This document shows positions 1 to 64,000 of a stretch of DNA of 64,000 nucleotides, piece by piece. The DNA is taken from contig NW_026775411.1 in the NCBI RefSeq assembly GCF_030867095.1, positions 39,117 through 103,116 on the forward strand, written 5' to 3'. A program made the translations under genes and the position numbers. The notes under the pieces are model-generated. The model saw only the letters and a program-made list of their open reading frames with translations. It was not told the origin of the DNA and did no database searches. Numbering within the stretch: the stretch's first letter is position 1; each line of letters begins with the position of its first letter. This stretch comes from Alligator mississippiensis. Its lineage: Eukaryota > Chordata > Crocodylia > Alligatoridae.

Positions 1-779
1 CCTTCAGCATGGGTCAAATCCCTGAGGATGAGAAAGATGTCCTTCTCCAGGCTAGCTCTGCAGTCCCCCGCAGCCTGTGAAACAAAAGACCAAAAGCTTG
101 ACATGAATCAGAAAACAAGGAGAGTCCCCACTCTGAAACTCTAATTCAGTTTGGCCGTTTGATAACACAGATGATCGGAGAGCACAAATTACAGAAGTGT
201 CGTTATTTTGATGGCCGGTCTAGAGATGGCACCAATGGTGAACAACCGGCTCTCCTATTGGACAGTATTACCTTGACATCCTCCCTCCCCATCTCCGTAG
301 CTAACTGCACCCCAGAGACAAGCACATCTCTCCTCTCCCAACCAGACCAGCGCTGGGACGCGCTAGCGGGGAGACACACATCCAGGACAGAGGAACCAGC
401 ACGAGTCCACAGTGGCCTCCTTTGAACCGGGTCCAAACCCCACGTCCACCCAGCGCTGGAGCGGGGAGCTCTCTTATCAGAAGTGCATGTCGGTAGAGGA
501 GATAGAAACTAAGGCTTGACCAACGGGAATCAAACTCGTCTTGTGAAGGAAGGGTGTTAATCCCACAAGTCCAGGCATATCCCAGAGGTAGCAATGTATT
601 TTGTCTCCCATTGTCCCACTTCCAGTTTTACATCTAGGTACAATATTTCTTGTCACTTTTAGACGTGCCCTTGCACTGGCTGGAGCCTGATCCAAACCCA
701 GGCAAGTTAATGGGAACAAGCCATCATTATTACTCGAGAGGCAAATATATGTTATTAGTGGGAAATGGTCCCTGGGAGT

Positions 780-1640
780 GATTCAGTGACTTGTGTGCGA
801 CGAGAGCCGGGGTGGAAAGTTCGAGATTGATAAAAGCTTAGCTCCTGCCAGTAAACTGCCTACCTTCCTCCTGAATGTAGAAAACCTTAGAGCTGCTGTA
901 GAGAGGAGGAGAAGACGGCGGGGATACTTCCTAAGTGCTAACAGGAGCCGGCAAAAGAAAAAAAAGCTCCCCGGGAGCCACGGTTGCAGAGCAGCAGCTC
1001 CGTAACACTAGAGCAGCCTCACAAAGGAAAGGACCCAGATGAAAACAAGGGGCGGAGGTCACGAGTCCAGGAACCTGGGAGGACAGGCGATACGGCCGCA
1101 GCAGCAACGAACCAGCAGCCAGCTGGCTGGGAAGCTCGCAGGAGCTATATTGAGCCGGGAGAGACCAGCTGAAGAGGCGTCTCAGGGAACACCAGGCACC
1201 AACCGGGACTGCGGCAAGGAGCTGAAGGGCTTGCCGGGGAAGGCGGCTCAACCCCAACTGCAACAAGTAGGCTTTTTTTTGAGTTTCTATTGTTTAAAGG
1301 ACTTGTTGTGCCGGCGGCTACACAGAATTGCAGACTCTCAAGTCAGAACAACACGTGCACTTTGTCTGATTCAAGGGGAAAGACCCCTTTCATTTCATTT
1401 GGATTCTCCAGGGAGAAAGGAGTTAGAGAGGATACTGCTCAGGAGGGCTACAGCCCAAGTTCCTGGTCGGGTAGTCTTGGTTTTTCTGACTTGGTAAGGG
1501 AGACTGGAAGGAAGACGTACCTGAATTGGACGTGGCCGTCGGGTTACCTGGGGATATTTAATGAGCTCCAGGTCTTGTGCCCAGAGATACGTGAGGTCCT
1601 AGAATAAAGAACAAGAATTGAATAAATACAAGCTAGTTCT
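780..1640 (+). other. Possible solo LTR or other repeat
   Basis: The segment is GC-rich in its first half, carries a weak TATA-like GCTATATTGAG near 1,146, and ends with two AATAAA signals close to 1,604 and 1,622 after an open frame of about 150 codons with no known domain. Promoter-like element followed by poly(A) signals resembles LTR organisation, but I cannot find a TG...CA boundary or target duplication. It could equally be an exon or an unrelated repeat. Confidence 0.2.
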
Positions 1641-4346
1641 GAAAAGAGCGAGACCTGCGAGTTTCAGTTTACATGTAGGACTGAATTCCCAGTGTCACTA
1701 CAAGGGGCTAGAAGGGAAGTTTGGAGACATAGGATTAATTGTCCCTATGTCCTGATGTTTAGTGGTGTCTAGAATTCAGTGCTCCTGACAGAAGACTTCT
1801 TACATCAAGACGTGGCAGACGAGAGTCAGGGTCACCATTTAGATCTCCCTGCATCGACCACTGGACATTCGACCTAATCTAGAGGGCTTCGAGCAGTCAC
1901 ACCTTCTTTCAATAGTTCAACAATCCTCACAGCTGCTCATGCTACATCTTCAGCGTTTGCAATCCCAGGCACTTGCTCTCATAATAATGTCCCACACTTG
2001 ATGCATAGTGTGTACCAGCCACCCACTGGTCACATGAGTTCCACCTACCCAAACTACCAGATCTTCCACTTTCCTCTCTCTTCATGGGCCACCTTCCCAC
2101 TATTAATCAAGAAAACACCTTCAGACCGTCGTATGCGCTCTGTATCAGCTCTACACAACATTGGCTTGTACCTACTCTCCCACTCTGTGCAACAAAACAC
2201 ACGACAGATACAGCACATTACACGGATCTTGTTTCCTTGCTTAACGTGAGGCTGAGACACACTCCCACCTCCATACTATCAGATACCCATCATGGACCTT
2301 GCCTTGTACAAACACCAACCTCAGACACAAGCCAGCCTCAGCTAAAGTGCTCTAAGCACGGGCTGCTCTCCTTATACCACCTTAGTGAGACACAAATATC
2401 ACAGGAACTGGTTTTTCTCTTCAGCAGACTGAAAGGCAGAGAAGGGGAGTGCACACGTTCACTAAAGGACTCAGTAACACAATTCAGAATGGAGCCAGAG
2501 CCCAGACGCTGTATCACCACCTGAGCCAGGTTCTCTATCCCAATCCCCCTGACACCCCAGTCTACCCCTCTGCTCTACCAACAAATGGAGAGGACAGGGG
2601 ACTGGGGGTTCAAGAGCCCAAATCCACCGAACTCTGCAAGCCCCTGCACTAGACTCCTTGTTTCCTTCACCACTACACCCCCATGCCCCCTCCCTGAGTG
2701 ACCTCCTACCACACCACCACACCCCCACCACTGCCCTCCCCGCACTCCCACTCTCGAGCCCATGTCAGTAAGGGAGAGGGTTTTGGGGAGCGGGGAACGG
2801 GAGCGGAGCAGCACTGGCAGCATCCTCCGTTCCTCTGCCCTGTGTGGGGAGGCGGAAAGGGGCAGCAAAGCCACCGATTGCTGCAGCCTCGTGGAGATTT
2901 CCAAGTGCTCCAGCCAGGGGCCACTGCAGGTGCCGTGCAATGTCCTGCGGTGGTTCCCTTTTTGAAACAGCCCCAAGCCAGCTATGCCTGGAGACATTTC
3001 AAATGTCATGTCTGCCTGTACCTTAAGACTGAGATGCACTGTGTCATGCGTGACTTGATCTGAGTGCTCTCCACCTCGTGCATGTGCTTATATTTTAGCT
3101 ATGGAATATCAAACCGATCCAGAAGATGTTCCATACTTCAGGAGCTATTTTCTCTGATAACGGGGAGGAGCATTTTAGCAGCATACAAGTTTTACGCTAT
3201 GTCCACTAAATTGCCCACAGCTTACCCTGTAAGAGCACGTGTCAAAGTGCACACGTTCTTGATCAAGGATTGGTAGTCGGGGTGCCCCAGGGGACCTTTC
3301 AAGGGTGCCACAGAGGATGTCTCCAGATCACAGCTGGTAGTCATCTCTAGCAGCAGTCCTCTGGGCAGCAGGCACCAAAGAGGTGTTACTTTTAACCTGT
3401 GATGTTGGTGTGCAACAAATGGCAATGAGTTGTGATGCAAAGAAGCACCCCATTTTTGTAGCTATGGAAACGAATGACAAAAGTCTCTGTGAATAAAGAC
3501 AGCATCCTTTGCAACTGCCTCCTCAGCAATCATCAAACTCAGCACTTTGCATTCAAAATGGGGCCTCAACCCTCCGCCTCAGGATGTCTCCAAATACAAC
3601 TGGTTTCTGATCAAACAGGACGGTCGTGGGGGACGGCCAAATTCTGACGGCTTCTCAAAGTCTGGAACAACTTCCGATCTGGATGGGTAAAGACAGCCCC
3701 GCCGGTACTAGCTCAATTTGCCGTTTGGTTGTGATGTTGAAAGAGTAATTGGTTTTCTTACCAGTTAGGCTACAAATGGACATGGTTAGTTTGGAAAGGG
3801 TTCTTCAAAAGGGAGGATAACATCTAGGATTTTGAAATGGAGGCGGTCCCGGAGTGGGCAGACAGGGGTACAACTACTCATTTTTGACCCCGGGGCATAG
3901 AAGGGAGGGTGGGTTGTGCGTGGGGGAGACCGAGCGGTGGATGGTCTTACCCGCTCCTGGCCTGCCTGCTGCAGCCGCAGCTGCTGCCTCCACACAGCGT
4001 CCCAGGCCCTTGACTCTGCTGTGGCAAACATCTGCTGCCCTGTCTGGCTGCCTGCTTCGGGCCTCGGCTCCCGCGTGCGGCAGTGCTCGAGGCAGGATGG
4101 CAGAGGGATGCATCTCCATCCTTGTCCCTCCTCCTGAGATGCCCTGTTGAGGAGTTCAAAACCTAGTTAATTGGAAATTATTACTTCTACTGGTGTAAGG
4201 AGCCAAGGTGCTTAGGTGCTAAGCACATCTACACCGTTCAAAATAAAACCAAAATAAATCAGAGAGAAAAAAAGAGAAAATTCAAAATGCAATTGTTCCA
4301 TTTTTTTGCACGCATAAAGCGTGGCCCGATGAGCGTCCCGATGAGC

Positions 4347-4403
4347 GTGCACAAACTGCGGAAAGGGGAAGCATTGCTCCCCCTTTCATGCAGTTTGTGG
4401 CAC
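4347..4403. other. Perfect-armed hairpin, about 57 nt
   Basis: The arms GTGC..CAAACTGC and GCAGTTTG..GCAC are complementary, followed by a second paired block AAAGGGG/CCCCTTT around a short loop of about 11 nt. The fold is compact enough to resemble a small RNA precursor or the core of a MITE. Nothing in the flanks shows expression. Confidence 0.45.
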
Positions 4404-4859
4404 CTCAAAACCATTTCAGGCCCCACAGACCACACGTGGTGCACATGCACTCATTTGCCATGCTGCACGTTTACAGCGTGGTGCCGAAGTTTGACGCTGG
4501 GAGATCCTGGTGACAAAAAAGAAAAGAAGCAAAAGTGGCACGGTCCACGTGACAACAGTGTGTGCTGCCAGAAACACAGCCTGGCTGGGCAGAGCTGTGC
4601 TGAATGCATGTACTACTAAAAGCAAAATGCAAAAACATTGCTATTATTTCAGTGAGTCACTATGAGCTCCTATACGTGTGCAGGGAGCCTGCTTTATCCT
4701 TTATCCTTACTTTAAGTTCACAAGCATGCCATCATGGAGACATGGACCATGAGCACCCTGGCACAGAGCCATACCTCTTCACAAAAAAAGGAAGCATGAA
4801 GGCAAGAAGAAAAGTGTTATGATATTAAGTAGGAAGTTTTAGGAGTCCGTTTGCATCAA

Positions 4860-5215
4860 CTTGTTTAGAAACTGGAAACTGAAATCCAGGAGAGGCTGAC
4901 AGAGCGGGTCCAGCCCCTGCACCAGGCAGGACAAGACACCGGGGCTCAAGCCACAGCGGCAAGGTGACCGTCCCGTCTGCTCCTGAAGATTTCCAGGGGA
5001 GGTGACTGCACCCCGCAGGGTCACAGTCAGGGCGGCCAGGATCTGGAACCAGCTGCCAAGGGGAGCGGTGCTGGCTCCTACCTCGGGGGTCTTTCCAAGG
5101 AGCCTGGATAACAACTAGCTGGGTCAGATGAGCTTCAGCTTACCAGGGCTCATATGAGCCCAGTATTCATTCCTGCCCAGGGCAGGGGGTCAGACTCGAT
5201 GATCTGCTCTATGAA
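4860..5215 (+). mobile_element. Old CR1 LINE 3' remnant
   Basis: The sequence carries the diverged C-terminal reverse-transcriptase region and 3' UTR of a CR1 element. The phrases ATCTGGAACCAGCTGCC and GGGGGTCAGACTCGATGATC correspond to the conserved CR1 tail (compare 24,180-24,361 and 31,790-31,960). No frame is intact. It is older than the other CR1 copies in the window. Confidence 0.65.
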
Positions 5216-6640
5216 CCACCACTGCGGGGAGTTGATTCCAGTCTGGACACCCAATTAAATGCATAGAAATACATTTTTAAAATAGATTAAAGCAGGAAAC
5301 TTGTAAGAGAAACAGTGCATCGATGGGACTACTAAGGCATTAAAGGACAAGAAGACCCCAAGGAAGATCCTTCAAGGCTATCATCCAACACAAAACACTT
5401 TAATAATCAGGTTTTGGTTATGTAAATCCCCCAGAGTCAATGGACGGCAACCAATGAGACTGGAAGCAGAATTTCGGGGTAGGTTCAATTACCAAAAAAG
5501 CCAACAGAAAACCTGGTATCGCTGGGTTGAGCGCTTGGCCCTTTTCCTCAGCGCTCAACCAGGGCAAAGTTAGCAGCAATAGCATCTTCTCCTTCCCTAG
5601 AGTAAAGAGGGGAATGGAAGTGAAGTAAGGCTTCGTTGCGTGTCTGCGGGCCTCGGGGCTCGGTCTTTCTGCACGAGCTCTCTCCGAATCCTGCGTGGAG
5701 TATATTGCCTTTTCTGGCCCTGCTCCAGCGCTCACTGCACCGCTATGCGCAGAGACCTGGCTGGGCCGTCTCCTTTCCAGCGCAGCTCCCTGCCCTTCCC
5801 CTCCCCTCCCCTCAGCACTGCATTCTTCAATTCACACCTGAATCTCTCAAATTAGGCAAGGCAAAAAGAGTATGTGACAGTGAGAATTGGCATCTCTATT
5901 TGATTTACCTTCCTCTCTTTCCAAAGGATCCCATATTTTTCTCCCGGGATAAAAGACTGTCCAGTCTTCTGTAGCTGTATGAAAGAAATATTGAAGAGCA
6001 AGTTGAAACCACAACCAGTCATTCCCAGTTACTTGATGTCTGGAGCGAGGGACAGCATCATGGCCGGGGGGCAGGGTACTGCAGTTTGGGGTGAGGGGCA
6101 CTGGCAGGCTGGGGTCAGTGGGTTGGGGGTGAGGGGCAGCAGCAGGGCTGGCGGGGGCTGTGGCTCGGCACTGAGGGGCAACAGCATGGGCAGGGACAGG
6201 GCACTGGCATGTCTCTGCCCCCCACTGTCATATCCCCCGTCCCCCCTCCGCCATGTGACAGGTGTCCTGCATTTTGGACCTGGAAATATGGAAACCCTAA
6301 AGCAACCATCCGCATCCTCACTGCCTGCTCCGCTGCACCCCTCACCTTGCCTGCCCAGCCAAATAGCATCGCTCCAAGCACTCCCCCGCCTCGCCATGTC
6401 AGGCCAGCACACCTCGTCTTCAGCCCTTGGCTTGTACTGAAGCAGACTGAAGTCATGTTTAGGAAAGAAACGAAAGCATAAAAGTGACAATTCCCCCAGC
6501 CACAAGTCACCCACCCCTACGACCCCCCAAGTGTGGGTGCAAACACCCCCTCATTTGCCCACACTTACCCTTGCGGTCAGGGTGACACCAAGGACACAGG
6601 TGTGACCTGACTCCAAGCAGTGTTGGCTCGGGAGCAGTCA
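5216..6640. other. Intergenic, with a G-rich tract
   Basis: No gene is recognised. Between about 6,060 and 6,230 the plus strand is very G-rich with repeated GGGG runs spaced by short A/C/T segments, which could form G-quadruplexes. The stretch ends abruptly where the ERV-1 LTR sequence begins. Confidence 0.5.
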
Positions 6641-7283
6641 GAGGTGACTATACTTGTAGAACAACGAAGGAAAAATTGCAAGTATAGCCCGGGTCAGACT
6701 GATCACCTGAACTACCCTCTCCGTGAACACGAATCTCTTAGTTCACACTGAAGCCGCAGAGCACCTGAAAAGGACTGAAGGAAGGGGACTTAGTCCTATC
6801 ACTGCTGAAGCCAGCCTATTGAATTGTATTGCTGAGCCCATTTCATTGAACCGTACTACTGAGGCCAACCCATTAAATCGTACTACTGAGGAATGAAACC
6901 ATAGTTTGGTATTTGGCTTCTCGGAATTCTAGGATTGTAAGTATATTATGAAAAATAATAGTATTGATTCAAATTTAACTTTTAGTTGCAATTGTAGTTG
7001 TTTTTGTAACACTAATTCTTATAGTACTGTTTAGGAAGGAAGTGCATTCGGAGCATTGTTTCTGATATATGTAATTATTCTGTTTTTAATGTTTGTGGTG
7101 TTTCTTAAAGCTAAGCAGTGTTATATACGTAGCAAAGAGTTTTAAAATAAAATTGTGTTGTATAAATTAAGTGTGTAATCATTGTGAAATCGTGCAATCA
7201 GTTAACTACTCCCCCAGCCAGTGCATCAAAACGAATCAGTAAATTGTGAGGGATTTTCTCTATTCCATAACCCACTAGAGACA
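6641..7283 (+). repeat. ERV-1 5' LTR, lacking most of U3
   Basis: This matches 14,419-15,061 of the 3' LTR almost base for base. The upstream 416 bases of the 3' LTR (14,003-14,418) are absent here. The copy ends GAGACA at the PBS. It contains a strong splice-donor motif GTAAGT at 6,937 and a counterpart of the small LTR frame at 14,726-14,923, which here is interrupted by a TAG near 7,033. The left edge lies about 30 bases downstream of the position matching the A/T-rich AATAAAAA box of the 3' LTR, so it may coincide with the transcription start. Confidence 0.85.
6893..6942 (+). promoter_or_regulatory. LTR splice donor with upstream hydrophobic leader frame
   Basis: GTAAGTAT at 6,937 is a strong splice donor; the 3' LTR has the same at 14,715. 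Just upstream, an ATG at 6,893 opens a short frame rich in Leu, Ile, Gly, Phe and Trp whose phase at the donor fits the env frame at the acceptor (exon start 11,922). The LTR exon may therefore supply the Env signal peptide. The frame carries a TAG at 6,902-6,904, and the 3' LTR has the same TAG, so the defect predates insertion or translation starts elsewhere. Splicing is inferred, not observed. Confidence 0.5.
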
Positions 7284-8911
7284 TGGCGTCACAAACAGGA
7301 TGCGCTGGTTGCCCATTTCAAAATGGGATGAATGTGTTGCAGCATTGCACGTTCCACAATGATAACGAGGGAACTTGGAAGGTAAATATAAGGGATCTTA
7401 ATAATGAGGATGAAACAATCACGTATAGTTTTATGTTTACACAAGAAAGTTTAAGATGCTGTTTGGGAGGAATTCAGAAATCATATGGTCCACTAGATTG
7501 GAGTTTAGAAAATAAAGAAGTAAAGCCAGAAGTAAAGGTGTGTAGGAAGAAAGAAAGTAGAAAAGAAGAGGGAGGTTTTCGAGAGATAATGCGAAAGGTG
7601 TTAGGGAAAGGAGTTTACGATCAGTTAAAATTGCCACAAGCAAGGGAGGTAATGTGTTTAAAAGCAGGAGAGATACTAAGAGAGTTAGAAGTAAGTTGCA
7701 AACAAGCAGCAGGAGGTCCTTTGAAAAAACCTAATTACCCGTCCCTCTTAGGAGAGGCAGCTCGGGGAATCATTCACTTATTGCATGAGGTAGAAAATTT
7801 AGCAGCTGAGAATAATGTTTTAAAATTGGTTATGAACCAGAGCAAAGTGAATGAAACAGAGGAGCATGGAGAGAAACCAAGTAAAATATCTGTGCAACCT
7901 ACTGCACCCTCTCCAATTACTCCATCCACTCCACCCCCATATGCAGAAGTTACAGTAGAATTGGAAGAATTAAAAGCTGACTATGAGGTAGGAGAAGTAG
8001 CTAAAGGTAGAGCAGAGCCAATACTGGAGGCATGTCCTATAGTAACTACTAGTTGGAAACAACAAGGCACAAATCCTGCGATTAGGCAGAATATCTATAG
8101 AGAAAGGAACAGGGAGGAAATAGAGGATTTGGCTAGGACAACAGCACGACGTACTAATGAAAATTGCTGTGTGTGGGTAGGAAGGATTATAGAGGAAGAA
8201 AACGGAATAGGGACCCTATTAAGGTCAGAGGAGGCCCTTCCACTAATAAGAAATTTGGGATGGAGTAAGGGGGCAATTCTCACAAATACCATGAATATAA
8301 TCCCGGGAGGCATGTATCCCATAACTTTAGCTGGATTAATTGCCACTGGGGTGAAAAATCATTTGGGAGCTCTAAGCTTTCCCCAAAATTTAGAAGGGGG
8401 CATGAATAGCATCAGGTACATAATATGGGGAATTAGTTTTGCCCATTGGACAGCACCCCCAAACACCCTATCGGCAGTACAACAGAGATTAAGGGATGAT
8501 TGTTTGTTTATCAGCACTCCTGAACAAGTAATTTGCAACAGGATGTCGTTAGAGGTAGCAGCAAATGTTCTGAAAACTCCAGGAGTAAAAGCCTGGCTAC
8601 TGCCGCTGGTGGGGCAGACACCCTGGGAAGTAGCTGATCAAATAGGAACCATAGTGCAGGAGGAAGAAATGAAGAAAAAGCCCAAAGTATATGTAACAGG
8701 AAAGGGTCCAAACAAACCTACCCCAACCAAAGAGGATAAGGCTATGTTTGGATTCTTGCTCAGTAAAGGGTTTGAAAGGGAAGAATTAAGAAAGAATACG
8801 CTGAAGGAAAACAAGCAGTTAGCCATAAGCCATGGATGGAAACCTTGGAAAGATTGGACTGCTGAGAAACAAAGCAACCCAAAAAACGGGTCACGGGGGG
8901 AGAGCCAGTAA
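7283..8911 (+). CDS. ERV-1 Gag polyprotein
   Basis: A 542-codon frame, intact, encoding the structural polyprotein of the virus particle. The N-terminus (MASQTGCAGC) is encoded by the PBS. Residues about 200-225 are Pro/Thr/Ser-rich (PSPITPSTPPPYAEV); PPPY resembles a late-domain motif that recruits the budding machinery. Residues about 270-460 align with the minus-strand ERV-2 Gag (for example RNREEIEDL with RNRAEMQEL), which marks the capsid-like part. The C-terminus is basic and lacks a CCHC zinc knuckle, unlike most orthoretroviral Gags. The start is fixed by the LTR/PBS junction and by the same arrangement in ERV-2. An annotator without the ERV context would call it hypothetical. Confidence 0.85.
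   Translation: MASQTGCAGCPFQNGMNVLQHCTFHNDNEGTWKVNIRDLNNEDETITYSFMFTQESLRCCLGGIQKSYGPLDWSLENKEVKPEVKVCRKKESRKEEGGFREIMRKVLGKGVYDQLKLPQAREVMCLKAGEILRELEVSCKQAAGGPLKKPNYPSLLGEAARGIIHLLHEVENLAAENNVLKLVMNQSKVNETEEHGEKPSKISVQPTAPSPITPSTPPPYAEVTVELEELKADYEVGEVAKGRAEPILEACPIVTTSWKQQGTNPAIRQNIYRERNREEIEDLARTTARRTNENCCVWVGRIIEEENGIGTLLRSEEALPLIRNLGWSKGAILTNTMNIIPGGMYPITLAGLIATGVKNHLGALSFPQNLEGGMNSIRYIIWGISFAHWTAPPNTLSAVQQRLRDDCLFISTPEQVICNRMSLEVAANVLKTPGVKAWLLPLVGQTPWEVADQIGTIVQEEEMKKKPKVYVTGKGPNKPTPTKEDKAMFGFLLSKGFEREELRKNTLKENKQLAISHGWKPWKDWTAEKQSNPKNGSRGESQ
7284..7301 (+). other. Primer-binding site, tRNA-Ser type
   Basis: The 18 bases after the LTR terminal CA begin TGGCGTCAC and end CAGGAT. From memory this is complementary to the 3' end of a vertebrate tRNA-Ser, with about one mismatch. 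The ATG of gag is formed by the last A of the LTR and the first TG of the PBS, so the PBS is translated as the first Gag codons. Confidence 0.7.
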
Positions 8912-8929
8912 AATTCTGTCCCTCCCCCG
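8881..8929 (+). promoter_or_regulatory. -1 ribosomal frameshift signal, gag to pro-pol
   Basis: The heptamer A AAA AAC (8,881-8,887) sits in the gag frame as ccA|AAA|AAC, the canonical slippery form. After a 6-base spacer, CGGGGGGAG (8,894-8,902) can pair with CTCCCCCG (8,922-8,929); the gag stop lies in the loop. A -1 shift here leads into an open frame running to the protease. ERV-2 has the same heptamer at the same place (43,265-43,271). Confidence 0.8.
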
Positions 8930-10377
8930 AGACAGCTGAAATGATGCCAGAACAACAAGAATTGAATGGAGAGTCTCGCCCTTATGTAACCTTAGAATGC
9001 GTGAATCCCAAAGATTTAAGATTAGAGAGAGCAACTTTCCTAATGGATACAGGGGCACAAGTTAGTATGATCAGGAAGGCAGACTCACATTTACTTATTC
9101 CAAAAAATAAAGAAATTACCATTGTGGGAGTGAATGGGAAATATACTAAACATCAAGTTGAAACTATAATCCTAACAGGGGGAAAAGAAATAGAAGTATT
9201 AATTGGCTCAAAGAATATATTAGGCATGAATAGCATAAGGCATGATCCTTATCTAAAAGAATCATTAAAGGAGATGTTGCCAATTGAGGTCTCAGAGGAG
9301 GAACTCCACAAGCCTAAGTTAAAGAGTAAAATTTCACCCATGCCAAAAAAGGTGCGTGATTACCAAATTAAGGACTCATTATCAGGCCCAACTCAAGTAT
9401 TAATAAAAGAGCTAATAGATGAAGGAGCCATAGAATTAACCACCCCAGGCAAATATGTTAGTCCTGCATGGACTATAGACAAGGGCCATGGGAAAGTCAG
9501 ATTAGTAGTAGATTATCGAGAAGTCAATTTAAGAATAGAGGATGTGAGTATTATGCAAAATCACACTGCACAAGAAATATTGTATTCCATTAGAAATTTA
9601 AAAGAACACCCATGGGGAGCAAGTATTGATTTGAAGAATATGTTTTTCTCAATCCCCATAAATGACAAAGAAGGTTTGTTAAACATGAACCTTAATGGAA
9701 ACACATGCCGATGGAAGGTATGTCCACAGGGGTATAAAAATTCACCAGCTATAGCTGATAGTTGTATAGGCAAAACCCTTATCAAATTTCAGGCAAACAC
9801 AAATTATATAGCTGAAGGAATAAAGATCTGGCAATATGTAGATGATATACTAATAACTGGACCCACTGAGAAACAGGTTAATGAAACTCTAAAGCTGTTA
9901 ATTAAACATTTAACTCAGGAAGGTTGGAAGGTAAATTCAGATAAAACAAAATGTGCAGCTACAAGTTTCACCTTCTTGGGGAGAAAAATGAATGAAAAGG
10001 AAATAACCCCAGAAGATAAATGGGTAACAGCTTTCAAGAAAGCAATAGAAAAACCTCCAAAGACTGTAACTGAAATGCAAGCAGTATTAGGAATTATTAA
10101 TTGGTTAAGAGACTGGATTGAAAATGCCACAGTACAAACCAAGCTAATCAGGGCAGCAATTAAAAGTAAGCACTGGTCAGCAGCAGCTCAAGGCCAAGTA
10201 GAAAGAATAGGAGCAGATTTAAGTTCAAAACAATTAACTTTACATCGAATACATAATCAGTTACCAGTGGAATTATACATCAGGACAGGTATAGATTGGC
10301 TAAGTGGAAAGGCAGTCCAAGGAAGTAACGTGATAGACTTATGGAGTCTCACACTTAAAGGATCTGAAGCTAGGTAA
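8881..10377 (+). pseudogene. ERV-1 protease and reverse transcriptase (pro-pol, first part)
   Basis: The -1 frame from the slippery site is open to 10,377. The aspartic protease comes first, with the active-site motif MDTGAQVS near 9,045 and a conserved ILG motif near 9,218. Reverse transcriptase follows: a VRLVVDYREVN block near 9,500, a WGASIDLKNMFFSIP block near 9,620, a VCPQGYKNSP block near 9,720, and the catalytic YVDD near 9,835. No stop separates protease from polymerase. The frame ends in TAA at 10,375-10,377, but the reading frame of the next domain is already open in another phase, so a single-base indel around 10,340-10,360 has broken the polyprotein. Protease and RT themselves look intact. 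Confidence 0.88.
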
Positions 10378-11116
10378 AGTATTACTTGGGTTACACCACT
10401 GCTATAAAAGGTACAGCCGAGAGTTAACAGAGAATGCAACGATCCACCATCCTGCAGGGGCAGAGCTTGGAAATCTTAATGCTCCGCCTGTTGATTTTGA
10501 AGGAAATCAGAACACTTGGGTAAAGTTAGCCTCTAGCCTGATGCAAAACTGGGGAAAGAATTGGAAAGGGCGAAGAATCCCAAATGACAGCCAACAAATA
10601 ATGCCACAATGGACACATGATGGAGGCATGTTTATGGAAGGATGGGGATTCAGTGATGGTTCAACCAAAAATGGGGATAAATTTGGTTGGAAGTGTACCA
10701 AGTGTCAGGTAACTCACCTAACCAATAACATTAATAATTGCAATGCCCAATTATTAGAATTGAAGGGGATGCAAGCATTAATACAACATTGTATGTTGAA
10801 TCATGGTTCAGACATCTGGGAGTTGGTAACAGATAGTAAGTACATTTGGCAAGTGCTAACAAAGGGAACTAAGCCAGCAGTACATTTAGAAATTTGGGAA
10901 AATATCTTGAAGGTGTTAACTACACATAGAATCCCAACATTTGTTACCCACACCAAAAGTCATACAAGAAATACTAACCAACATCATGCAGCTTTGGATA
11001 AAGAAGTACAACATTTTAGCATAGAAAAGAACCAAGAAGCTGAATTAGAACCATACCTTACATGGTTACATGAATACAGTGGGCATTGGAACAAGTACGG
11101 GAAAACCGAATTTTAG
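10352..11116 (+). pseudogene. ERV-1 RNase H domain (pol, second part)
   Basis: This continues pol in a shifted frame. Acidic residues typical of RNase H are visible: Asp in FSDGSTKNG near 10,652, Glu in LLELKGMQ near 10,758, and Asp in VTDSKYIW near 10,831, with a following THTKSHT segment. The function would be removal of RNA from RNA/DNA hybrids during reverse transcription. The end of the frame (LHEYSGHWNKY) already holds the His-His half of the integrase zinc-binding motif, so a second frameshift falls near 11,100 between the His and Cys pairs. Confidence 0.8.
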
Positions 11117-11881
11117 AAGTTAATGGACGGGGGCCAATAAATGCCTGTAATCTAAGGAAAAGAATTAGACAACAGTGTGAAGTATGTAACCAGTTCAAAA
11201 TTTCACCCAAAAATCAGTATGCGTATAATTATCTTAAAAGTGACTATTTCAACCCAGGTGAAACATGGCAAGTGGATCTAATGGGGCCTTTAACAGATGC
11301 AAAAAGGTTCCCAAGTGGACTGGTAGTAGTGGATATGGGAACAAGAATGATTAATTGTGTTCCACTAAAACATACCACAGCTAATGATGTTGTAAAAGCA
11401 TTAGAAAAAATTGGTGGTTCATGGAAGATCCCAAAACAAATTGCTACAGATGGTGATCTTCCATTTCAAAGTAAAGGATTTATTGAATGGTGCCGAAATA
11501 ACAATATAGAACACCATGTGCACACTCCTTATCATCCACAATCTAATGGGGTTGTGGAGAGACACTGGTATTTTGAAGACACAATTGAAAACAAATTTAA
11601 AATCAAGTTCTTTAAAAAACTGGGATGCAGTATTGCATGTAACCTTAATTCAGTGCGATAATGATAAGACCATGTGGTTGAAACACGAAAAGAAAGAGTT
11701 TCCAGTGTGGACATATAAGTATAAGAAAGGTGATAAAGTGTGGATACACCTACCCAAAGAAGAAAAAGTAACAAAAGGTGGAATTGAACAATTGGGGAAA
11801 CGTCCCAACACTTATTTTTGTTTAACTGAGGAAAATCAAACAATATTAGTACACCAAAGTTGGCTAACCTCACGAAGCTAG
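11086..11881 (+). pseudogene. ERV-1 integrase (pol, third part)
   Basis: The integrase cuts and joins viral cDNA ends to host DNA. The zinc-binding Cys pair is CEVC near 11,178. The catalytic core shows Asp in TWQVDLMGPL (about 11,270), Asp in IATDGDLPF (about 11,448), and Glu in SNGVVERHW (about 11,554). The core frame stops at 11,661. The C-terminal domain (KYKKGDKVWIHLP near 11,720, ending SWLTSRS) lies in another frame, so there is a frameshift or deletion near 11,620-11,660. The gene is dead but recognisable throughout. Confidence 0.85.
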
Positions 11882-11903
11882 GCCTCACAAGGACCTAAGC
11901 AAT

Positions 11904-11921
11904 CATTTAATTTTGTTACAG
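11904..11921 (+). promoter_or_regulatory. Env splice acceptor
   Basis: A pyrimidine-rich run ends in TTTTGTTACAG at 11,921, followed at once by the env frame, which has no ATG of its own near the start. This is the expected acceptor for a spliced env message using the LTR donor at 6,937. Confidence 0.6.
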
Positions 11922-13968
11922 GTGTCAAGGATTGAAGTGGCAACAGTGGGAGATCAAGGATGAAAATGATCCCAGAGATGAAAACTGGATGTGGCTAACC
12001 AATGCAACATTATGCAGACCAGTGCATAGACCACCCAACGTGATTCTGGGATATAATGCTGATGTATGGAATCTCACAATACCAGGTTATTCCCTTAAAT
12101 GTCATATTCCTTGGGAAGGACCATGGAACCCCTCCAAATTATTAAATTCTCGTGATATAATTAATGGACCATATCCATATGGCATTAAATTAACAGAAGC
12201 AGGGATAAATGAAACTGAGTACTATCCAACACCATGGGGTTTTGTGAGAACACACCCAAAAAAAGGTGTATTTGGGGTAAAATTAACTATTATACCAGTA
12301 GGGTTATTTGAAAATGCTCCAGTAGACCCCTATGGTATCATCCAATGTAAGTGGAATAAACTTTTCTGGAAACCTAACACTGTCCAGAACAGTGGCCGGC
12401 TTACCACTAGCACTTGGTGTCGGACTATAGTACATACTAGAAAAGGGATATTACCTTATCTCTTAATTATAAGGGATCCACCGCACCAAGAACAAAGCGC
12501 AATAGCCTGGCATTTAAAATCTCCTGAATATTCCCGCACTGCCACGCGCATTACATATAACATTAACTGCACGCAACCACAAAGAAAGCGCAGGTCAGTC
12601 TGGACAGACTGGGCACAGCAAAATCAAGATAAAGAATGGGAAGAAACAGTAAAACCTGAATTCATGTCACTTTTGGGATTTGCCACTACACATGTGACCA
12701 TTACAAAAAACATTACACAAAGAATGCAAAATTTCATAACATTAATTGAACAACATGAAAATATCACTAATTCTAACATAAGGAAAATCCAAGCTAGATT
12801 ACAGTTCATCACCTGTACACAATTTCATGAATCCAGCACCTTTGAACAACTTATTGTAACAAATTTAAAGAAAAAATTCACAGATGCTGGACATACACCT
12901 TATGTAGAATGTCATAGTTAAATAGCATAATTATTTAGTCACGAAAATCAGGGAAGTGTACAATGGCTTTGTTCAGTGAACCCACTAATGGGTTGGACAG
13001 TACGTACCCGCATTGGAGGAAAACATACAGGTACATTACCCACCATGCGGTGTACCAAGCATAATTGCACACAAGTAAACACCAACCAAGTAAAATTAAA
13101 TGATAAATCTTCTGAATTGGAAGCATGGAATCAAACCCATATTGTGCAATGTGCTGATTGCAAATGTAAAATCTACACTAAAACTGTTCAAGTAAACATA
13201 TTAAACTATGATTATGCTTTTGACTTAACCCCCCAAGATGAAGCAACGCAGTATTATGAAAGAGCAGAAATGGGATATGATATTCCTCAACTCCAGCCCT
13301 GTAAGCAAGAGGGTCAGTTCTGGAGAGATACAGGGGAAATAATGGAAATAAAATATAATATCCCTCAAGACTCACCCTGTGAGCCTGGAGCTCAGTTATG
13401 GAGAGACACATTTGCAAGGAAATGTGTGTGCATAATAGAGCGAAAAATTAATAATCTACACTCCAGTATGGAAGTAGTACTTTGGTCCAAAACAGGTATC
13501 CCATGGATCGCTGCAGATCATTGGAGCACGACTGAGGAGAATAAGGTGCATTCCCAACTATCTGCGTGGGACATTGACTTGCAGGAATTAAATTTGACTC
13601 ATATATCGTTTAACTTGGAAACTGGACAATTAGTGATGTTGTCAAAGGACTATGGAGAACACATTACTTACCTGAAATTACTCAACGCCAGCAAGATCCT
13701 CAATGCACCATCTGCTTCGGTGTTAGAAGGACTAGCCACGATTGGAAATGCAGCGGGGAATGGTGTTAAATCTACTATACATGAAATAGGATCGATAGGA
13801 CAACAAGTATGGAACACTATAAAGACTGTATTTTTGGGAAAATGGGTGATATATGTTATAATAAGCATCATAGGATTGTTTGGGTTAATCATTTTTGGAA
13901 AATTAATTTTGTGTATGTTGTCATGGAATCATCATAATAAGTTTGTAAGGCTTAGTAATGAAATATAA
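11922..13968 (+). pseudogene. ERV-1 envelope glycoprotein, broken
   Basis: One frame runs from the acceptor to 13,968, interrupted by TAA codons at 12,919 and 12,928. The order is a surface-like part with several N-glycosylation motifs, a basic RKRR cleavage site near 12,585, a long ectodomain with many Cys, and a membrane anchor at about 13,843-13,910 (hydrophobic Ile/Val/Leu/Gly run) with a short tail. No classic hydrophobic fusion peptide follows the RKRR site directly, and I do not see the usual CX6CC motif. I cannot place it in a known Env class. The leader appears to come from the LTR exon. With two stops it cannot give the full glycoprotein. Confidence 0.8.
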
Positions 13969-13989
13969 TTGTAATCAAACTGCCTAATG

Positions 13990-14002
13990 GGCACGGGGGG
14001 AT
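13990..14002 (+). other. Polypurine tract
   Basis: The sequence GGGCACGGGGGGA stands directly before TGTCATATTG, the likely start of the 3' LTR. This is the expected primer for plus-strand synthesis and fixes the LTR left edge at 14,003. Confidence 0.65.
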
Positions 14003-15061
14003 GTCATATTGAATGAAATAGTTTGAATGTTTGTAAAGGTTCCCCATTAGCCAGTTTCAGGAAGAAGATAAGATTTGTCTCCTTATCTAGTTGTTTGTTT
14101 TGGGGACTACGTGCAAAAGGTCCTGACTTTGCTTCAAGTCTTAATTTAAATTTAATCTTTTAGAAATCTTTTACAAAGAGAGCAAATATCCTGAATTCCA
14201 AGAGATCAAACCCTGAGGCCTTTTGACCAGGTTGGTAAGAAAAGGGCATTTGCAGTGATATGGAAGTTTCCCAAAGGTAATTTAAAATGTTCAACGAAGG
14301 TAAAAGAATCTGTTGAGTAAGATCCGAGCCCAAATTTGGGAGCAGTGATATATTGAGTAGGAGGAGCCCACTGACGGCAGCTCGCTCAATAAAAACCGTA
14401 ACTTACTGTCCCAATTTGGAGGTGACTATACTTGTAGAACAACGAAGGAAAAATCGCAAGTATAGCCCGGGTCAGACTGATCACCTGAACCACCCTCTCC
14501 GTGAACACAAATCTCCTAGTTCACGCGGAAGCCGCGGAGCACCTGAAAAGGACTGAAGGAAGGGGACTTAGTCCTATCACTGCTGAAGCCAGCCTATTGA
14601 ATTGTATTGCTGAGCCCATTTCATTGAACCGTACTACTGAGGCCAACCCATTAAATCGTACTACTGAGGAATGAAACCATAGTTTGGTATTTGGCTTCTC
14701 GGAATTCTAGGATTGTAAGTATAATATGAAAAATAATAGTATTGATTCAAATTTAACTTTTAGTTGCAATTGTAGTTGTTTTTGTAACACTAATTCTTAT
14801 AGTATTGTTTGGGAAGGAAGTGCATTCGGAGCATTGTTTCTGATATATGTAATTATTGTGTTTTTAATGTTTGTGGTGTTTCTTAAAGCTAAGCAGTGTT
14901 ATATACGTAGCAAAGAGTTTTAAAATAAAATTCTGTTGTATAAATTAAGTGTGTAATCATTGTGAAATCGTGCAATCAGTTAACTACTCCCCCAGCCAGT
15001 GCATCAAAACGAATCAGTAAATTGTGTGGGATTTTCTCTATTCCATAACCCACTAGAGACA
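14003..15061 (+). repeat. ERV-1 3' LTR, full length
   Basis: About 1,059 bases from TG (14,003) to CA (15,061). A GATA-type palindrome (GATAAG...CTTATC) lies near 14,070. AATAAAAA at 14,388 could be a TATA-like box or a poly(A) signal; a second AATAAA is at 14,924. The segment from 14,419 is shared with the 5' LTR. It includes the splice donor at 14,715 and the small frame at 14,726-14,923. The shared tail reads CACTAGAGACA. Confidence 0.85.
14726..14923 (+). CDS. Small LTR-encoded membrane protein frame
   Basis: A 65-codon frame inside the LTR starts nine bases after the splice donor. It predicts a Cys/Ser/Asn-rich N-terminal part, a hydrophobic span (FGALFLIYVIIVFLMFVVFL, roughly residues 34-53), and a basic tail ending in KEF. 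Its stop overlaps an AATAAA. The 5' LTR counterpart has an in-frame TAG near 7,033. MMTV Sag is a known precedent for an LTR-coded membrane protein, but there is no sequence similarity that I can see. It may be a chance frame. Confidence 0.35.
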   Translation: MKNNSIDSNLTFSCNCSCFCNTNSYSIVWEGSAFGALFLIYVIIVFLMFVVFLKAKQCYIRSKEF

Positions 15062-15093
15062 TCCTGGAATGCCTCCCTAACACCAGCAGGATA

Positions 15094-15473
15094 ATGTCTC
15101 CCTGACACTTGTAAGATAGCAAGAAGTTCAGAAAAAGGTCTCATTAGAATGCTAAAAATCACACCCCTGGGCAGAGCAAAAGTATGTTAAAGAAACATAT
15201 ATGTATGTAAATGAAATACATGGCTAAACCATAGGTATAGAGACGTGCTCAGTAGAGAACGTCTTATGTCAGTGGCTTGTAACCAATCACTGAGCGATAG
15301 ACTTGCAAACATATGTATAAAAGGTACCCAAAGGTAGAAACTGGTGGTGCTTGCTTTGCAAAAGATTGCCAAGCACCCCTCTCTGCGCTGACTTGAAACA
15401 ATAAAGATTAAGTTGGATCCTCCACCCCTGTGTGTTTATTGGCAAAAGCGCACCGGGCACGAACTCACACTGT
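15094..15473 (+). repeat. LTR-like unit next to ERV-1
   Basis: The order CCAAT (near 15,281), TATAAAAGG (near 15,315) and AATAAA (near 15,401) within about 120 bases is typical of an LTR, and the segment runs from TGTCTCCCTGACAC to CGAACTCACA. No internal retroviral sequence follows. It differs from the ERV-1 LTR. ERV-1 may have landed beside or within it. Confidence 0.45.
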
Positions 15474-15984
15474 CCTTTGGAGACAACACTGGCAGCGCCC
15501 AAGATCCCCCCAAACACCCCGAGATCGGTGCCACCCTGGTCTTACCGCCTCCACCAGCACCTCCCTGCCCCCGGGCACACGGGCTCTGCCCAGGGCAGGA
15601 CCTGACCTGCAACTAAAGCAAGAGAGAGGAAGAAAAGCAAAGCCCCGCACGAGAGGAGCTGGACCCCTGTCGCGGGACCCCCAGCCCGAGGCTGCCCCAT
15701 CGGCCCCCGCCTGGCCCGGTGGTCGGGGGGCGGGATGCAGACTTGGGTGTGCACGGGGAGCAGGGGGCGTTTGCACCGGTGGTGGTGGTGGGGGGGAGTG
15801 TCGTTGCAGCACCCCTTCCCGCCGGAGTGCCCGGGCCCGGGGAGGGCCGGGGCTGCAGCCCTGCTACCCCCACCCCCACCCCTATGGGGCTGAGCTGGGG
15901 CCGGCTCCCCTCTGCTCTTCCCGGGACCCCTGAGGGCTCCAGACCTTCCCCCCGCCGCCAGCCCAGCCTGCCCCATGGCCGGGC
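15474..15984. other. GC-rich spacer
   Basis: GC-rich DNA with many CpGs and poly-G/C runs. Overlapping open frames on both strands reflect base composition. No gene or domain is recognised. Confidence 0.4.
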
Positions 15985-17218
15985 GGGATCATGTGCGTAT
16001 GTGCGTGTTTGTGTTTGCACGCACAAGTGTGAGCTTGCATGTTCCTGTGCGTGCATGCGTTTGTGCTTGCATGTCCTTGTCTGTCCATGCATGTGTTTGT
16101 GCATGCACACACGAGTGTGTGTCTGCATTCGCGTGTATGCATCTGTCTGCGTACACGCGTGTACATGTCTCCATGCATGCATGTGTGCAGGCACATGTCT
16201 CCATGCATGCACGTGTGTGTGCAGGTGTGTCTCTGTGCAGGCATGTATGTGCATGCATGTGTCCAGGTGCACATGTGCATGTTTGCATGCACACACATGC
16301 ATGTGTCTGTGCATGCATGCGTCTGCATGCATGAGTTTGTGCTTATGTGTGTCTGCTTGCATACATCTGTGTGAATGCATACGCGAGCATGTGTGCATGT
16401 GTTTCTGCATGCACATGTGAGCCTGCATGTCCCGGTGTGCCTACATTTATGTGTGTGCATGCCTGCATGCACATGTGCATGCCTGCATGCACGTGTCTGT
16501 GTGCATTCATGTGTGTGCATGTGTGCATGTGCACCTGTGCATGCTTATGTGTGCATGCACAAGTCTGCATGCATGAGTGTGCTTGTAGGTTTCTGTATGC
16601 ATGTGTGTGCATGTGTATGTATCTATGTGCGTGCATGTGTCTGCGCACATCTGTGTGCATGTTTGTGCATGCGTGTGTTCTTGCATGTCTGTGTGTATAT
16701 GCATGTCTGTGTGCATGTATCCGTGTACATGTGTGTGTTCCTGCATGTGCCTGTGCGTGCATGTGTGTATGTGCATGTCTGTGTCAATTCATATGTACCT
16801 CTGTGTGCCTGTTCATGAGTCTGCATGTGTACATATCTGTGTTCATGTGTGTGCCTGCATGCATGTGTGCATGCATATGTGCATGTGTGTGTGCATGTGT
16901 GTATGTGTGTGCACCTGTGTTTGTGCGTGTGCTCCTCTCTGCATGTGTACATGCCTGTCTGTGCATGTGTGTCTGTGTTCATAGCAGGGAGAGTGTATTT
17001 GTCTGTGTGTCCATGTGCAGAGAGTGAGTGTGTAGAGTGCATGCCTGCCTGCATGTGTCTATCCACGTGTGTGTGTGTGCATGCATCTGTGTTCATGGCA
17101 TGGAGAGTGTGTTAATGTGTCCACGTGCAGAGCAAGTGAATAGAGTGCACACCCATCTCTCTCTGTGTGCATGTGTCTGTGCGTGCGTGTGCCTGCATGT
17201 ATGTGTGTGTGTTCATGG
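15985..17218. repeat. TG/CATG low-complexity array
   Basis: About 1.2 kb of degenerate alternating purine-pyrimidine repeats built from TGTGTG, GCATG and TGTCTG units. Stop codons are rare in most frames, which creates long artificial Cys/His/Met/Thr-rich frames on both strands. From about 16,980 it grades into longer repeats containing CATGGCAGGGAGA and CAGAG boxes. Such DNA can adopt Z-form and is often length-variable. Confidence 0.9.
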
Positions 17219-17344
17219 CAGGGAGAATATGCTTGTGCCTGCGTGCCCATCCCCATGCCTCAGCCCAGTCTGTCTGTCCACTGCAATCTCAGGGGTGTCC
17301 CTCCTGCCAGTACTGTGAAGCCCCACTCCTACCCCTTCAGAATA

Positions 17345-17618
17345 AAACCCACCACGAGCCACTTTTCCTTTATTATATTTTAATATAATCTTCTTGGGTG
17401 GAAGCAAAACAAGGCTCAAGCCATTCTCCAGACTGGGGGCAGGGAACCCAGCAATGGGACAAGGACAGCCCTCACTCCTGCCTAAAACAGACCATTCCAG
17501 TACAACCCCCTCCCTCCCATTCATATAAATTAAGTCTCTCTCTCCTGGGAAAGCAGCAGGTGTAGAAGAACAGCTCTAAAAATATAACATGTCTTGCATT
17601 AGCCCCCAAAACACATCT
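17345..17618 (-). other. Candidate 3' UTR of the minus-strand gene
   Basis: On the minus strand an AATAAA lies near 17,368, downstream of the stop of the candidate last exon. No other gene is seen. Confidence 0.3.
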
Positions 17619-17920
17619 TCAAAGTTCAACCACAACCATGCCTGCGGCCCTGCCCCCTCTACACGGAGTCCTCTGGGTGTGGGTGCACGTGAAGCTGTGC
17701 AGGCAGGTCTCTGAGAGGGGAGGGGCAGGTCCTCGAGGAGCCTCCCCACAGCAAGGTCGCTCCTGGGGCCAGTTAATGCTGACCTGGACCGAGGCCTCCA
17801 GCACGTCCCGCTTGCAGTCGAAGTCGCCGTTGATGTGGCTGATGGACTGCTCCTCCACCACCCAGAGCTGGCAGCTGGTCTGCGGGATCAGTCGTGCATC
17901 ATGGCTCACGTTGATCACCG
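17619..17920 (-). CDS. Candidate last coding exon, unknown gene
   Basis: On the minus strand a pyrimidine-rich acceptor (CTCCTGTTCACAG) precedes an open frame beginning [16 protein letters not shown] and running to a stop at 17,619. The first part ([33 protein letters not shown]) has balanced, protein-like composition; the last 40 residues are Pro/Arg/Gly-rich and less convincing, so the true end may be earlier or spliced. The phase fits the exon at 19,184-19,314. I do not recognise the family. Confidence 0.35.
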
Positions 17921-18383
17921 CTGTGAACAGGAGACAGGAGGCAAAGCATGAGCGGGGTGGGAGGCAAAGCAGAGGCCATTTCCATACTGAAGGAGAATGG
18001 AAAGACCCCACGTTTTCCCCATCAGCCACTGCCAGGACAGGGCTGGGCAGTGAAGGGCACGACTGGGACCCAACGGGGACCCTGGCAGGAGGGCACTGCT
18101 TGTAGTATACAAACCCTCCCGTGGAACCCACGGGCCCACCCCCAGCCAAGTAACCCTTCTGCTTCCCTGCAGCCCCTTGACGGGAACCCCATCCATGCCA
18201 GCCGGGATCTGACCCATGCACCTGTTACTACCTTCCTCTGCCTGACAGATGGGACCCATGAGGCCACCCCAGCCCAGTATCGCCATCCACCCTTCAATCC
18301 GATCCATGGGCCCAGTATTCCCCCAACCCCGGCCTCCTCTGACCAGGGCAGTGGACACCTCCCACAGCGCTGCTTCCACTCAC

Positions 18384-18455
18384 CTCCATGTACGTGCTGG
18401 CAGCATCACCCAAGGGATCGATTGACTCAATGCACAGATGATTTGTGGGTTCATT
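18384..18455 (-). CDS. Candidate 72-bp exon, unknown
   Basis: The minus strand shows acceptor CTTCCCCAG, 24 codons (NEPTNHLCIESIDPLGDAAS...), and donor GGAG|GTGAGT. Splice sites are good, but the phase does not fit a direct join to either neighbour, so it is an alternative exon, part of a different transcript, or chance. Confidence 0.25.
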
Positions 18456-19183
18456 CTGGGGAAGTGACAGATCCCCAAAAGAAGCCAGGAGTCCTGAGCC
18501 ACAGAGCCTTCCTCCCACCCCTTCCCTCCTTCCCTCAGCTAGAAACAGGACCCAGGAGTCCTCCCAAACCATGCCCCTCACTAGGGCATGCTGGACAGCA
18601 CTCCTTTCGAAGAGCCAGAGCAGGGCACAACCTGCAAGTCCTGGTCCTCACGCCTGCTCTGCTCTAACGCGCTTCCTTCCCAGAGCAGCGAACCCGACAC
18701 AGCCCCGTTCCCATCCCCTGGGTCCATCAGCCTCCCTGCAGGTCAGCTCAGCAAACATCACACGGGTTGTCTGCCCCCCAGGGAGGAAAGAAAAGGGCCC
18801 TGAGATAAGTGGGGTGAAAGGAGCGTCCAATCCCTCCTCCTTCCCCAAAATGCCAGGATCCAACTTCCCACCCACCTCCCTCCACTAACAGCAGCTCAAG
18901 GTCCTGTGCTCCCACCCAGGGCAAGGGCAATGCGCTCCCACCCAGGGCAAGTCTCCGCTCCCCGCCCCAGCTCTCCCCTGCATGGCCAGACCCACAGCGC
19001 TCCCAGGGCCACAGCTCCAGCCTCTCCCTGACTTCTTCCTCAGTGGCCAGCCCTCACTCCTGGATTCCCAGCCTGTCTCCCCTTTGCCTCAGCCCTCACA
19101 TCCTGATCAGCCCCCTGCACCCTCAGGCCCTAGCTCCTCCATACTCACCCTCTCCCCCCTGCCTGGAAGCCCCAGCCCCACAC

Positions 19184-19314
19184 CTGACAGCCTGCAGATC
19201 TGCATGGTGAGGGCATGGCTCTCAAGGCTGAAGTGCCCCAGGCACTTGTGAGCATCCTGGTAGGGCAGGTGGATTTGTTTCGGCCACGTTTTCCTCCAAA
19301 TCGGACTTGGTGAT
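19184..19314 (-). CDS. Candidate internal exon, unknown gene
   Basis: The minus-strand acceptor TTCTGCACCAG and donor TCAG|GTGTGG bound 131 bases with one open phase (…[18 protein letters not shown]…). Its end phase matches the start of the exon at 17,920, supporting one gene. The protein family is not recognised. Confidence 0.3.
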
Positions 19315-19579
19315 CTGGTGCAGAATGACACTAATTCTACAAGGCCGTGAAGTAATGAATCTTGCAGCATTTCATTTTGAGAAAGATAACGGAGAATACC
19401 AAACAGCGGTGGTTCCCCTACTGTAATGCACTTCTTTGATAGTAAAAGGTCTCTCTCTAAAGTACTCTATTGCTCATGTATGATAGTGGATTTACATGAT
19501 TCTGCTTATACAAGTTTAACTTATTACACGTTTATAGCTAGACAGTGTCAAGAAAATCCTGAGCCTTATTGTAGAATAG

Positions 19580-20440
19580 GGTAAGTCCTGCCTGGATCTT
19601 GTCCATCATCAGGTATGAAAGGCCAGCTCCTTCCTCCTCTTCACTCTCCCCAAATCTGAACCTCCATCATTTTCACTCTCCTGGTGAACCAGCTTCGTCT
19701 TCATCTGCTTCATCCTCCTCATCCCCTTCTGAAAGGCAGGTAAATTAATTCCTTACAGCTTTGCTTAAACCTCAAAGGCTTGTTTGTAAACTCATCTTAA
19801 ATGAGCTTCTGAAATCTGACTCAATTCAGCTACAAAACCTTCTCCAGAAATCTTAAAAAAAAGACAGGACAAGTAACATCCCGCTTTTTCCTCTTTCTAT
19901 AGGAAGAGAAAACACAGAACTGAATGTGCCACAGCATCGAATATGAGATGATGGGTACGGAAAAAAAAAAGCTTTTGGTACCAGCAATAAAATAACTGCT
20001 TTTGTAAAGTTATATCTCAGTGTAAAGATGTGTGCTCACATTTTCCTAAGCGCAGCTCTCCTTTAACCGTGCACAGCATCCATGACTACTCTCTTTGCAA
20101 GTGCATTGCCCCCCACCCCGCATTACCCAATAGGAGCAGTATGTGATACCGCCCTTCACCTGACACACGGAGCTGATTTGTGCTCCAGCACTTCCACAGT
20201 CACTTTAGTCTCAATTTTGTATTTAGATCCTGACTGAATGGCATAACTAATGACTGCATGTTTAGAGAAGTCACCCTCATCATCTTCATCTTCTGAGTTG
20301 GGGGCCTCATTACCTTCCTGATCAAATCAATCTAGGTAGGTGATCTCCTGAAGCAGCTCAAAAATCCTTTCCCTGTAATCCTTTAGGTTTGTGATGGCAC
20401 AGCTGAAGAAGTCCAGGTCTTCAAGTTTTTAAGATTTTGC
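19580..20440 (-). pseudogene. ANP32E-like pseudogene
   Basis: On the minus strand, 20,440-20,270 reads LKNLEDLDFFSCAITNL, then KDYRERIFELLQEITYLD, a TGA stop, and FDQEGNEAPNSEDEDD. This is the end of the leucine-rich repeat and the start of the acidic tail of an ANP32 protein, closest in my memory to ANP32E (a histone H2A.Z chaperone). A second acidic piece lies at 19,735-19,590 (EGDEEDEADEDEAGSPGE, then GLSYLM). About 530 bases separate the two, with an acceptor-like CTGCCTTTCAG before the second, so intron remnants may remain. The stop and the gaps show it is dead. Confidence 0.55.
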
Positions 20441-21050
20441 TAAAAATGAATTAAAATTGCTCACGGAGATGAAATAACTACTTGGTACGTCCAAGTATTG
20501 CGCTCCTGCCTCCTAAATGTCACTGACTTTGCTGGCTACCTCCCACCACCTCTTCTCCGTTGCTGTTTCCCATTGTACAGAGCTCATGTAAGAAGTCTTT
20601 GTGCTGACAATCAACATCCCTTCCCCAGAAGATCAGACACTCTCTCTACGCTTCCTTTGAAACAGGTTTGACCCACTTTCCATCCCATTGAAATGTGTGT
20701 CTTTGCTGCTGGATGCCCCAAAAGTACATGTGTCTTCAGAAATACGATCCTATAATCACCCAGGGAGATGCAAAGCTCTCCCATTCCCTGAGGTCGGCAC
20801 AGCCAACTGTCCCAGTGCCGATCCTGCCATGCCTGGTGCACAGACAGCTTTCCATGGCCTGAATGGGGCAGCTGTGGATGTGACGATAGAGGTAATCCTG
20901 CTTAGAGGAGATCTGGGTTCTGCAGTCCATTGTAGTCACGAGTCGGCTTGTGTGAGTAGGAAGCTTCGGAGCCACCTCGGAGACCCGGCCATAGGGTATA
21001 ATGGGGAATCAGTGAAATATCGACAGCTTTGTTGTTTTTTTGTCTGATTT
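20441..21050. other. No gene seen
   Basis: Mixed sequence between the ANP32E-like remnant and the tandem repeats. The short frames have no recognisable domains. Confidence 0.4.
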
Positions 21051-21493
21051 GGGTGAAACTTGCAGGGATGGTAGCCCCTGTTGAGAGCATGAAGCCTGCC
21101 ACGTTTCAAGAAGATCGGTGCAGGGGCTCGAGGGAACTGCACCCCACATTCTTGAAAGCAAAACTCACGTCACGTGTATGTGTTACGCCACAGCCGGGTG
21201 AAAACTGCAGGGGCGGTAGCCTTGCCGAGGCCATGAAACCTGCCAAGCTTCAAGACGATTGGTGCAGGGTTTTGGGGGAACTGCACCTCGAGCTGCTGAC
21301 AGGCAAAACTCGTGACATAGATGACTGTGTGTGTTAAGGTGCAGCGGGCTGGAAACTGCAGCGATGGTGGCCCCTGCTGCGGCCACGAGGCCTGCCAGCT
21401 GGCGAGGAGATCGGTGCAGGGCTTCTGGGCTCGGGGGCCTGCACCTCTGGCTGCTGACAGGCAAAACTCGTGACATGGGTGCTTGTGCAACTG
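21051..21493 (+). repeat. Three-unit tandem repeat, about 145-150 bp
   Basis: Three diverged units start near 21,051, 21,191 and 21,341. Each contains GAAAACTGCAGGG-like, CCTGCCA, GATCGGTGCAGGG-like and GGCAAAACTCGTGACAT-like blocks in the same order. It looks like a small satellite or a repeated piece of a larger element. Confidence 0.75.
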
Positions 21494-23149
21494 TGGCTGT
21501 TTTGAGGCATGGGACCTGGGATCACCGCAGACCTGGCTGCTACCAGTTACCAATTAATCATGATTCCCTCAGGGACCAGCTCAATACACAGCACCAAGAA
21601 CAATCCACCGCCCCAAGACAGACGCCGTCAGTGCACTTAACAAAAGATGAAGCCTCTTCAGACTATCTACAGGAAAACCGGTCTCAGTTCTGCGCATCTC
21701 CATTTGATTTTGTAAGCATGAGTGCCTTGAGGCTGGCCACAACCAAAATGGCTCAGGATTAAAAAGTTAAGAGAAAATGTCAAGATGCCGTTTCATAGAC
21801 ACCTTGTTGTAAAAGGAAGAGGATTGGAAAAAAAGAAAATAAAACCCCATAATTTCAAGCTGGCTCCTACATGTCTGGTTATTCCTTAAAACTTGACGTT
21901 TTTCCTGGTGGTTAATCCATTTCTTGAGATGTTCCAAACCAGATAACCCCTGGTCACTGAGAAAGGTCATTCATTTAAATTGAAACTGTTATATAATAGG
22001 ATTTTCCCTGTCACTTATGGCTTGGGACCCTCTTGATTTACACAATTCAAAGAATGCTTTGAAGAGGCTGGACTAAGGGGGTAAGAAAGCTGTAAAGCAG
22101 CAAACAGGGTGCTTCAAGAGAGAAAAATCTCTCTGACATCACCCGCTGTTGTTCCCAAGAAGCTGGCAGAAACAGATCCTCTCCCTTCAAGGATCGTGCT
22201 GGGAACTTTGCTTGTCATCAGATCACCCGAGTGCCTGGGAACAGTGACACCCCAGCTCTCGCTCTCTCTTTCTCTCTTTTTCTTTTTGTCTCTACGCATA
22301 GCTTTCTGAACCTAAATTGTATTAGTTAAGCTTCAGCTAAGTTTCCCCAAATACTCAATTAAACCAGGGGAATATTGTAATTGTTTTGTTTTCCCTTGCA
22401 TGTCTATTACTACTAGTACCATTATAAATTGGATATGCTTCACAATAAATAACTTTTATAGTCAAACTGGAGGTAACCAGGTGTATTTTTCCTTCTCTAC
22501 TTCCCTTCCCCACTTGCTCTGCAGCAACGCTTCTTTTACCTAAGCCAAAGATCCCTGTGAAGCCCAGAAATACTGCGGGGTCCGCTCATCAAGAGGCTAC
22601 CACTACTAGGACAGTTAGGGCAAAAGATTGGGACGTGCTGAGTTTGAGACACATAAGGGGATCAGCTTGTATAGGCTGATTGGCCCACTTTGGCTCAGGC
22701 GTGCCCTAATGAACTGAAAGCTGGCCCGTGAGGGTGTCAGCCGGACACCCAGCCGGATTGAGAGGGATTCTGTTCACTGAGTGCTGGTGTCTGACTGCAG
22801 TGTAGTGTTACCTTAATGAACTGATTCCTGGCACATGAAGGTGTCAGCCTGTACATGCTGATCAACCCGGCCGGGTCAGGCATGTCATGTTAGTGTGTGT
22901 GTGCATTTGACTGATTTAGTGGCTGGTGTGTGTGCGCGCGCGCGCACATTTGACTGATTTAGTGGCTGGAGGAACCCAGCCCTACTGAAACGGAGTCCTG
23001 CAAGATAGCTCCATTGTGGGTGAGGTCTTGCAGAAGGGAGAGATACAGCTCCGTACAGAAACACAGGTAACACGAGCAGCACATTGATAGAATTGCAAAG
23101 ACCCTAGAAATGTACCCCTAATAAATGAGCACACCCCAAAGTGACAGGC
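21494..23149. other. Intergenic, with LTR-like and simple repeats
   Basis: No gene. Around 22,390-22,480 a TATAAA/AATAAA-bearing A/T-rich segment resembles an LTR 3' portion, uncertain. At 22,690-22,880 a diverged tandem pair repeats ATGAACTGA...GGTGTCAGCC. At 22,893-22,950 a TGTGTG/CGCGCGCG run could form Z-DNA. Confidence 0.4.
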
Positions 23150-23864
23150 AAATCTAGTAACAGCTGGGATCATGGCTGGAAATCCATTTTGGGCCACCCC
23201 ACACCATCTGGGCCAGGCAAGACACTGGTCATCAATTCAGTCTGTAATCTCAGCCCAAATGCCAGGTCCTTAGTCAAGCATGTATACTTAGTACCATGGG
23301 AATGGGGGGCTGTTAGTTGGCAGCCTGGTATGAAGAAACCACGCTCTGGTCTGGGCCAGACTGGTCAGTGGTGTCCGGGAGAGTCCCCCGGTGCCATAGA
23401 GGCATGGTGTGGGGTGGCCCAAGAAGGATTTCCATCTCTAATCCCAGCCCATGAGAAATTCCTTCCTTGAGCCTGTCTACTTAGTACAGTGGGGATGGGG
23501 GAACTGGCCCAAACAGTATTTCCAGCCATAACCCCAGTCCAAAACCAGGTTCTTATTCAGGTCCATGTACTGAGTACAGTGGGCATGGGGGGCTGGCAGT
23601 TGGCAGCTTGGCACGCAAAAACTGCACTTTGGGCCAGGCAAGACTCTGGTTGGGGGGTGTGGGATAGTATCCAGTGCCACAGAGGCATGGTGTGGTGTGG
23701 TCCAAAGAGGATTTCCTGTCGTCAACCCAGCCCCAAACCCAGTTCCTTATTCAAGCCCATATACTTAGGACAGTATTTGTGGGGGCTGCCAGTTCATGGC
23801 CTGGCACAGCCAAACCATGTCTTCAGTCAGGCAGGACAGCAAGGGGATGTCTTAGACTGCTAAA
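23150..23864 (+). repeat. Tandem array, about 190-200 bp unit (left part)
   Basis: Diverged units recur, each with GTGGCCCAAGAAGGATTTCC-like, CCCAGCCCAAA-like, TACTTAGTAC-like and TGGCAGCCTGGCA-like blocks. Recognisable phrases fall near 23,170, 23,415, 23,499 and 23,700. One spacing is short, so a unit is partly deleted. The array resumes at 24,362. Confidence 0.75.
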
Positions 23865-23936
23865 GGGGATGTAGCTCAGTGGTAGAGTGCATGCTTTGCA
23901 TGTATGAGGTCCTGGGTTCAATCCCCAGCATCTTCA
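23865..23936 (+). tRNA. tRNA-Ala (TGC)-like sequence
   Basis: A 72-base cloverleaf starts GGGGATGTAGCTCAG and has anticodon TGC at 23,897-23,899. The A box (TAGCTCAGTGGTAGAG) and B box (GGTTCAATCCC) are intact. The acceptor stem pairs fully if two G-U pairs are allowed, and there is no encoded CCA. It is fused directly to a CR1 tail, inside a tandem array, so it may be a retroposed head rather than a working gene. Confidence 0.75.
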
Positions 23937-24361
23937 CTTCTCATGGGGCAGCAGGGCAGGCCCTACAGAGACAGGTTAGAAGGTCTCAACCTATTCAGCC
24001 TCCACAGGAGAAGACTGAGAGGGGATCTGGTGGCAGTTTACAAACTCCCCAGGGGGGACTGGAGAGAATTGGGGGAAGCTCTGTTCCCCCCAGGCACCCC
24101 CAGGGTTACTAGGAATAACACCCTCCAATTGTTAGAGAAAAGGTTCAGGCTGGACACCAGGAAACATTACTTCACACTTAGGGCTGCCAGGCTCTGCAAT
24201 GGGCTCCCAAGGGAGGTGGTGCTCTCCTACCTTGGGCGTCTTCAAGAGGAGGCTGAGCAGATATTTGGCTGGGGTGACATGATCCTGGCACCCATTCCTG
24301 CCTGAGGGAGGGAGTCAGACCTGATGAGCTGTTTAGGTCCCTTCCACCCCCAAGTACTATG
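23937..24361 (+). mobile_element. CR1 3' fragment attached to the tRNA-like head
   Basis: It codes for the last part of a CR1 reverse transcriptase (LFSLHRRRLRGDLVAVYKL, FRLDTRKHYFTLRAARLCNG, LPREVVL) and ends with the CR1 3' UTR and ACTATGATACTATGAC microrepeat. It starts exactly after the tRNA-like unit and splits the surrounding tandem array. Together with the tRNA head it looks like a single retroposed chimera. Confidence 0.8.
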
Positions 24362-24862
24362 ATACTATGACTCTGGTCAGAGAAGACCAGGAGAGTCCCC
24401 TGGTGCAACAGGGACATGCTGTGAGGTGGCCCAAGACAGATTTCCAACCACAATCCCAGCCCAAGATCCACTTCCTTACTCAAACCCACATACTTAGTAC
24501 CATGGCTGGGGGGAGCTGTCCGTTGGCATCCTGGCAGGGCCAAACCACGAGTTGGGCCAGGCAAGCTGTGGTCAGGGATGTGCAGGGGAGTCCACTGGTA
24601 CCACAGAGTGACAGCGTGGGGTGGCCCAACAAGCATTTCCATCTCTGATCCCAGCCCAAATCCCAGTTCTTTATTCAGGCCCCTGTAGTTGGTGGCGTCT
24701 GGGCGGACGATCAGCTGGCAGCCTGGCACAGCCAAACCGTTTCCTGGGACGGGCAGGACTCTGCAGAGATAACCAGGAGAGTCCCACGTGCCACAGAGGC
24801 ATGGCGTGGGCTGGTCCAAGAAGGATTTCTAGCTGTGATCCCAGCCCTAAATCCAGGTCCTT
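24362..24862 (+). repeat. Tandem array, about 190-200 bp unit (right part)
   Basis: This continues the array at 23,150-23,864. GTGGCCCAA...ATTTCC blocks near 24,425, 24,620 and 24,805 give spacings of 195 and 185. The break between the two parts is the tRNA/CR1 insertion. Confidence 0.75.
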
Positions 24863-24884
24863 ATGTGAGAGACTAAGCATCCAG

Positions 24885-25480
24885 GAGGCGCTGAGAAGGC
24901 GGGTCCCCGGGGTGGGGAGGGAAGGAGCAGGCGGCCCCGGGGCTCCCGCATGCCGGCTCGGGGCACGTGCAGCGCCGTGTGGGCGGGCGGGCGGCTCCGC
25001 GCTGCCTCCCCGGGCGCATCTCGAGCCCCTGCCCGAGCCCGGAGCGGAGCTGCGCCTCCCCCGCCGCTGCCCCCGGCCGCAGCGCCGCGCTCCTCCGCGC
25101 CCGCACAGCGGGTCCCGCGCACCCCGCCTAGGCCACGCCCCCTGGGGCGGAGCTCCGCCCTCCGCGGCCGCTCCTGCGCTGAGTGTCCCGCGCACGGCGC
25201 AGGCGCGCCTTCGCCCAGGCCACGCCCCCCGCGCCGGCAGGGCAGGGGCGGGGCCAGAGAAGGGGCGGGAGCTTAATCTTTCCATGCCGGCGTTCATTGG
25301 CTGGGAGGCGCTGCGCGGGCCGGCAGCCGAGTGGGTGCGGTGGACGCCCGTCTGGGCTGAGAGCTTTTAAATACGACTGTAGCCGCCATAACGCGCCACG
25401 CGGTCGGGGAAGCTGGCGCGGGCGGGTGTTGGGGCTGCGGCCCGGCGGCTCCGGGGCCCTCGGCTCGAGATGGGCTCAGG
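24885..25480 (+). promoter_or_regulatory. CpG island, candidate promoter
   Basis: About 600 bases are very GC-rich and dense in CpG, with several GC-box matches (GGGGCGGGGCC, CCACGCCCCC) and a TTTAAATA box near 25,367. It could drive a transcript to the right (an ATG at 25,470 opens about 37 codons) or to the left. No gene is recognised next to it. Confidence 0.55.
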
Positions 25481-25989
25481 CCTCCAGGAGCAGAGTGACC
25501 AAGTGACTCGAGGGTCCCCCAGCCCTGCCCACAGCCGTTATGCTGAGTTTGTTATAGTCAAGAGTTGCTCTCCACTTCCATGATTTGAAAGAGATCTCCT
25601 TGACTCCTAACCGCTCGCTCCAAAATGCGCGTGCCAGCGTACCCCCGCGCACAGGCACTGTTTTGCTTGTGCGCTGCTCAGGGGAAAGCTGCTTTTAAGG
25701 GAAGGAGCCATGGCTTCAGCGTACGGCCTCTAACACGAGGCATTGCTATCAGTGAGGGACTTGAGGCCATACCACGAGGCAAATCACAGATAGTACCTTA
25801 CGCTCTGAGAGGGTTGATTTTTATTTATTTATTTACTATTTTTAAGCATTTCTTTTCAAAATGTGGGTTGGAAGTTGTATCTAGACTACGGTCAGGGTTA
25901 CCCAAGCAACAAAGCTTTAACTTGACCTGTCAATACTCATGTATTATAAAAACAGCAAGATACTCATACAAAGACTTCTTCATTTTAAA
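25481..25989. other. No gene seen
   Basis: A short frame from 25,470 ends near 25,583. Otherwise A/T-rich DNA with a TTTATTTATTTATTT run near 25,820. Confidence 0.4.
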
Positions 25990-27617
<1,628 letters not shown>

Positions 27618-28762
27618 AATGAAACCATAATACAAATTTTGTGGGAAAAATTGCATGAGAAAAGTGCGCAAACTATTCTTGTGCATCATCCTGAATATGG
27701 GTTTTCTATTCAAAAAGAATACCCTGAAAGAGTGTCATTTAAAACCTCTTTGTTCAATGATATAAAAATCAACCTAAATAATGTGAGTTTCTATGATGAA
27801 GGAACATATAAATGCAAAGCAGTCACGTTCCCATTAGGAAATGCAGAGTCATTAACAACTATAACTGTAATTGTCGAACCCACCGTGAGCTTTACAAAGG
27901 AACCAACTCCCTTCATAGATGGTGAAAATTGGACAGTGGCAGCTATCTGTACAGCAGCCACTGGGAAACCCGCTGCAAATATAAGTTGGGAAAGAGATTT
28001 TGGTAAAATAGAGAATAGTTTAATTTCCTTTCCAAATAGAACGGTAACAGTTATAAGCTGATATAAGATCATTCCCACTAAATTTGCGAGGGGAAGGCGT
28101 ATAACTTGTATCGTGAAACACCCAGCTTTGGACAGGGAAATAAGGTATTCTCACGTACTAGACATCCAATATGCTCCTGAAGTGTCAATAACTGGCTATA
28201 ATAGAAATTGGCTTGTTAGACAAAGAAATGTTCAACTTAAGTGCAATGCTAATTCTAACCCGCCGCCTGTAAAGTTTACCTGGGCCAGAATAGATGGACG
28301 ATGGCCTAAAGGCTTACTGGTTGTAAACAATACCCTGCATTTTAATAGCTCACTAACCTACAATCATGGCAGGACTTACATTTGTGGGGTGACAAATTCC
28401 CTTGGTCAAGGAAGCGATCAAAAAACTATTCATGTATTAGATCTCTCCACCATCACTACCACACGATCACCCACGGTTTCATGGTATCTTTAACTAATAG
28501 CGTTCCGGGTTTAGCATCAGCATTCACCCTAACAATAATACAGGAACGCAAGTGGGATACCATCATCGCTAGTGTAGTGGGTGGAATTATCCTTCTAATA
28601 CTTGGAAGTATTTTAATTGGCATTGTCTGCTGTGGGAGAAGACGGATGTTTTGCGACCAGTACTTCGTTATGAGCCGTATTCCACTGACTAATAAACGAG
28701 GGGAGTCCCAAACAGATGTTCTCCAATCAGACGATGACTAATAGTTGTTGTTATATGTTTAA
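27618..28762 (+). pseudogene. Copy A: intronless NECTIN3-like sequence captured by a retroelement
   Basis: Nectins are cell-adhesion Ig proteins. The order here is most of the V domain (NETIIQILWEKLHEKS; KAVTFPLGNAES), a C2-type domain (VEPTVSFTK; ICTAATGKPAANISWE; FARGRRITC), a second one (YAPEVSITGY; NSNPPPVKFTWARIDG), a membrane span near 28,570-28,640 (Ile/Leu/Gly-rich), a basic CCGRRRMF stop-transfer and a short tail with ESQTDVLQSDDD. These match NECTIN3 in order and wording as I remember it. No introns interrupt domains that host nectins split over exons. A TGA at 28,059, a one-base loss near 28,487 and TAA TAG at 28,739-28,744 kill it. The signal peptide and first strands are missing; upstream is hAT sequence. 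An LTR starts about 70 bases downstream. Confidence 0.85.
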
Positions 28763-28832
28763 GTTATTGTATTGTATAGTTTGTTAAAAAGACCGGTCTG
28801 TAAAATTGTTTGTTTATATATATATATATATA
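28763..28832 (+). repeat. Spacer with (TA)n before the LTR
   Basis: A TTGTTAAAAAGACC stretch is followed by a run of TA repeats that ends at the LTR TG. A normal polypurine tract is not evident. Copy B has the same layout with (TA)n/(TG)n. Confidence 0.6.
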
Positions 28833-29517
28833 TGTTGGTCGCTTAAGCTCCGTCAGGTCAGTGAATCCTGAAACAAAAATTCCTTATAACGTGCTCGTGT
28901 GTCTAAAATCCCAATTGTGCCGTCGGCAAGGGGGCATGTCGCAACCCAATGATTTTGGTGCCTCGACACGATGGAGTTTTCCCGCCACGAGAGTCTCTTG
29001 CACAGCAAAAGTTTTCTGCTGCAACAGAAAACCCCGGTGCAAGAGAGTTCCCGCCATTCGCATGCAAATTTGTGTCCCACTATTGGCCAGTTCTAAATTA
29101 TTCCTACGTGGCGGCTAGCGATTGGCTTGTTAGCCGTGTAAAATGTTGTGCGACTTCCGCCCAAGTCGGAGAACTTTGAGCACGCTGCAGAGTGCCTCTA
29201 AAGATATCTGACTTGCGGCTGAGCTGATCGATAGCCTGATCACCTATCGATTCTTCTCCCCGTCGCCGAGCGCAATCCTTCGACGTACCCTTTCCCTGCC
29301 GGCTTAATTTGTGGACAGATTCGCTGGCCTGAGCCTTGCCAGCTGGAGCAACTAGTGGAGTTGTTTAAGCGACCGGACCACCTGCGTCGCAGCTACTAGC
29401 GGCGTAAGTAAAGTTTTTTGCAACCAATACGCTTTGTCTGCCTCTCCATTCACCAGCCCGCCCAAACGACCGAGCAATTTGTATATCACCTCGAGTCGGT
29501 TCCGGCCGTCCGAGACA
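28833..29517 (+). repeat. LTR A, 3' of the NECTIN3-like copy A
   Basis: About 685 bases from TGTTGGTCGC to CCGAGACA. The block from GTTCCCGCCATTCG through CCCACTATTGG to GGCGGCTAGCGATTGGCTTG aligns closely with the reverse complement of the ERV-2 LTR (45,560-45,660) and with LTR B. A splice-donor motif GTAAGTAAAG is at 29,404, as in ERV-2 (45,277). What follows the terminal CA is GTTACC, not a TGG primer site, so this is a 3' LTR and not the start of another provirus. Confidence 0.8.
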
Positions 29518-30519
29518 GTTACCTGGGTAAATAAAGTAGTCAAACTTGCTATAAGTTGGCCCAAGTTGAGCAACTAGATTTGAAGGGTTGTTGGCTGTAA
29601 CCATGCTGATCTAAGGCCGCAGGCAGACACGGTTGTTTGGGTGGAAGTCATATCTTCTATTAGACCAACTAAATTGATAGCTTAAGATATCACATTCACC
29701 CACAGAACCCTGTCTGTCTAGAGCTGAAGGCCCATTCTGTTACAGGGGTAAAAACCTATCCCATATTGTATGCTTCGTGTGTTCACAGCTGGCATTTGTA
29801 AGGCTATTGTCTCGAGTCCATGCCATGCAGCTCTCATGCTAGAGACTCTACCTGACATGTACACCTCCCGAAATTTTAAAACCCAAAGTTTCATTTTAAA
29901 AAGTCAAGGATTTCTGTGATGTCTTTTGTTTGACCAGTGCATAGTTGACAGATGTGTTGGACAAGCCTTTGGTCATCAAGGCTAAGGACAAGTTGCACAT
30001 AAACCGGTATAAGTGATTGGAAACCAGTTCAGATCTGTAACACAACAGCAGTTCAGTGTACATAAACTGCTTTCAAAATGGCCAAAACTGGTTTAAGATA
30101 AACCTGGATGAATGTAATATGAGACTTAATTTATTTAGGTGAAATTGGTTTACTGAACTTCTGTCCCAGTTCCCCTCCAAATTCAAACTCAACCCCCCTG
30201 CACTCCCCTACCCCTCAGGGTGAGAGGGCTAGCCTTGTGCAGGCTGTCTGCTCCAGCCAGGCAGGGAAACATGCTGTAGCTTCCCCCGGTTTCTGGCCTG
30301 AGCACTGCAGACATATGGCTGCATTTCCAGAATCAAAATGAACGTCTGTTCACGTGCTTATTGGTTCAGCCTAATCTGCAAAGGTTGAATCGATTCAGCC
30401 TTGGGGTTTTGGACAGTGTTTTCTTAGCCCAAGTGCCCTTCCTCAGGTCGCATTTTAAACTTGTCCAGTTTGGCACAGTCTGGCTGAACGCGTAGCGACC
30501 CTGCCTGGATTTCGCAGAA
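29518..30519. other. No gene; MITE-like fragment
   Basis: A Chompy-like tail (TATTAGACCAACTAAATTG...AGAACCCTGTCTGTCT) lies near 29,658-29,720. The rest shows no recognisable feature. Confidence 0.4.
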
Positions 30520-30902
30520 CAGAACTCGGGCCAGGAGGGATCTCCAGAGGTGACCTAGTCCAACCCCCTGCCTGAGGCGAATCGTCCTTATCTGAGCCAC
30601 CCTATGCAGATCCATAATGCAACCTCCTAGTAAAACTACCCCCAACCCTGACACCACACAAGCCTTAAGGCCCTAACCTGCCACAGGTAACACATGGGGA
30701 ACGTGGCAGCCAACGTCCTGCTTCTGCAAAATGTTGTTAATAGTCACTCGAAAGATCTCGGGTAGATCTCCATGCCCCCACAGAGGAAGGCAGCCCCCTC
30801 GCCCCCCCAGCCCATACCAATCTGACCATGGGGTCAAATTTCTTTGTGAGCCCAAATATGGAGTCGGTCTCATTGTGAGCGGAGGGGCAAGACCCTCTAA
30901 CC
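30520..30902 (-). mobile_element. Old CR1-type fragment
   Basis: GGAGGGATCTCCAGAGGTGACCTAGTCC... is the reverse complement of the widespread CR1 3' UTR. Continuation to 30,902 is uncertain. It ends where the hAT element begins. Confidence 0.45.
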
Positions 30903-31224
30903 CAGGCTTGTCCAACATACGGCCCACGGGCCGCCATGCAGCTCACCAAGTGCCTGCTACGGCTCCTTTGGCTCCGCTCCTTTGCCCCTGGCATCCTGGT
31001 CAGCTCCTGGGACCAGGCTCAGCGGGAACGGGGCGCGGCACCTGGCGCAGGCAGTCGACAGGGCAGGGTCGGGGGTCCTCGGCAGGCGGGATCCTGTGAC
31101 ACGTGTCCTGGCTTGCTGCCAGATCCCGCGCTCTGGGCTCGCAGCGCTGGGGCTGTGTGTGTGGTCACCATTGTGAGCAGGGCCATGCGGGTGAGGGGCA
31201 TGCTTATAGGACGCGGCATGCTTA

Positions 31225-31978
31225 TGGGATGCAGAAAAACCTGCAGCATGCTTATAGGCTCGGTAATGGTACGTTGGTTAGCAGTACAGATGAAAGGGAC
31301 TTGGGGGTCATGGTTGACCACAAGATGAACATGAGCCTTCAGTGTGATGCTGCGGCTAGTAAAGTGAGCAAAACGCTGGCTTGCATCCACAGATGCTTCT
31401 CAAGCAAACCCCGGGACGTCATTCTCCGCTTGTACTCTGCCTTGGTGAGGCCGCAGCTGGAGTACTGCATCCAGCTTTGGGCGCCACAATTCAAAAAGGA
31501 TGTGGAGAAGCTTGAGAGGGTGCAGAGGAGAGCCACGCGCATGTTCAGAGGTCAGGAAAACAGACCTTGTGATGAGAGGCTGAGAGCCATGGGGCTCTTC
31601 AGCCTGGAAAAGCGCAGGGTCAGGGGTGATCTGGTGGCCACCTGTAAATTTATCAGGGGTGCTCATCAGGATCCGGGGGGACATCTGTTCACCAGAGCGC
31701 CCCAAGGGATGACAAGATCGAACGGTCACAAACTCCGCTGCGACCGATTCAGGCTGGACATAAGAAAGAACTTCTTCACTGTCCGAGCCCCCAAGGTTTG
31801 GAATAGACTGCTGCCGGAGGCGGTTCAAGCACCCACTTTGAACGCCTTCAAGACACATTTGGGTGTTTATCTTGCTGGGATCCTATGATCCCTGCTGACT
31901 TCCTGCCCCGGGGCGGGGGGCTGGACTAAGTGATCCTGCGGGGTCCCTTCCAGCCCAAATGTCTATGAAATAAACTCT
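31225..31978 (+). mobile_element. CR1 3' fragment in the hAT element
   Basis: An open frame to 31,888 encodes the end of the CR1 reverse transcriptase ([74 protein letters not shown]) and stops after VYLAGIL, the normal CR1 end. The 3' UTR ends near 31,978 with TCTATGAAATAAA repeats. It is 5'-truncated, as most CR1 copies are. Confidence 0.85.
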
Positions 31979-32484
31979 ATGAAATAAACCAGCAGCTCCC
32001 ATGAACCTTGCAGGAGGGCTGCACAGGCAGGGTCTCTCTGGCCCAGGACAGAGGGTGTAAAGGGGTGTTTGTCTTGGGTTATAACAACTGGCTGGCTGTG
32101 GTGCTAGCTGACAGCGCTGCCCATATGGGACCCAAACCCAGTAATGGCTGGGCTGCCCCAGCCATGAGACAGAGACACTGGGACTGGCACCAGGAGACAA
32201 AGGTCCTAGTCCTGCCCTGACTCCCCGTCGGCATTTGAGGTTGCACTTGGCATATAATGGCAGCACCTGCACATGTCAGGCTGTACCTTCCACGTTATGA
32301 GTATACATGATGGGTGAGGGTCCATATTGATACCACAATATTATTATATAGTAATCAAATGGTGATCTTGAACTGGTGAGTTGTTTTTAACTTCACCTGT
32401 CTCTGCCAAACTAGTTTTTCTATGACTAAAATTAATTTTGGCTCTATTAGCTACAGGGCCTACGCTATGCTCAAAAAATGGTGA

Positions 32485-34370
32485 ATGAGAGGAAATGAAA
32501 AATTGATGCTGAATGTCAAGTTTCCAAAGATAGTTGGACCACTGATTTTTTTGTTATTGAACAAAACGGGAACATCCTGTGTCTGATTTGCCAAGAGAAA
32601 GTAGCTGTCTGCAAGGAGTACAACGTGAAGCAGCATTATTCTGCAAAACCTGCAAAGAAACGTGAGAGCGTGGTGGGTCAGATCAGACTTGATCGGGTGA
32701 ACTCTCTAACACAGAGCATGAACGGGCAGCCGTCTTTTTTCAGAGCTGCGAGGCAGAAGTCTGAGGCAGAGACCAAGGTCCGTTTCTTGATATCCGGGGC
32801 AATAGCTAAGAGAGGGAAACCACTGTCTGATGGAGAATTTGTGAAAGATTCCTTGGGCATATTTACATCTGAGGTATTCCCTGATAAACAGTCAATGGTG
32901 GAGAATATCAGCCTTTCCCATCAGACGGTTGCTAGAAGAGTAGACGACATGGCATGAAACATTGAAGATTCACTGATGAAAAGACCCGGTGCCTGTCAGT
33001 TTTACAGCTTGGGGGTTGGCGAAAGCACAGAGGTGAGTGATACAGCTCAACTGCAACCTTTGCACGAGGAGTGACCAAACCATTGCATGTTGTTGAGGAA
33101 CTGCTCGACTTGTGTCCAATGAAAGGCAAAACGGCAGGACAGGACATTTTCAATGAAGTCAAGTGTGTCTTGTTGGAGTTCAGTCTTCCAGAGGACAAAC
33201 TCTGTGGTCTAACAACGGATGGCGCCCCTGCGATGACAGGCAAGCACGATGGATCTGTCAGTTTACTGGTCAAGTCCGTGCCTCAGGATGTCATCACACA
33301 TCCCTGCGTCCTTCACCAGGAACAGCTGTGTGCAAAGGCCCTGGGGATGAGACGTGATGGGAAAGGTGGTTTCTACAGTCAGTTCCATCAGGTCAAAGGG
33401 GCTTAATCATAGACATCCCAAGCATTTCTTGCTGAGATAGGATCGGACCATGATGACGTTATTTACTTCTGCCAAGTTTGTTGGCTCAGCAGGGCAGCCA
33501 CACTAGCCAGATACTCGTCACTGCTTGACGAAATTAAAACCTTCATGACAGACAAAGGAAAAGATGCTGGCTTCATGGACGATGATGATGACTTGGCATC
33601 CTAGCTGACATCACCAAGTATCTTGCAGATTTGAATCTAAAATGACGAGGGAAGGATCAATTTGTCAACAGACTGTATGAACACATCCAATCCTTCATTC
33701 GTAAGCTCGAATTGTTTCAGAAACAGTTGAATAAGAAGAATGTCACCCATTTCACAATACTATTAACAAGATGTGCTGAGACTGTGACCCATGACACGTA
33801 TTCTGCATTGGTCGGCCGTCTGCTGGATGAATTCAAACAAAGATGTGCGGATTTCAGGGAACGCAGCGATGAGCTGAAGCTGTTTGCAGATCCATTTGGA
33901 GCGGATGCCACCGATGCCCCGACACGTTCCACATGGCACTAACTGACATCCCAAATAACGGTGCCTTGAAGAGAGCTTTTGCAGAACGTGACCTACTGAC
34001 ATGTTCTAGTCACTATGTTACGTGGCACTCTTTCCCAAATCTCTTGAATCATGCACTTTGGTTCATTGCACTGTTTGGCAGCACGTATTGCTGCGAGCAG
34101 CTTTTCTCAAGAATGAAGAACATAAAAGCAAAATCAAGATCACTTTTGACAGACGGACATTTACCTGGAATACTCCGCATCGCCACATCAAGTGTGCCAG
34201 CAGATATTGATAACTTGTGCAAGCAAAAACAATGCCAGGTATCACTAAAGAAATCAGTGTTCATTGTAGTTTTCAGAAAGTTAATAAGAGTAGACTTGTA
34301 CACGTTGTTTTTACACTGTTTCTGTACACTTACAGTGTGGGTTGGAGCATGCTTGGTTTCTTGAGACTTG
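32485..34370 (+). pseudogene. hAT transposase (GTF2IRD2/ZBED-like), decayed
   Basis: The frame starts near a BED-type zinc finger (ILCLICQEKVAVCKEYN, VKQHY). It continues with ISLSHQTVARRVDDMA near 32,910-32,955, then a stop. After frameshifts come LCGLTTDGAPAMTGKHDG (33,200-33,255, catalytic Asp region) and VLHQEQLCAK. The C-terminal dimerisation region is at 34,065-34,200 (GSTYCCEQLFSRMKNIKAKS). Several frameshifts separate these blocks. The family moves DNA by cut and paste; this copy is inactive. Confidence 0.8.
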
Positions 34371-34493
34371 ACAACAGTTGTATTGCCACCTGTCTCTTTT
34401 TTTGCCTGGATAGTTCCTGTTGTAACCGAATGTCCCTAATTATGAACCTCACTGGATAGCTGTGCTGTATGCTTGTTTAAGACTGAACAATTC

Positions 34494-34606
34494 TAGCTGG
34501 GGTCATCTAGACCCAGCACTCTTTCCTGCTTATGCAGGGGGTCGGACTTGATGATCTCTTGAGGTCCCTTCCGACCCTAACATCTATGAATCTATGAATA
34601 TGTTCA
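34494..34606 (+). mobile_element. CR1 3' tail
   Basis: TAGCTGGGGTCATCTAGACC...CAGGGGGTCGGACTTGATGATCTC ends in ATCTATGAATCTATGAAT. It is a short CR1 terminus inserted near the right end of the hAT element. Confidence 0.75.
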
Positions 34607-35189
34607 AGAATAGAGCATGAACGATCTGGGCTCCAATGTCAGTTTGGAGCAAGTAAAAAACTTTGTAAAAATCCTGTCCAGTGTTTGGATTGTGTTTTCT
34701 TCTGTTTCTCTTTGTGCGGGATTGGGCGTTCAACTTATTACTACTGGTTAAAGATGTGTTGCTAACAAGTTATTAATTAAGGAAAAGTAAATCTTTTTGA
34801 AGATTATTCTCAAAAATGCCCATATTTTGTTGCTTTGATTAGTTTCCACTGGCTGATATCTTTTCCACGTTGGATCTGTTGAGTTGCATTATGCCTCTTT
34901 CATTCTTTGAGAAGTGAGTAGAAGAGAAAGCGTTTATTTTAGTCAAGTGTTTGGTATTATTTCTTTCTTGCTTTTATATTGTTTTTATTTTGGATTTTAA
35001 ACCACATTTCCAGACCCATTTGATTGTCACTTCCTGCAACTTCATTGGTGTCAAAGGTCACGTGACATCACTTTCTGATGTGATACCACTTTCTGTGTGG
35101 TCTTTGAATATGGCTTGCCAGCCCCACTGGGTGATAAAAAGTTCGTGATCCGGCCCCACATTCAAAAAGGTTGGACACCCCTGTGTTAG

Positions 35190-35320
35190 CCCAAGAGGTC
35201 TGCTGTCTCCCTGGGTCCCGCATCCAAGACGTTGTGGAGAGGATCCCCAGGCTTGTCCGTCCGTCTGACTATTGCCTCATGCTCTTCATCCACGTGGGCA
35301 CGAATGACATGGCCAGGGTG
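35190..35320 (+). mobile_element. CR1 ORF1 esterase fragment
   Basis: The plus-strand frame reads EVCCLPGSRIQDVVERI then FIHVGTNDMARV. This aligns with the SGNH esterase part of the CR1 ORF1 at 60,887-61,735 (EVCCLPGAKIRDVTEVI, VHVGTNDAAR). Only this piece remains. Confidence 0.65.
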
Positions 35321-36081
35321 TCGTGTCCGGTCGGGGGTCCCTGGGCGGAGGCCTGCACGGTGGCGTTGTCAGGACAGGTCTCTCCGTTGGGCGGTCCCTG
35401 GAGGTCTGGTCCGGTGGGGTTGTCGGCGGGGTGGCTGGTCTGGCGGGTCTCCGCGCCACGGCCTGGGTGTGCCGGGCCGGGGCGACGGACCTCACCAGCG
35501 TGCCGGGTCTCCTCTCGGCTCCGTGGCCTTGGCATACCTTGGTGGTTTTTGAGGAGCTTCAAGGCCTCGTATTCGGTGCCGCAGAGGGAGCAGTAAAAAG
35601 CTAGGCGCAGCTGGTGGAAGCGCCGCAGGTGTTTGTTCATGTCACCGTGCGACCTGTACTGTCTCGGCGGGTGGCAGGTCGGGCAGAACAGCTTGTCCGG
35701 AAGAGGGAAGAGGAGGAACATGAGCACTGTCACGTCTGCTCCTTCCCCTGGGTCGTCCGTGGGGGGGTCCGGTGTCAGTGGGGCTCGGGGCTCCTCCACC
35801 AGCATGGGGAGACTCGGGGGGGGGGCATCTTTGGGACTGCCGGGGTCCAGGGGTCGCCGCCGTTCGGGGCCCGCCGTTGTCACCGAGGTGCCATGGGGGT
35901 CCGGAGGGGTCCGCTGTCGCTCGGGGTGCTCCGTCGTCATCCGGGGGGCGTCCTCGGGCTCCGGGGTCCTCCGCCGGGAGGCGGCTCTCGTCAGCCGGGG
36001 TTCCGGGCTCTGAGACTCTCTCTGCCTCCGGGGGTCGATCGATGGTCGGGGGTCCGCCGCCGCCTGTTGGGGTCCCGACAT
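35315..36081 (-). CDS. ORF with two C2H2-like fingers, LINE N-terminus?
   Basis: The minus strand codes for about 250 residues: a long Pro/Arg/Asp/Glu-rich start (MSGPQQAAADPRPSIDPRR), then LFCPTCHPPRQYRSHGDMN...HLRRFH and FYCSLCGTEYEALKLLKNH, two C2H2-type zinc fingers, then a basic low-complexity tail. Site-specific LINEs such as R2 and NeSL carry N-terminal fingers like these. No reverse transcriptase follows, which is odd because LINE copies usually lose their 5' end, not the 3' end. It may instead be a host or other transposon gene. Confidence 0.4.
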
Positions 36082-36289
36082 CGTGGGGCGGGTGCGTCAG
36101 GGTTCTTCGCTGGCTCGGGGTCGCTGGTCTACCCTCCTGGGAGGGTCCTCCGGGATCCGCAGTCGCCGTTCCGCCCTAGCTGGGGTCTCCGTGCCTCGAA
36201 CGTTCTCGTCAGTGGATCAGGGCGTCCTTGAGACCTGGGGGTGTTGCTCCACGTTCCGTCCTCCGAACCCTGGCGTTCGCCTACTCTGA

Positions 36290-38206
36290 CCCTCCAGCCC
36301 CTTTGCCCTCAAGAAGCCCCACCCCGGTGCATACCACTTGGCCGGTCTCTCGGCCCACAACCCTGTCCACCTCCCCGCTTATAACCCCAACCTCCTCAAA
36401 TACCTTCCCGCCCAATATCTACACATTGCCCCCACTTTCCTCCCCTCCAGGCCCCGCAACTCTCACCACCCCTTTCCAAAAGTGCACGTACAGAAACACC
36501 TCTAGTTCCGGCACGCCCCAGCCTCCCAAGTCCTCCCCCTTATATATATACCTCCCTCCTCGCCACCCTCTCTGTCTGCCCACTCCAAAAAAAGAGACAC
36601 GTTTCCCTTTGCACCCACCTCTCCTGCAACCAGGTGGGCGGGTACACCATTGCCGCAAACAGAATTGTCAGCAACAAAAACTGCTCCATAATCCCCACCT
36701 TCCCCCTGAACGACAGCTTGCTCGTTCCCCATATCCCTACCACTTTCCTCACCCTCCCTCGAACTCCTCCCACGCCCGTTCCCCCTTCCCCCTCACATCC
36801 ATATACGCTCCCAGCACCTTCAAACCCTCCTTCTCCACCCGCCACCCCACCTCCTCCAGTCCGGTCCACTCCCCCACCGCCAACAAACTGCTTTTCCCCT
36901 CGTTCACCCGTGGCCCCGCTGCCTCCCCATATTCCTTAATTCCCTCCACCGCCCTCCTCAGAGACCCCTCATCCCGCACTATAAACATCACGTCATCCAT
37001 ATATAATGTAACCCTCAAATCTTCTCCCCCCAGCACCGGCATTCCTCTCACCCTCCCATCCCTCCTCACCCTCTGTGCCAACGGCTCTATGCCGCACACA
37101 AACAGCCCCGGAGAAAGGGGGCACCCCTGGCGCACCCCTCTTTCCACCCTGAATTCCTCTCCCAAACACCCCTTCACCAAGATTCTGCTCCTCGCCCCTC
37201 TATACAGGGCTCTCTGCCCACCACCACCTTCCACCCCCTCTCTCCCACGTACTCCAACATATCCCTCCACACCCACTGCGTATCCCCCAACCTCCTACCC
37301 TTCACCGCACACGTCTGGTCTTCCCCCACCACCTCCCCCATCACCTTCCCCATCCTCGTCGCCAGCCCCTTGAAAACAACTTATAGTCTACGTTCAATAA
37401 CGTGATCGGTCTCCAATTCTTCAACAACTCCCTATCCCCCTTTTTGTGCAGTAACACCACCACCTGCACTGCAAACCCCTCCCCCGCCACCCCTGACCCC
37501 ATCACCTCCCGGAACACCTCCACCACGTCCCCCCCCCCACCCCCCAAAACCTCTCATAGAATTCAGCCAGCAACCCATCCAAACCTGGCGTCTTCCCCTT
37601 CTTCATCTGCCCCAGCACCTCCCTCACCTCTTCCTCCGTTATATCCCTCTCCAACTCCGCCCCCCCTCCCCTCTTTTCCAACTTCCCCGGCCAACCCCCC
37701 CTTCCCTATCCCCTCCCTCAATAATACAGTTAAAGTCCCCTACAAACACCTTCTTCCCTCCCCCTCCCCCACATATTGCCAATTTCTGAAAGAATTCCCT
37801 CCGCTCCTCCTTCACCGCTGGTGCGTAGACATTGAACACCCCCACCTTCTCCCCCCCCCACCTCCACCCTCATGTGTTGCAGTCGCCCCTCAATTAACAC
37901 CTCCATCCCAATCACCCTCACCTGTGTTTCGTTCACTAAAATCCCCACCCCCGCTGCCTTATTCCCACCTGCCCCCGCCCACCACGATCTTCCCTTATCC
38001 CATCTTCTCCGCAGCACCCCATAATCCCCTTCCCACCCAATCCCACACTCTTGTAAACAAATAATATCAGCCCTTAATGCCCTCAAATACCCTCCCACCC
38101 TTTCCCACCTTTTCTTAGATGAAAGGCTTCTCACGTTCAAGGAGACAACACAAAATGCCCCTTCCATTGCAATCAGCAGAAACAAAAAAAACTTCCCCCC
38201 CCCCAT
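36290..38206 (-). pseudogene. Tx1/L1-like LINE ORF2 (endonuclease and RT), decayed
   Basis: Minus-strand pieces in shifted frames give an APE-type endonuclease (FCVVSLNVRSLSSKKRW near 38,150; IICLQECGI; VFVGDFNCIIEGGDR near 37,730) and a reverse transcriptase (LLHKKGDRELLKNWRPITLL near 37,430; RGVRQGCPLSPGLFVCGIEP near 37,120; LYMDDVMFIVRD near 37,000). The coding strand is extremely G-rich and C-poor. The phrasing fits Tx1-clade elements, relatives of L1. Many frameshifts. Confidence 0.75.
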
Positions 38207-38212
38207 ACCTCT

Positions 38213-40485
38213 TATAGATTCATAGATTCATATTCATAGATGTTAGGGTCGGAAGGGACCTCAATAGATCATCAAGTCCGACCCCCTGCATAAGCAGGAA
38301 AGAGTGCTGGGTCTAGATGACCCCTGCTAGATACTCGTCTAACCTCCTCTTGACCCCCAGGGTAGGGGAGAGCACCACCTCCCTTGGGAGCCCGTTCCAG
38401 ACCTTGGCCACTCGAACTGTGAAGAAGTTCTTCCTAATGTCCAATCTAAATCTGCTCTCTGCTAGGTTGTGGCCATTGTTTCTTGTAACCCCCGGGGGCG
38501 CCTTGGTGAATAAATCCTCACCAATTCCCTTCTGTGCCCCTGTGATGAACTTATAAGCAGCCACAAGGTCGCCTCTCAACCTTCTCTTCCGGAGGCTGAA
38601 AAGGTCCAGTTTCTCTAGTCTCTCCTCGTAGGGCTTGGTCTGCAGGCCCTTGACCATACGAGTTGCCCTTCGCTGTACCCTCTCCAGGTTATCCGCATCC
38701 TTCTTGAAGTGTGGCGCCCAGAATTGCGCGCAGTACTCCAACTGCAGTCTGACCAACGCCCTATAGAGGGGAAGTATCACCTCCCTGGACCTATTTGTCA
38801 TGCATCTGCTGATGCACGATAAAGTGCCATTGGCTTTTCTGATGGCTTCGTCACACTGCCGGCTCATGTTCATCTTGGAGTCCACTAGGACTCCAAGATC
38901 CCTTTCCACCTCTGTGCCACCCAGCAGGTCATTCCCTAGGCTGTAGGTGTGCTGGACATTTTTCCTCCCTAGGTGCAGCACTTGGCATTTCTCCTTGTTG
39001 AACTGCATCCTGTTGTTTTCTGCCCACTTGTCCAACCTATCCAGGTCTGCCTGCAGCTGTTCCCTGCCCTCCGGCGTGTCCACTTCTCCCCATAGCTTTG
39101 TGTCATCTGCAAACTTGGACAGAGTACATTTCACTCCCACGTCCAAGTCGCTGATGAAGACATTAAAGAGTATTGGTCCAAGGACCGAACCCTGCGGGAC
39201 CCCACTGCCCACACCCTTCCAGGTCGAGACCGACCCATCTACCACGACTCTTTGGGTGCGACCCTCTAGCCAATTCGCCACCCACCGGACTGTGCAGTCA
39301 TCCACATCACAGCCTCTTAATTTGTTCACCAGTATGGGGTGGGATACCTTTTCGAAGGCCTTCCTGAAGTCCAAGTATACGACATCCACCCCTCCTCCTG
39401 TGTCCGGGCGTTTCGTAACCTGGTCATAGAAAGAGACTAGGTTGGTCAGGCACGATCTGCCCGCCACAAACCCATGCTCGTTTCCCCTCAGCATAATTTG
39501 TCCTGCCGGGCTCTCACAAATGTGAGCCTTGATAATTTTTTCAAATACTTTACCAAGGATGGAGGTGAGACTGACCGGCCTATAGTTGCCCGGGTCCTCC
39601 TTCCTCCCCTTTTTGAAAATGGGGACCACGTTAGCCCTTTTCCAGTCCTCCGGGACTTGGCCTGTTTGCCACGAGCATTCGAATATTCCCGCCAGTGGCT
39701 CTGCAATGACGTCGGCCAGTGCCTTCAGCACCCTCGGATGGAGCCCATCCGGGCCTGCCGACTTAAAGGCATCCAGTTCTTCCACCATCTCAGGATCTAC
39801 GCATGCCAGTCTGGCGCCTTGCTGCTGCCTCTCTACAACCCCAGTGAGAGACTTTTCGTGCCCCTCGCTTAGGAACACTGAGGCAAAGAACTCGTTGAGG
39901 AGTTCAGCCTTGTCCCCCCTATCTGTCACCAATTGCTTCTGCCCATTTAGCAGCGGTCCTATTCCTCCCTGGGCCTTCCTTTTACTCCCTATGTATCTAA
40001 AAAACAAGTTCTTGTTGTCCTTTACTTGGGTTGCCATCCTCAGCTCCATGGTAGCTTTGGCCCGCCTAACTGCCTCCCTACAAGCACGAGCAGAGGAGGT
40101 ATATTCATCTTTAGTGATCTCACCCTGTTTCCACTTTTTATGTGCTCCCCTTTTGGCCCTTCGGCTGCCCTGGATTTCTCTGGTCAGCCATGGAAGCCTC
40201 CTGGCCCCTTTCCCTCTTTTGCCTCGCTCGGGGATCGTCTTGCTTTGTGCCCGAAGGACCGTTTCCTTTAGGCACAGCCACCCTTCTTGGGCTCCCATCC
40301 CTTCAAAACTCCTACTCTGCAGTGCGTCCTTGACTAATCGCCTGAGTGCATTGAGATCAGCTTTCCTAAAGTCTAGCACTTTCACCCTACTAGTTCACCC
40401 ACTTGCCATCTTATGTTGAATTCTATTATAAGGTGATCACTGTCTCCCAGATAGCTACCGATCTGGAGGTCCCCTATCATGTCAT
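38213..40485 (-). mobile_element. CR1 LINE inserted in the Tx1-like element
   Basis: A 5'-truncated CR1 in minus orientation separates the two ORFs of the Tx1-like LINE. Its 3' end is the TCATAGATTCATAGA-type repeat at 38,216. The boundary with the host ORF1 is near 40,485, where DDMIGD (CR1) meets SGSGE (ORF1). Confidence 0.85.
38313..40385 (-). CDS. CR1 ORF2 reverse transcriptase part, open for 690 codons
   Basis: The frame starts at MKVLDFRKADLNALRRLV, after the end of the endonuclease domain. It covers the linker and the whole reverse transcriptase: VVPIFKKGRKEDPGNYRPVS, the SGVPQGSVLGPILFN block, the catalytic FADDTKLWG, LVRLQLEYCAQFWAPHFKKD, and the terminal YLAGVI. CR1 RT copies its own RNA at nicked DNA. 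The copy is 5'-truncated and lacks most of the endonuclease, so it cannot move alone, but the RT frame has no stop. Confidence 0.85.
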   Translation of the reverse strand: MKVLDFRKADLNALRRLVKDALQSRSFEGMGAQEGWLCLKETVLRAQSKTIPERGKRGKGARRLPWLTREIQGSRRAKRGAHKKWKQGEITKDEYTSSARACREAVRRAKATMELRMATQVKDNKNLFFRYIGSKRKAQGGIGPLLNGQKQLVTDRGDKAELLNEFFASVFLSEGHEKSLTGVVERQQQGARLACVDPEMVEELDAFKSAGPDGLHPRVLKALADVIAEPLAGIFECSWQTGQVPEDWKRANVVPIFKKGRKEDPGNYRPVSLTSILGKVFEKIIKAHICESPAGQIMLRGNEHGFVAGRSCLTNLVSFYDQVTKRPDTGGGVDVVYLDFRKAFEKVSHPILVNKLRGCDVDDCTVRWVANWLEGRTQRVVVDGSVSTWKGVGSGVPQGSVLGPILFNVFISDLDVGVKCTLSKFADDTKLWGEVDTPEGREQLQADLDRLDKWAENNRMQFNKEKCQVLHLGRKNVQHTYSLGNDLLGGTEVERDLGVLVDSKMNMSRQCDEAIRKANGTLSCISRCMTNRSREVILPLYRALVRLQLEYCAQFWAPHFKKDADNLERVQRRATRMVKGLQTKPYEERLEKLDLFSLRKRRLRGDLVAAYKFITGAQKGIGEDLFTKAPPGVTRNNGHNLAESRFRLDIRKNFFTVRVAKVWNGLPREVVLSPTLGVKRRLDEYLAGVI

Positions 40486-41977
40486 CTTCCCCACTCCCAC
40501 TCTCCGATGACTCCAGCCAAAACTCTACCCCCTTCCTCCATATCCCAGGTGGTTCAACTAACCCCTCCACCACTCCTGGGCTCAGAAATCCCAAACTTTC
40601 CTCCCTTTCCCCTTCGCCCTCCTTCTCCGCTTTCTCCTTCCCCTTCCCTTCTTCCTTCCCACCCTCAGTTTGCAACCCCAACTTCTTCTTCCCCCTTTCC
40701 TCCCCGCCTTGTTTCTTCCTTTTCTTGAGACTCCCCTCCCGCCCTTGTTCAATTGCCTCCATCTCCTCCATTTGCTCTGCCCACCCCTTCCCCTGTGTTT
40801 GACCCATCGTTTGTCCCATTATTTGTCCCGTTTCCAACTCCGCCACCATATCCCTCAATTGTTGCAACGCCGCATCCCCCTCCTCTCCCTCTTCCCCCTT
40901 CTTTCCTTCCATCTCCAACTCCTCCTCCTCCAGCAGCCCCATGACTGCCTCTTCTATCTCCTCTTTACCCTCCTCCTCCCCAGGTCTTTCCTCCACCAGT
41001 GTTTCCTCCACAATCATCTCTCCTCCCTCCTCCAGCCCACCCAGCTGTTCCTCTTCCCCCATTTCTCTCTCCTCCCCACCCCGCTCTTCACGACGCCCCG
41101 CCATCCGCACTCTATTTGCGTAAGAAGAGGGGCACATCTGCTGTATGTGTCCCTCCTGCCCGCAACCTTTACATACAAAGCTCTCCTTACACAATTGAGC
41201 TGTGTGCCCCAGCCCCCTGCATCGATAACACACCGTGAGCCGGCAGAACGCCGCCAGGTGCCCCTCTTGCCTGCACCGATTGCACAGCTTGGGCTGGTCA
41301 TGATAAACCACATATCCCCTACGCGGCCCAACTTGCACCGCTGAAGCCAAGTGCTTAACCGCCCCTGGGCTCCCCACCACCTCATGGAGCACCACCTTTG
41401 CCCTCCATGCCCCGGTCCAAATCCCCCACCGATCATACTCTTTTTCCACAAACGTCACCTTCTCCACCCTCTGCTCCAACCATCTTCTCACGTCATCCTT
41501 ATGCAACATGTCTGAAAACATCTTAGTATACAGCACTCTCTCCCGTGCCGTCTGCCCCATATCGAACACCAACCCCTCCAGCTCCCCTCGTTCCAATGCC
41601 TCCTCATGCGCCTTCCAAAAGGCGGCATAACATTTCTCAGTCTCAAAAGTCACGTTCCAGACCTTCCTGTTGTCGAAGGCCACCACGCAGTGCATGTCCC
41701 TCGGATTCGCTTTGAGGGTCTTAAAGAGGACCTCGGCCATAAAGTCTCCGCGCCTCAGAGTCTTGTTCCCCTCATACCCCTCAAAGGTGAGGGTTACCTT
41801 CACCCTCCATTTTGTCCCCTGGCCTCCATTTTCCGCCTCTTCAGGGTCCGCCGCTCCTGCCGCCTCCTTCTCTTGCCCCGGGGCCTCCCAGTGACTCCCT
41901 TCCGCCGCCAACGCTCCTTTCTCTTCAGGGGTCTTTTTCCCCCCCACTCCCGGCTGGACCTTCCCATGCCGTCCCAC
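40486..41977 (-). CDS. Tx1-like LINE ORF1, RNA-binding protein
   Basis: About 490 residues on the minus strand. An acidic start is followed by an RRM-like region (about residues 60-200; [35 protein letters not shown]). Three CCHC knuckles follow: [42 protein letters not shown]. The C-terminal part is Glu/Gly/Lys-rich. The family coats LINE RNA. The last codons of the frame belong to the inserted CR1. The frame is intact, though a lone ORF1 is not a working element. Confidence 0.8.
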
Positions 41978-41997
41978 GAGGCTCCACCCCTCCTCCT

Positions 41998-42215
41998 CTG
42001 GACCCTCTCCAGGTTATCCGCATCCCTCTTGAAGTGCGGCACCCAGAACTGCACACAGTACTCCAACTGCGGTCTGACCAGCACCCGTTAGAGGGGAAGT
42101 ATCACCTCCTTGGATCTGTTCATCATGCATCTGCTGATGCATGATAAAGTGCCGTTAGCTTTTCTGATGGCTTCGTCACACTGCCAGCTCATGTTCCTCT
42201 TGGAGCACACACAAA
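41998..42215 (-). mobile_element. CR1 fragment
   Basis: The minus strand encodes [20 protein letters not shown] and [10 protein letters not shown] from the CR1 RT C-terminal region. It abuts the 5' end of the Tx1-like LINE, which may have been inserted into this older CR1. Confidence 0.75.
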
Positions 42216-42339
42216 AAATCAGACCTTTGGGTCATGACAGCTTATAGCGATGGAGTACGGCCAGACTACTCGGGTGTGATGTATCAATATTTAAGGGAGG
42301 GCAGAGCAACACCGTACTCAGAAATCATTGAACACTTGT

Positions 42340-42842
42340 TAAGGTAGCTGGGAGGTTAGTATAAAACTGTCTGTCCGAGCAGGCCCATAGAATGTAGGAG
42401 GTGCGGAATTTCTTCAGCGTGTCACTCATGGCACCTGTGGCTAACGCTGGCGCATTGCGGTACCCTTGCGGGCAGACTGTCCACTTATACATGGTGCCAT
42501 TGACACACATGTTCAACACCCCTTGGGCATCGTTGATTGGAATGGAGAAGAACATGTCTTTGAGATCAAGAGTTGTCCCAAACCACATGTCCTTTTGAAA
42601 TTGCCAAATAAGCATTGGGGCAGCGTAGATGGACTAGGTTGCGTGAGCGGTTGGCATCGCCTATTAGCTTTGCGATAATCGACCGCTAGTCGGACCTCGT
42701 TAGGCTTTCCTGGCTTTGCGATTCCCCATCCCGGTGAGAGTCGAGTGCTGGCTGTTATCGGTTGAATGCATTTTTGCTGTTCAAGGCGTTGCAGAAGTTC
42801 AGCTAGTACCCCCTTCAAAGGATCCTTGGTCGGGATTGGCTT
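42340..42842 (-). pseudogene. ERV-2 reverse transcriptase fragment
   Basis: Frames at 42,818-42,513 (VRLAVDYRKANRRCQPL) and 42,615-42,325 (TTLDLKDMFFSIPINDAQG, VCPQGYRNAPALA) correspond to the RT blocks of ERV-1. They are in different phases, and the sequence is lost just before the catalytic YVDD. Confidence 0.8.
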
Positions 42843-43271
42843 CTAACGCCATGTCGATATATTGCAGAGGGTAGGTTGGTGTTGATCGGGCTCAGCAACG
42901 GAGAGTGGGAGGGCTTGTAGTATCTGTTCTTTTAGCTGCAGTGCCTTGATGCCGGGAATGCCTAGGATGTTTATGCCCCCTAGGACTGCCTCAAGCGGCT
43001 TGTTGTGACTGACTACCCAGAATTTGGCTTTTGCGGTAGCTGCTGTTGCGTTCAGTCCTTGCACCATGATGGTTTTTGAGGTTTTTTCATGAGGTGTCGT
43101 AGGGGTTATAACATTGACTTGTGCCCCTGTGTCAAGGAGGAAAGAAATCTTGCGCTGCATTGTGGGGTTAGCGGGGTTATAGACAATGAGGCTGGTGTAT
43201 GGACGTGAGTCCAGGGGGTCAGGCTTGGAAGCATGGCCACCAGTTCGACCGGCGGCCATTACTCGTTTTTT
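42843..43271 (-). pseudogene. ERV-2 aspartic protease
   Basis: The frame reached by a -1 shift reads into YTSLIVYNPANPTMQRK and the active site LLDTGAQVNVI near 43,130, then ILGIPGIKAL, matching the ERV-1 protease. It stops at 42,843 before RT, so pro and pol are now disconnected. An ATG overlaps the gag stop, but the slippery site gives a better explanation of expression. Confidence 0.8.
43265..43271 (-). promoter_or_regulatory. ERV-2 slippery heptamer
   Basis: On the minus strand the gag frame reads ccA|AAA|AAC|GAG|TAA: the same A AAA AAC heptamer as ERV-1, six codons or fewer from the gag stop, with the protease frame open in -1. Confidence 0.75.
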
Positions 43272-45128
43272 GGCTTTTCGTTGTACTTAAAGCCCAATTT
43301 CTCGGCAAGTGCCTTCTGCCCTTCGTCCCTTGGGGCGCGCAGTTGCTGTTTGGTGAGGCCGGACTCGTTCAACAGGAACCAGAACATAGCTTTTTCTCTC
43401 GCTGTCCTCTCTAGTGGTGGCTTTGGTTCCAGTTGAAACGGCCCATCGCAACGTTCAATAGGGCACGCTGAATTTGGGTCCGGTTCTGTGGCCCAATGCA
43501 CGCTCTTTGAGGACCTGGCTGTTTTTATTAGGGCCTGAAGACGTCCGAGTTGACTTAGGATGTTTCCGGCTTGTTGGCCCACCTGTGGGGTGAGGAGAAG
43601 GCGGAGGGTAATAGCATGAGACCCTCCGTAAACCTCTACGCAGGCCTCCATGGCCTCCGGAGTGGTGGGGACCGTTCCGGGGTTTGTTAAGTATCGGTGT
43701 GGCCACGGTCCGTTGGCCTGTTGCGCTGTTAATCCCAGTGGTCGGTGTCCGGGTTGCCAAGTGCAGTGTGACGTTCCAATAATGGCCAATAGCAACTGCT
43801 CAGCTGGTGTTGGTTCTGGCCGTCCATCATGCCACACATGGGACTTTTGTGCAATCTGTCCTGCTACAAGCGATGGCAGTGGGATATTCCAAGCAGTGTT
43901 CCTTTGCACTGATCCAAGATCAGTAGCATGTCCCCCACTCCACGCCGCTTGGCGGGTGAGGAAGCAGGCCTCTTCTAGGTCCAGTAATTCCGAGCCAAAT
44001 TCGACCACTAGTCGACCGAGCCAAACAGCTAAAGTCTCTCCAGGTTTAATTTTTGATTCTTTAAATAGCTCTTGCATTTCAGCTCGATTGCGGGTACGAA
44101 GCGTAGTGGTTGCTTGGATTTGGCCCTGTGGATTAGTCGTATACTTAACTATGCTTATGGGAAGGGCCTGTGTCGGAGGAGGCTCCGGGGGCGGAGTGGG
44201 CAAAACAGGATATAATGACTCACTGCCCTTTCTTCCGTTTTCATAAGGAGGTGGTGTGGATTCTGCCGGCGGGGCTACCGGCCCTGGAGCCGCCTCGCTC
44301 CTCCCCAGCTCTAGGGCGGCGCTGGAGGGAAGCTGGTTTTGGTTGCAGTTACAAAAAGGGGGTGGAACCGTTGGGGACGGCGCCTCCCCAGGGGCGGGGC
44401 CATCACCTGGATTCCCGCCTGTTCTTTCAAAGCTCCGCCCTTCTTTTCCGGGTCCTCCGGGCGACTCACTTTTTTCTCGGTGCCATTTTCTAGCGGCTGC
44501 TTAAGGGGTTCCGCCGCTGCTGCTTCTGCTGCGGCCTTGCCTACAGTTATTAACTGGCTGCTTAGATTTTCAATATCACGCGTTGCATTGACAAATGCGC
44601 GGAATAAAACATTAATCATTTTTCCCTTGTCCCATTTGGGGCCTGCCCATTTGGTCGCGGTGCGGCCCTCCGTCTCTAAATTTTTACGGAGCTGAGTGAA
44701 CAGTTCGTGACTGCGTGACTGGGGTACCATGGTCGGGCAGTTAAACTTGTCGGGAGGTGTTCCTTCCCCGCCCTCCCCTACGTGGCGGATGCAGCAGGCA
44801 AACTCCTGGGGAGGGGTCGGGTCCGCTACGCTCGCCGCTTTTACCCGATGTAGGGACAGGATTCCCGCTTCGTCCCATGGTCTATACATGACCCCTGTTC
44901 TGCCCACAACACAGCCCAGGGCCCTTACATCGAGCTTAGCACTCCACTCTTTTCCTTCTCCCGCTTCGCCCCTCAGAGAGAAATGACCGGTAACTGCGTT
45001 TGGTCCTGTTCCCCCAGCCTGATGGTAGGCAATGTGTGCCCATAGATCATCCGAATCGGACGTCAGGCGCTCCCCACTGCGCCATGGGCAGTTTTTAACT
45101 AATTCCAACTCCCTTGCGTCTTCCCCGT

Positions 45129-45146
45129 ATCCCATCCTCGTCGCCA
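45129..45146 (-). other. ERV-2 primer-binding site, tRNA-Ser
   Basis: On the minus strand TGGCGACGAGGATGGGAT follows the LTR terminal CA. From memory this matches all 18 bases of the complement of the 3' end of vertebrate tRNA-Ser(GCT). The gag ATG again spans the LTR/PBS junction. Confidence 0.8.
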
Positions 45147-45843
45147 TGTCGCCGCCGAGAGCCGCGGCGCGGGGTTCGGGGCCTTAGGAGCCCTAGTCGG
45201 CGGGCGGGTACTTGTGACACTTGGAGTGGAATCAGGTACTGACGCGTTTTGGTTAAGCAAAAAGATAGTTTACTTACACTGCTCGTACAGCGCAGGTCAG
45301 AAGCTTGCTTCGATTACAGTTGTAAACAAAACTTGGGGCGGGCAGAAATTACAGAGTTCGTTTGGTCGGTCTGCAGATGTGTCGGACGGCAGTTGTCGGG
45401 TTACGTCTAGGTCTAGGTTGGTGACGGGGAGCAATTAGAGGTTGATCAGGCCCCTAAGTTCTTCTCTAAGACACACGCGGAGTTTGCTAGGCTCCACAGC
45501 GGGCTCAGAGCTCTCCAGGAGATGTATGTGGAGTTCTCCAACTTGGGCGGAAACTGCTTCAACCTCTTATATGGCTAGCAAGCCAATCGCTGGCCGCCAG
45601 GTAGGAATGATTTAGAACAGTCCAATAGTGGGGTACGAATTTACCTAAGATTGGCGGGAACTTTTTCTAGGTCATTAATATATAGTCACTGGGCTCTGGA
45701 GTTTTCCACTCGTGACCTACTTACATGACCTACTTACAAAATGATTGACAGACTGTGCCCTCTGTATCAAACTATGGGATTCTCCGCTGTGCTATAGGCA
45801 TATGAACAATGGGTTGTGACATAGCCCTGTGACTCAGGTTACA
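45147..45843 (-). repeat. ERV-2 5' LTR
   Basis: About 697 bases read on the minus strand, from roughly TGTAACCTGAG to GGCGGCGACA. The left edge is approximate. A TATA-like CATATAAGAGG is near 45,572, and a GTAAGTAAAC donor motif is at 45,277. The middle aligns with LTRs A and B. Confidence 0.7.
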
Positions 45844-46475
45844 TGCACGGGCAAGAAAGGAGCTGTGCCCATTTTAAACATCTAGTAAACCAGTTTTCTC
45901 CAGGAATTTGTTGAAGGCAAGGATGTAATAACTCACTAGGGGACTGGATGTATCAGGACAAAAAATGGCTTTCAGCCAATCCTGGAGGAGAGGGAGGCTG
46001 TACTGTGCTGCACCAGAATTAATACTGTGATGCTGACTTTACACAAGTCATCACAAATTCCTGGTGCAGAGGTCGTAGATGTTTTCAAGCAGGATGGATT
46101 TCTGGGAGTGGATCTGGCCTGTGTCGTCCCTCTGGGTTTCTGGGCACCGGTCAGTGTACGGGTGATGCTCCCAGTTCTTTCTTCTGTTTCATTTGGCCCT
46201 GACTTCAGACAGCTGGACACGTCAGCGCTGGATCTCTAATTGTCACTCTTCCCCAACTGCACCCATGCCATCCCAAAGGGGAATAGAGGTGTGCTGACTC
46301 CTCCAGGTAATCAAGAGGGGGATTCTCCTAAGAATCAAGGGTATGATGTGGCCTCTAATATTTAAAAGCTTTGTCTTGGTGTGAATCGGTGTAGCAGAGA
46401 ATTTACATTGAAATTGTCATCCAGAGTGAAAACGCATCCAGTAATAAATCTAGACAGCTCTTCCACATCACTTAG
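45844..46475. other. No gene seen
   Basis: Unremarkable sequence between ERV-2 and the RGL-like exon. Short frames carry no domain. Confidence 0.4.
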
Positions 46476-46683
46476 CAGGATACTTTTGTACACGGCGCCT
46501 TTGTTGTTGTTCACTCTGCTCCGGATGATACGGGCGTCTCCGTTCTGCTGGGAGTAAGGTGCAGACCAAGCAGGTGTCATGGTGCACTTATCAATCTTGG
46601 GAGCAGAGGTGGAGGAAGGAGGAGGTGATGGTGTGTCCATGGAAGGTACAGAGGAACAAGAGGAGGAGCATTCAGAGAGGTAG
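46476..46683 (-). pseudogene. RGL-like (RalGDS family) exon or fragment
   Basis: The minus-strand frame reads SECSSSCSSVPSMDTPSPP, then DARIIRSRVNNNKGAVYKSIL. This resembles the linker and the first strand of the Ras-association domain of RGL1, a guanine-nucleotide exchange factor for Ral. The resemblance stops after SIL, where such genes have an exon end, but no good GT donor or AG acceptor is visible. It may be a decayed exon. Confidence 0.4.
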
Positions 46684-48551
46684 TTAATGAAAAATAAATG
46701 AAGGGAAAAGTCACAAACATGATGGAAGCAGTAGGGATGAAAGAGCAGAACTAGAAGCAGGTATTTTGGGTCTATGCCTGGTTCTTGAATGTTGTTAGTG
46801 GTGGTGTCCTACCTACAGGAGTAACTTAGTTTGGTATTTGCAATGAAGTATTCATATTTAGTATTCCATCTACAATTAACACCCCTGAAACATGAAAGAC
46901 ATCGATTTTTGCCATTTGAAATGGGTATTTAGTCGATCTAATAAAAGACAGCGCTTTTACCCAAAGAACATTGCCTGCTGAAAGAAACGGTGGTGTTCCC
47001 GACTGTGATAAAGAAAGGGTGACCAAATGCCAGTATGGTAGATAAAAAAATGACATCGGAGAGGCTTGATCACCCTCACCGAGGTCCTGCGTCCACGGCT
47101 CCCTTCCCCCTGGACGCCCCTATATCGGTTAACTGCATCTCTTGGATGCGAGACGAGCTCTCGGGTCCCCTACGGTTTGGTTTGTGTTTTGGAAGTTATT
47201 GTAAAAGGGAACTGCCGGCGCGGAACTGTGAACGGAGCATTTACGTGCTCCACGGGGTAACTCTTACTGATGGTGCCTACACTCTGCATCGACAGCGCGA
47301 GTCCCTGTACTTCCGTAGTGTGAGTAAAGCATTCATTTGTTATATTGCCTTCGGGTTCTTCTTGGGCGGGAAGAGTAAAGGAAAAGGGAAACGAGATTCC
47401 AAACCCTTTCGTCCCCGGCCTGCTCGGATCCAGGAGTAAATCAATCACACCCCTCCCCCGCCCCCTGCCCCCGTATCTGTACCACACCGACCACACAATG
47501 CGCTTTGCTCAGGAGGGAGCTCCTGCAGAGCAGACGTGCCCACTGACCTTTCTCTGCTCTTACCTATCGGGCAAGGTTCTTCACCCAAGGAAACGGGCTC
47601 TCTTGTGATATGAAAAGTAAACTAATATTCAAAACCATTGGAAACTCGGCTTCCATGTCCTGTAATCCTTTGTGTTTGCAGATTCCTCTGACTCTTGCCC
47701 AGGTGGGGAGGGGGCCTTGGGACATGGGGAGGAGGGCAGGGTGGCCCAGGATGCTGGGAGCGGGGGATATGCCCTGCTGCCTCTTGCCCAGCCAGAACTG
47801 GCGGGGGCCAGGGGCACAGTGAAGTGCAGCTTGCTCCGGGCTGATGGGGGCAAGCAGTAGCAGGGCATAGACCCCACTCCCAGCACTGCCATGCCCACAT
47901 CCCATGCCTCCCTGCCCTGGCTGGGTAGGTGGCAGCAGGGCATCGCCCGCCGGTTGCCCAGCCCGGGTGGGGGGAGTACAGGATGCAGGTGGGGGGCAGT
48001 GCAACTCGACCTTGGCTGCCAGGCACCTGTCACTGCGTCTGGCCCATCGCATGGGCCTGGCCCACCTGAGTGTGGCACTGTGTGCTTTCGGGTGGCTCTG
48101 GGTCACTTGCGCAGTCACTCAGGACCTTGTGCCGCTCTACTTGTTGAGCTGGGATGGGTCCTGCATGCATGAAACAGGCCCAGCCCAATGGTGCGTGGTG
48201 CCCGTGCACACTGGACGTGGTCCGGCATGACAGGCGGTCTCCGTGAGTGGGCCCAGGTGATGTGGCAGAGAAGCTGCCAGTGCCGAGCCGCGCTGCTCCG
48301 TGCCGCGTGGGGGGATGTGCCAGGAGGTCCCAAATCCCCCAGTGCTCACTGCTGCTCCCAGTGGGATGTGCGTGCAGGTATCTGGGCCTGGCAGGGGGGG
48401 AAGGCTGTGGTCCTGGGGGCAGCAGTCCATGTGCAGGTTGGGGGCTGTGCCCTGTTGGGGGGCAGAGGACCCACCCTTCCTGAGCAGCCCCCTCACACAG
48501 TCCCCACTCACCCGCAGTCCCCCCACAATCCACCCACACCTACCCCCTCTA
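46684..48551. other. No gene; one MITE-like tail, GC-rich stretch
   Basis: A Chompy-like tail (CGATCTAATAAAAGACAGCG...CCCAAAGAACATTGCC) lies near 46,932-46,980. A frame at 47,035-47,439 has no recognised domain. 47,690-48,540 is GC-rich with overlapping frames on both strands and no domain. Confidence 0.4.
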
Positions 48552-49602
48552 TTCAAAGAAAATACCACGGGAGGGTGTTATCTAGAAGTTCTTCGCCCAC
48601 TGATGCGACGATCAGTCTGCACAATGTGAGTTTCTATGGTGAAGGAAAGTATATATGCAAAGTAACTACATTCCCATTGGGAAATACACAATCGTTAACA
48701 ATTGTAACTACTGGTTGAGCCCACTGTAAGTTTTACCAAGGGGCCAAATTCTCTAATAGATGATGGAAAGTGGGCAGTGGCAGCCATTTGTACAGCAGCC
48801 ACTGGGAAACCCGTTGCAGATATAATTTGGGAAGGAGACTGGTAAAATGGAGTGTAGTTCAATTTCCTTTCCAAATAGAACGGTAACAGTTATAAGCCGA
48901 TATAAGATCATTCCCACTAAATTTGCGAGGGGAAGACGTATAACTTGTATCGTGAAACACCCAGCTTTAAACAAAGAAATAAGATACTCTCACGTACTAG
49001 ACATCCAATATGCTCCTGAAGTGTCAATAACTGGCTATGATAAAAATTGGTTTGTTGGACAAAGAAATATTCAGCTTAAGTGCAAAACTAATTCCAATCC
49101 ACCACCTCTAAAGTTTACCTGGGCCAGATTAGATGGACAATGGCCTAAAGGCTTACTGTCTGTAAACAATACTCTGCATTTCAATAGCCCACTAACCCAC
49201 AATCATGGCGGGACTGACATTTGGAGGGTGACAAATTCCCTTGGTCAAAGAAGCAATCAAAAGACTATTTACGTATTAGATCTCTCCACCATCACTACCA
49301 CACGATCACCCACGGTTTCATGGTATCCTTCAACTAATAGCATTACGGGTTTAGCGTCAACATTAACCTTAACAGTAATGCAGGGACGCAGTCGGGGTAC
49401 CATCATCGGTAGTGCAGTAGGGGTAAGTCTCTTTCTAGTACTGGGAAGTATTTTAATTGGCATTGTCTGCTATGGGAGAAGACGGATGTTTCGCAACGAG
49501 TACTTCGTTATGAACCGCATTTCACTAGCTAATAAGAGAAGGGAGTCGCAAACAGATGTTCTCCCATCAGATGATGACCAACAGTTGTTGTTCTATGTAT
49601 AA
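48552..49602 (+). pseudogene. Copy B: second intronless NECTIN3-like sequence
   Basis: It starts inside the V domain at a different point from copy A, then gives KVTTFPLGNTQS, AAICTAATGKPVADI-like wording in shifted frames, and from 48,847 a 251-codon open frame: FARGRRITCIVKHPALNK, YAPEVSITGYDKNWFVGQR, NSLGQRSNQKTIYVLDL, a membrane span near 49,420-49,470, then YGRRRMFRNEYFVMNRI and ESQTDVLPSDDDQQLLFYV. The last two residues are Tyr-Val, as at the afadin-binding end of host nectins, although the tail is much shorter. Frame losses lie near 48,710 and 48,840. An LTR follows after about 85 bases. The upstream flank is unrelated to copy A's. Confidence 0.85.
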
Positions 49603-49657
49603 GTTATTGTATTTTGTAGTTTGTTAAAAAGACCAGTCTGTAGAAATTGTTTGTTTG

Positions 49658-49687
<30 letters not shown>

Positions 49688-49690
<3 letters not shown>

Positions 49691-50246
49691 TGGTTGCTTG
49701 AGCTTTGTAACGCCAATGAGTCCTTAAATGAAAAATTCCTTATAACATGCTCATGTGTCTAAAATCCCAGTCGTGCCGTCGGCAAGGGGGCATGTCACAA
49801 CCCAATGATTTTGGTGCCTCGGCACGGTGGAATTTTCCCGCCACACGAGAGTCTCTTGCACAGCAAAAGTTTTCTGTTGCAATAGAAAACTCTGGTGCAA
49901 GAGAGTTCCCGCCATTCGTATGCAAATTTGTGTCCCACTATTGGCCAGTTCTAAATTATTCTTATGTGGCGGCTAGCGATTGGCTTGCTGGCCGTATACA
50001 ATTCTGTGCGACTTCCGCCCACGTCGGAGAACTTGGAGCACGCTGCAGAGTGACTTTGAAGATTCCTGACTCGTGGCTGAGCTAATCGATAGCCTGATCA
50101 ACTATCGATTTTTCTCCCCGTCGCCGAGCGCCATCCCTCGACGTACCCTTTTTCCTGCATGCCTAGTTCGTTTACGGATTCGCTGGCCTGAGTCTTGCCA
50201 GCTGGAGCAACTCGTGTAATTATTTAAGCAACCGGACCACCTGCGT
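49688..50246 (+). repeat. LTR B, truncated
   Basis: It aligns with LTR A from TGTTGGTTGC onward through CCCACTATTGGCC and GGCGGCTAGCGATTGGCTTG, and stops at CCACCTGCGT, where the MITE at 50,247 begins. The U5 end and donor motif are lost. It is preceded by (TA)n(TG)n. Confidence 0.8.
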
Positions 50247-50390
50247 GGCCCAAACACCCGTCTTCAGGCTCTCTCCCTATGCCTGAAGAAGGGTGTTTGC
50301 GCATAAAAGCTTGCAAAGAACAATTTTCCAACTATTAGTTGGTCTAATAAAAGATATCGCATTTACCCAAAGAATCTTGTCTCCCTCTGC
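50247..50390 (+). mobile_element. Chompy-like MITE
   Basis: AACACCCGTCTTCAGGC pairs with GCCTGAAGAAGGGTGTT around a short loop, followed by CCAACTATTAGTTGGTCTAATAAAAG and CCCAAAGAATCTTGTC. I recall this as the crocodilian Chompy family. Confidence 0.6.
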
Positions 50391-50841
50391 CTCTTCTCAT
50401 GTATTGCAGTCTCTCACCCCTTGCAGGTTCTGCTTGGAAATGTAAATGTAGTTCCCTGCTGTCTGGTTATGCCAGCTGTTTAAGCAGCCTAGTAACCCTA
50501 CCCTGCTCCCTCAGGTCACATAGCTCCAGAATCAGCTAAAGGCCCCACATTTGTGATAACTCTGCCAGGTCTTTTCCAACAAAACTGTGGAAAGGAATGT
50601 GTTATTCTACAGTCAGAAGACACCATCTAGCATAACAGCTTGATGGGGGATGAGCTTTCATGGGAACAGAGAGGAATTTTCACGGGCTAGCATCAATTGT
50701 TCCTGTCCTAAATCACCACTTGCTCCCCTCTGAAAAGGACCTTACCTAGTGGCAGGCCAACCTTGTGCTCTTAACTGAGATTTTCCCATAATAAAAAAAA
50801 TCTCCAGTTGGTCACTCACAGTTTTTTTTCCTTCCATTCAG

Positions 50842-51099
50842 ACAATTCAGTGGCTGGAAATCCTGCAGAGGCTCTGCTTGCAGGACAGTGTGGATGTTCA
50901 GCACCGTGGGCTGGTTGTTGCTTACAACCGAATCAGCGCTGACAAAGAACTCGCCAAAAAGTTGGTAGAGAGCGAGATCCTGACAGTCGTTGGCAAACAA
51001 AAAGATGACCCCAAAATACAGCATGCTCTTGACGCAGCTCGTGAGTGCCTTGTGAAGTGCACGGACTATGGGCTGATCAAACCGCTGTCACGGGCATGA
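50842..51099 (+). CDS. Last coding exon of an UNC45-like gene
   Basis: A strong acceptor (TTTTTTTTCCTTCCATTCAG) precedes 85 open codons ending in TGA: TIQWLEILQRLCLQD, HRGLVVAYNRISADKELAKK, ILTVVGKQKDDPKIQHALD, CLVKCTDYGLIKPLSRA. This fits the C-terminal end of the UCS domain of UNC45, a chaperone for myosin folding; the ending ..YGLIKP.. is typical as I recall. Earlier exons must lie upstream, beyond or between the repeats. If the gene is live, copy B sits in one of its introns or just 5' of it. The exon could be a lone remnant. Confidence 0.55.
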   Translation, partial: TIQWLEILQRLCLQDSVDVQHRGLVVAYNRISADKELAKKLVESEILTVVGKQKDDPKIQHALDAARECLVKCTDYGLIKPLSRA

Positions 51100-51600
51100 G
51101 GACGTCATTGTCTATTGAGAAACGGCAAGGAAAGGGAGGCCACCAGGAGGTCTGGGAGTCTTCCAGATCTGCATAAGGACACTCAGTCCCATGGCCAAGG
51201 CTTTACTGAGCACTGGCTTTGTGTGTTTTGTCCTGAAAGAAGGTAAAACGTAATGATATCTAGGTACTGCAGATAGCTTCAGTGCCAGGATGCAGCAAAT
51301 TTCCAGGGAAAGAAGCAATATGGGAAGCACATTGAACAGCTCCTGCTTCAGGACGTCTCAAAAAGGATAAAGAGAACGAGTGGACTTTTTTCAAAAATGA
51401 AAATTCTTCATTTCAGCAATTCCTAGCAGTGGAAGAACAAGCACAAGGTTTTATTTCCTCACATCAGATGTTCCGAAACTAGTTCAGATTTGTTATTTAA
51501 AAATGATCGTTTCTTCTTTTTAATTGGAATGCAGGCATTTAGCGTGCGAGAGCACTGGGCGGGTTCATAATAAACAGCATCTTTGCTCTGTGGGTTCCTT
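51100..51600 (+). other. Probable 3' UTR of the UNC45-like exon
   Basis: The stop codon is followed by non-coding DNA with an AATAAA at 51,569-51,574 and a GT-rich stretch soon after. Confidence 0.4.
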
Positions 51601-54600
51601 GCAGTCTCCCTTTGATTTAATACGAGTCTTTGTTAGTCAGAATTTACTGAGGGGAAAAGAAGTGAAGACAGAGCTTGCACTTTTTCACCTCAGAAATAGG
51701 CAGTGCTGTATTGTCCTCTGATTATTCGTCCAATAATACGAGTCACTGATTAACACCTAGATAAATCTCGGAGAACACTTTAGTCTGTGCAGAGACAGTT
51801 GCGCATGCAGAGACATCATGCACGACTAGAGACTATGCTAGAAGGTCTGTCCGTAGGTAGTTAGTACTGTGAAAAATTTCTAAAAGCTCTGCAGAAATAA
51901 GGATTCACAAGGGAAGTGGATTCAGCTAGTGCATACGGAGCAATGTGGACACACACTTTTGGTATAGTTGTAGCAAAAAAGAAATAAATAAATATATCGT
52001 TCCTTCATAGAAAAGACCTTATGTACCTCCGTACAAGACATAACGCTGCTTTTTGGCTCTGGGTGCCAGGCATGATAGAAGGTTAGGAGAGACTTCCTGC
52101 TCTGCAGAGACTGGGTTGATACTAACACAGTGATCCTTTCCAGGCGGGACAAGTCGAATTCACACATCCTGGTCCAGCTGTCTCCTTTCTGCGCTATAGT
52201 AATTCTCAGGCAAGAACAGTCGGTGTGCAGGGAAGTAGGAGAGCAGATAGGTGAAAAAAGCAGAGTCTGTCCGAGAAGTCACTGAAAGGTGGGCAGCAAT
52301 GGGCTGCGACCGCTGCTTCTGTGCTATGATCCATTTTATTACCGCCTCGTCCACACCCCATGTGTGCAGCCCGTGCTCCTGACTCTGCTGCCTGACACCT
52401 GCATTGTAAGCCAGGCCATTGTCTCTGTGACTCGTCTATATTGTGCCTCCACAATTCTTCATTATTACAAACCCTAGGTGTTCCTGTTGTATAAATTAAA
52501 AATAATTAGGGGCCAGCCCTTGGAGAAAGCTGTCGATCTGTGTGACCTGTAGTACTGAGGCAGTCTCTGCTGAAATGGTGCAGGTTATGTAAGTTATGGG
52601 TTTATTCAGTAAATATCGGAAGTGTTCTGATAACGGCACTTATGGCGTGTGAACCACCAGAAGAGGACTAAGCTACGTTGACACGAGACCAGAATATCCA
52701 CCCACATGTTTAATAGGCTTTTTGATTCTGACCTAGCTTTGTAAAATGTACTTATTCCCTCAGCATCACACCTTGACTTGACTGGCCTCATCTCTCCCAG
52801 GTGTCTAGATGTAGGGCATCCCTATAAAATAGTGACACCCTGAGCAGGGATCTTCTGTCCCTTCCTACCAGAACTGTCCTCCCTCTGTTCAGCTCTCTAC
52901 ACCTGCTTATTGCCCTACCCCACTGCAAACAGGCCTCGTTCAGTCTCATGTGCCACATAACTCTTCTGATTTCCTCTGCCTGAGAAGGTCCGAGAAGCCT
53001 GGCAGAGATGCAGCTGAGCCCAATCCTGCTGCCGGGCCAACTCAGACCAATTCTGCCGCTCTGTGTTTGTACGCTGTCCCTCAGCTGAAACCTGCATGGC
53101 AAGCATGTCTTTGCTGGTGCAGTTCCTGGCAATCCTGTATACTCGTATCTTTTGATTTCCCTTTTGATCATGGCTACTCTTAAAAGAGACGGACGATAGG
53201 TAGGTAGAGGTGGACCTCAGGGGGGAAATTACGGATAGGTCCTCAGTGCTGAGGCAAGAAGGGAGGCTCTCTAGTTTCTTACCCCTGCCCTGGACTATAG
53301 CTCCAAGGTTCTCTATTTAATCTCACTCTGGCTCAAAGCTTGGCTTAGTTTTAATTTATTCAACAAGCAGCCTGAGAGCTTTGAACACAGCATGTCAGAG
53401 TTATCTCACCTCACGCTGAAAGGAAAAGCCTCTGGAAATTTTGTGGTTATAAATTTTGCCCAAATTCACCAAAAACACATTTAATGCCAGAACCCACCTA
53501 AGCTGGTAGACTCAATTGATGGATCACCCATATCAGCTGCACCACTTCCATGTGCGAGAGCTCCTCTGGGAGCAAACAGACAGGGCCGTAGGGAGAAGCT
53601 CCAGTTCAGACTCACCAGTCTGCTCACTCCCTACCCTGTCGTTCCTCCTTGCTCCTTGTGCATGAACCAGTGGTGCACTGGCAGGCAAGAGAGATTTGTC
53701 TTAACTCCCTCTGCAGTGGGCAGACTTGCATGTCCTCACAGGAACTTTGCTTTCCCGCGCTGACAAGAATATCCTCAATCCCCAGTGGAATCACCACCCC
53801 ACGCAGAGAAGCCAGTACAGTGTCCAGCTACATTTTTGATGCTTTAAAAATAGCAGTACCTCGTTCTTGATGAAAATAGCAGGACTTCGTTCTTGATGAA
53901 TGTAAAGCAAAATGTTCTCCTGCCCCACAAACCTGGATCCAGTGGCTGAGGTTCCTTTGGGGCCCATTTATGCACTCTGGGCTGGAGATAAGCATACTGG
54001 GGGAATATATCCAGAAAAATCTAGACAAAGGATTTATCCACCCACCCATCCAGGTCTCCAGCTGGGGCTCTAATCTTCTTTGTTCCTAAGAGGGGGGATC
54101 CCTCCACCGCTGCGTGCATTATAGAGCTTTTAACAGCGCAACTAGCCACAATTGTTATCCACTGTTCCTTATGAATGAACTTTTTAAGCAACTCAGACTG
54201 GCCACAATATTTTCTAAGTTAGATTTACAAGGGGCCCTGTGGCAGGGCACTGTTGGTGCCTGCTAAGATCAGAGCAAAACAGCCAGCAGGTGCTTGATTG
54301 CGGCAGCCAATTTTTAGATCCCTGGCTGCCGATATAAATAGAATAGTTGGCTGCTGGCAGGCAGGCAGCAACATTGCCTGGCTGCTAGTATCACCTTGGA
54401 GGTAAGGGAGGAGCTGTAGGGGATGGCTAGGAGGCTCCTGGTCCTGGGCGTGACCTAAAACTGCAGCCTGCTGGGAGTGGGTGGCCTGGTGGGGCTTTCA
54501 GTGGCACGGGAGCCCCCAGAAAATGCCAGGCCATTTACCACCCCAGTGAAAGGTGGGTAGGGGTACCTTAATAACCCTAGCTCCCACAACTGGGTGGGTT

Positions 54601-55199
54601 ACCCCATAAAAGGGTCAGGAAGGTGAACCTGAGAGAGAGGGCTATAGACTCATAAGCCTGACTTAGACTCCCTCGACTGGTCAATGCTGGGGCCAGGACC
54701 AGAAGGGTCGAAGGGCCGGGGCCCACCGCGGGGCATGCCCAGAGCTGAGGGGCTGGGGTCCTGAATGGCCTTGGAGGTGAGGCTAGGGCCTGTGTGGCCA
54801 AAGGTCCTGTGGGGACCATGCCCGAGAGGGGAGATAGCTTCAGGGAGCTAGGTAGCTTGAATGAAGGCGGGGTAGGCCGCCGGAATGGAGGGATCTTAGA
54901 GGGGTCCTGACTGGAGGATTCTGGGGCCCAGTGTGGGGCTGGTGAGAGTAACATCAGCGGATGCCATTTGCAAGGCATGGGCTGTGGTGTAGGGGAGGAA
55001 CAGAGCTGTAGATAGCGCCCCCGGCATCAGGGCAAGAAATGGGCAGCCTCCCACTTAATTAACAACGTACTTAAATGTCATCAAGGTGTGGTGGGCGAGA
55101 AAGCAGGCGGTTGGCCCAGAACAGGTGGGCGGGGCATTAGTAGATCGACCCCCCAGAAGGCTCCCTGTTACAGGCCCACAATTTAGTCTGAATGCCAGA
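51601..55199. other. Gene-poor stretch
   Basis: No gene is recognised. A 29-bp direct duplication (CAGnAC/TTCGTTCTTGATGAA) lies at about 53,847-53,900. Around 54,240-54,420 a GATATAAATAG box and repeated GGCTGCTGGCAGGCAGGCAGC could belong to an LTR of the gypsy remnant downstream, uncertain. Confidence 0.4.
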
Positions 55200-55630
55200 G
55201 AGGGACAAATGGAAAACCATTTTGTGGACCTGTTATGGGCATGTTGAATATATGGCCATGCCTTTTTTTGGCTTTGTAATATCTTTGCTGTATTCCAGCA
55301 TTTTGCTAATGGCACTTTTTGGGGCATGCTGGATCAGTTTGTCATAATCTACCTAGACAACATTTAATTTTGTTTCTGATGACCCAACCCATCATGTAGA
55401 CAGGTTTTACAGAGGCCCCAGGAAAACCATTTACATGCCAAGCTCGAGAAATGTGAATTTGATAAAACCTCAACTGAATTTCTGGGATATATCATTTCTC
55501 CCAAGGGCCTGAGCATGGACCCACACATGATAATTGCAGTCATCGAGTGAGTCACTGCACAAGAGGGAAGTCCAATATTTCCTAAGGCTCACTCATTTCC
55601 ATAGACATTTTATATGGGGGTTTTCACACC
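55200..55630 (+). pseudogene. Ty3/gypsy reverse transcriptase fragment
   Basis: In two plus-strand frames: QFVIIYLDN (the catalytic YLDD position) near 55,338, then LHAKLEKCEFDKTSTEFLGY and IISPKGLSMDP near 55,430-55,525, a standard Ty3/gypsy RT sequence of the Sushi type. Several stops and a frameshift; no other domain is preserved. Confidence 0.7.
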
Positions 55631-55633
55631 TTA

Positions 55634-55790
55634 GCCCAGAGGTGGGCAATTATTTGGGCCTGAGGGCCACATAGGGAGTCTTGATCAGCTGTTGTGGGCC
55701 AAGTCAGCACTGCCACTTACCTCCCTCCTCCCCAACAACTCACCAAAACTCCCTATTTGGCTGTGAGTGGGTAGGAGTGGCGTGGGAGGG
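55634..55790 (+). mobile_element. hAT-like terminal fragment
   Basis: CAGAGGTGGGCAATTATTTGGGCC...GGGCCACAT resembles the terminal repeats of hAT elements. No second end found. Confidence 0.3.
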
Positions 55791-55879
55791 GCAGTAGAGG
55801 CTGGGGTCACATGTTCCTGCCCTCTGGGGTACATGTACATGTGCTCGCAAACCATCAGGTCCTGCTCTACACCCTTCAC

Positions 55880-56935
55880 CTCCAGTTTCATAGATTTCAT
55901 AGACATTAGGGATGGGAGGGACCTCGAAAGAAAGAGTCCAGCTCCCTGCCCCAGGGGCAGAAGTCACCTAGAGTCAAAGGGTCCCAGCAAGATAAGTGTC
56001 CAAACGCTTCTTGAAAGTGTCCAGAGTTGGTGCTTGCACCACCTCTGGGGGGAGTCTATTCCAGGCCTTGGGGGCTCAGACAGTAAAGAAGTTTTTCCTT
56101 ATGTCCAGCCTGAAATGATCTTGGAGGAGTTTGTGACTTTTGGACCTTGTCTTAGTTGGAGTGCTCTGGTGAACAGGCATTGCCCCAGATCCTGATGCAC
56201 ACCCCTGATGTACTTATAGGCTGCCACCAGGTATCCCGGGAACCTGCGTTTTTCCAGGCTGAAGAGTCCCATGGCTCTCAGCCTCTCTTCAGAAGGCCTG
56301 TTCTCTTGCCTTCTGATCATGTGCGTGGCTCTCCTCTGGACTCTTTCAAGCTTCTTCACATCCATCTTGAATTGTGGAGCCCAAAATTGGATGCAGCACT
56401 CCAGCTGCGGCCTCACCAAGGCCAAGTACAGTGGGAGGATGACATCCTGAGATTTACTTGAGAAGCATCTATGGATGCAAGCCAGAGTTTTGTTCGCTTT
56501 ACCAGCTGTGACATCATTGGTGGCTCGTGTTCATCTTGTGGTCAGTAATGACTCCCAAGTCCCTTTTGGCCGTGGTGCTAGCAAGTGTAGCACTGCCGAG
56601 CCTATAAGCGTGATGCGGTTCCCCCCCACCCCTACAAGGTGGAGTACATTTATAGATATTGAATGACATCAGGGTTTTATCTGCCCACTTCCTAAGCCTA
56701 TCAAGGTCAGCCTGGATCACCAGCCTGTCCTCGGATGTGGACGCTCTACTCCAAAATTTAGTGTCATCAGCAAACTTGGCCAGTCTGCTTCTGACACCAG
56801 TGTCCAGGTCATTAATAAAGACATTGAAGGGTACAGGCCCCAGGATGGAGCCTTGGGGGACAGCACTGGTCACGAAGCTCCAGGATGATTCACTTCCACC
56901 TGCTACAACTCTCCGGGTCCTACCAGTTCTGGGAT
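55880..56935 (-). mobile_element. CR1 fragment, broken
   Basis: Minus-strand frames include SAVPQGSILGPVPFNVFIND and LAKFADDTKFWS near 56,740-56,870, then LVRPQLECCIQFWAPQFKMD and MGLFSLEKRRFPGYLVA at 56,425-56,200. The 3' end is TTTCATAGACATTAGGGATGG near 55,890. Truncated at 56,935 by, or next to, an inverted repeat. Confidence 0.8.
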
Positions 56936-56937
56936 GT

Positions 56938-57365
56938 GGGGCTGGAGCTGCACACACCTGCCGGAAGCGGTGTGGTGCAGTGCGGCAGGAGCGAGAGGAG
57001 GAGCTGCTGCTGGAGTTGGCGGATGAGAAGCAGCACCTGGCTGGCAGCAGCCACCCTGGGAACAGCCTACTGGAAGCTGCTCCTGCTTCTGCTCCTGCAC
57101 ATGGGGCTCCAGCTCCCAGAAAGGCAGCCAAGAGCTGGGGCAGGAGCCACCTGGCTGAAGCTGCTCACTCTCACACCAGGAATGGTGTGGCGCAGCACGG
57201 GGCAGGGGCAGGAGGAGAAGCAGCTTCCAGTGGCTGTTGTCAGTGTGACTGCAGCTGGACAGGTGCTGCTCTGCACCTTCCTCCAGCAGCAGCTCCTCCT
57301 CTTGCACCTGCCCCACCATGCCATGCTGCTCCCAGCAGGTGTGCAGAGCTCTAGCTCCAGATCCC
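56938..57365. repeat. Large imperfect inverted repeat (fold-back)
   Basis: The left arm (GCTGGAGCTGCACACACCTG...GAGGAGGAGCTGCTGCTGGAG...AGCAGCACCTG...ACTGGAAGCTGCT) matches the reverse complement of the right arm up to 57,365. Arms are about 170-190 bases; the centre is near 57,150. Because both arms code alike, related Leu-rich frames appear on both strands. Probably a fold-back transposable element. Confidence 0.75.
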
Positions 57366-57809
57366 AGCTGCCTTTCACCAGCAAAAAGGGAATGTCATAT
57401 CAGTACAAAGGAAATATCATACAGGTCAAAAAATCAAATATTAAGTTTGATTAGCAGGCCTGACCTCTGAGAAACTCCAAGGAATTGGTGGGTATTGGTG
57501 CTAGAGATTCCATAGTGCCTTCTGGTATGCAAAATGGTGAAATAAAAATTAAATTTCAGAGCTGTTCACACATTCAGAAAAAATAACAATAAAAAGCAGG
57601 ATGAAGGAAAGCTCAATAGAGACATAAGGAGGGGTAAGATGGGTGAATGTTAAGAGATACCTACTGCCTATTTTAATCAGGTGACGTATTATATTTTTCT
57701 CACATACACGTCCCCAAATTCAATATTCACCTTGTTTTTGAAAGGAAAAGGAAGAAAAGAGGTTGTTCCTGAGTTACAGCTATGGAGAGCAGGGACAGAG
57801 CCTGTTCTT
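57366..57809. other. No gene seen
   Basis: A/T-rich spacer between the inverted repeat and the CR1 3' end. Confidence 0.4.
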
Positions 57810-57903
57810 TATAGATTCATAGGTTCATAGAAGTTAGGGTCGGAAGGGACCTCAATAGATCATCGAGTCCGACCCCCTGCATAAGCAGGAAAGAGTGCTG
57901 GGT

Positions 57904-60902
57904 CTAGATGACCCCAGCTAGATACTCGTCTAACCTCCTTTTGAAGACCCCCAGGGTAGGGGAGAGCACCACCCCCCTTGGGAGCCCGTTCCAGACCTTG
58001 GCCACTCGAACTGTGAAGAAGTTCTTCCTAATGTCCAATCTAAATCTGCTCTCTGCTAGCTTGTGGCCATTGTTTCTTGTAACCCCCGGGGGCGCCTTGG
58101 TGAATAAAACCTCACCAATTCCCTTCTGTGCCCCCATGATGAACTTATAGGCAGCCACAAGGTCGCCTCTCAACCTTCTCTTGCGGAGGCTGAAAAGGTC
58201 CAGGTGCCCCAGTCTCTCCTCGTAGGGCTTGGTCAGCAGGCCCTTAACCATACGAGTGGCCCTTCTCTGGACCCTCTCCAGGTTATCCGCATCCCTCTTG
58301 AAGTGCGGCAGCCAAAATTGCACGCAGTACTCCAACTGCGGTCTGACCAGCGCCCGATAGAGGGGAAGTATCACCTCCTTGGACCTATTCGTCATGCATC
58401 TGCTGATGCACGATAAAGTGCCATTGGCTTTTCTGATGGCTTCGTCACACTGCCGACTCATGTTCATCTTGGAGTCCACTAGGACTCCAAGATCCCTTTC
58501 CACCTCTGTGCCACCCAGCAGGTCATTCCCTAGGCTGTAGGTGTGCTGGACATTTTTCCTCCCTAGGTGCAGCACTTTGCATTTCTCCTTGTTGAACTGC
58601 ATCCTGTTGTTTTCTGCCCACTTGTCCAACCTATCCAGGTCTGCCTGCAGCTGTTTCCTGCCCTCCGGCGTGTCCACTTCTCCCCATAGCTTTGTGTCAT
58701 CTGCAAACTTGGACAGAGTACATTTGACTCCCTTGTCCAAGTCACTGATGAAGACATTAAAGAGTATTGGTCCAAGGACCGAACCCTGCGGGACCCCACT
58801 GCCCACACCCTTCCAGGTCGAGACCGACCCATCCACCACGACTCTTTGGGTGCAGCCCTCTAGCCAATTCGCCACCCACCGGACTGTGTAGTCATCCACA
58901 TCACAGCCTCTTAACTTGTTCACCAGTATGGGGTGGAATACCGTATCGAAGGCCCTCCTGAAGTCTAAGTATACGACATCCACCCCTACTCCTGTGTCCA
59001 GGCGTTTCGTAACCTGGTCATAAAAAGAGACTAGATTGGTCAGGCACGATCTGCCCACCACAAACCCGTGCTGGTTTCCCCTCAGCATAATTTGCCCTGC
59101 CGGGCTCTTGCAAATGTGAGCCTTGATAATTTTTTCAAAGACTTTACCAAGGATGGAGGTGAGACTGACTGGCCTATAGTTGCTCGGGTTCTCCTTCCTC
59201 CCCTTCTTGAAAATGGGGACCACGTTAGCCCTTTTCCAGTCCTCCGGGACTTGGCCCGTGCGCCACGAGCGTTCGAATATTCCCGCCAGTGGCTCTGCAA
59301 TGATGTCGGCCAGTGCCTTCAGCACCCTCGGATGGAGCTCATCCGGGCCTGCCGACTTAAAGGCATCCAGTTCTTCCAAGTGACTCTGCACCACCTCAGG
59401 ATCTACGTGTGGAAGTCTGGCGCCTTGCTGCTGCCTCTCTACAACCCCAGAGAGAGACTTGTCGTGCCCCTCGCTTAGGAACACTGAGGCAAAGAACTCG
59501 TTGAGGAGTTCAGGCTTGTCCCCCCTGTCTGTCACCAATTGTTTCTGCCCATTTAGCAGCGGTCCTATTCCTCCCTGGGCCTTCCTTTTACTCCCAATAT
59601 ATCTAAAAAACAATTTCTTGTTGTCTTTTACTTGGATTGCCATCCTCAGCTCCATGGTAGCTTTGGCCCGCCTAACTGCCTCCCTACAAGCACGAGCAGA
59701 GGAGGTATATTCATCTTTGGTGATTTCTCCCTGTTTCCACTTTTTATGTGCTCCCCTTTTGGCCCTTAGGCTGCCCTGGATTTCTCTGGTCAGCCATGGA
59801 AGCCTCCTGGCCCCTTTCCCTTTTTTGCCTCGCTCGTGGATCGTCTTGCTTTGTGCCCGAAGGATCGTTTCCTTAAGGCACAGCCACCCTTCTTGGGCTC
59901 CCATCCCTTCAAATCTCCTACTCTGCAGTGCGTCCTTGACTAATCGCCTGAGTGCATTGAGATCAGCTTTCCTAAAGTCTAGCACTTTCACCCTACTAGT
60001 TACCTTACCCACTCGCCCTCTTATGTTGAATTCTATTATTAGGTGATCACTGTCTCCCAAATGGCTACTGATCTGTAGGTCCCCTATCATGTCATCCCCT
60101 GTTGCCAATACCAGATCCAGTATGGCATTCCCCCTAGTGGGACCACGCACCTCCTGTGTCAGGTGGAGGTCCTGTACACTGGTTAGAAACCTGCGTGAGC
60201 GATGGGACCTTGCTGTCTGCGTCTCCCAGCAGATGTCTGGGTAGTTCAGGTCCCCCATGACTACCGCCTCTTTAGCTTTTATGGTCTCCGAGAGTTGCCT
60301 CACGAGCCCCGCATCTATTTCTTCCCCTTGGTGTGGGGGTCTGTAGCAGACCCCTACCACCAAATCCCTTTCTCCTTGCCCCCCATGTAGCCTAACCCAC
60401 AATCCTTCTACTTCCTCAACCTCGGATTCTGTCTTGATGAGGGTTAATGTATATTGCTCACTGACATAGAGCACAACCCCCCCCTTTTCTTCCCCGACCT
60501 GTCCTTTCTGTACAATCTATAGCCCTCAATATGTACCGCCCAGTCATGGGATGAATCCCACCAGGTCTCTGTTAGCCCCACTAAGTCATAGGTGTTTAGT
60601 GCAAGCAGGAGCGCTAGTTCATCCTGCTTGTTCCCCATGCTCCTAGCATTAGTATATAGGCACTTGAGCCCTGCGACTGGCGCCTTTGCTGCCCCCCCGC
60701 TCCGAGTCCCAAGGGGCCCATTGTTTCTTACCTTCTTGTTTCTTACCTGTGCCGTAGTGCTGGCCTCCCCATGGCTTTCAGGTTCCCAATGTTCTCCTTC
60801 TTCAGGCTGGGCTGTCCTTGTGGGTGCCACATGGTTTGGTGGTCCACAGCTTCCCCTGCCCTCGTACTCCCCTCCCCCCGACGAGCCTAGTTTAAAGCCC
60901 AC
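57904..60902 (-). pseudogene. CR1 ORF2: endonuclease-reverse transcriptase, one frameshift
   Basis: The first part (60,902-60,444) holds the start of the APE endonuclease: LKCLYTNARSMGNKQDEL, LVGLTETWW. The second (60,474-57,904, 856 codons) continues with VVMGDLNYPDICWE and SDHLIIEFN, then the RT: NYRPVSLTSILGKVFEKII, SGVPQGSVLGPILFN, FADDTKLWGE, and the end YLAGVI. The two frames meet at a run of eight C (60,477-60,484), a single-base length error that could be a real mutation or a sequencing error. The start overlaps the ORF1 end by about 16 bases, usual for CR1. Confidence 0.85.
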
Positions 60903-61950
60903 CGGAGGAGATCCGCCAACCTAGTAGAAAACACATGCTTACCTTTGGGGGACAGGTGAAGCCCATCCCAGCTGAGCATGTCCCTCGTCGTGATGTGCGG
61001 GTCGTTGTCCAGGAAGCCGAAGCCTGCCTCGAGACACCACTGCCGAAGCCGCCAGTTGGTTTCTCGGATGCAGTTCTCCTGCCGTCTTCCTCGTCCGGTC
61101 ACTGGTAGGATGGAAGAGAAAACCACCTGTGCACCCAACTCCTTCAGCACGCCGCCCAGAGCACTGTAATCCACCATCAGGTGATCGGGGGTTCTCCTGG
61201 CCGCATCATTAGTACCCACATGGACTAGGACCATGGCGTAGTAATCGATGGGCTTGATCCTGGCCTGGATTACCTCCGTCACATCCCGAATCTTTGCTCC
61301 AGGGAGGCAGCATACCTCTCGTGCCGAGGGGTCCTGGTGACAGATGGGTCCTTCCGTACCTCTCAGGATGGAGTCGCCTATGACGAGCACTCGTCGCCTC
61401 CTCCTCTGGGTCCTCGTGGATCTCTTGATCTGTTTGGAGTGTGAAGAACGTGGTGTTTCTTCTTGCCCAAGGGTTTCCTCCTCCCCTTCCATCTCGTGCA
61501 GGGTCGCCAGGGCCTCGTACCTGTTCACCAGTCGGACTGGAGAAGCTGGTACCGGTTCGCTGCGAGCTGCTCCGGTCCTGGCCATGACCGTCTGCCACTC
61601 TGCTGCGGAGGGCACTCCCCGGGGTGCTTCTTCCTTGGGTGCCTGGGCCTGCAGGGAAAGGAAAAAACTATCAATTTCATCCTCCGCCTCCCTGCTCCCC
61701 CTCAGCCTGCTAACCTCCTCCCGGAGCTCCCTCACCTGCGCCTCCAGAGCCCCAAGACAGGCACCTGCCAGACAGGTGTGGGGGCCCCCAATCTCTGCCC
61801 CCCCGGCCCTGCTGGGGATCCCCCACAGGCCAGGAGGTAGGGGGACATCAGCTCCCCCATGGGCTCGGTCTGGGTGGAGGCCTCAGACCTGCCCCGGGTA
61901 GCCTTGTCCCCCTGGGCAGAGGCCCTAGCAGCACTCCTCGTAGACACCAT
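60887..61950 (-). pseudogene. CR1 ORF1: SGNH esterase protein, one frameshift
   Basis: The frame 61,735-60,887 encodes a coiled-coil-like start (MRELREEVSRLRGSREAED), then an esterase: GDSILRG (nucleophile Ser), VLVHVGTNDAARR, and DGLHLSPKGK (catalytic Asp/His). A frame starting MVSTRSAARASAQGDKATRG at 61,950 is the likely true N-terminus, in another phase, so a frameshift lies near 61,745-61,790. ORF1 proteins bind CR1 RNA and some hydrolyse lipids in vitro. Confidence 0.8.
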
Positions 61951-62400
61951 TCTACCAGCTGCTGTTTGTAGACCTGCGCGGTGTCTACGCCCTACCCTAC
62001 AGGAGTCTCACTCCTGGCCCGCCCGCCGGCACGAACGCCTGCGCAGACGCCGGTGTGCTCTTACAGAGCGCGCCTGTTTGCACGCTCTGTTCGCGCCGCG
62101 CAGCTCGGGAGCACGGCTCCCTACCGGCTCATCTATATGGGACCCAGGGGGCTTCCCCTCCGGATCCGGCTCAGCTGCGCCGGGTCCCTCCGCCCCACTT
62201 ACCTTCGGGGGATCAGCTGCTGCTGCCCCCGCTGCCGCTTCCTCTGCTGCTGCTGCCGCCGCCGCCGCCGCCGCCGCCTCCGGTCAGTCAGTTGGTAAAA
62301 GGGGCACACGTGCGTGCGGGACACACGTGTGCTGACTCCTCTCCTTCCCGCTGCTGGTTCCCGAGCAGTTGACTCGTGCTCTCTTACCTGCATACCTAAA
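61951..62400 (-). promoter_or_regulatory. CR1 5' region, GC-rich
   Basis: CpG-rich sequence with a (CCG)n run near 62,255-62,280, upstream of ORF1. CR1 5' UTRs act as internal promoters; nothing more specific is seen. The outer limit is uncertain. Confidence 0.5.
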
Positions 62401-63970
62401 CCTGAATTCCTAGCTGTAGCTGAAGAATGATCTCTGGGTAGATCTATGATTTTGAAAAGACCTAAAAAGTTAGTGCTAAAGAAGCCGTGATATAGAGATC
62501 AGGAGCAGCCAACAAAAAGGAAAATCTGCAAAATAAAGTTTGCAAAATCTGCAACATCAAGCTGAAGAAGGTTAGCTTAATTAGGACATCAGAAAAGACA
62601 GTAATGTCACTTTTGTCTCATCTCCTTAATTCTTTTAAAATAACAAAATATTGTGCATACTTTGCATGCAGTTTGTTATCCAATTCTTATGTTATTTGTA
62701 AGCAAACTGCCTTCGAACAGTGTGCCACCCACGACAAAGAACCAAGAATGAAAAGTTAAATATAAAAAAAACAGTGCTTGGAAATAGAAATGTTCGCAGA
62801 TCACGCATGGAGGAGAGACCTAGGTTGGAATACACTGTTTTGGAAAAAGGAGGCCAATATGATACACTCAGCTCAGCCTTCAATGCTGGATCTAAATATG
62901 AAATTACTTGAAAAATAAATTCAAGCAAATGTAAATCATTGCATTGCAGTCCATTCCTTTCCCATAGTATTTTACTCAGCATGCCTGAAGCAGATCTTGG
63001 AATTGTTATTTTTAGACTGTGCTGTGTGTTTGAACCTATACTATTGTATGGGGAAACTCAAAAATTTGAGATGAGGTTAAATATTTCAGTTTAAGGTCTG
63101 TATTTGGGCATGCAGGCACAGCAGCGTCCCTTCAATGACCACCTGAGGGTGGCTGACAGGACAAAATAATCTTGCTGCATACAGGAGCTATGGAGGGAGG
63201 CCTGGGTCAGAGTTGGTTGCAAGGATTTTAGGTGCCAGAGTTCCTCTGGTAATGGGTGATAGGAGGCAGGACAAGAAACTTTAGTGATCAGGGTGGAAGC
63301 AAAAATCTGGCCCCCGTTCTGAGAAACTGAATGTCAGTGTGACTGCTGAGATGTTTGCAATGAAGGAAGCCAAGAGGAAAATCTGGAGACAAAACAGTTG
63401 AGAGAGCAGATGTGAACACTATTCAGGAGGACAGTGACTCTGTTGAAAGTATCACTAACAGAGGCCATGCCGTGCAGGAGCAGTTAAAGTGAGAGGAGAT
63501 AACTGAACACTCCACTATTCCCCATCTTTTTCCAACATTGCACCTAGATGCCCAGAGGTCCTTCCTGCAGAGAGAACTTAATGCTGGCCCAGGGCTCTGA
63601 ATGGGTCAGGCCTGCCCTCAGGTCTCCCCCATTCCAGAGAGCAGAAAGCTCTTTATAGCCTTCTTGACTATGGAAGAATAATAGAGCGATTCTTCTGATG
63701 CAAAGAACTCAGAAAGATCCCAACAGGGCAGGATGTTTTTGACACTGCAGATTCCTTTTTGAAGTCTCTGGATTTATCTTGTGAATCCTGTGTACATGTT
63801 TGCACACCTAACAGTGCTGATTCTGCGACGCTTCCCATGGCACCTGTAAAAAGACTGCATGACACCCAGGATGTTGCAGCACCCTGCTTGAAAATAATTG
63901 TTCTAGACACAAATCACACAGACACATTTCCAGTGATTCTTTCCCAGGCATGGATAATGGTTTTTCATAT
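62401..63970. other. No gene seen
   Basis: A/T-rich then mixed DNA. Frames of 60-96 codons at 62,692-62,982 on both strands have no recognised domain. Confidence 0.4.
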
Positions 63971-63974
63971 AGTT

Positions 63975-64000
63975 TTCATAGTTTCATAGTTAGTAGGGTC
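63975..64000 (-). mobile_element. CR1 3' end at window edge
   Basis: TTTCATAGTTTCATAGTTAGTAGGGTC is the reverse complement of a CR1 terminus (compare 57,815-57,845). The body would lie beyond the window. Confidence 0.6.

What the first reader, a model, noticed from the sequence alone, without database searches (positions are those of the whole stretch)
27618..29517. A retroelement that appears to have captured a NECTIN3-like gene (copy A)
Directly seen: an intronless nectin-type sequence (V, two C2-type domains, membrane span, short tail) ends about 70 bp before an LTR that runs to a terminal CA. The LTR family is that of ERV-2 by sequence. From family knowledge, host nectin genes have introns between these domains and no LTR after the tail. 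Inference: a retrovirus carried a processed nectin in the env position. A host receptor or adhesion protein inside a viral genome could alter target choice, block superinfection, or act as a decoy; the sequence does not decide. The alternative is a host NECTIN3 transcript that used an LTR as its last exon and was copied back by CR1; against this, LTR A extends to the U5 end rather than stopping at a poly(A) site.
Basis: partly seen in the sequence, partly recalled or inferred. Interest (0 to 1): 0.93.

Follow-up and report, generated by a model that had tools for sequence, protein, structure and literature searches.

The report
Alligator retrovirus that captured nectin-3
The window holds broken remains of an ancient alligator retrovirus that had swapped its envelope gene for a copy of the host cell-adhesion gene nectin-3, a capture already published in 2014; here many more copies were found, with signs that the captured outer domains were kept working while the virus spread.

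Summary
Window 27603-28741 is an intronless nectin-3 (nectin-1 a distant second) followed by a retroviral LTR at 28937-29517. The inference holds for its relatives: in the same genome (taken as Alligator mississippiensis, from an exact 428-aa match) 13 of 16 dispersed family loci examined have LTRs on both sides, gag-pro-RT-RNaseH-integrase upstream, and nectin-3 in the env position; 5-bp target duplications are identical in 11 of 13. Host NECTIN3 lies elsewhere, split by introns. This is not new: Chong et al. 2014 (PMC4299795) described nectin3 replacing env in CrocERV31, from six insertions.

Additions. (1) At least 75 intronless copies outside, and 70 inside, a 6.1-Mb segmental array to which this window belongs; copy A multiplied there by DNA duplication. 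(2) Changes private to one copy look neutral (omega 1.10-1.25), while changes shared between copies show constraint on the Ig ectodomain (0.52) but not on stalk/TM/tail (1.10): selection acted while the virus replicated, not generally afterwards. (3) One copy is an in-frame gag-nectin fusion lacking most of pol, perhaps a second capture. How nectin helped the virus is unproven; spread by adhesion, also speculated in 2014, is my best guess.

The parts
27603..28741 (+). copy A, intronless nectin-3: V domain without its first part, two C2 domains, membrane span, short tail; signal peptide and start missing
28059..28061 (+). in-frame TGA in copy A; 15 of 19 array rows list one TGA in the match
28925..28936 (+). 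polypurine-tract-like GGCAAGGGGGCA directly before the LTR; exact in 8 of 13 LTR pairs elsewhere, varied in 5
28937..29517 (+). 3' LTR of copy A, complete (TGTC...GAGACA)
24830..27602 (.). sequence that stands where longer array copies carry part of gag, pro, pol and the 5' part of nectin; holds hAT-transposase-like reading frames (recalled resemblance, no call)
22308..24829 (.). flank shared (93%) with 3 of 3 longer array loci that still have gag-pol before nectin
48548..49602 (+). copy B, second nectin-3 relic; frame changes near 48709 and 48841
49793..50249 (+). LTR of copy B, 3' end missing
45532..45662 (-). LTR stretch of that ERV, 82% to LTR A

Best explanation
Copy A is about the 3' quarter of an endogenous provirus of the CrocERV31 nectin lineage (Chong et al. 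2014, who class its A. sinensis relative as ERV4): a retrovirus with LTR-gag-pro-pol in which processed nectin-3 sequence took the place of env. Shown: the anatomy, the target duplications, a host gene elsewhere, and the capture in many copies. Shown: copy A is broken and belongs to a 6-Mb segmental array on contig C1. Inferred from longer array copies: it lost gag-pol there. Shown by counts: the Ig ectodomain was constrained while the lineage replicated, and changes after insertion look neutral. Inferred: nectin was made as a surface protein in place of Env and helped spread by nectin-nectin adhesion (attachment or cell-to-cell transfer), as Chong et al. also speculated. Likelihood: provirus identity 0.97; nectin useful to the virus 0.75; use by adhesion or attachment in place of Env 0.45.
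For: (nectin-3 best). (94 scored of 363 candidates, each row a single match; 75 outside the array, 54 of those 75 without a stop in the match, recounted). (LTR pairs in 13 of 16 dispersed family loci; 5-bp duplications identical in 11 of 13, one mismatch in 2; LTR distance 0.024-0.052). (3 of 3 longer array loci: window flank, part of gag, pro-pol, nectin, same 3' side as the window). (host exon matches 52 kb apart). (41 copies: private omega 1.25, 5 nonsense with 5.7 expected; shared 0.64, 0 nonsense with 13.9 expected; ectodomain shared 0.52, stalk/TM/tail 1.10; RT and IN shared 0.21 and 0.25). (six Ig cysteines kept in 39, 39, 40, 40, 40, 40 of 40).
Against: The nectin ectodomain is less constrained than RT or IN (0.44 on the 17-copy set against 0.21 and 0.25), as if helpful and not essential. 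The private/shared contrast is not significant for C2-1 alone (p 0.11) and absent for stalk/TM/tail. Nothing here shows expression or a particle. The split is a proxy for branches, not a codon-model test. An env-type start context was found in only 15 of 44 copies.
Confidence: 0.9

Rival explanations
1. Host NECTIN3 transcript that used an LTR as its last exon and was copied back by CR1.
For: The window copy alone, 5' truncated with no 5' LTR, would look like this.
Against: Relatives have 5' and 3' LTRs, gag-pol and 5-bp target duplications; longer array copies have gag-pol before the same nectin; the LTR runs to its U5 end.
Confidence: 0.02
2. Nectin was a passenger in an element that moved inside the cell without an envelope (Chong et al. 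[quoted passage not shown]
For: Nectin stands in place of env; stalk/TM/tail unconstrained (shared omega 1.10); ectodomain less constrained than pol.
Against: No shared nonsense change where about 14 were expected, ectodomain shared omega 0.52, six cysteines kept: a passenger should have decayed between successive insertions. An env-less element that moves inside the cell and yet profits from nectin is not excluded.
Confidence: 0.2
3. The copies were taken over by the host as working nectin genes (exaptation).
For: Many open frames (54 of 75 without a stop in the match); Chong et al. report purifying selection; NCBI lists two A. mississippiensis 'nectin-3-like' proteins, one of them identical to L063.
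Against: Changes private to single copies look neutral, nonsense at about the expected rate. By a rough estimate 0.58 of copies should lack a stop by chance, and the scored list favours well-kept copies. Single exapted copies are not excluded.
Confidence: 0.05
4. Immune or superinfection role: captured nectin on infected cells occupies ligands of nectin-3 (recalled: nectin-1, nectin-2, PVR).
For: Would also constrain the ectodomain and spare the tail.
Against: No direct evidence either way.
Confidence: 0.2

Closest known systems
CrocERV31 nectin3 lineage (SFV1-5B_AMi, SFV1-5C_AMi), Chong et al. 2014, PMC4299795 (sections 10 and 15 read, other passages seen)
   Same: Nectin3 replaces env; A. 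mississippiensis; three Ig domains; 'EPKLIYFP' deleted in all copies but one. The paper gives about 76% identity to A. sinensis nectin3 for SFV1-5C_AMi; here 40 family copies give 71-88% over the aligned ectodomain.
   Different: Six insertions in the paper, at least 75 plus an array here; the parts read mention no array, no gag-nectin fusion and no split of selection before and after insertion. Its consensus sequences were not held for direct comparison.
CrocERV29 with captured KIT-ligand (same paper)
   Same: Host mRNA captured by a crocodilian ERV
   Different: KIT-ligand sits between pol and env, with env kept
Acute transforming retroviruses with gag-onc fusions (recalled)
   Same: L009: gag joined in frame to a host gene, most of pol missing, env-type leader after it
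   Different: The host gene is an adhesion molecule; no oncogenic role is known to me

Membership tests
CrocERV31 nectin3 lineage | nectin3 in place of env, after pol | tested here: met
   integrase upstream next to nectin in 16 of 16 dispersed family loci; copy A itself has lost the upstream part, but 3 of 3 longer array loci have it
CrocERV31 nectin3 lineage | deletion of EPKLIYFP in all copies but one | tested here: met
   deleted in 37 of 38 covered copies, kept only in L009; 6 of 44 not covered; copies A and B themselves not in that test
CrocERV31 nectin3 lineage | identity to the published consensus sequences | not testable with these tools
   Repbase and supplementary files not available
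Retroviral provirus | two LTRs and a target-site duplication | tested here: met
   13 of 16 dispersed family loci; 5 bp, identical in 11 of 13. Not met by copy A alone, which has the 3' LTR only, nor by the 3 array loci examined
Retroviral provirus | primer-binding site and polypurine tract | tested here: met
   TGG directly after the 5' LTR in 13 of 13, TGGCG in 10 of 13; GGCAAGGGGGCA before the 3' LTR in 8 of 13, variants in 5 (read). Which tRNA was not tested
Nectin-3 | closest to nectin-3 among nectins, V-C2-C2-TM | tested here: met
   the tree holds only nectin-3 sequences
Nectin-3 | C-terminal afadin-binding E/A-x-Y-V motif (recalled) | tested here: not met
   homology ends at or before residue 106 of a 197-residue host segment in the aligned copies other than L009, which runs to 157

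The most novel reading that the evidence does not exclude
A retrovirus lineage spread for a long time with a host adhesion receptor doing the work of Env: nectin-3 ectodomains on the particle or infected cell bound nectins on neighbouring cells. Nectin-3 may have been captured twice, once as a gag-nectin fusion and once in the env position. The contrast between constrained ectodomain and free tail is the mark this would leave.
Probability: 0.3. Interest if true: 0.85.

Novelty: already known. Interest (0 to 1): 0.5.

Why it matters
Captured host genes usually cost a retrovirus part of its own coding region and often its independence (Chong et al., section 15). Here an adhesion receptor stands in the env slot and the lineage inserted at dozens of sites. 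If the ectodomain was kept by selection during that spread, this is a natural experiment on whether a receptor-like protein can stand in for an envelope. It also qualifies a reading: open frames and purifying selection among copies need not mean that the host adopted them.

Tried and rejected
CR1-borne retrocopy of a host transcript: rejected. Host exaptation of the copies in general: not supported. One capture for all copies: the constrained tree is worse by 5.5 log units, AU p 0.047, but KH and SH p 0.109; left open, also because the family's branch is long. A leader test for an env-type start context found ATGGCNGC in only 15 of 44 copies, so I claim the shared leader only for the three copies aligned with L009 (L010, L012, L015). 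The far end of the array unit was not mapped. Other crocodilian genomes were not searched; the tool held none for this genome. No structure was predicted.

Full report
What was claimed. A retroelement at 27618-29517 carries an intronless NECTIN3-like gene directly before an LTR.

Check. The pieces 27585-28058 and 28062-28490 and the end of the frame at 28741 form most of a V domain, two C2 domains, a membrane span and a short tail. Against solved structures the best hit is the nectin-3 ectodomain (207 bits; best nectin-1 89 bits); copy B gives 237 against 116 bits. Copies A and B are 86% identical over 1706 aligned positions. Copy A has one in-frame TGA and a later frame change; copy B has two frame changes. 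The LTR of A is 28937-29517; its ends were fixed by comparison with 13 LTR pairs elsewhere in the genome.

Which genome. The window is G000:C183:39117-103116 in a 2.35-Gb genome. A locus on C14 (L063) encodes a protein identical over 428 aa to 'nectin-3-like [Alligator mississippiensis]' (P0001), so I take it as that species.

The family. A search with ostrich nectin-3 gave 94 scored matches of 363 candidates, each row a single match of at least about 240 residues; 19 lie in the C1 array or on C115 and C183, 75 outside. Of the 75, 54 have no stop in the match and 21 have one or two (recounted). Four of the 75 (C11:51.57, C11:51.79, C122, C149) have the same score and look like duplicates, and one is L009. 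I fetched upstream and downstream pieces for 20 loci: 16 dispersed family loci, L009, and 3 array loci. In 13 of 16 dispersed family loci LTRs of 530-593 bp flank the element and gag, protease, RT, RNase H and integrase matches lie between the 5' LTR and nectin; integrase is found next to nectin in 16 of 16 and gag-like sequence in 14 of 16. The three without an LTR pair are L025, L027 and L035; the 3 array loci have none either. LTR distances of the 13 pairs are 0.024-0.052, about 31-66 million years at the rate of 3.9e-10 per site per year used by Chong et al., which they call rough. Five-bp target duplications are identical in 11 of 13 and one base off in 2 of 13.

Host gene. Two exon matches of host nectin-3 lie on C1 at 257,027,027-257,027,182 and 256,974,426-256,974,599, each 98% identical, 52 kb apart; the second match shows one TAG, which I read as the intron's end. 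Flanks were not fetched.

How this copy came to be here. The 300-bp probe from copy A had 40 scored matches of 202 candidates at 98-100%, 38 of them in C1:471.45-477.40 Mb. Merging searches gives 70 distinct nectin copies in 6.1 Mb, 38 of copy A type, 37 on one strand and 33 on the other, with 20 close pairs 16.7-23.5 kb apart; 19 of the 20 join an A-type copy to another copy, as A and B lie 21 kb apart in the window. Only A-type copies were told apart; that the partners are B-type is inferred. L002 and L003 match the window at 99.8% across 3.3 kb including both flanks; three longer loci share the window flank 22308-24829 (93%) and then carry part of gag, pro and pol joined to nectin at window 27603. 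In the one of them that I aligned, L032, the family match begins inside gag. So copy A is the 3' part of a provirus; in its sub-lineage 24830-27602 stands in place of gag-pol; and the array grew by DNA duplication.

Selection. With one unbroken piece per copy (41 copies: 40 dispersed plus array locus L005), changes found in one copy only have omega 1.25 (155 N, 57 S, 5 nonsense with 5.7 expected); changes shared by two or more have omega 0.64 (195 N, 140 S, 0 nonsense with 13.9 expected), Fisher p 0.0005. With a lower transition bias the values are 1.10 and 0.56. By part, shared omega is V 0.47 (p 0.0024), C2-1 0.52 (p 0.11), C2-2 0.58 (p 0.019), ectodomain 0.52 (p 5e-05), stalk/TM/tail 1.10 (p 1). 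RT and IN give 0.21 and 0.25 shared, 0.88 and 1.12 private; the nectin ectodomain on the 17-copy set gives 0.44 and 1.11 (all). Sites with more than two bases, codons with fewer than 70% of copies, and 69 unresolved sites were dropped. The 17-copy set was partly chosen for open frames, which lowers its private nonsense count (1 with 4.2 expected). The six Ig cysteines are kept in 39-40 of 40 copies. Reading: constraint acted during replication of the virus, on the outer domains; after insertion the copies drift. The 2014 paper reports a codon Z-test on its copies; the parts I read do not separate the two phases.

The odd copy. L009 (C11:63.26 Mb) has a 922-aa stop-to-stop frame joining gag to nectin-3 with a 'KPKLIYFP' stretch and a longer tail. 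After it come a stretch matching the RNase H part of L010 and an env-type leader that L010, L012 and L015 have just before nectin, and a 335-bp LTR match on both sides, cut by the end of the fetched piece. Its ectodomain is 95.3% identical to the A. sinensis host protein, against 71-88% for 40 family copies. It resembles the exceptional insertion AKHW01077532 of Chong et al.; identity was not tested. The best tree puts it with two crocodilian hosts (support 99), apart from the family; forcing all captured copies together gives AU p 0.047, KH and SH p 0.109. Two captures are favoured, not established.

Literature. Chong et al. 2014 (sections 10 and 15 and passages) report the capture and speculate that captured nectin3 binds nectin1 and helped infection and proliferation. 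Three searches (listings only, open-access library) showed no other paper on it by title or abstract start. The parts read do not mention an array, a gag fusion, or a contrast before and after insertion; the supplements were not read.

Verdict. The finding is right and already known; the added value is scale, the fate of this copy, and the timing of selection.

Noticed in passing
G000:C1:471.28-477.40 Mb; window C183: A 6.1-Mb region with at least 70 nectin relics in both orientations (median gap between units about 100 kb); window 4200-4900 has 9 full or nearly full copies there at 97-99% and partial ones on C1:465, C11:51.6-51.8 Mb, C122, C149, C161. What drives this young segmental array is unknown.
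   Followed up: partly
window 6641-14718: A separate ERV with direct repeats of 300 bp, 98% identical, at both ends and long gag-, pol- and env-like reading frames.
   Followed up: no
L017-L036 after the 5' LTR: Two primer-binding-site types among the 13 LTR-paired copies: 5 like TGGCGTCACGAACAGG and 8 like TGGCGACGAGGATGGG; the second type falls in one part of the nectin tree.
   Followed up: no
L009 (G000:C11:63.26 Mb): In-frame gag-nectin fusion with near-host nectin-3, an RNase H remnant and an env-type leader; possibly an independent capture.
   Followed up: partly
G000:C1:98391704-98391886 and C3:286267239-286267421: Two further nectin-3-like stretches with 85-87% identity to host nectin-3 over 61 residues, not in the list and not fetched.
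   Followed up: no
P0069, Alligator sinensis nectin-3 record: The annotated protein begins with about 88 residues of reverse-transcriptase-like sequence (PF00078 is listed for it), probably a mis-predicted first exon.
   Followed up: no
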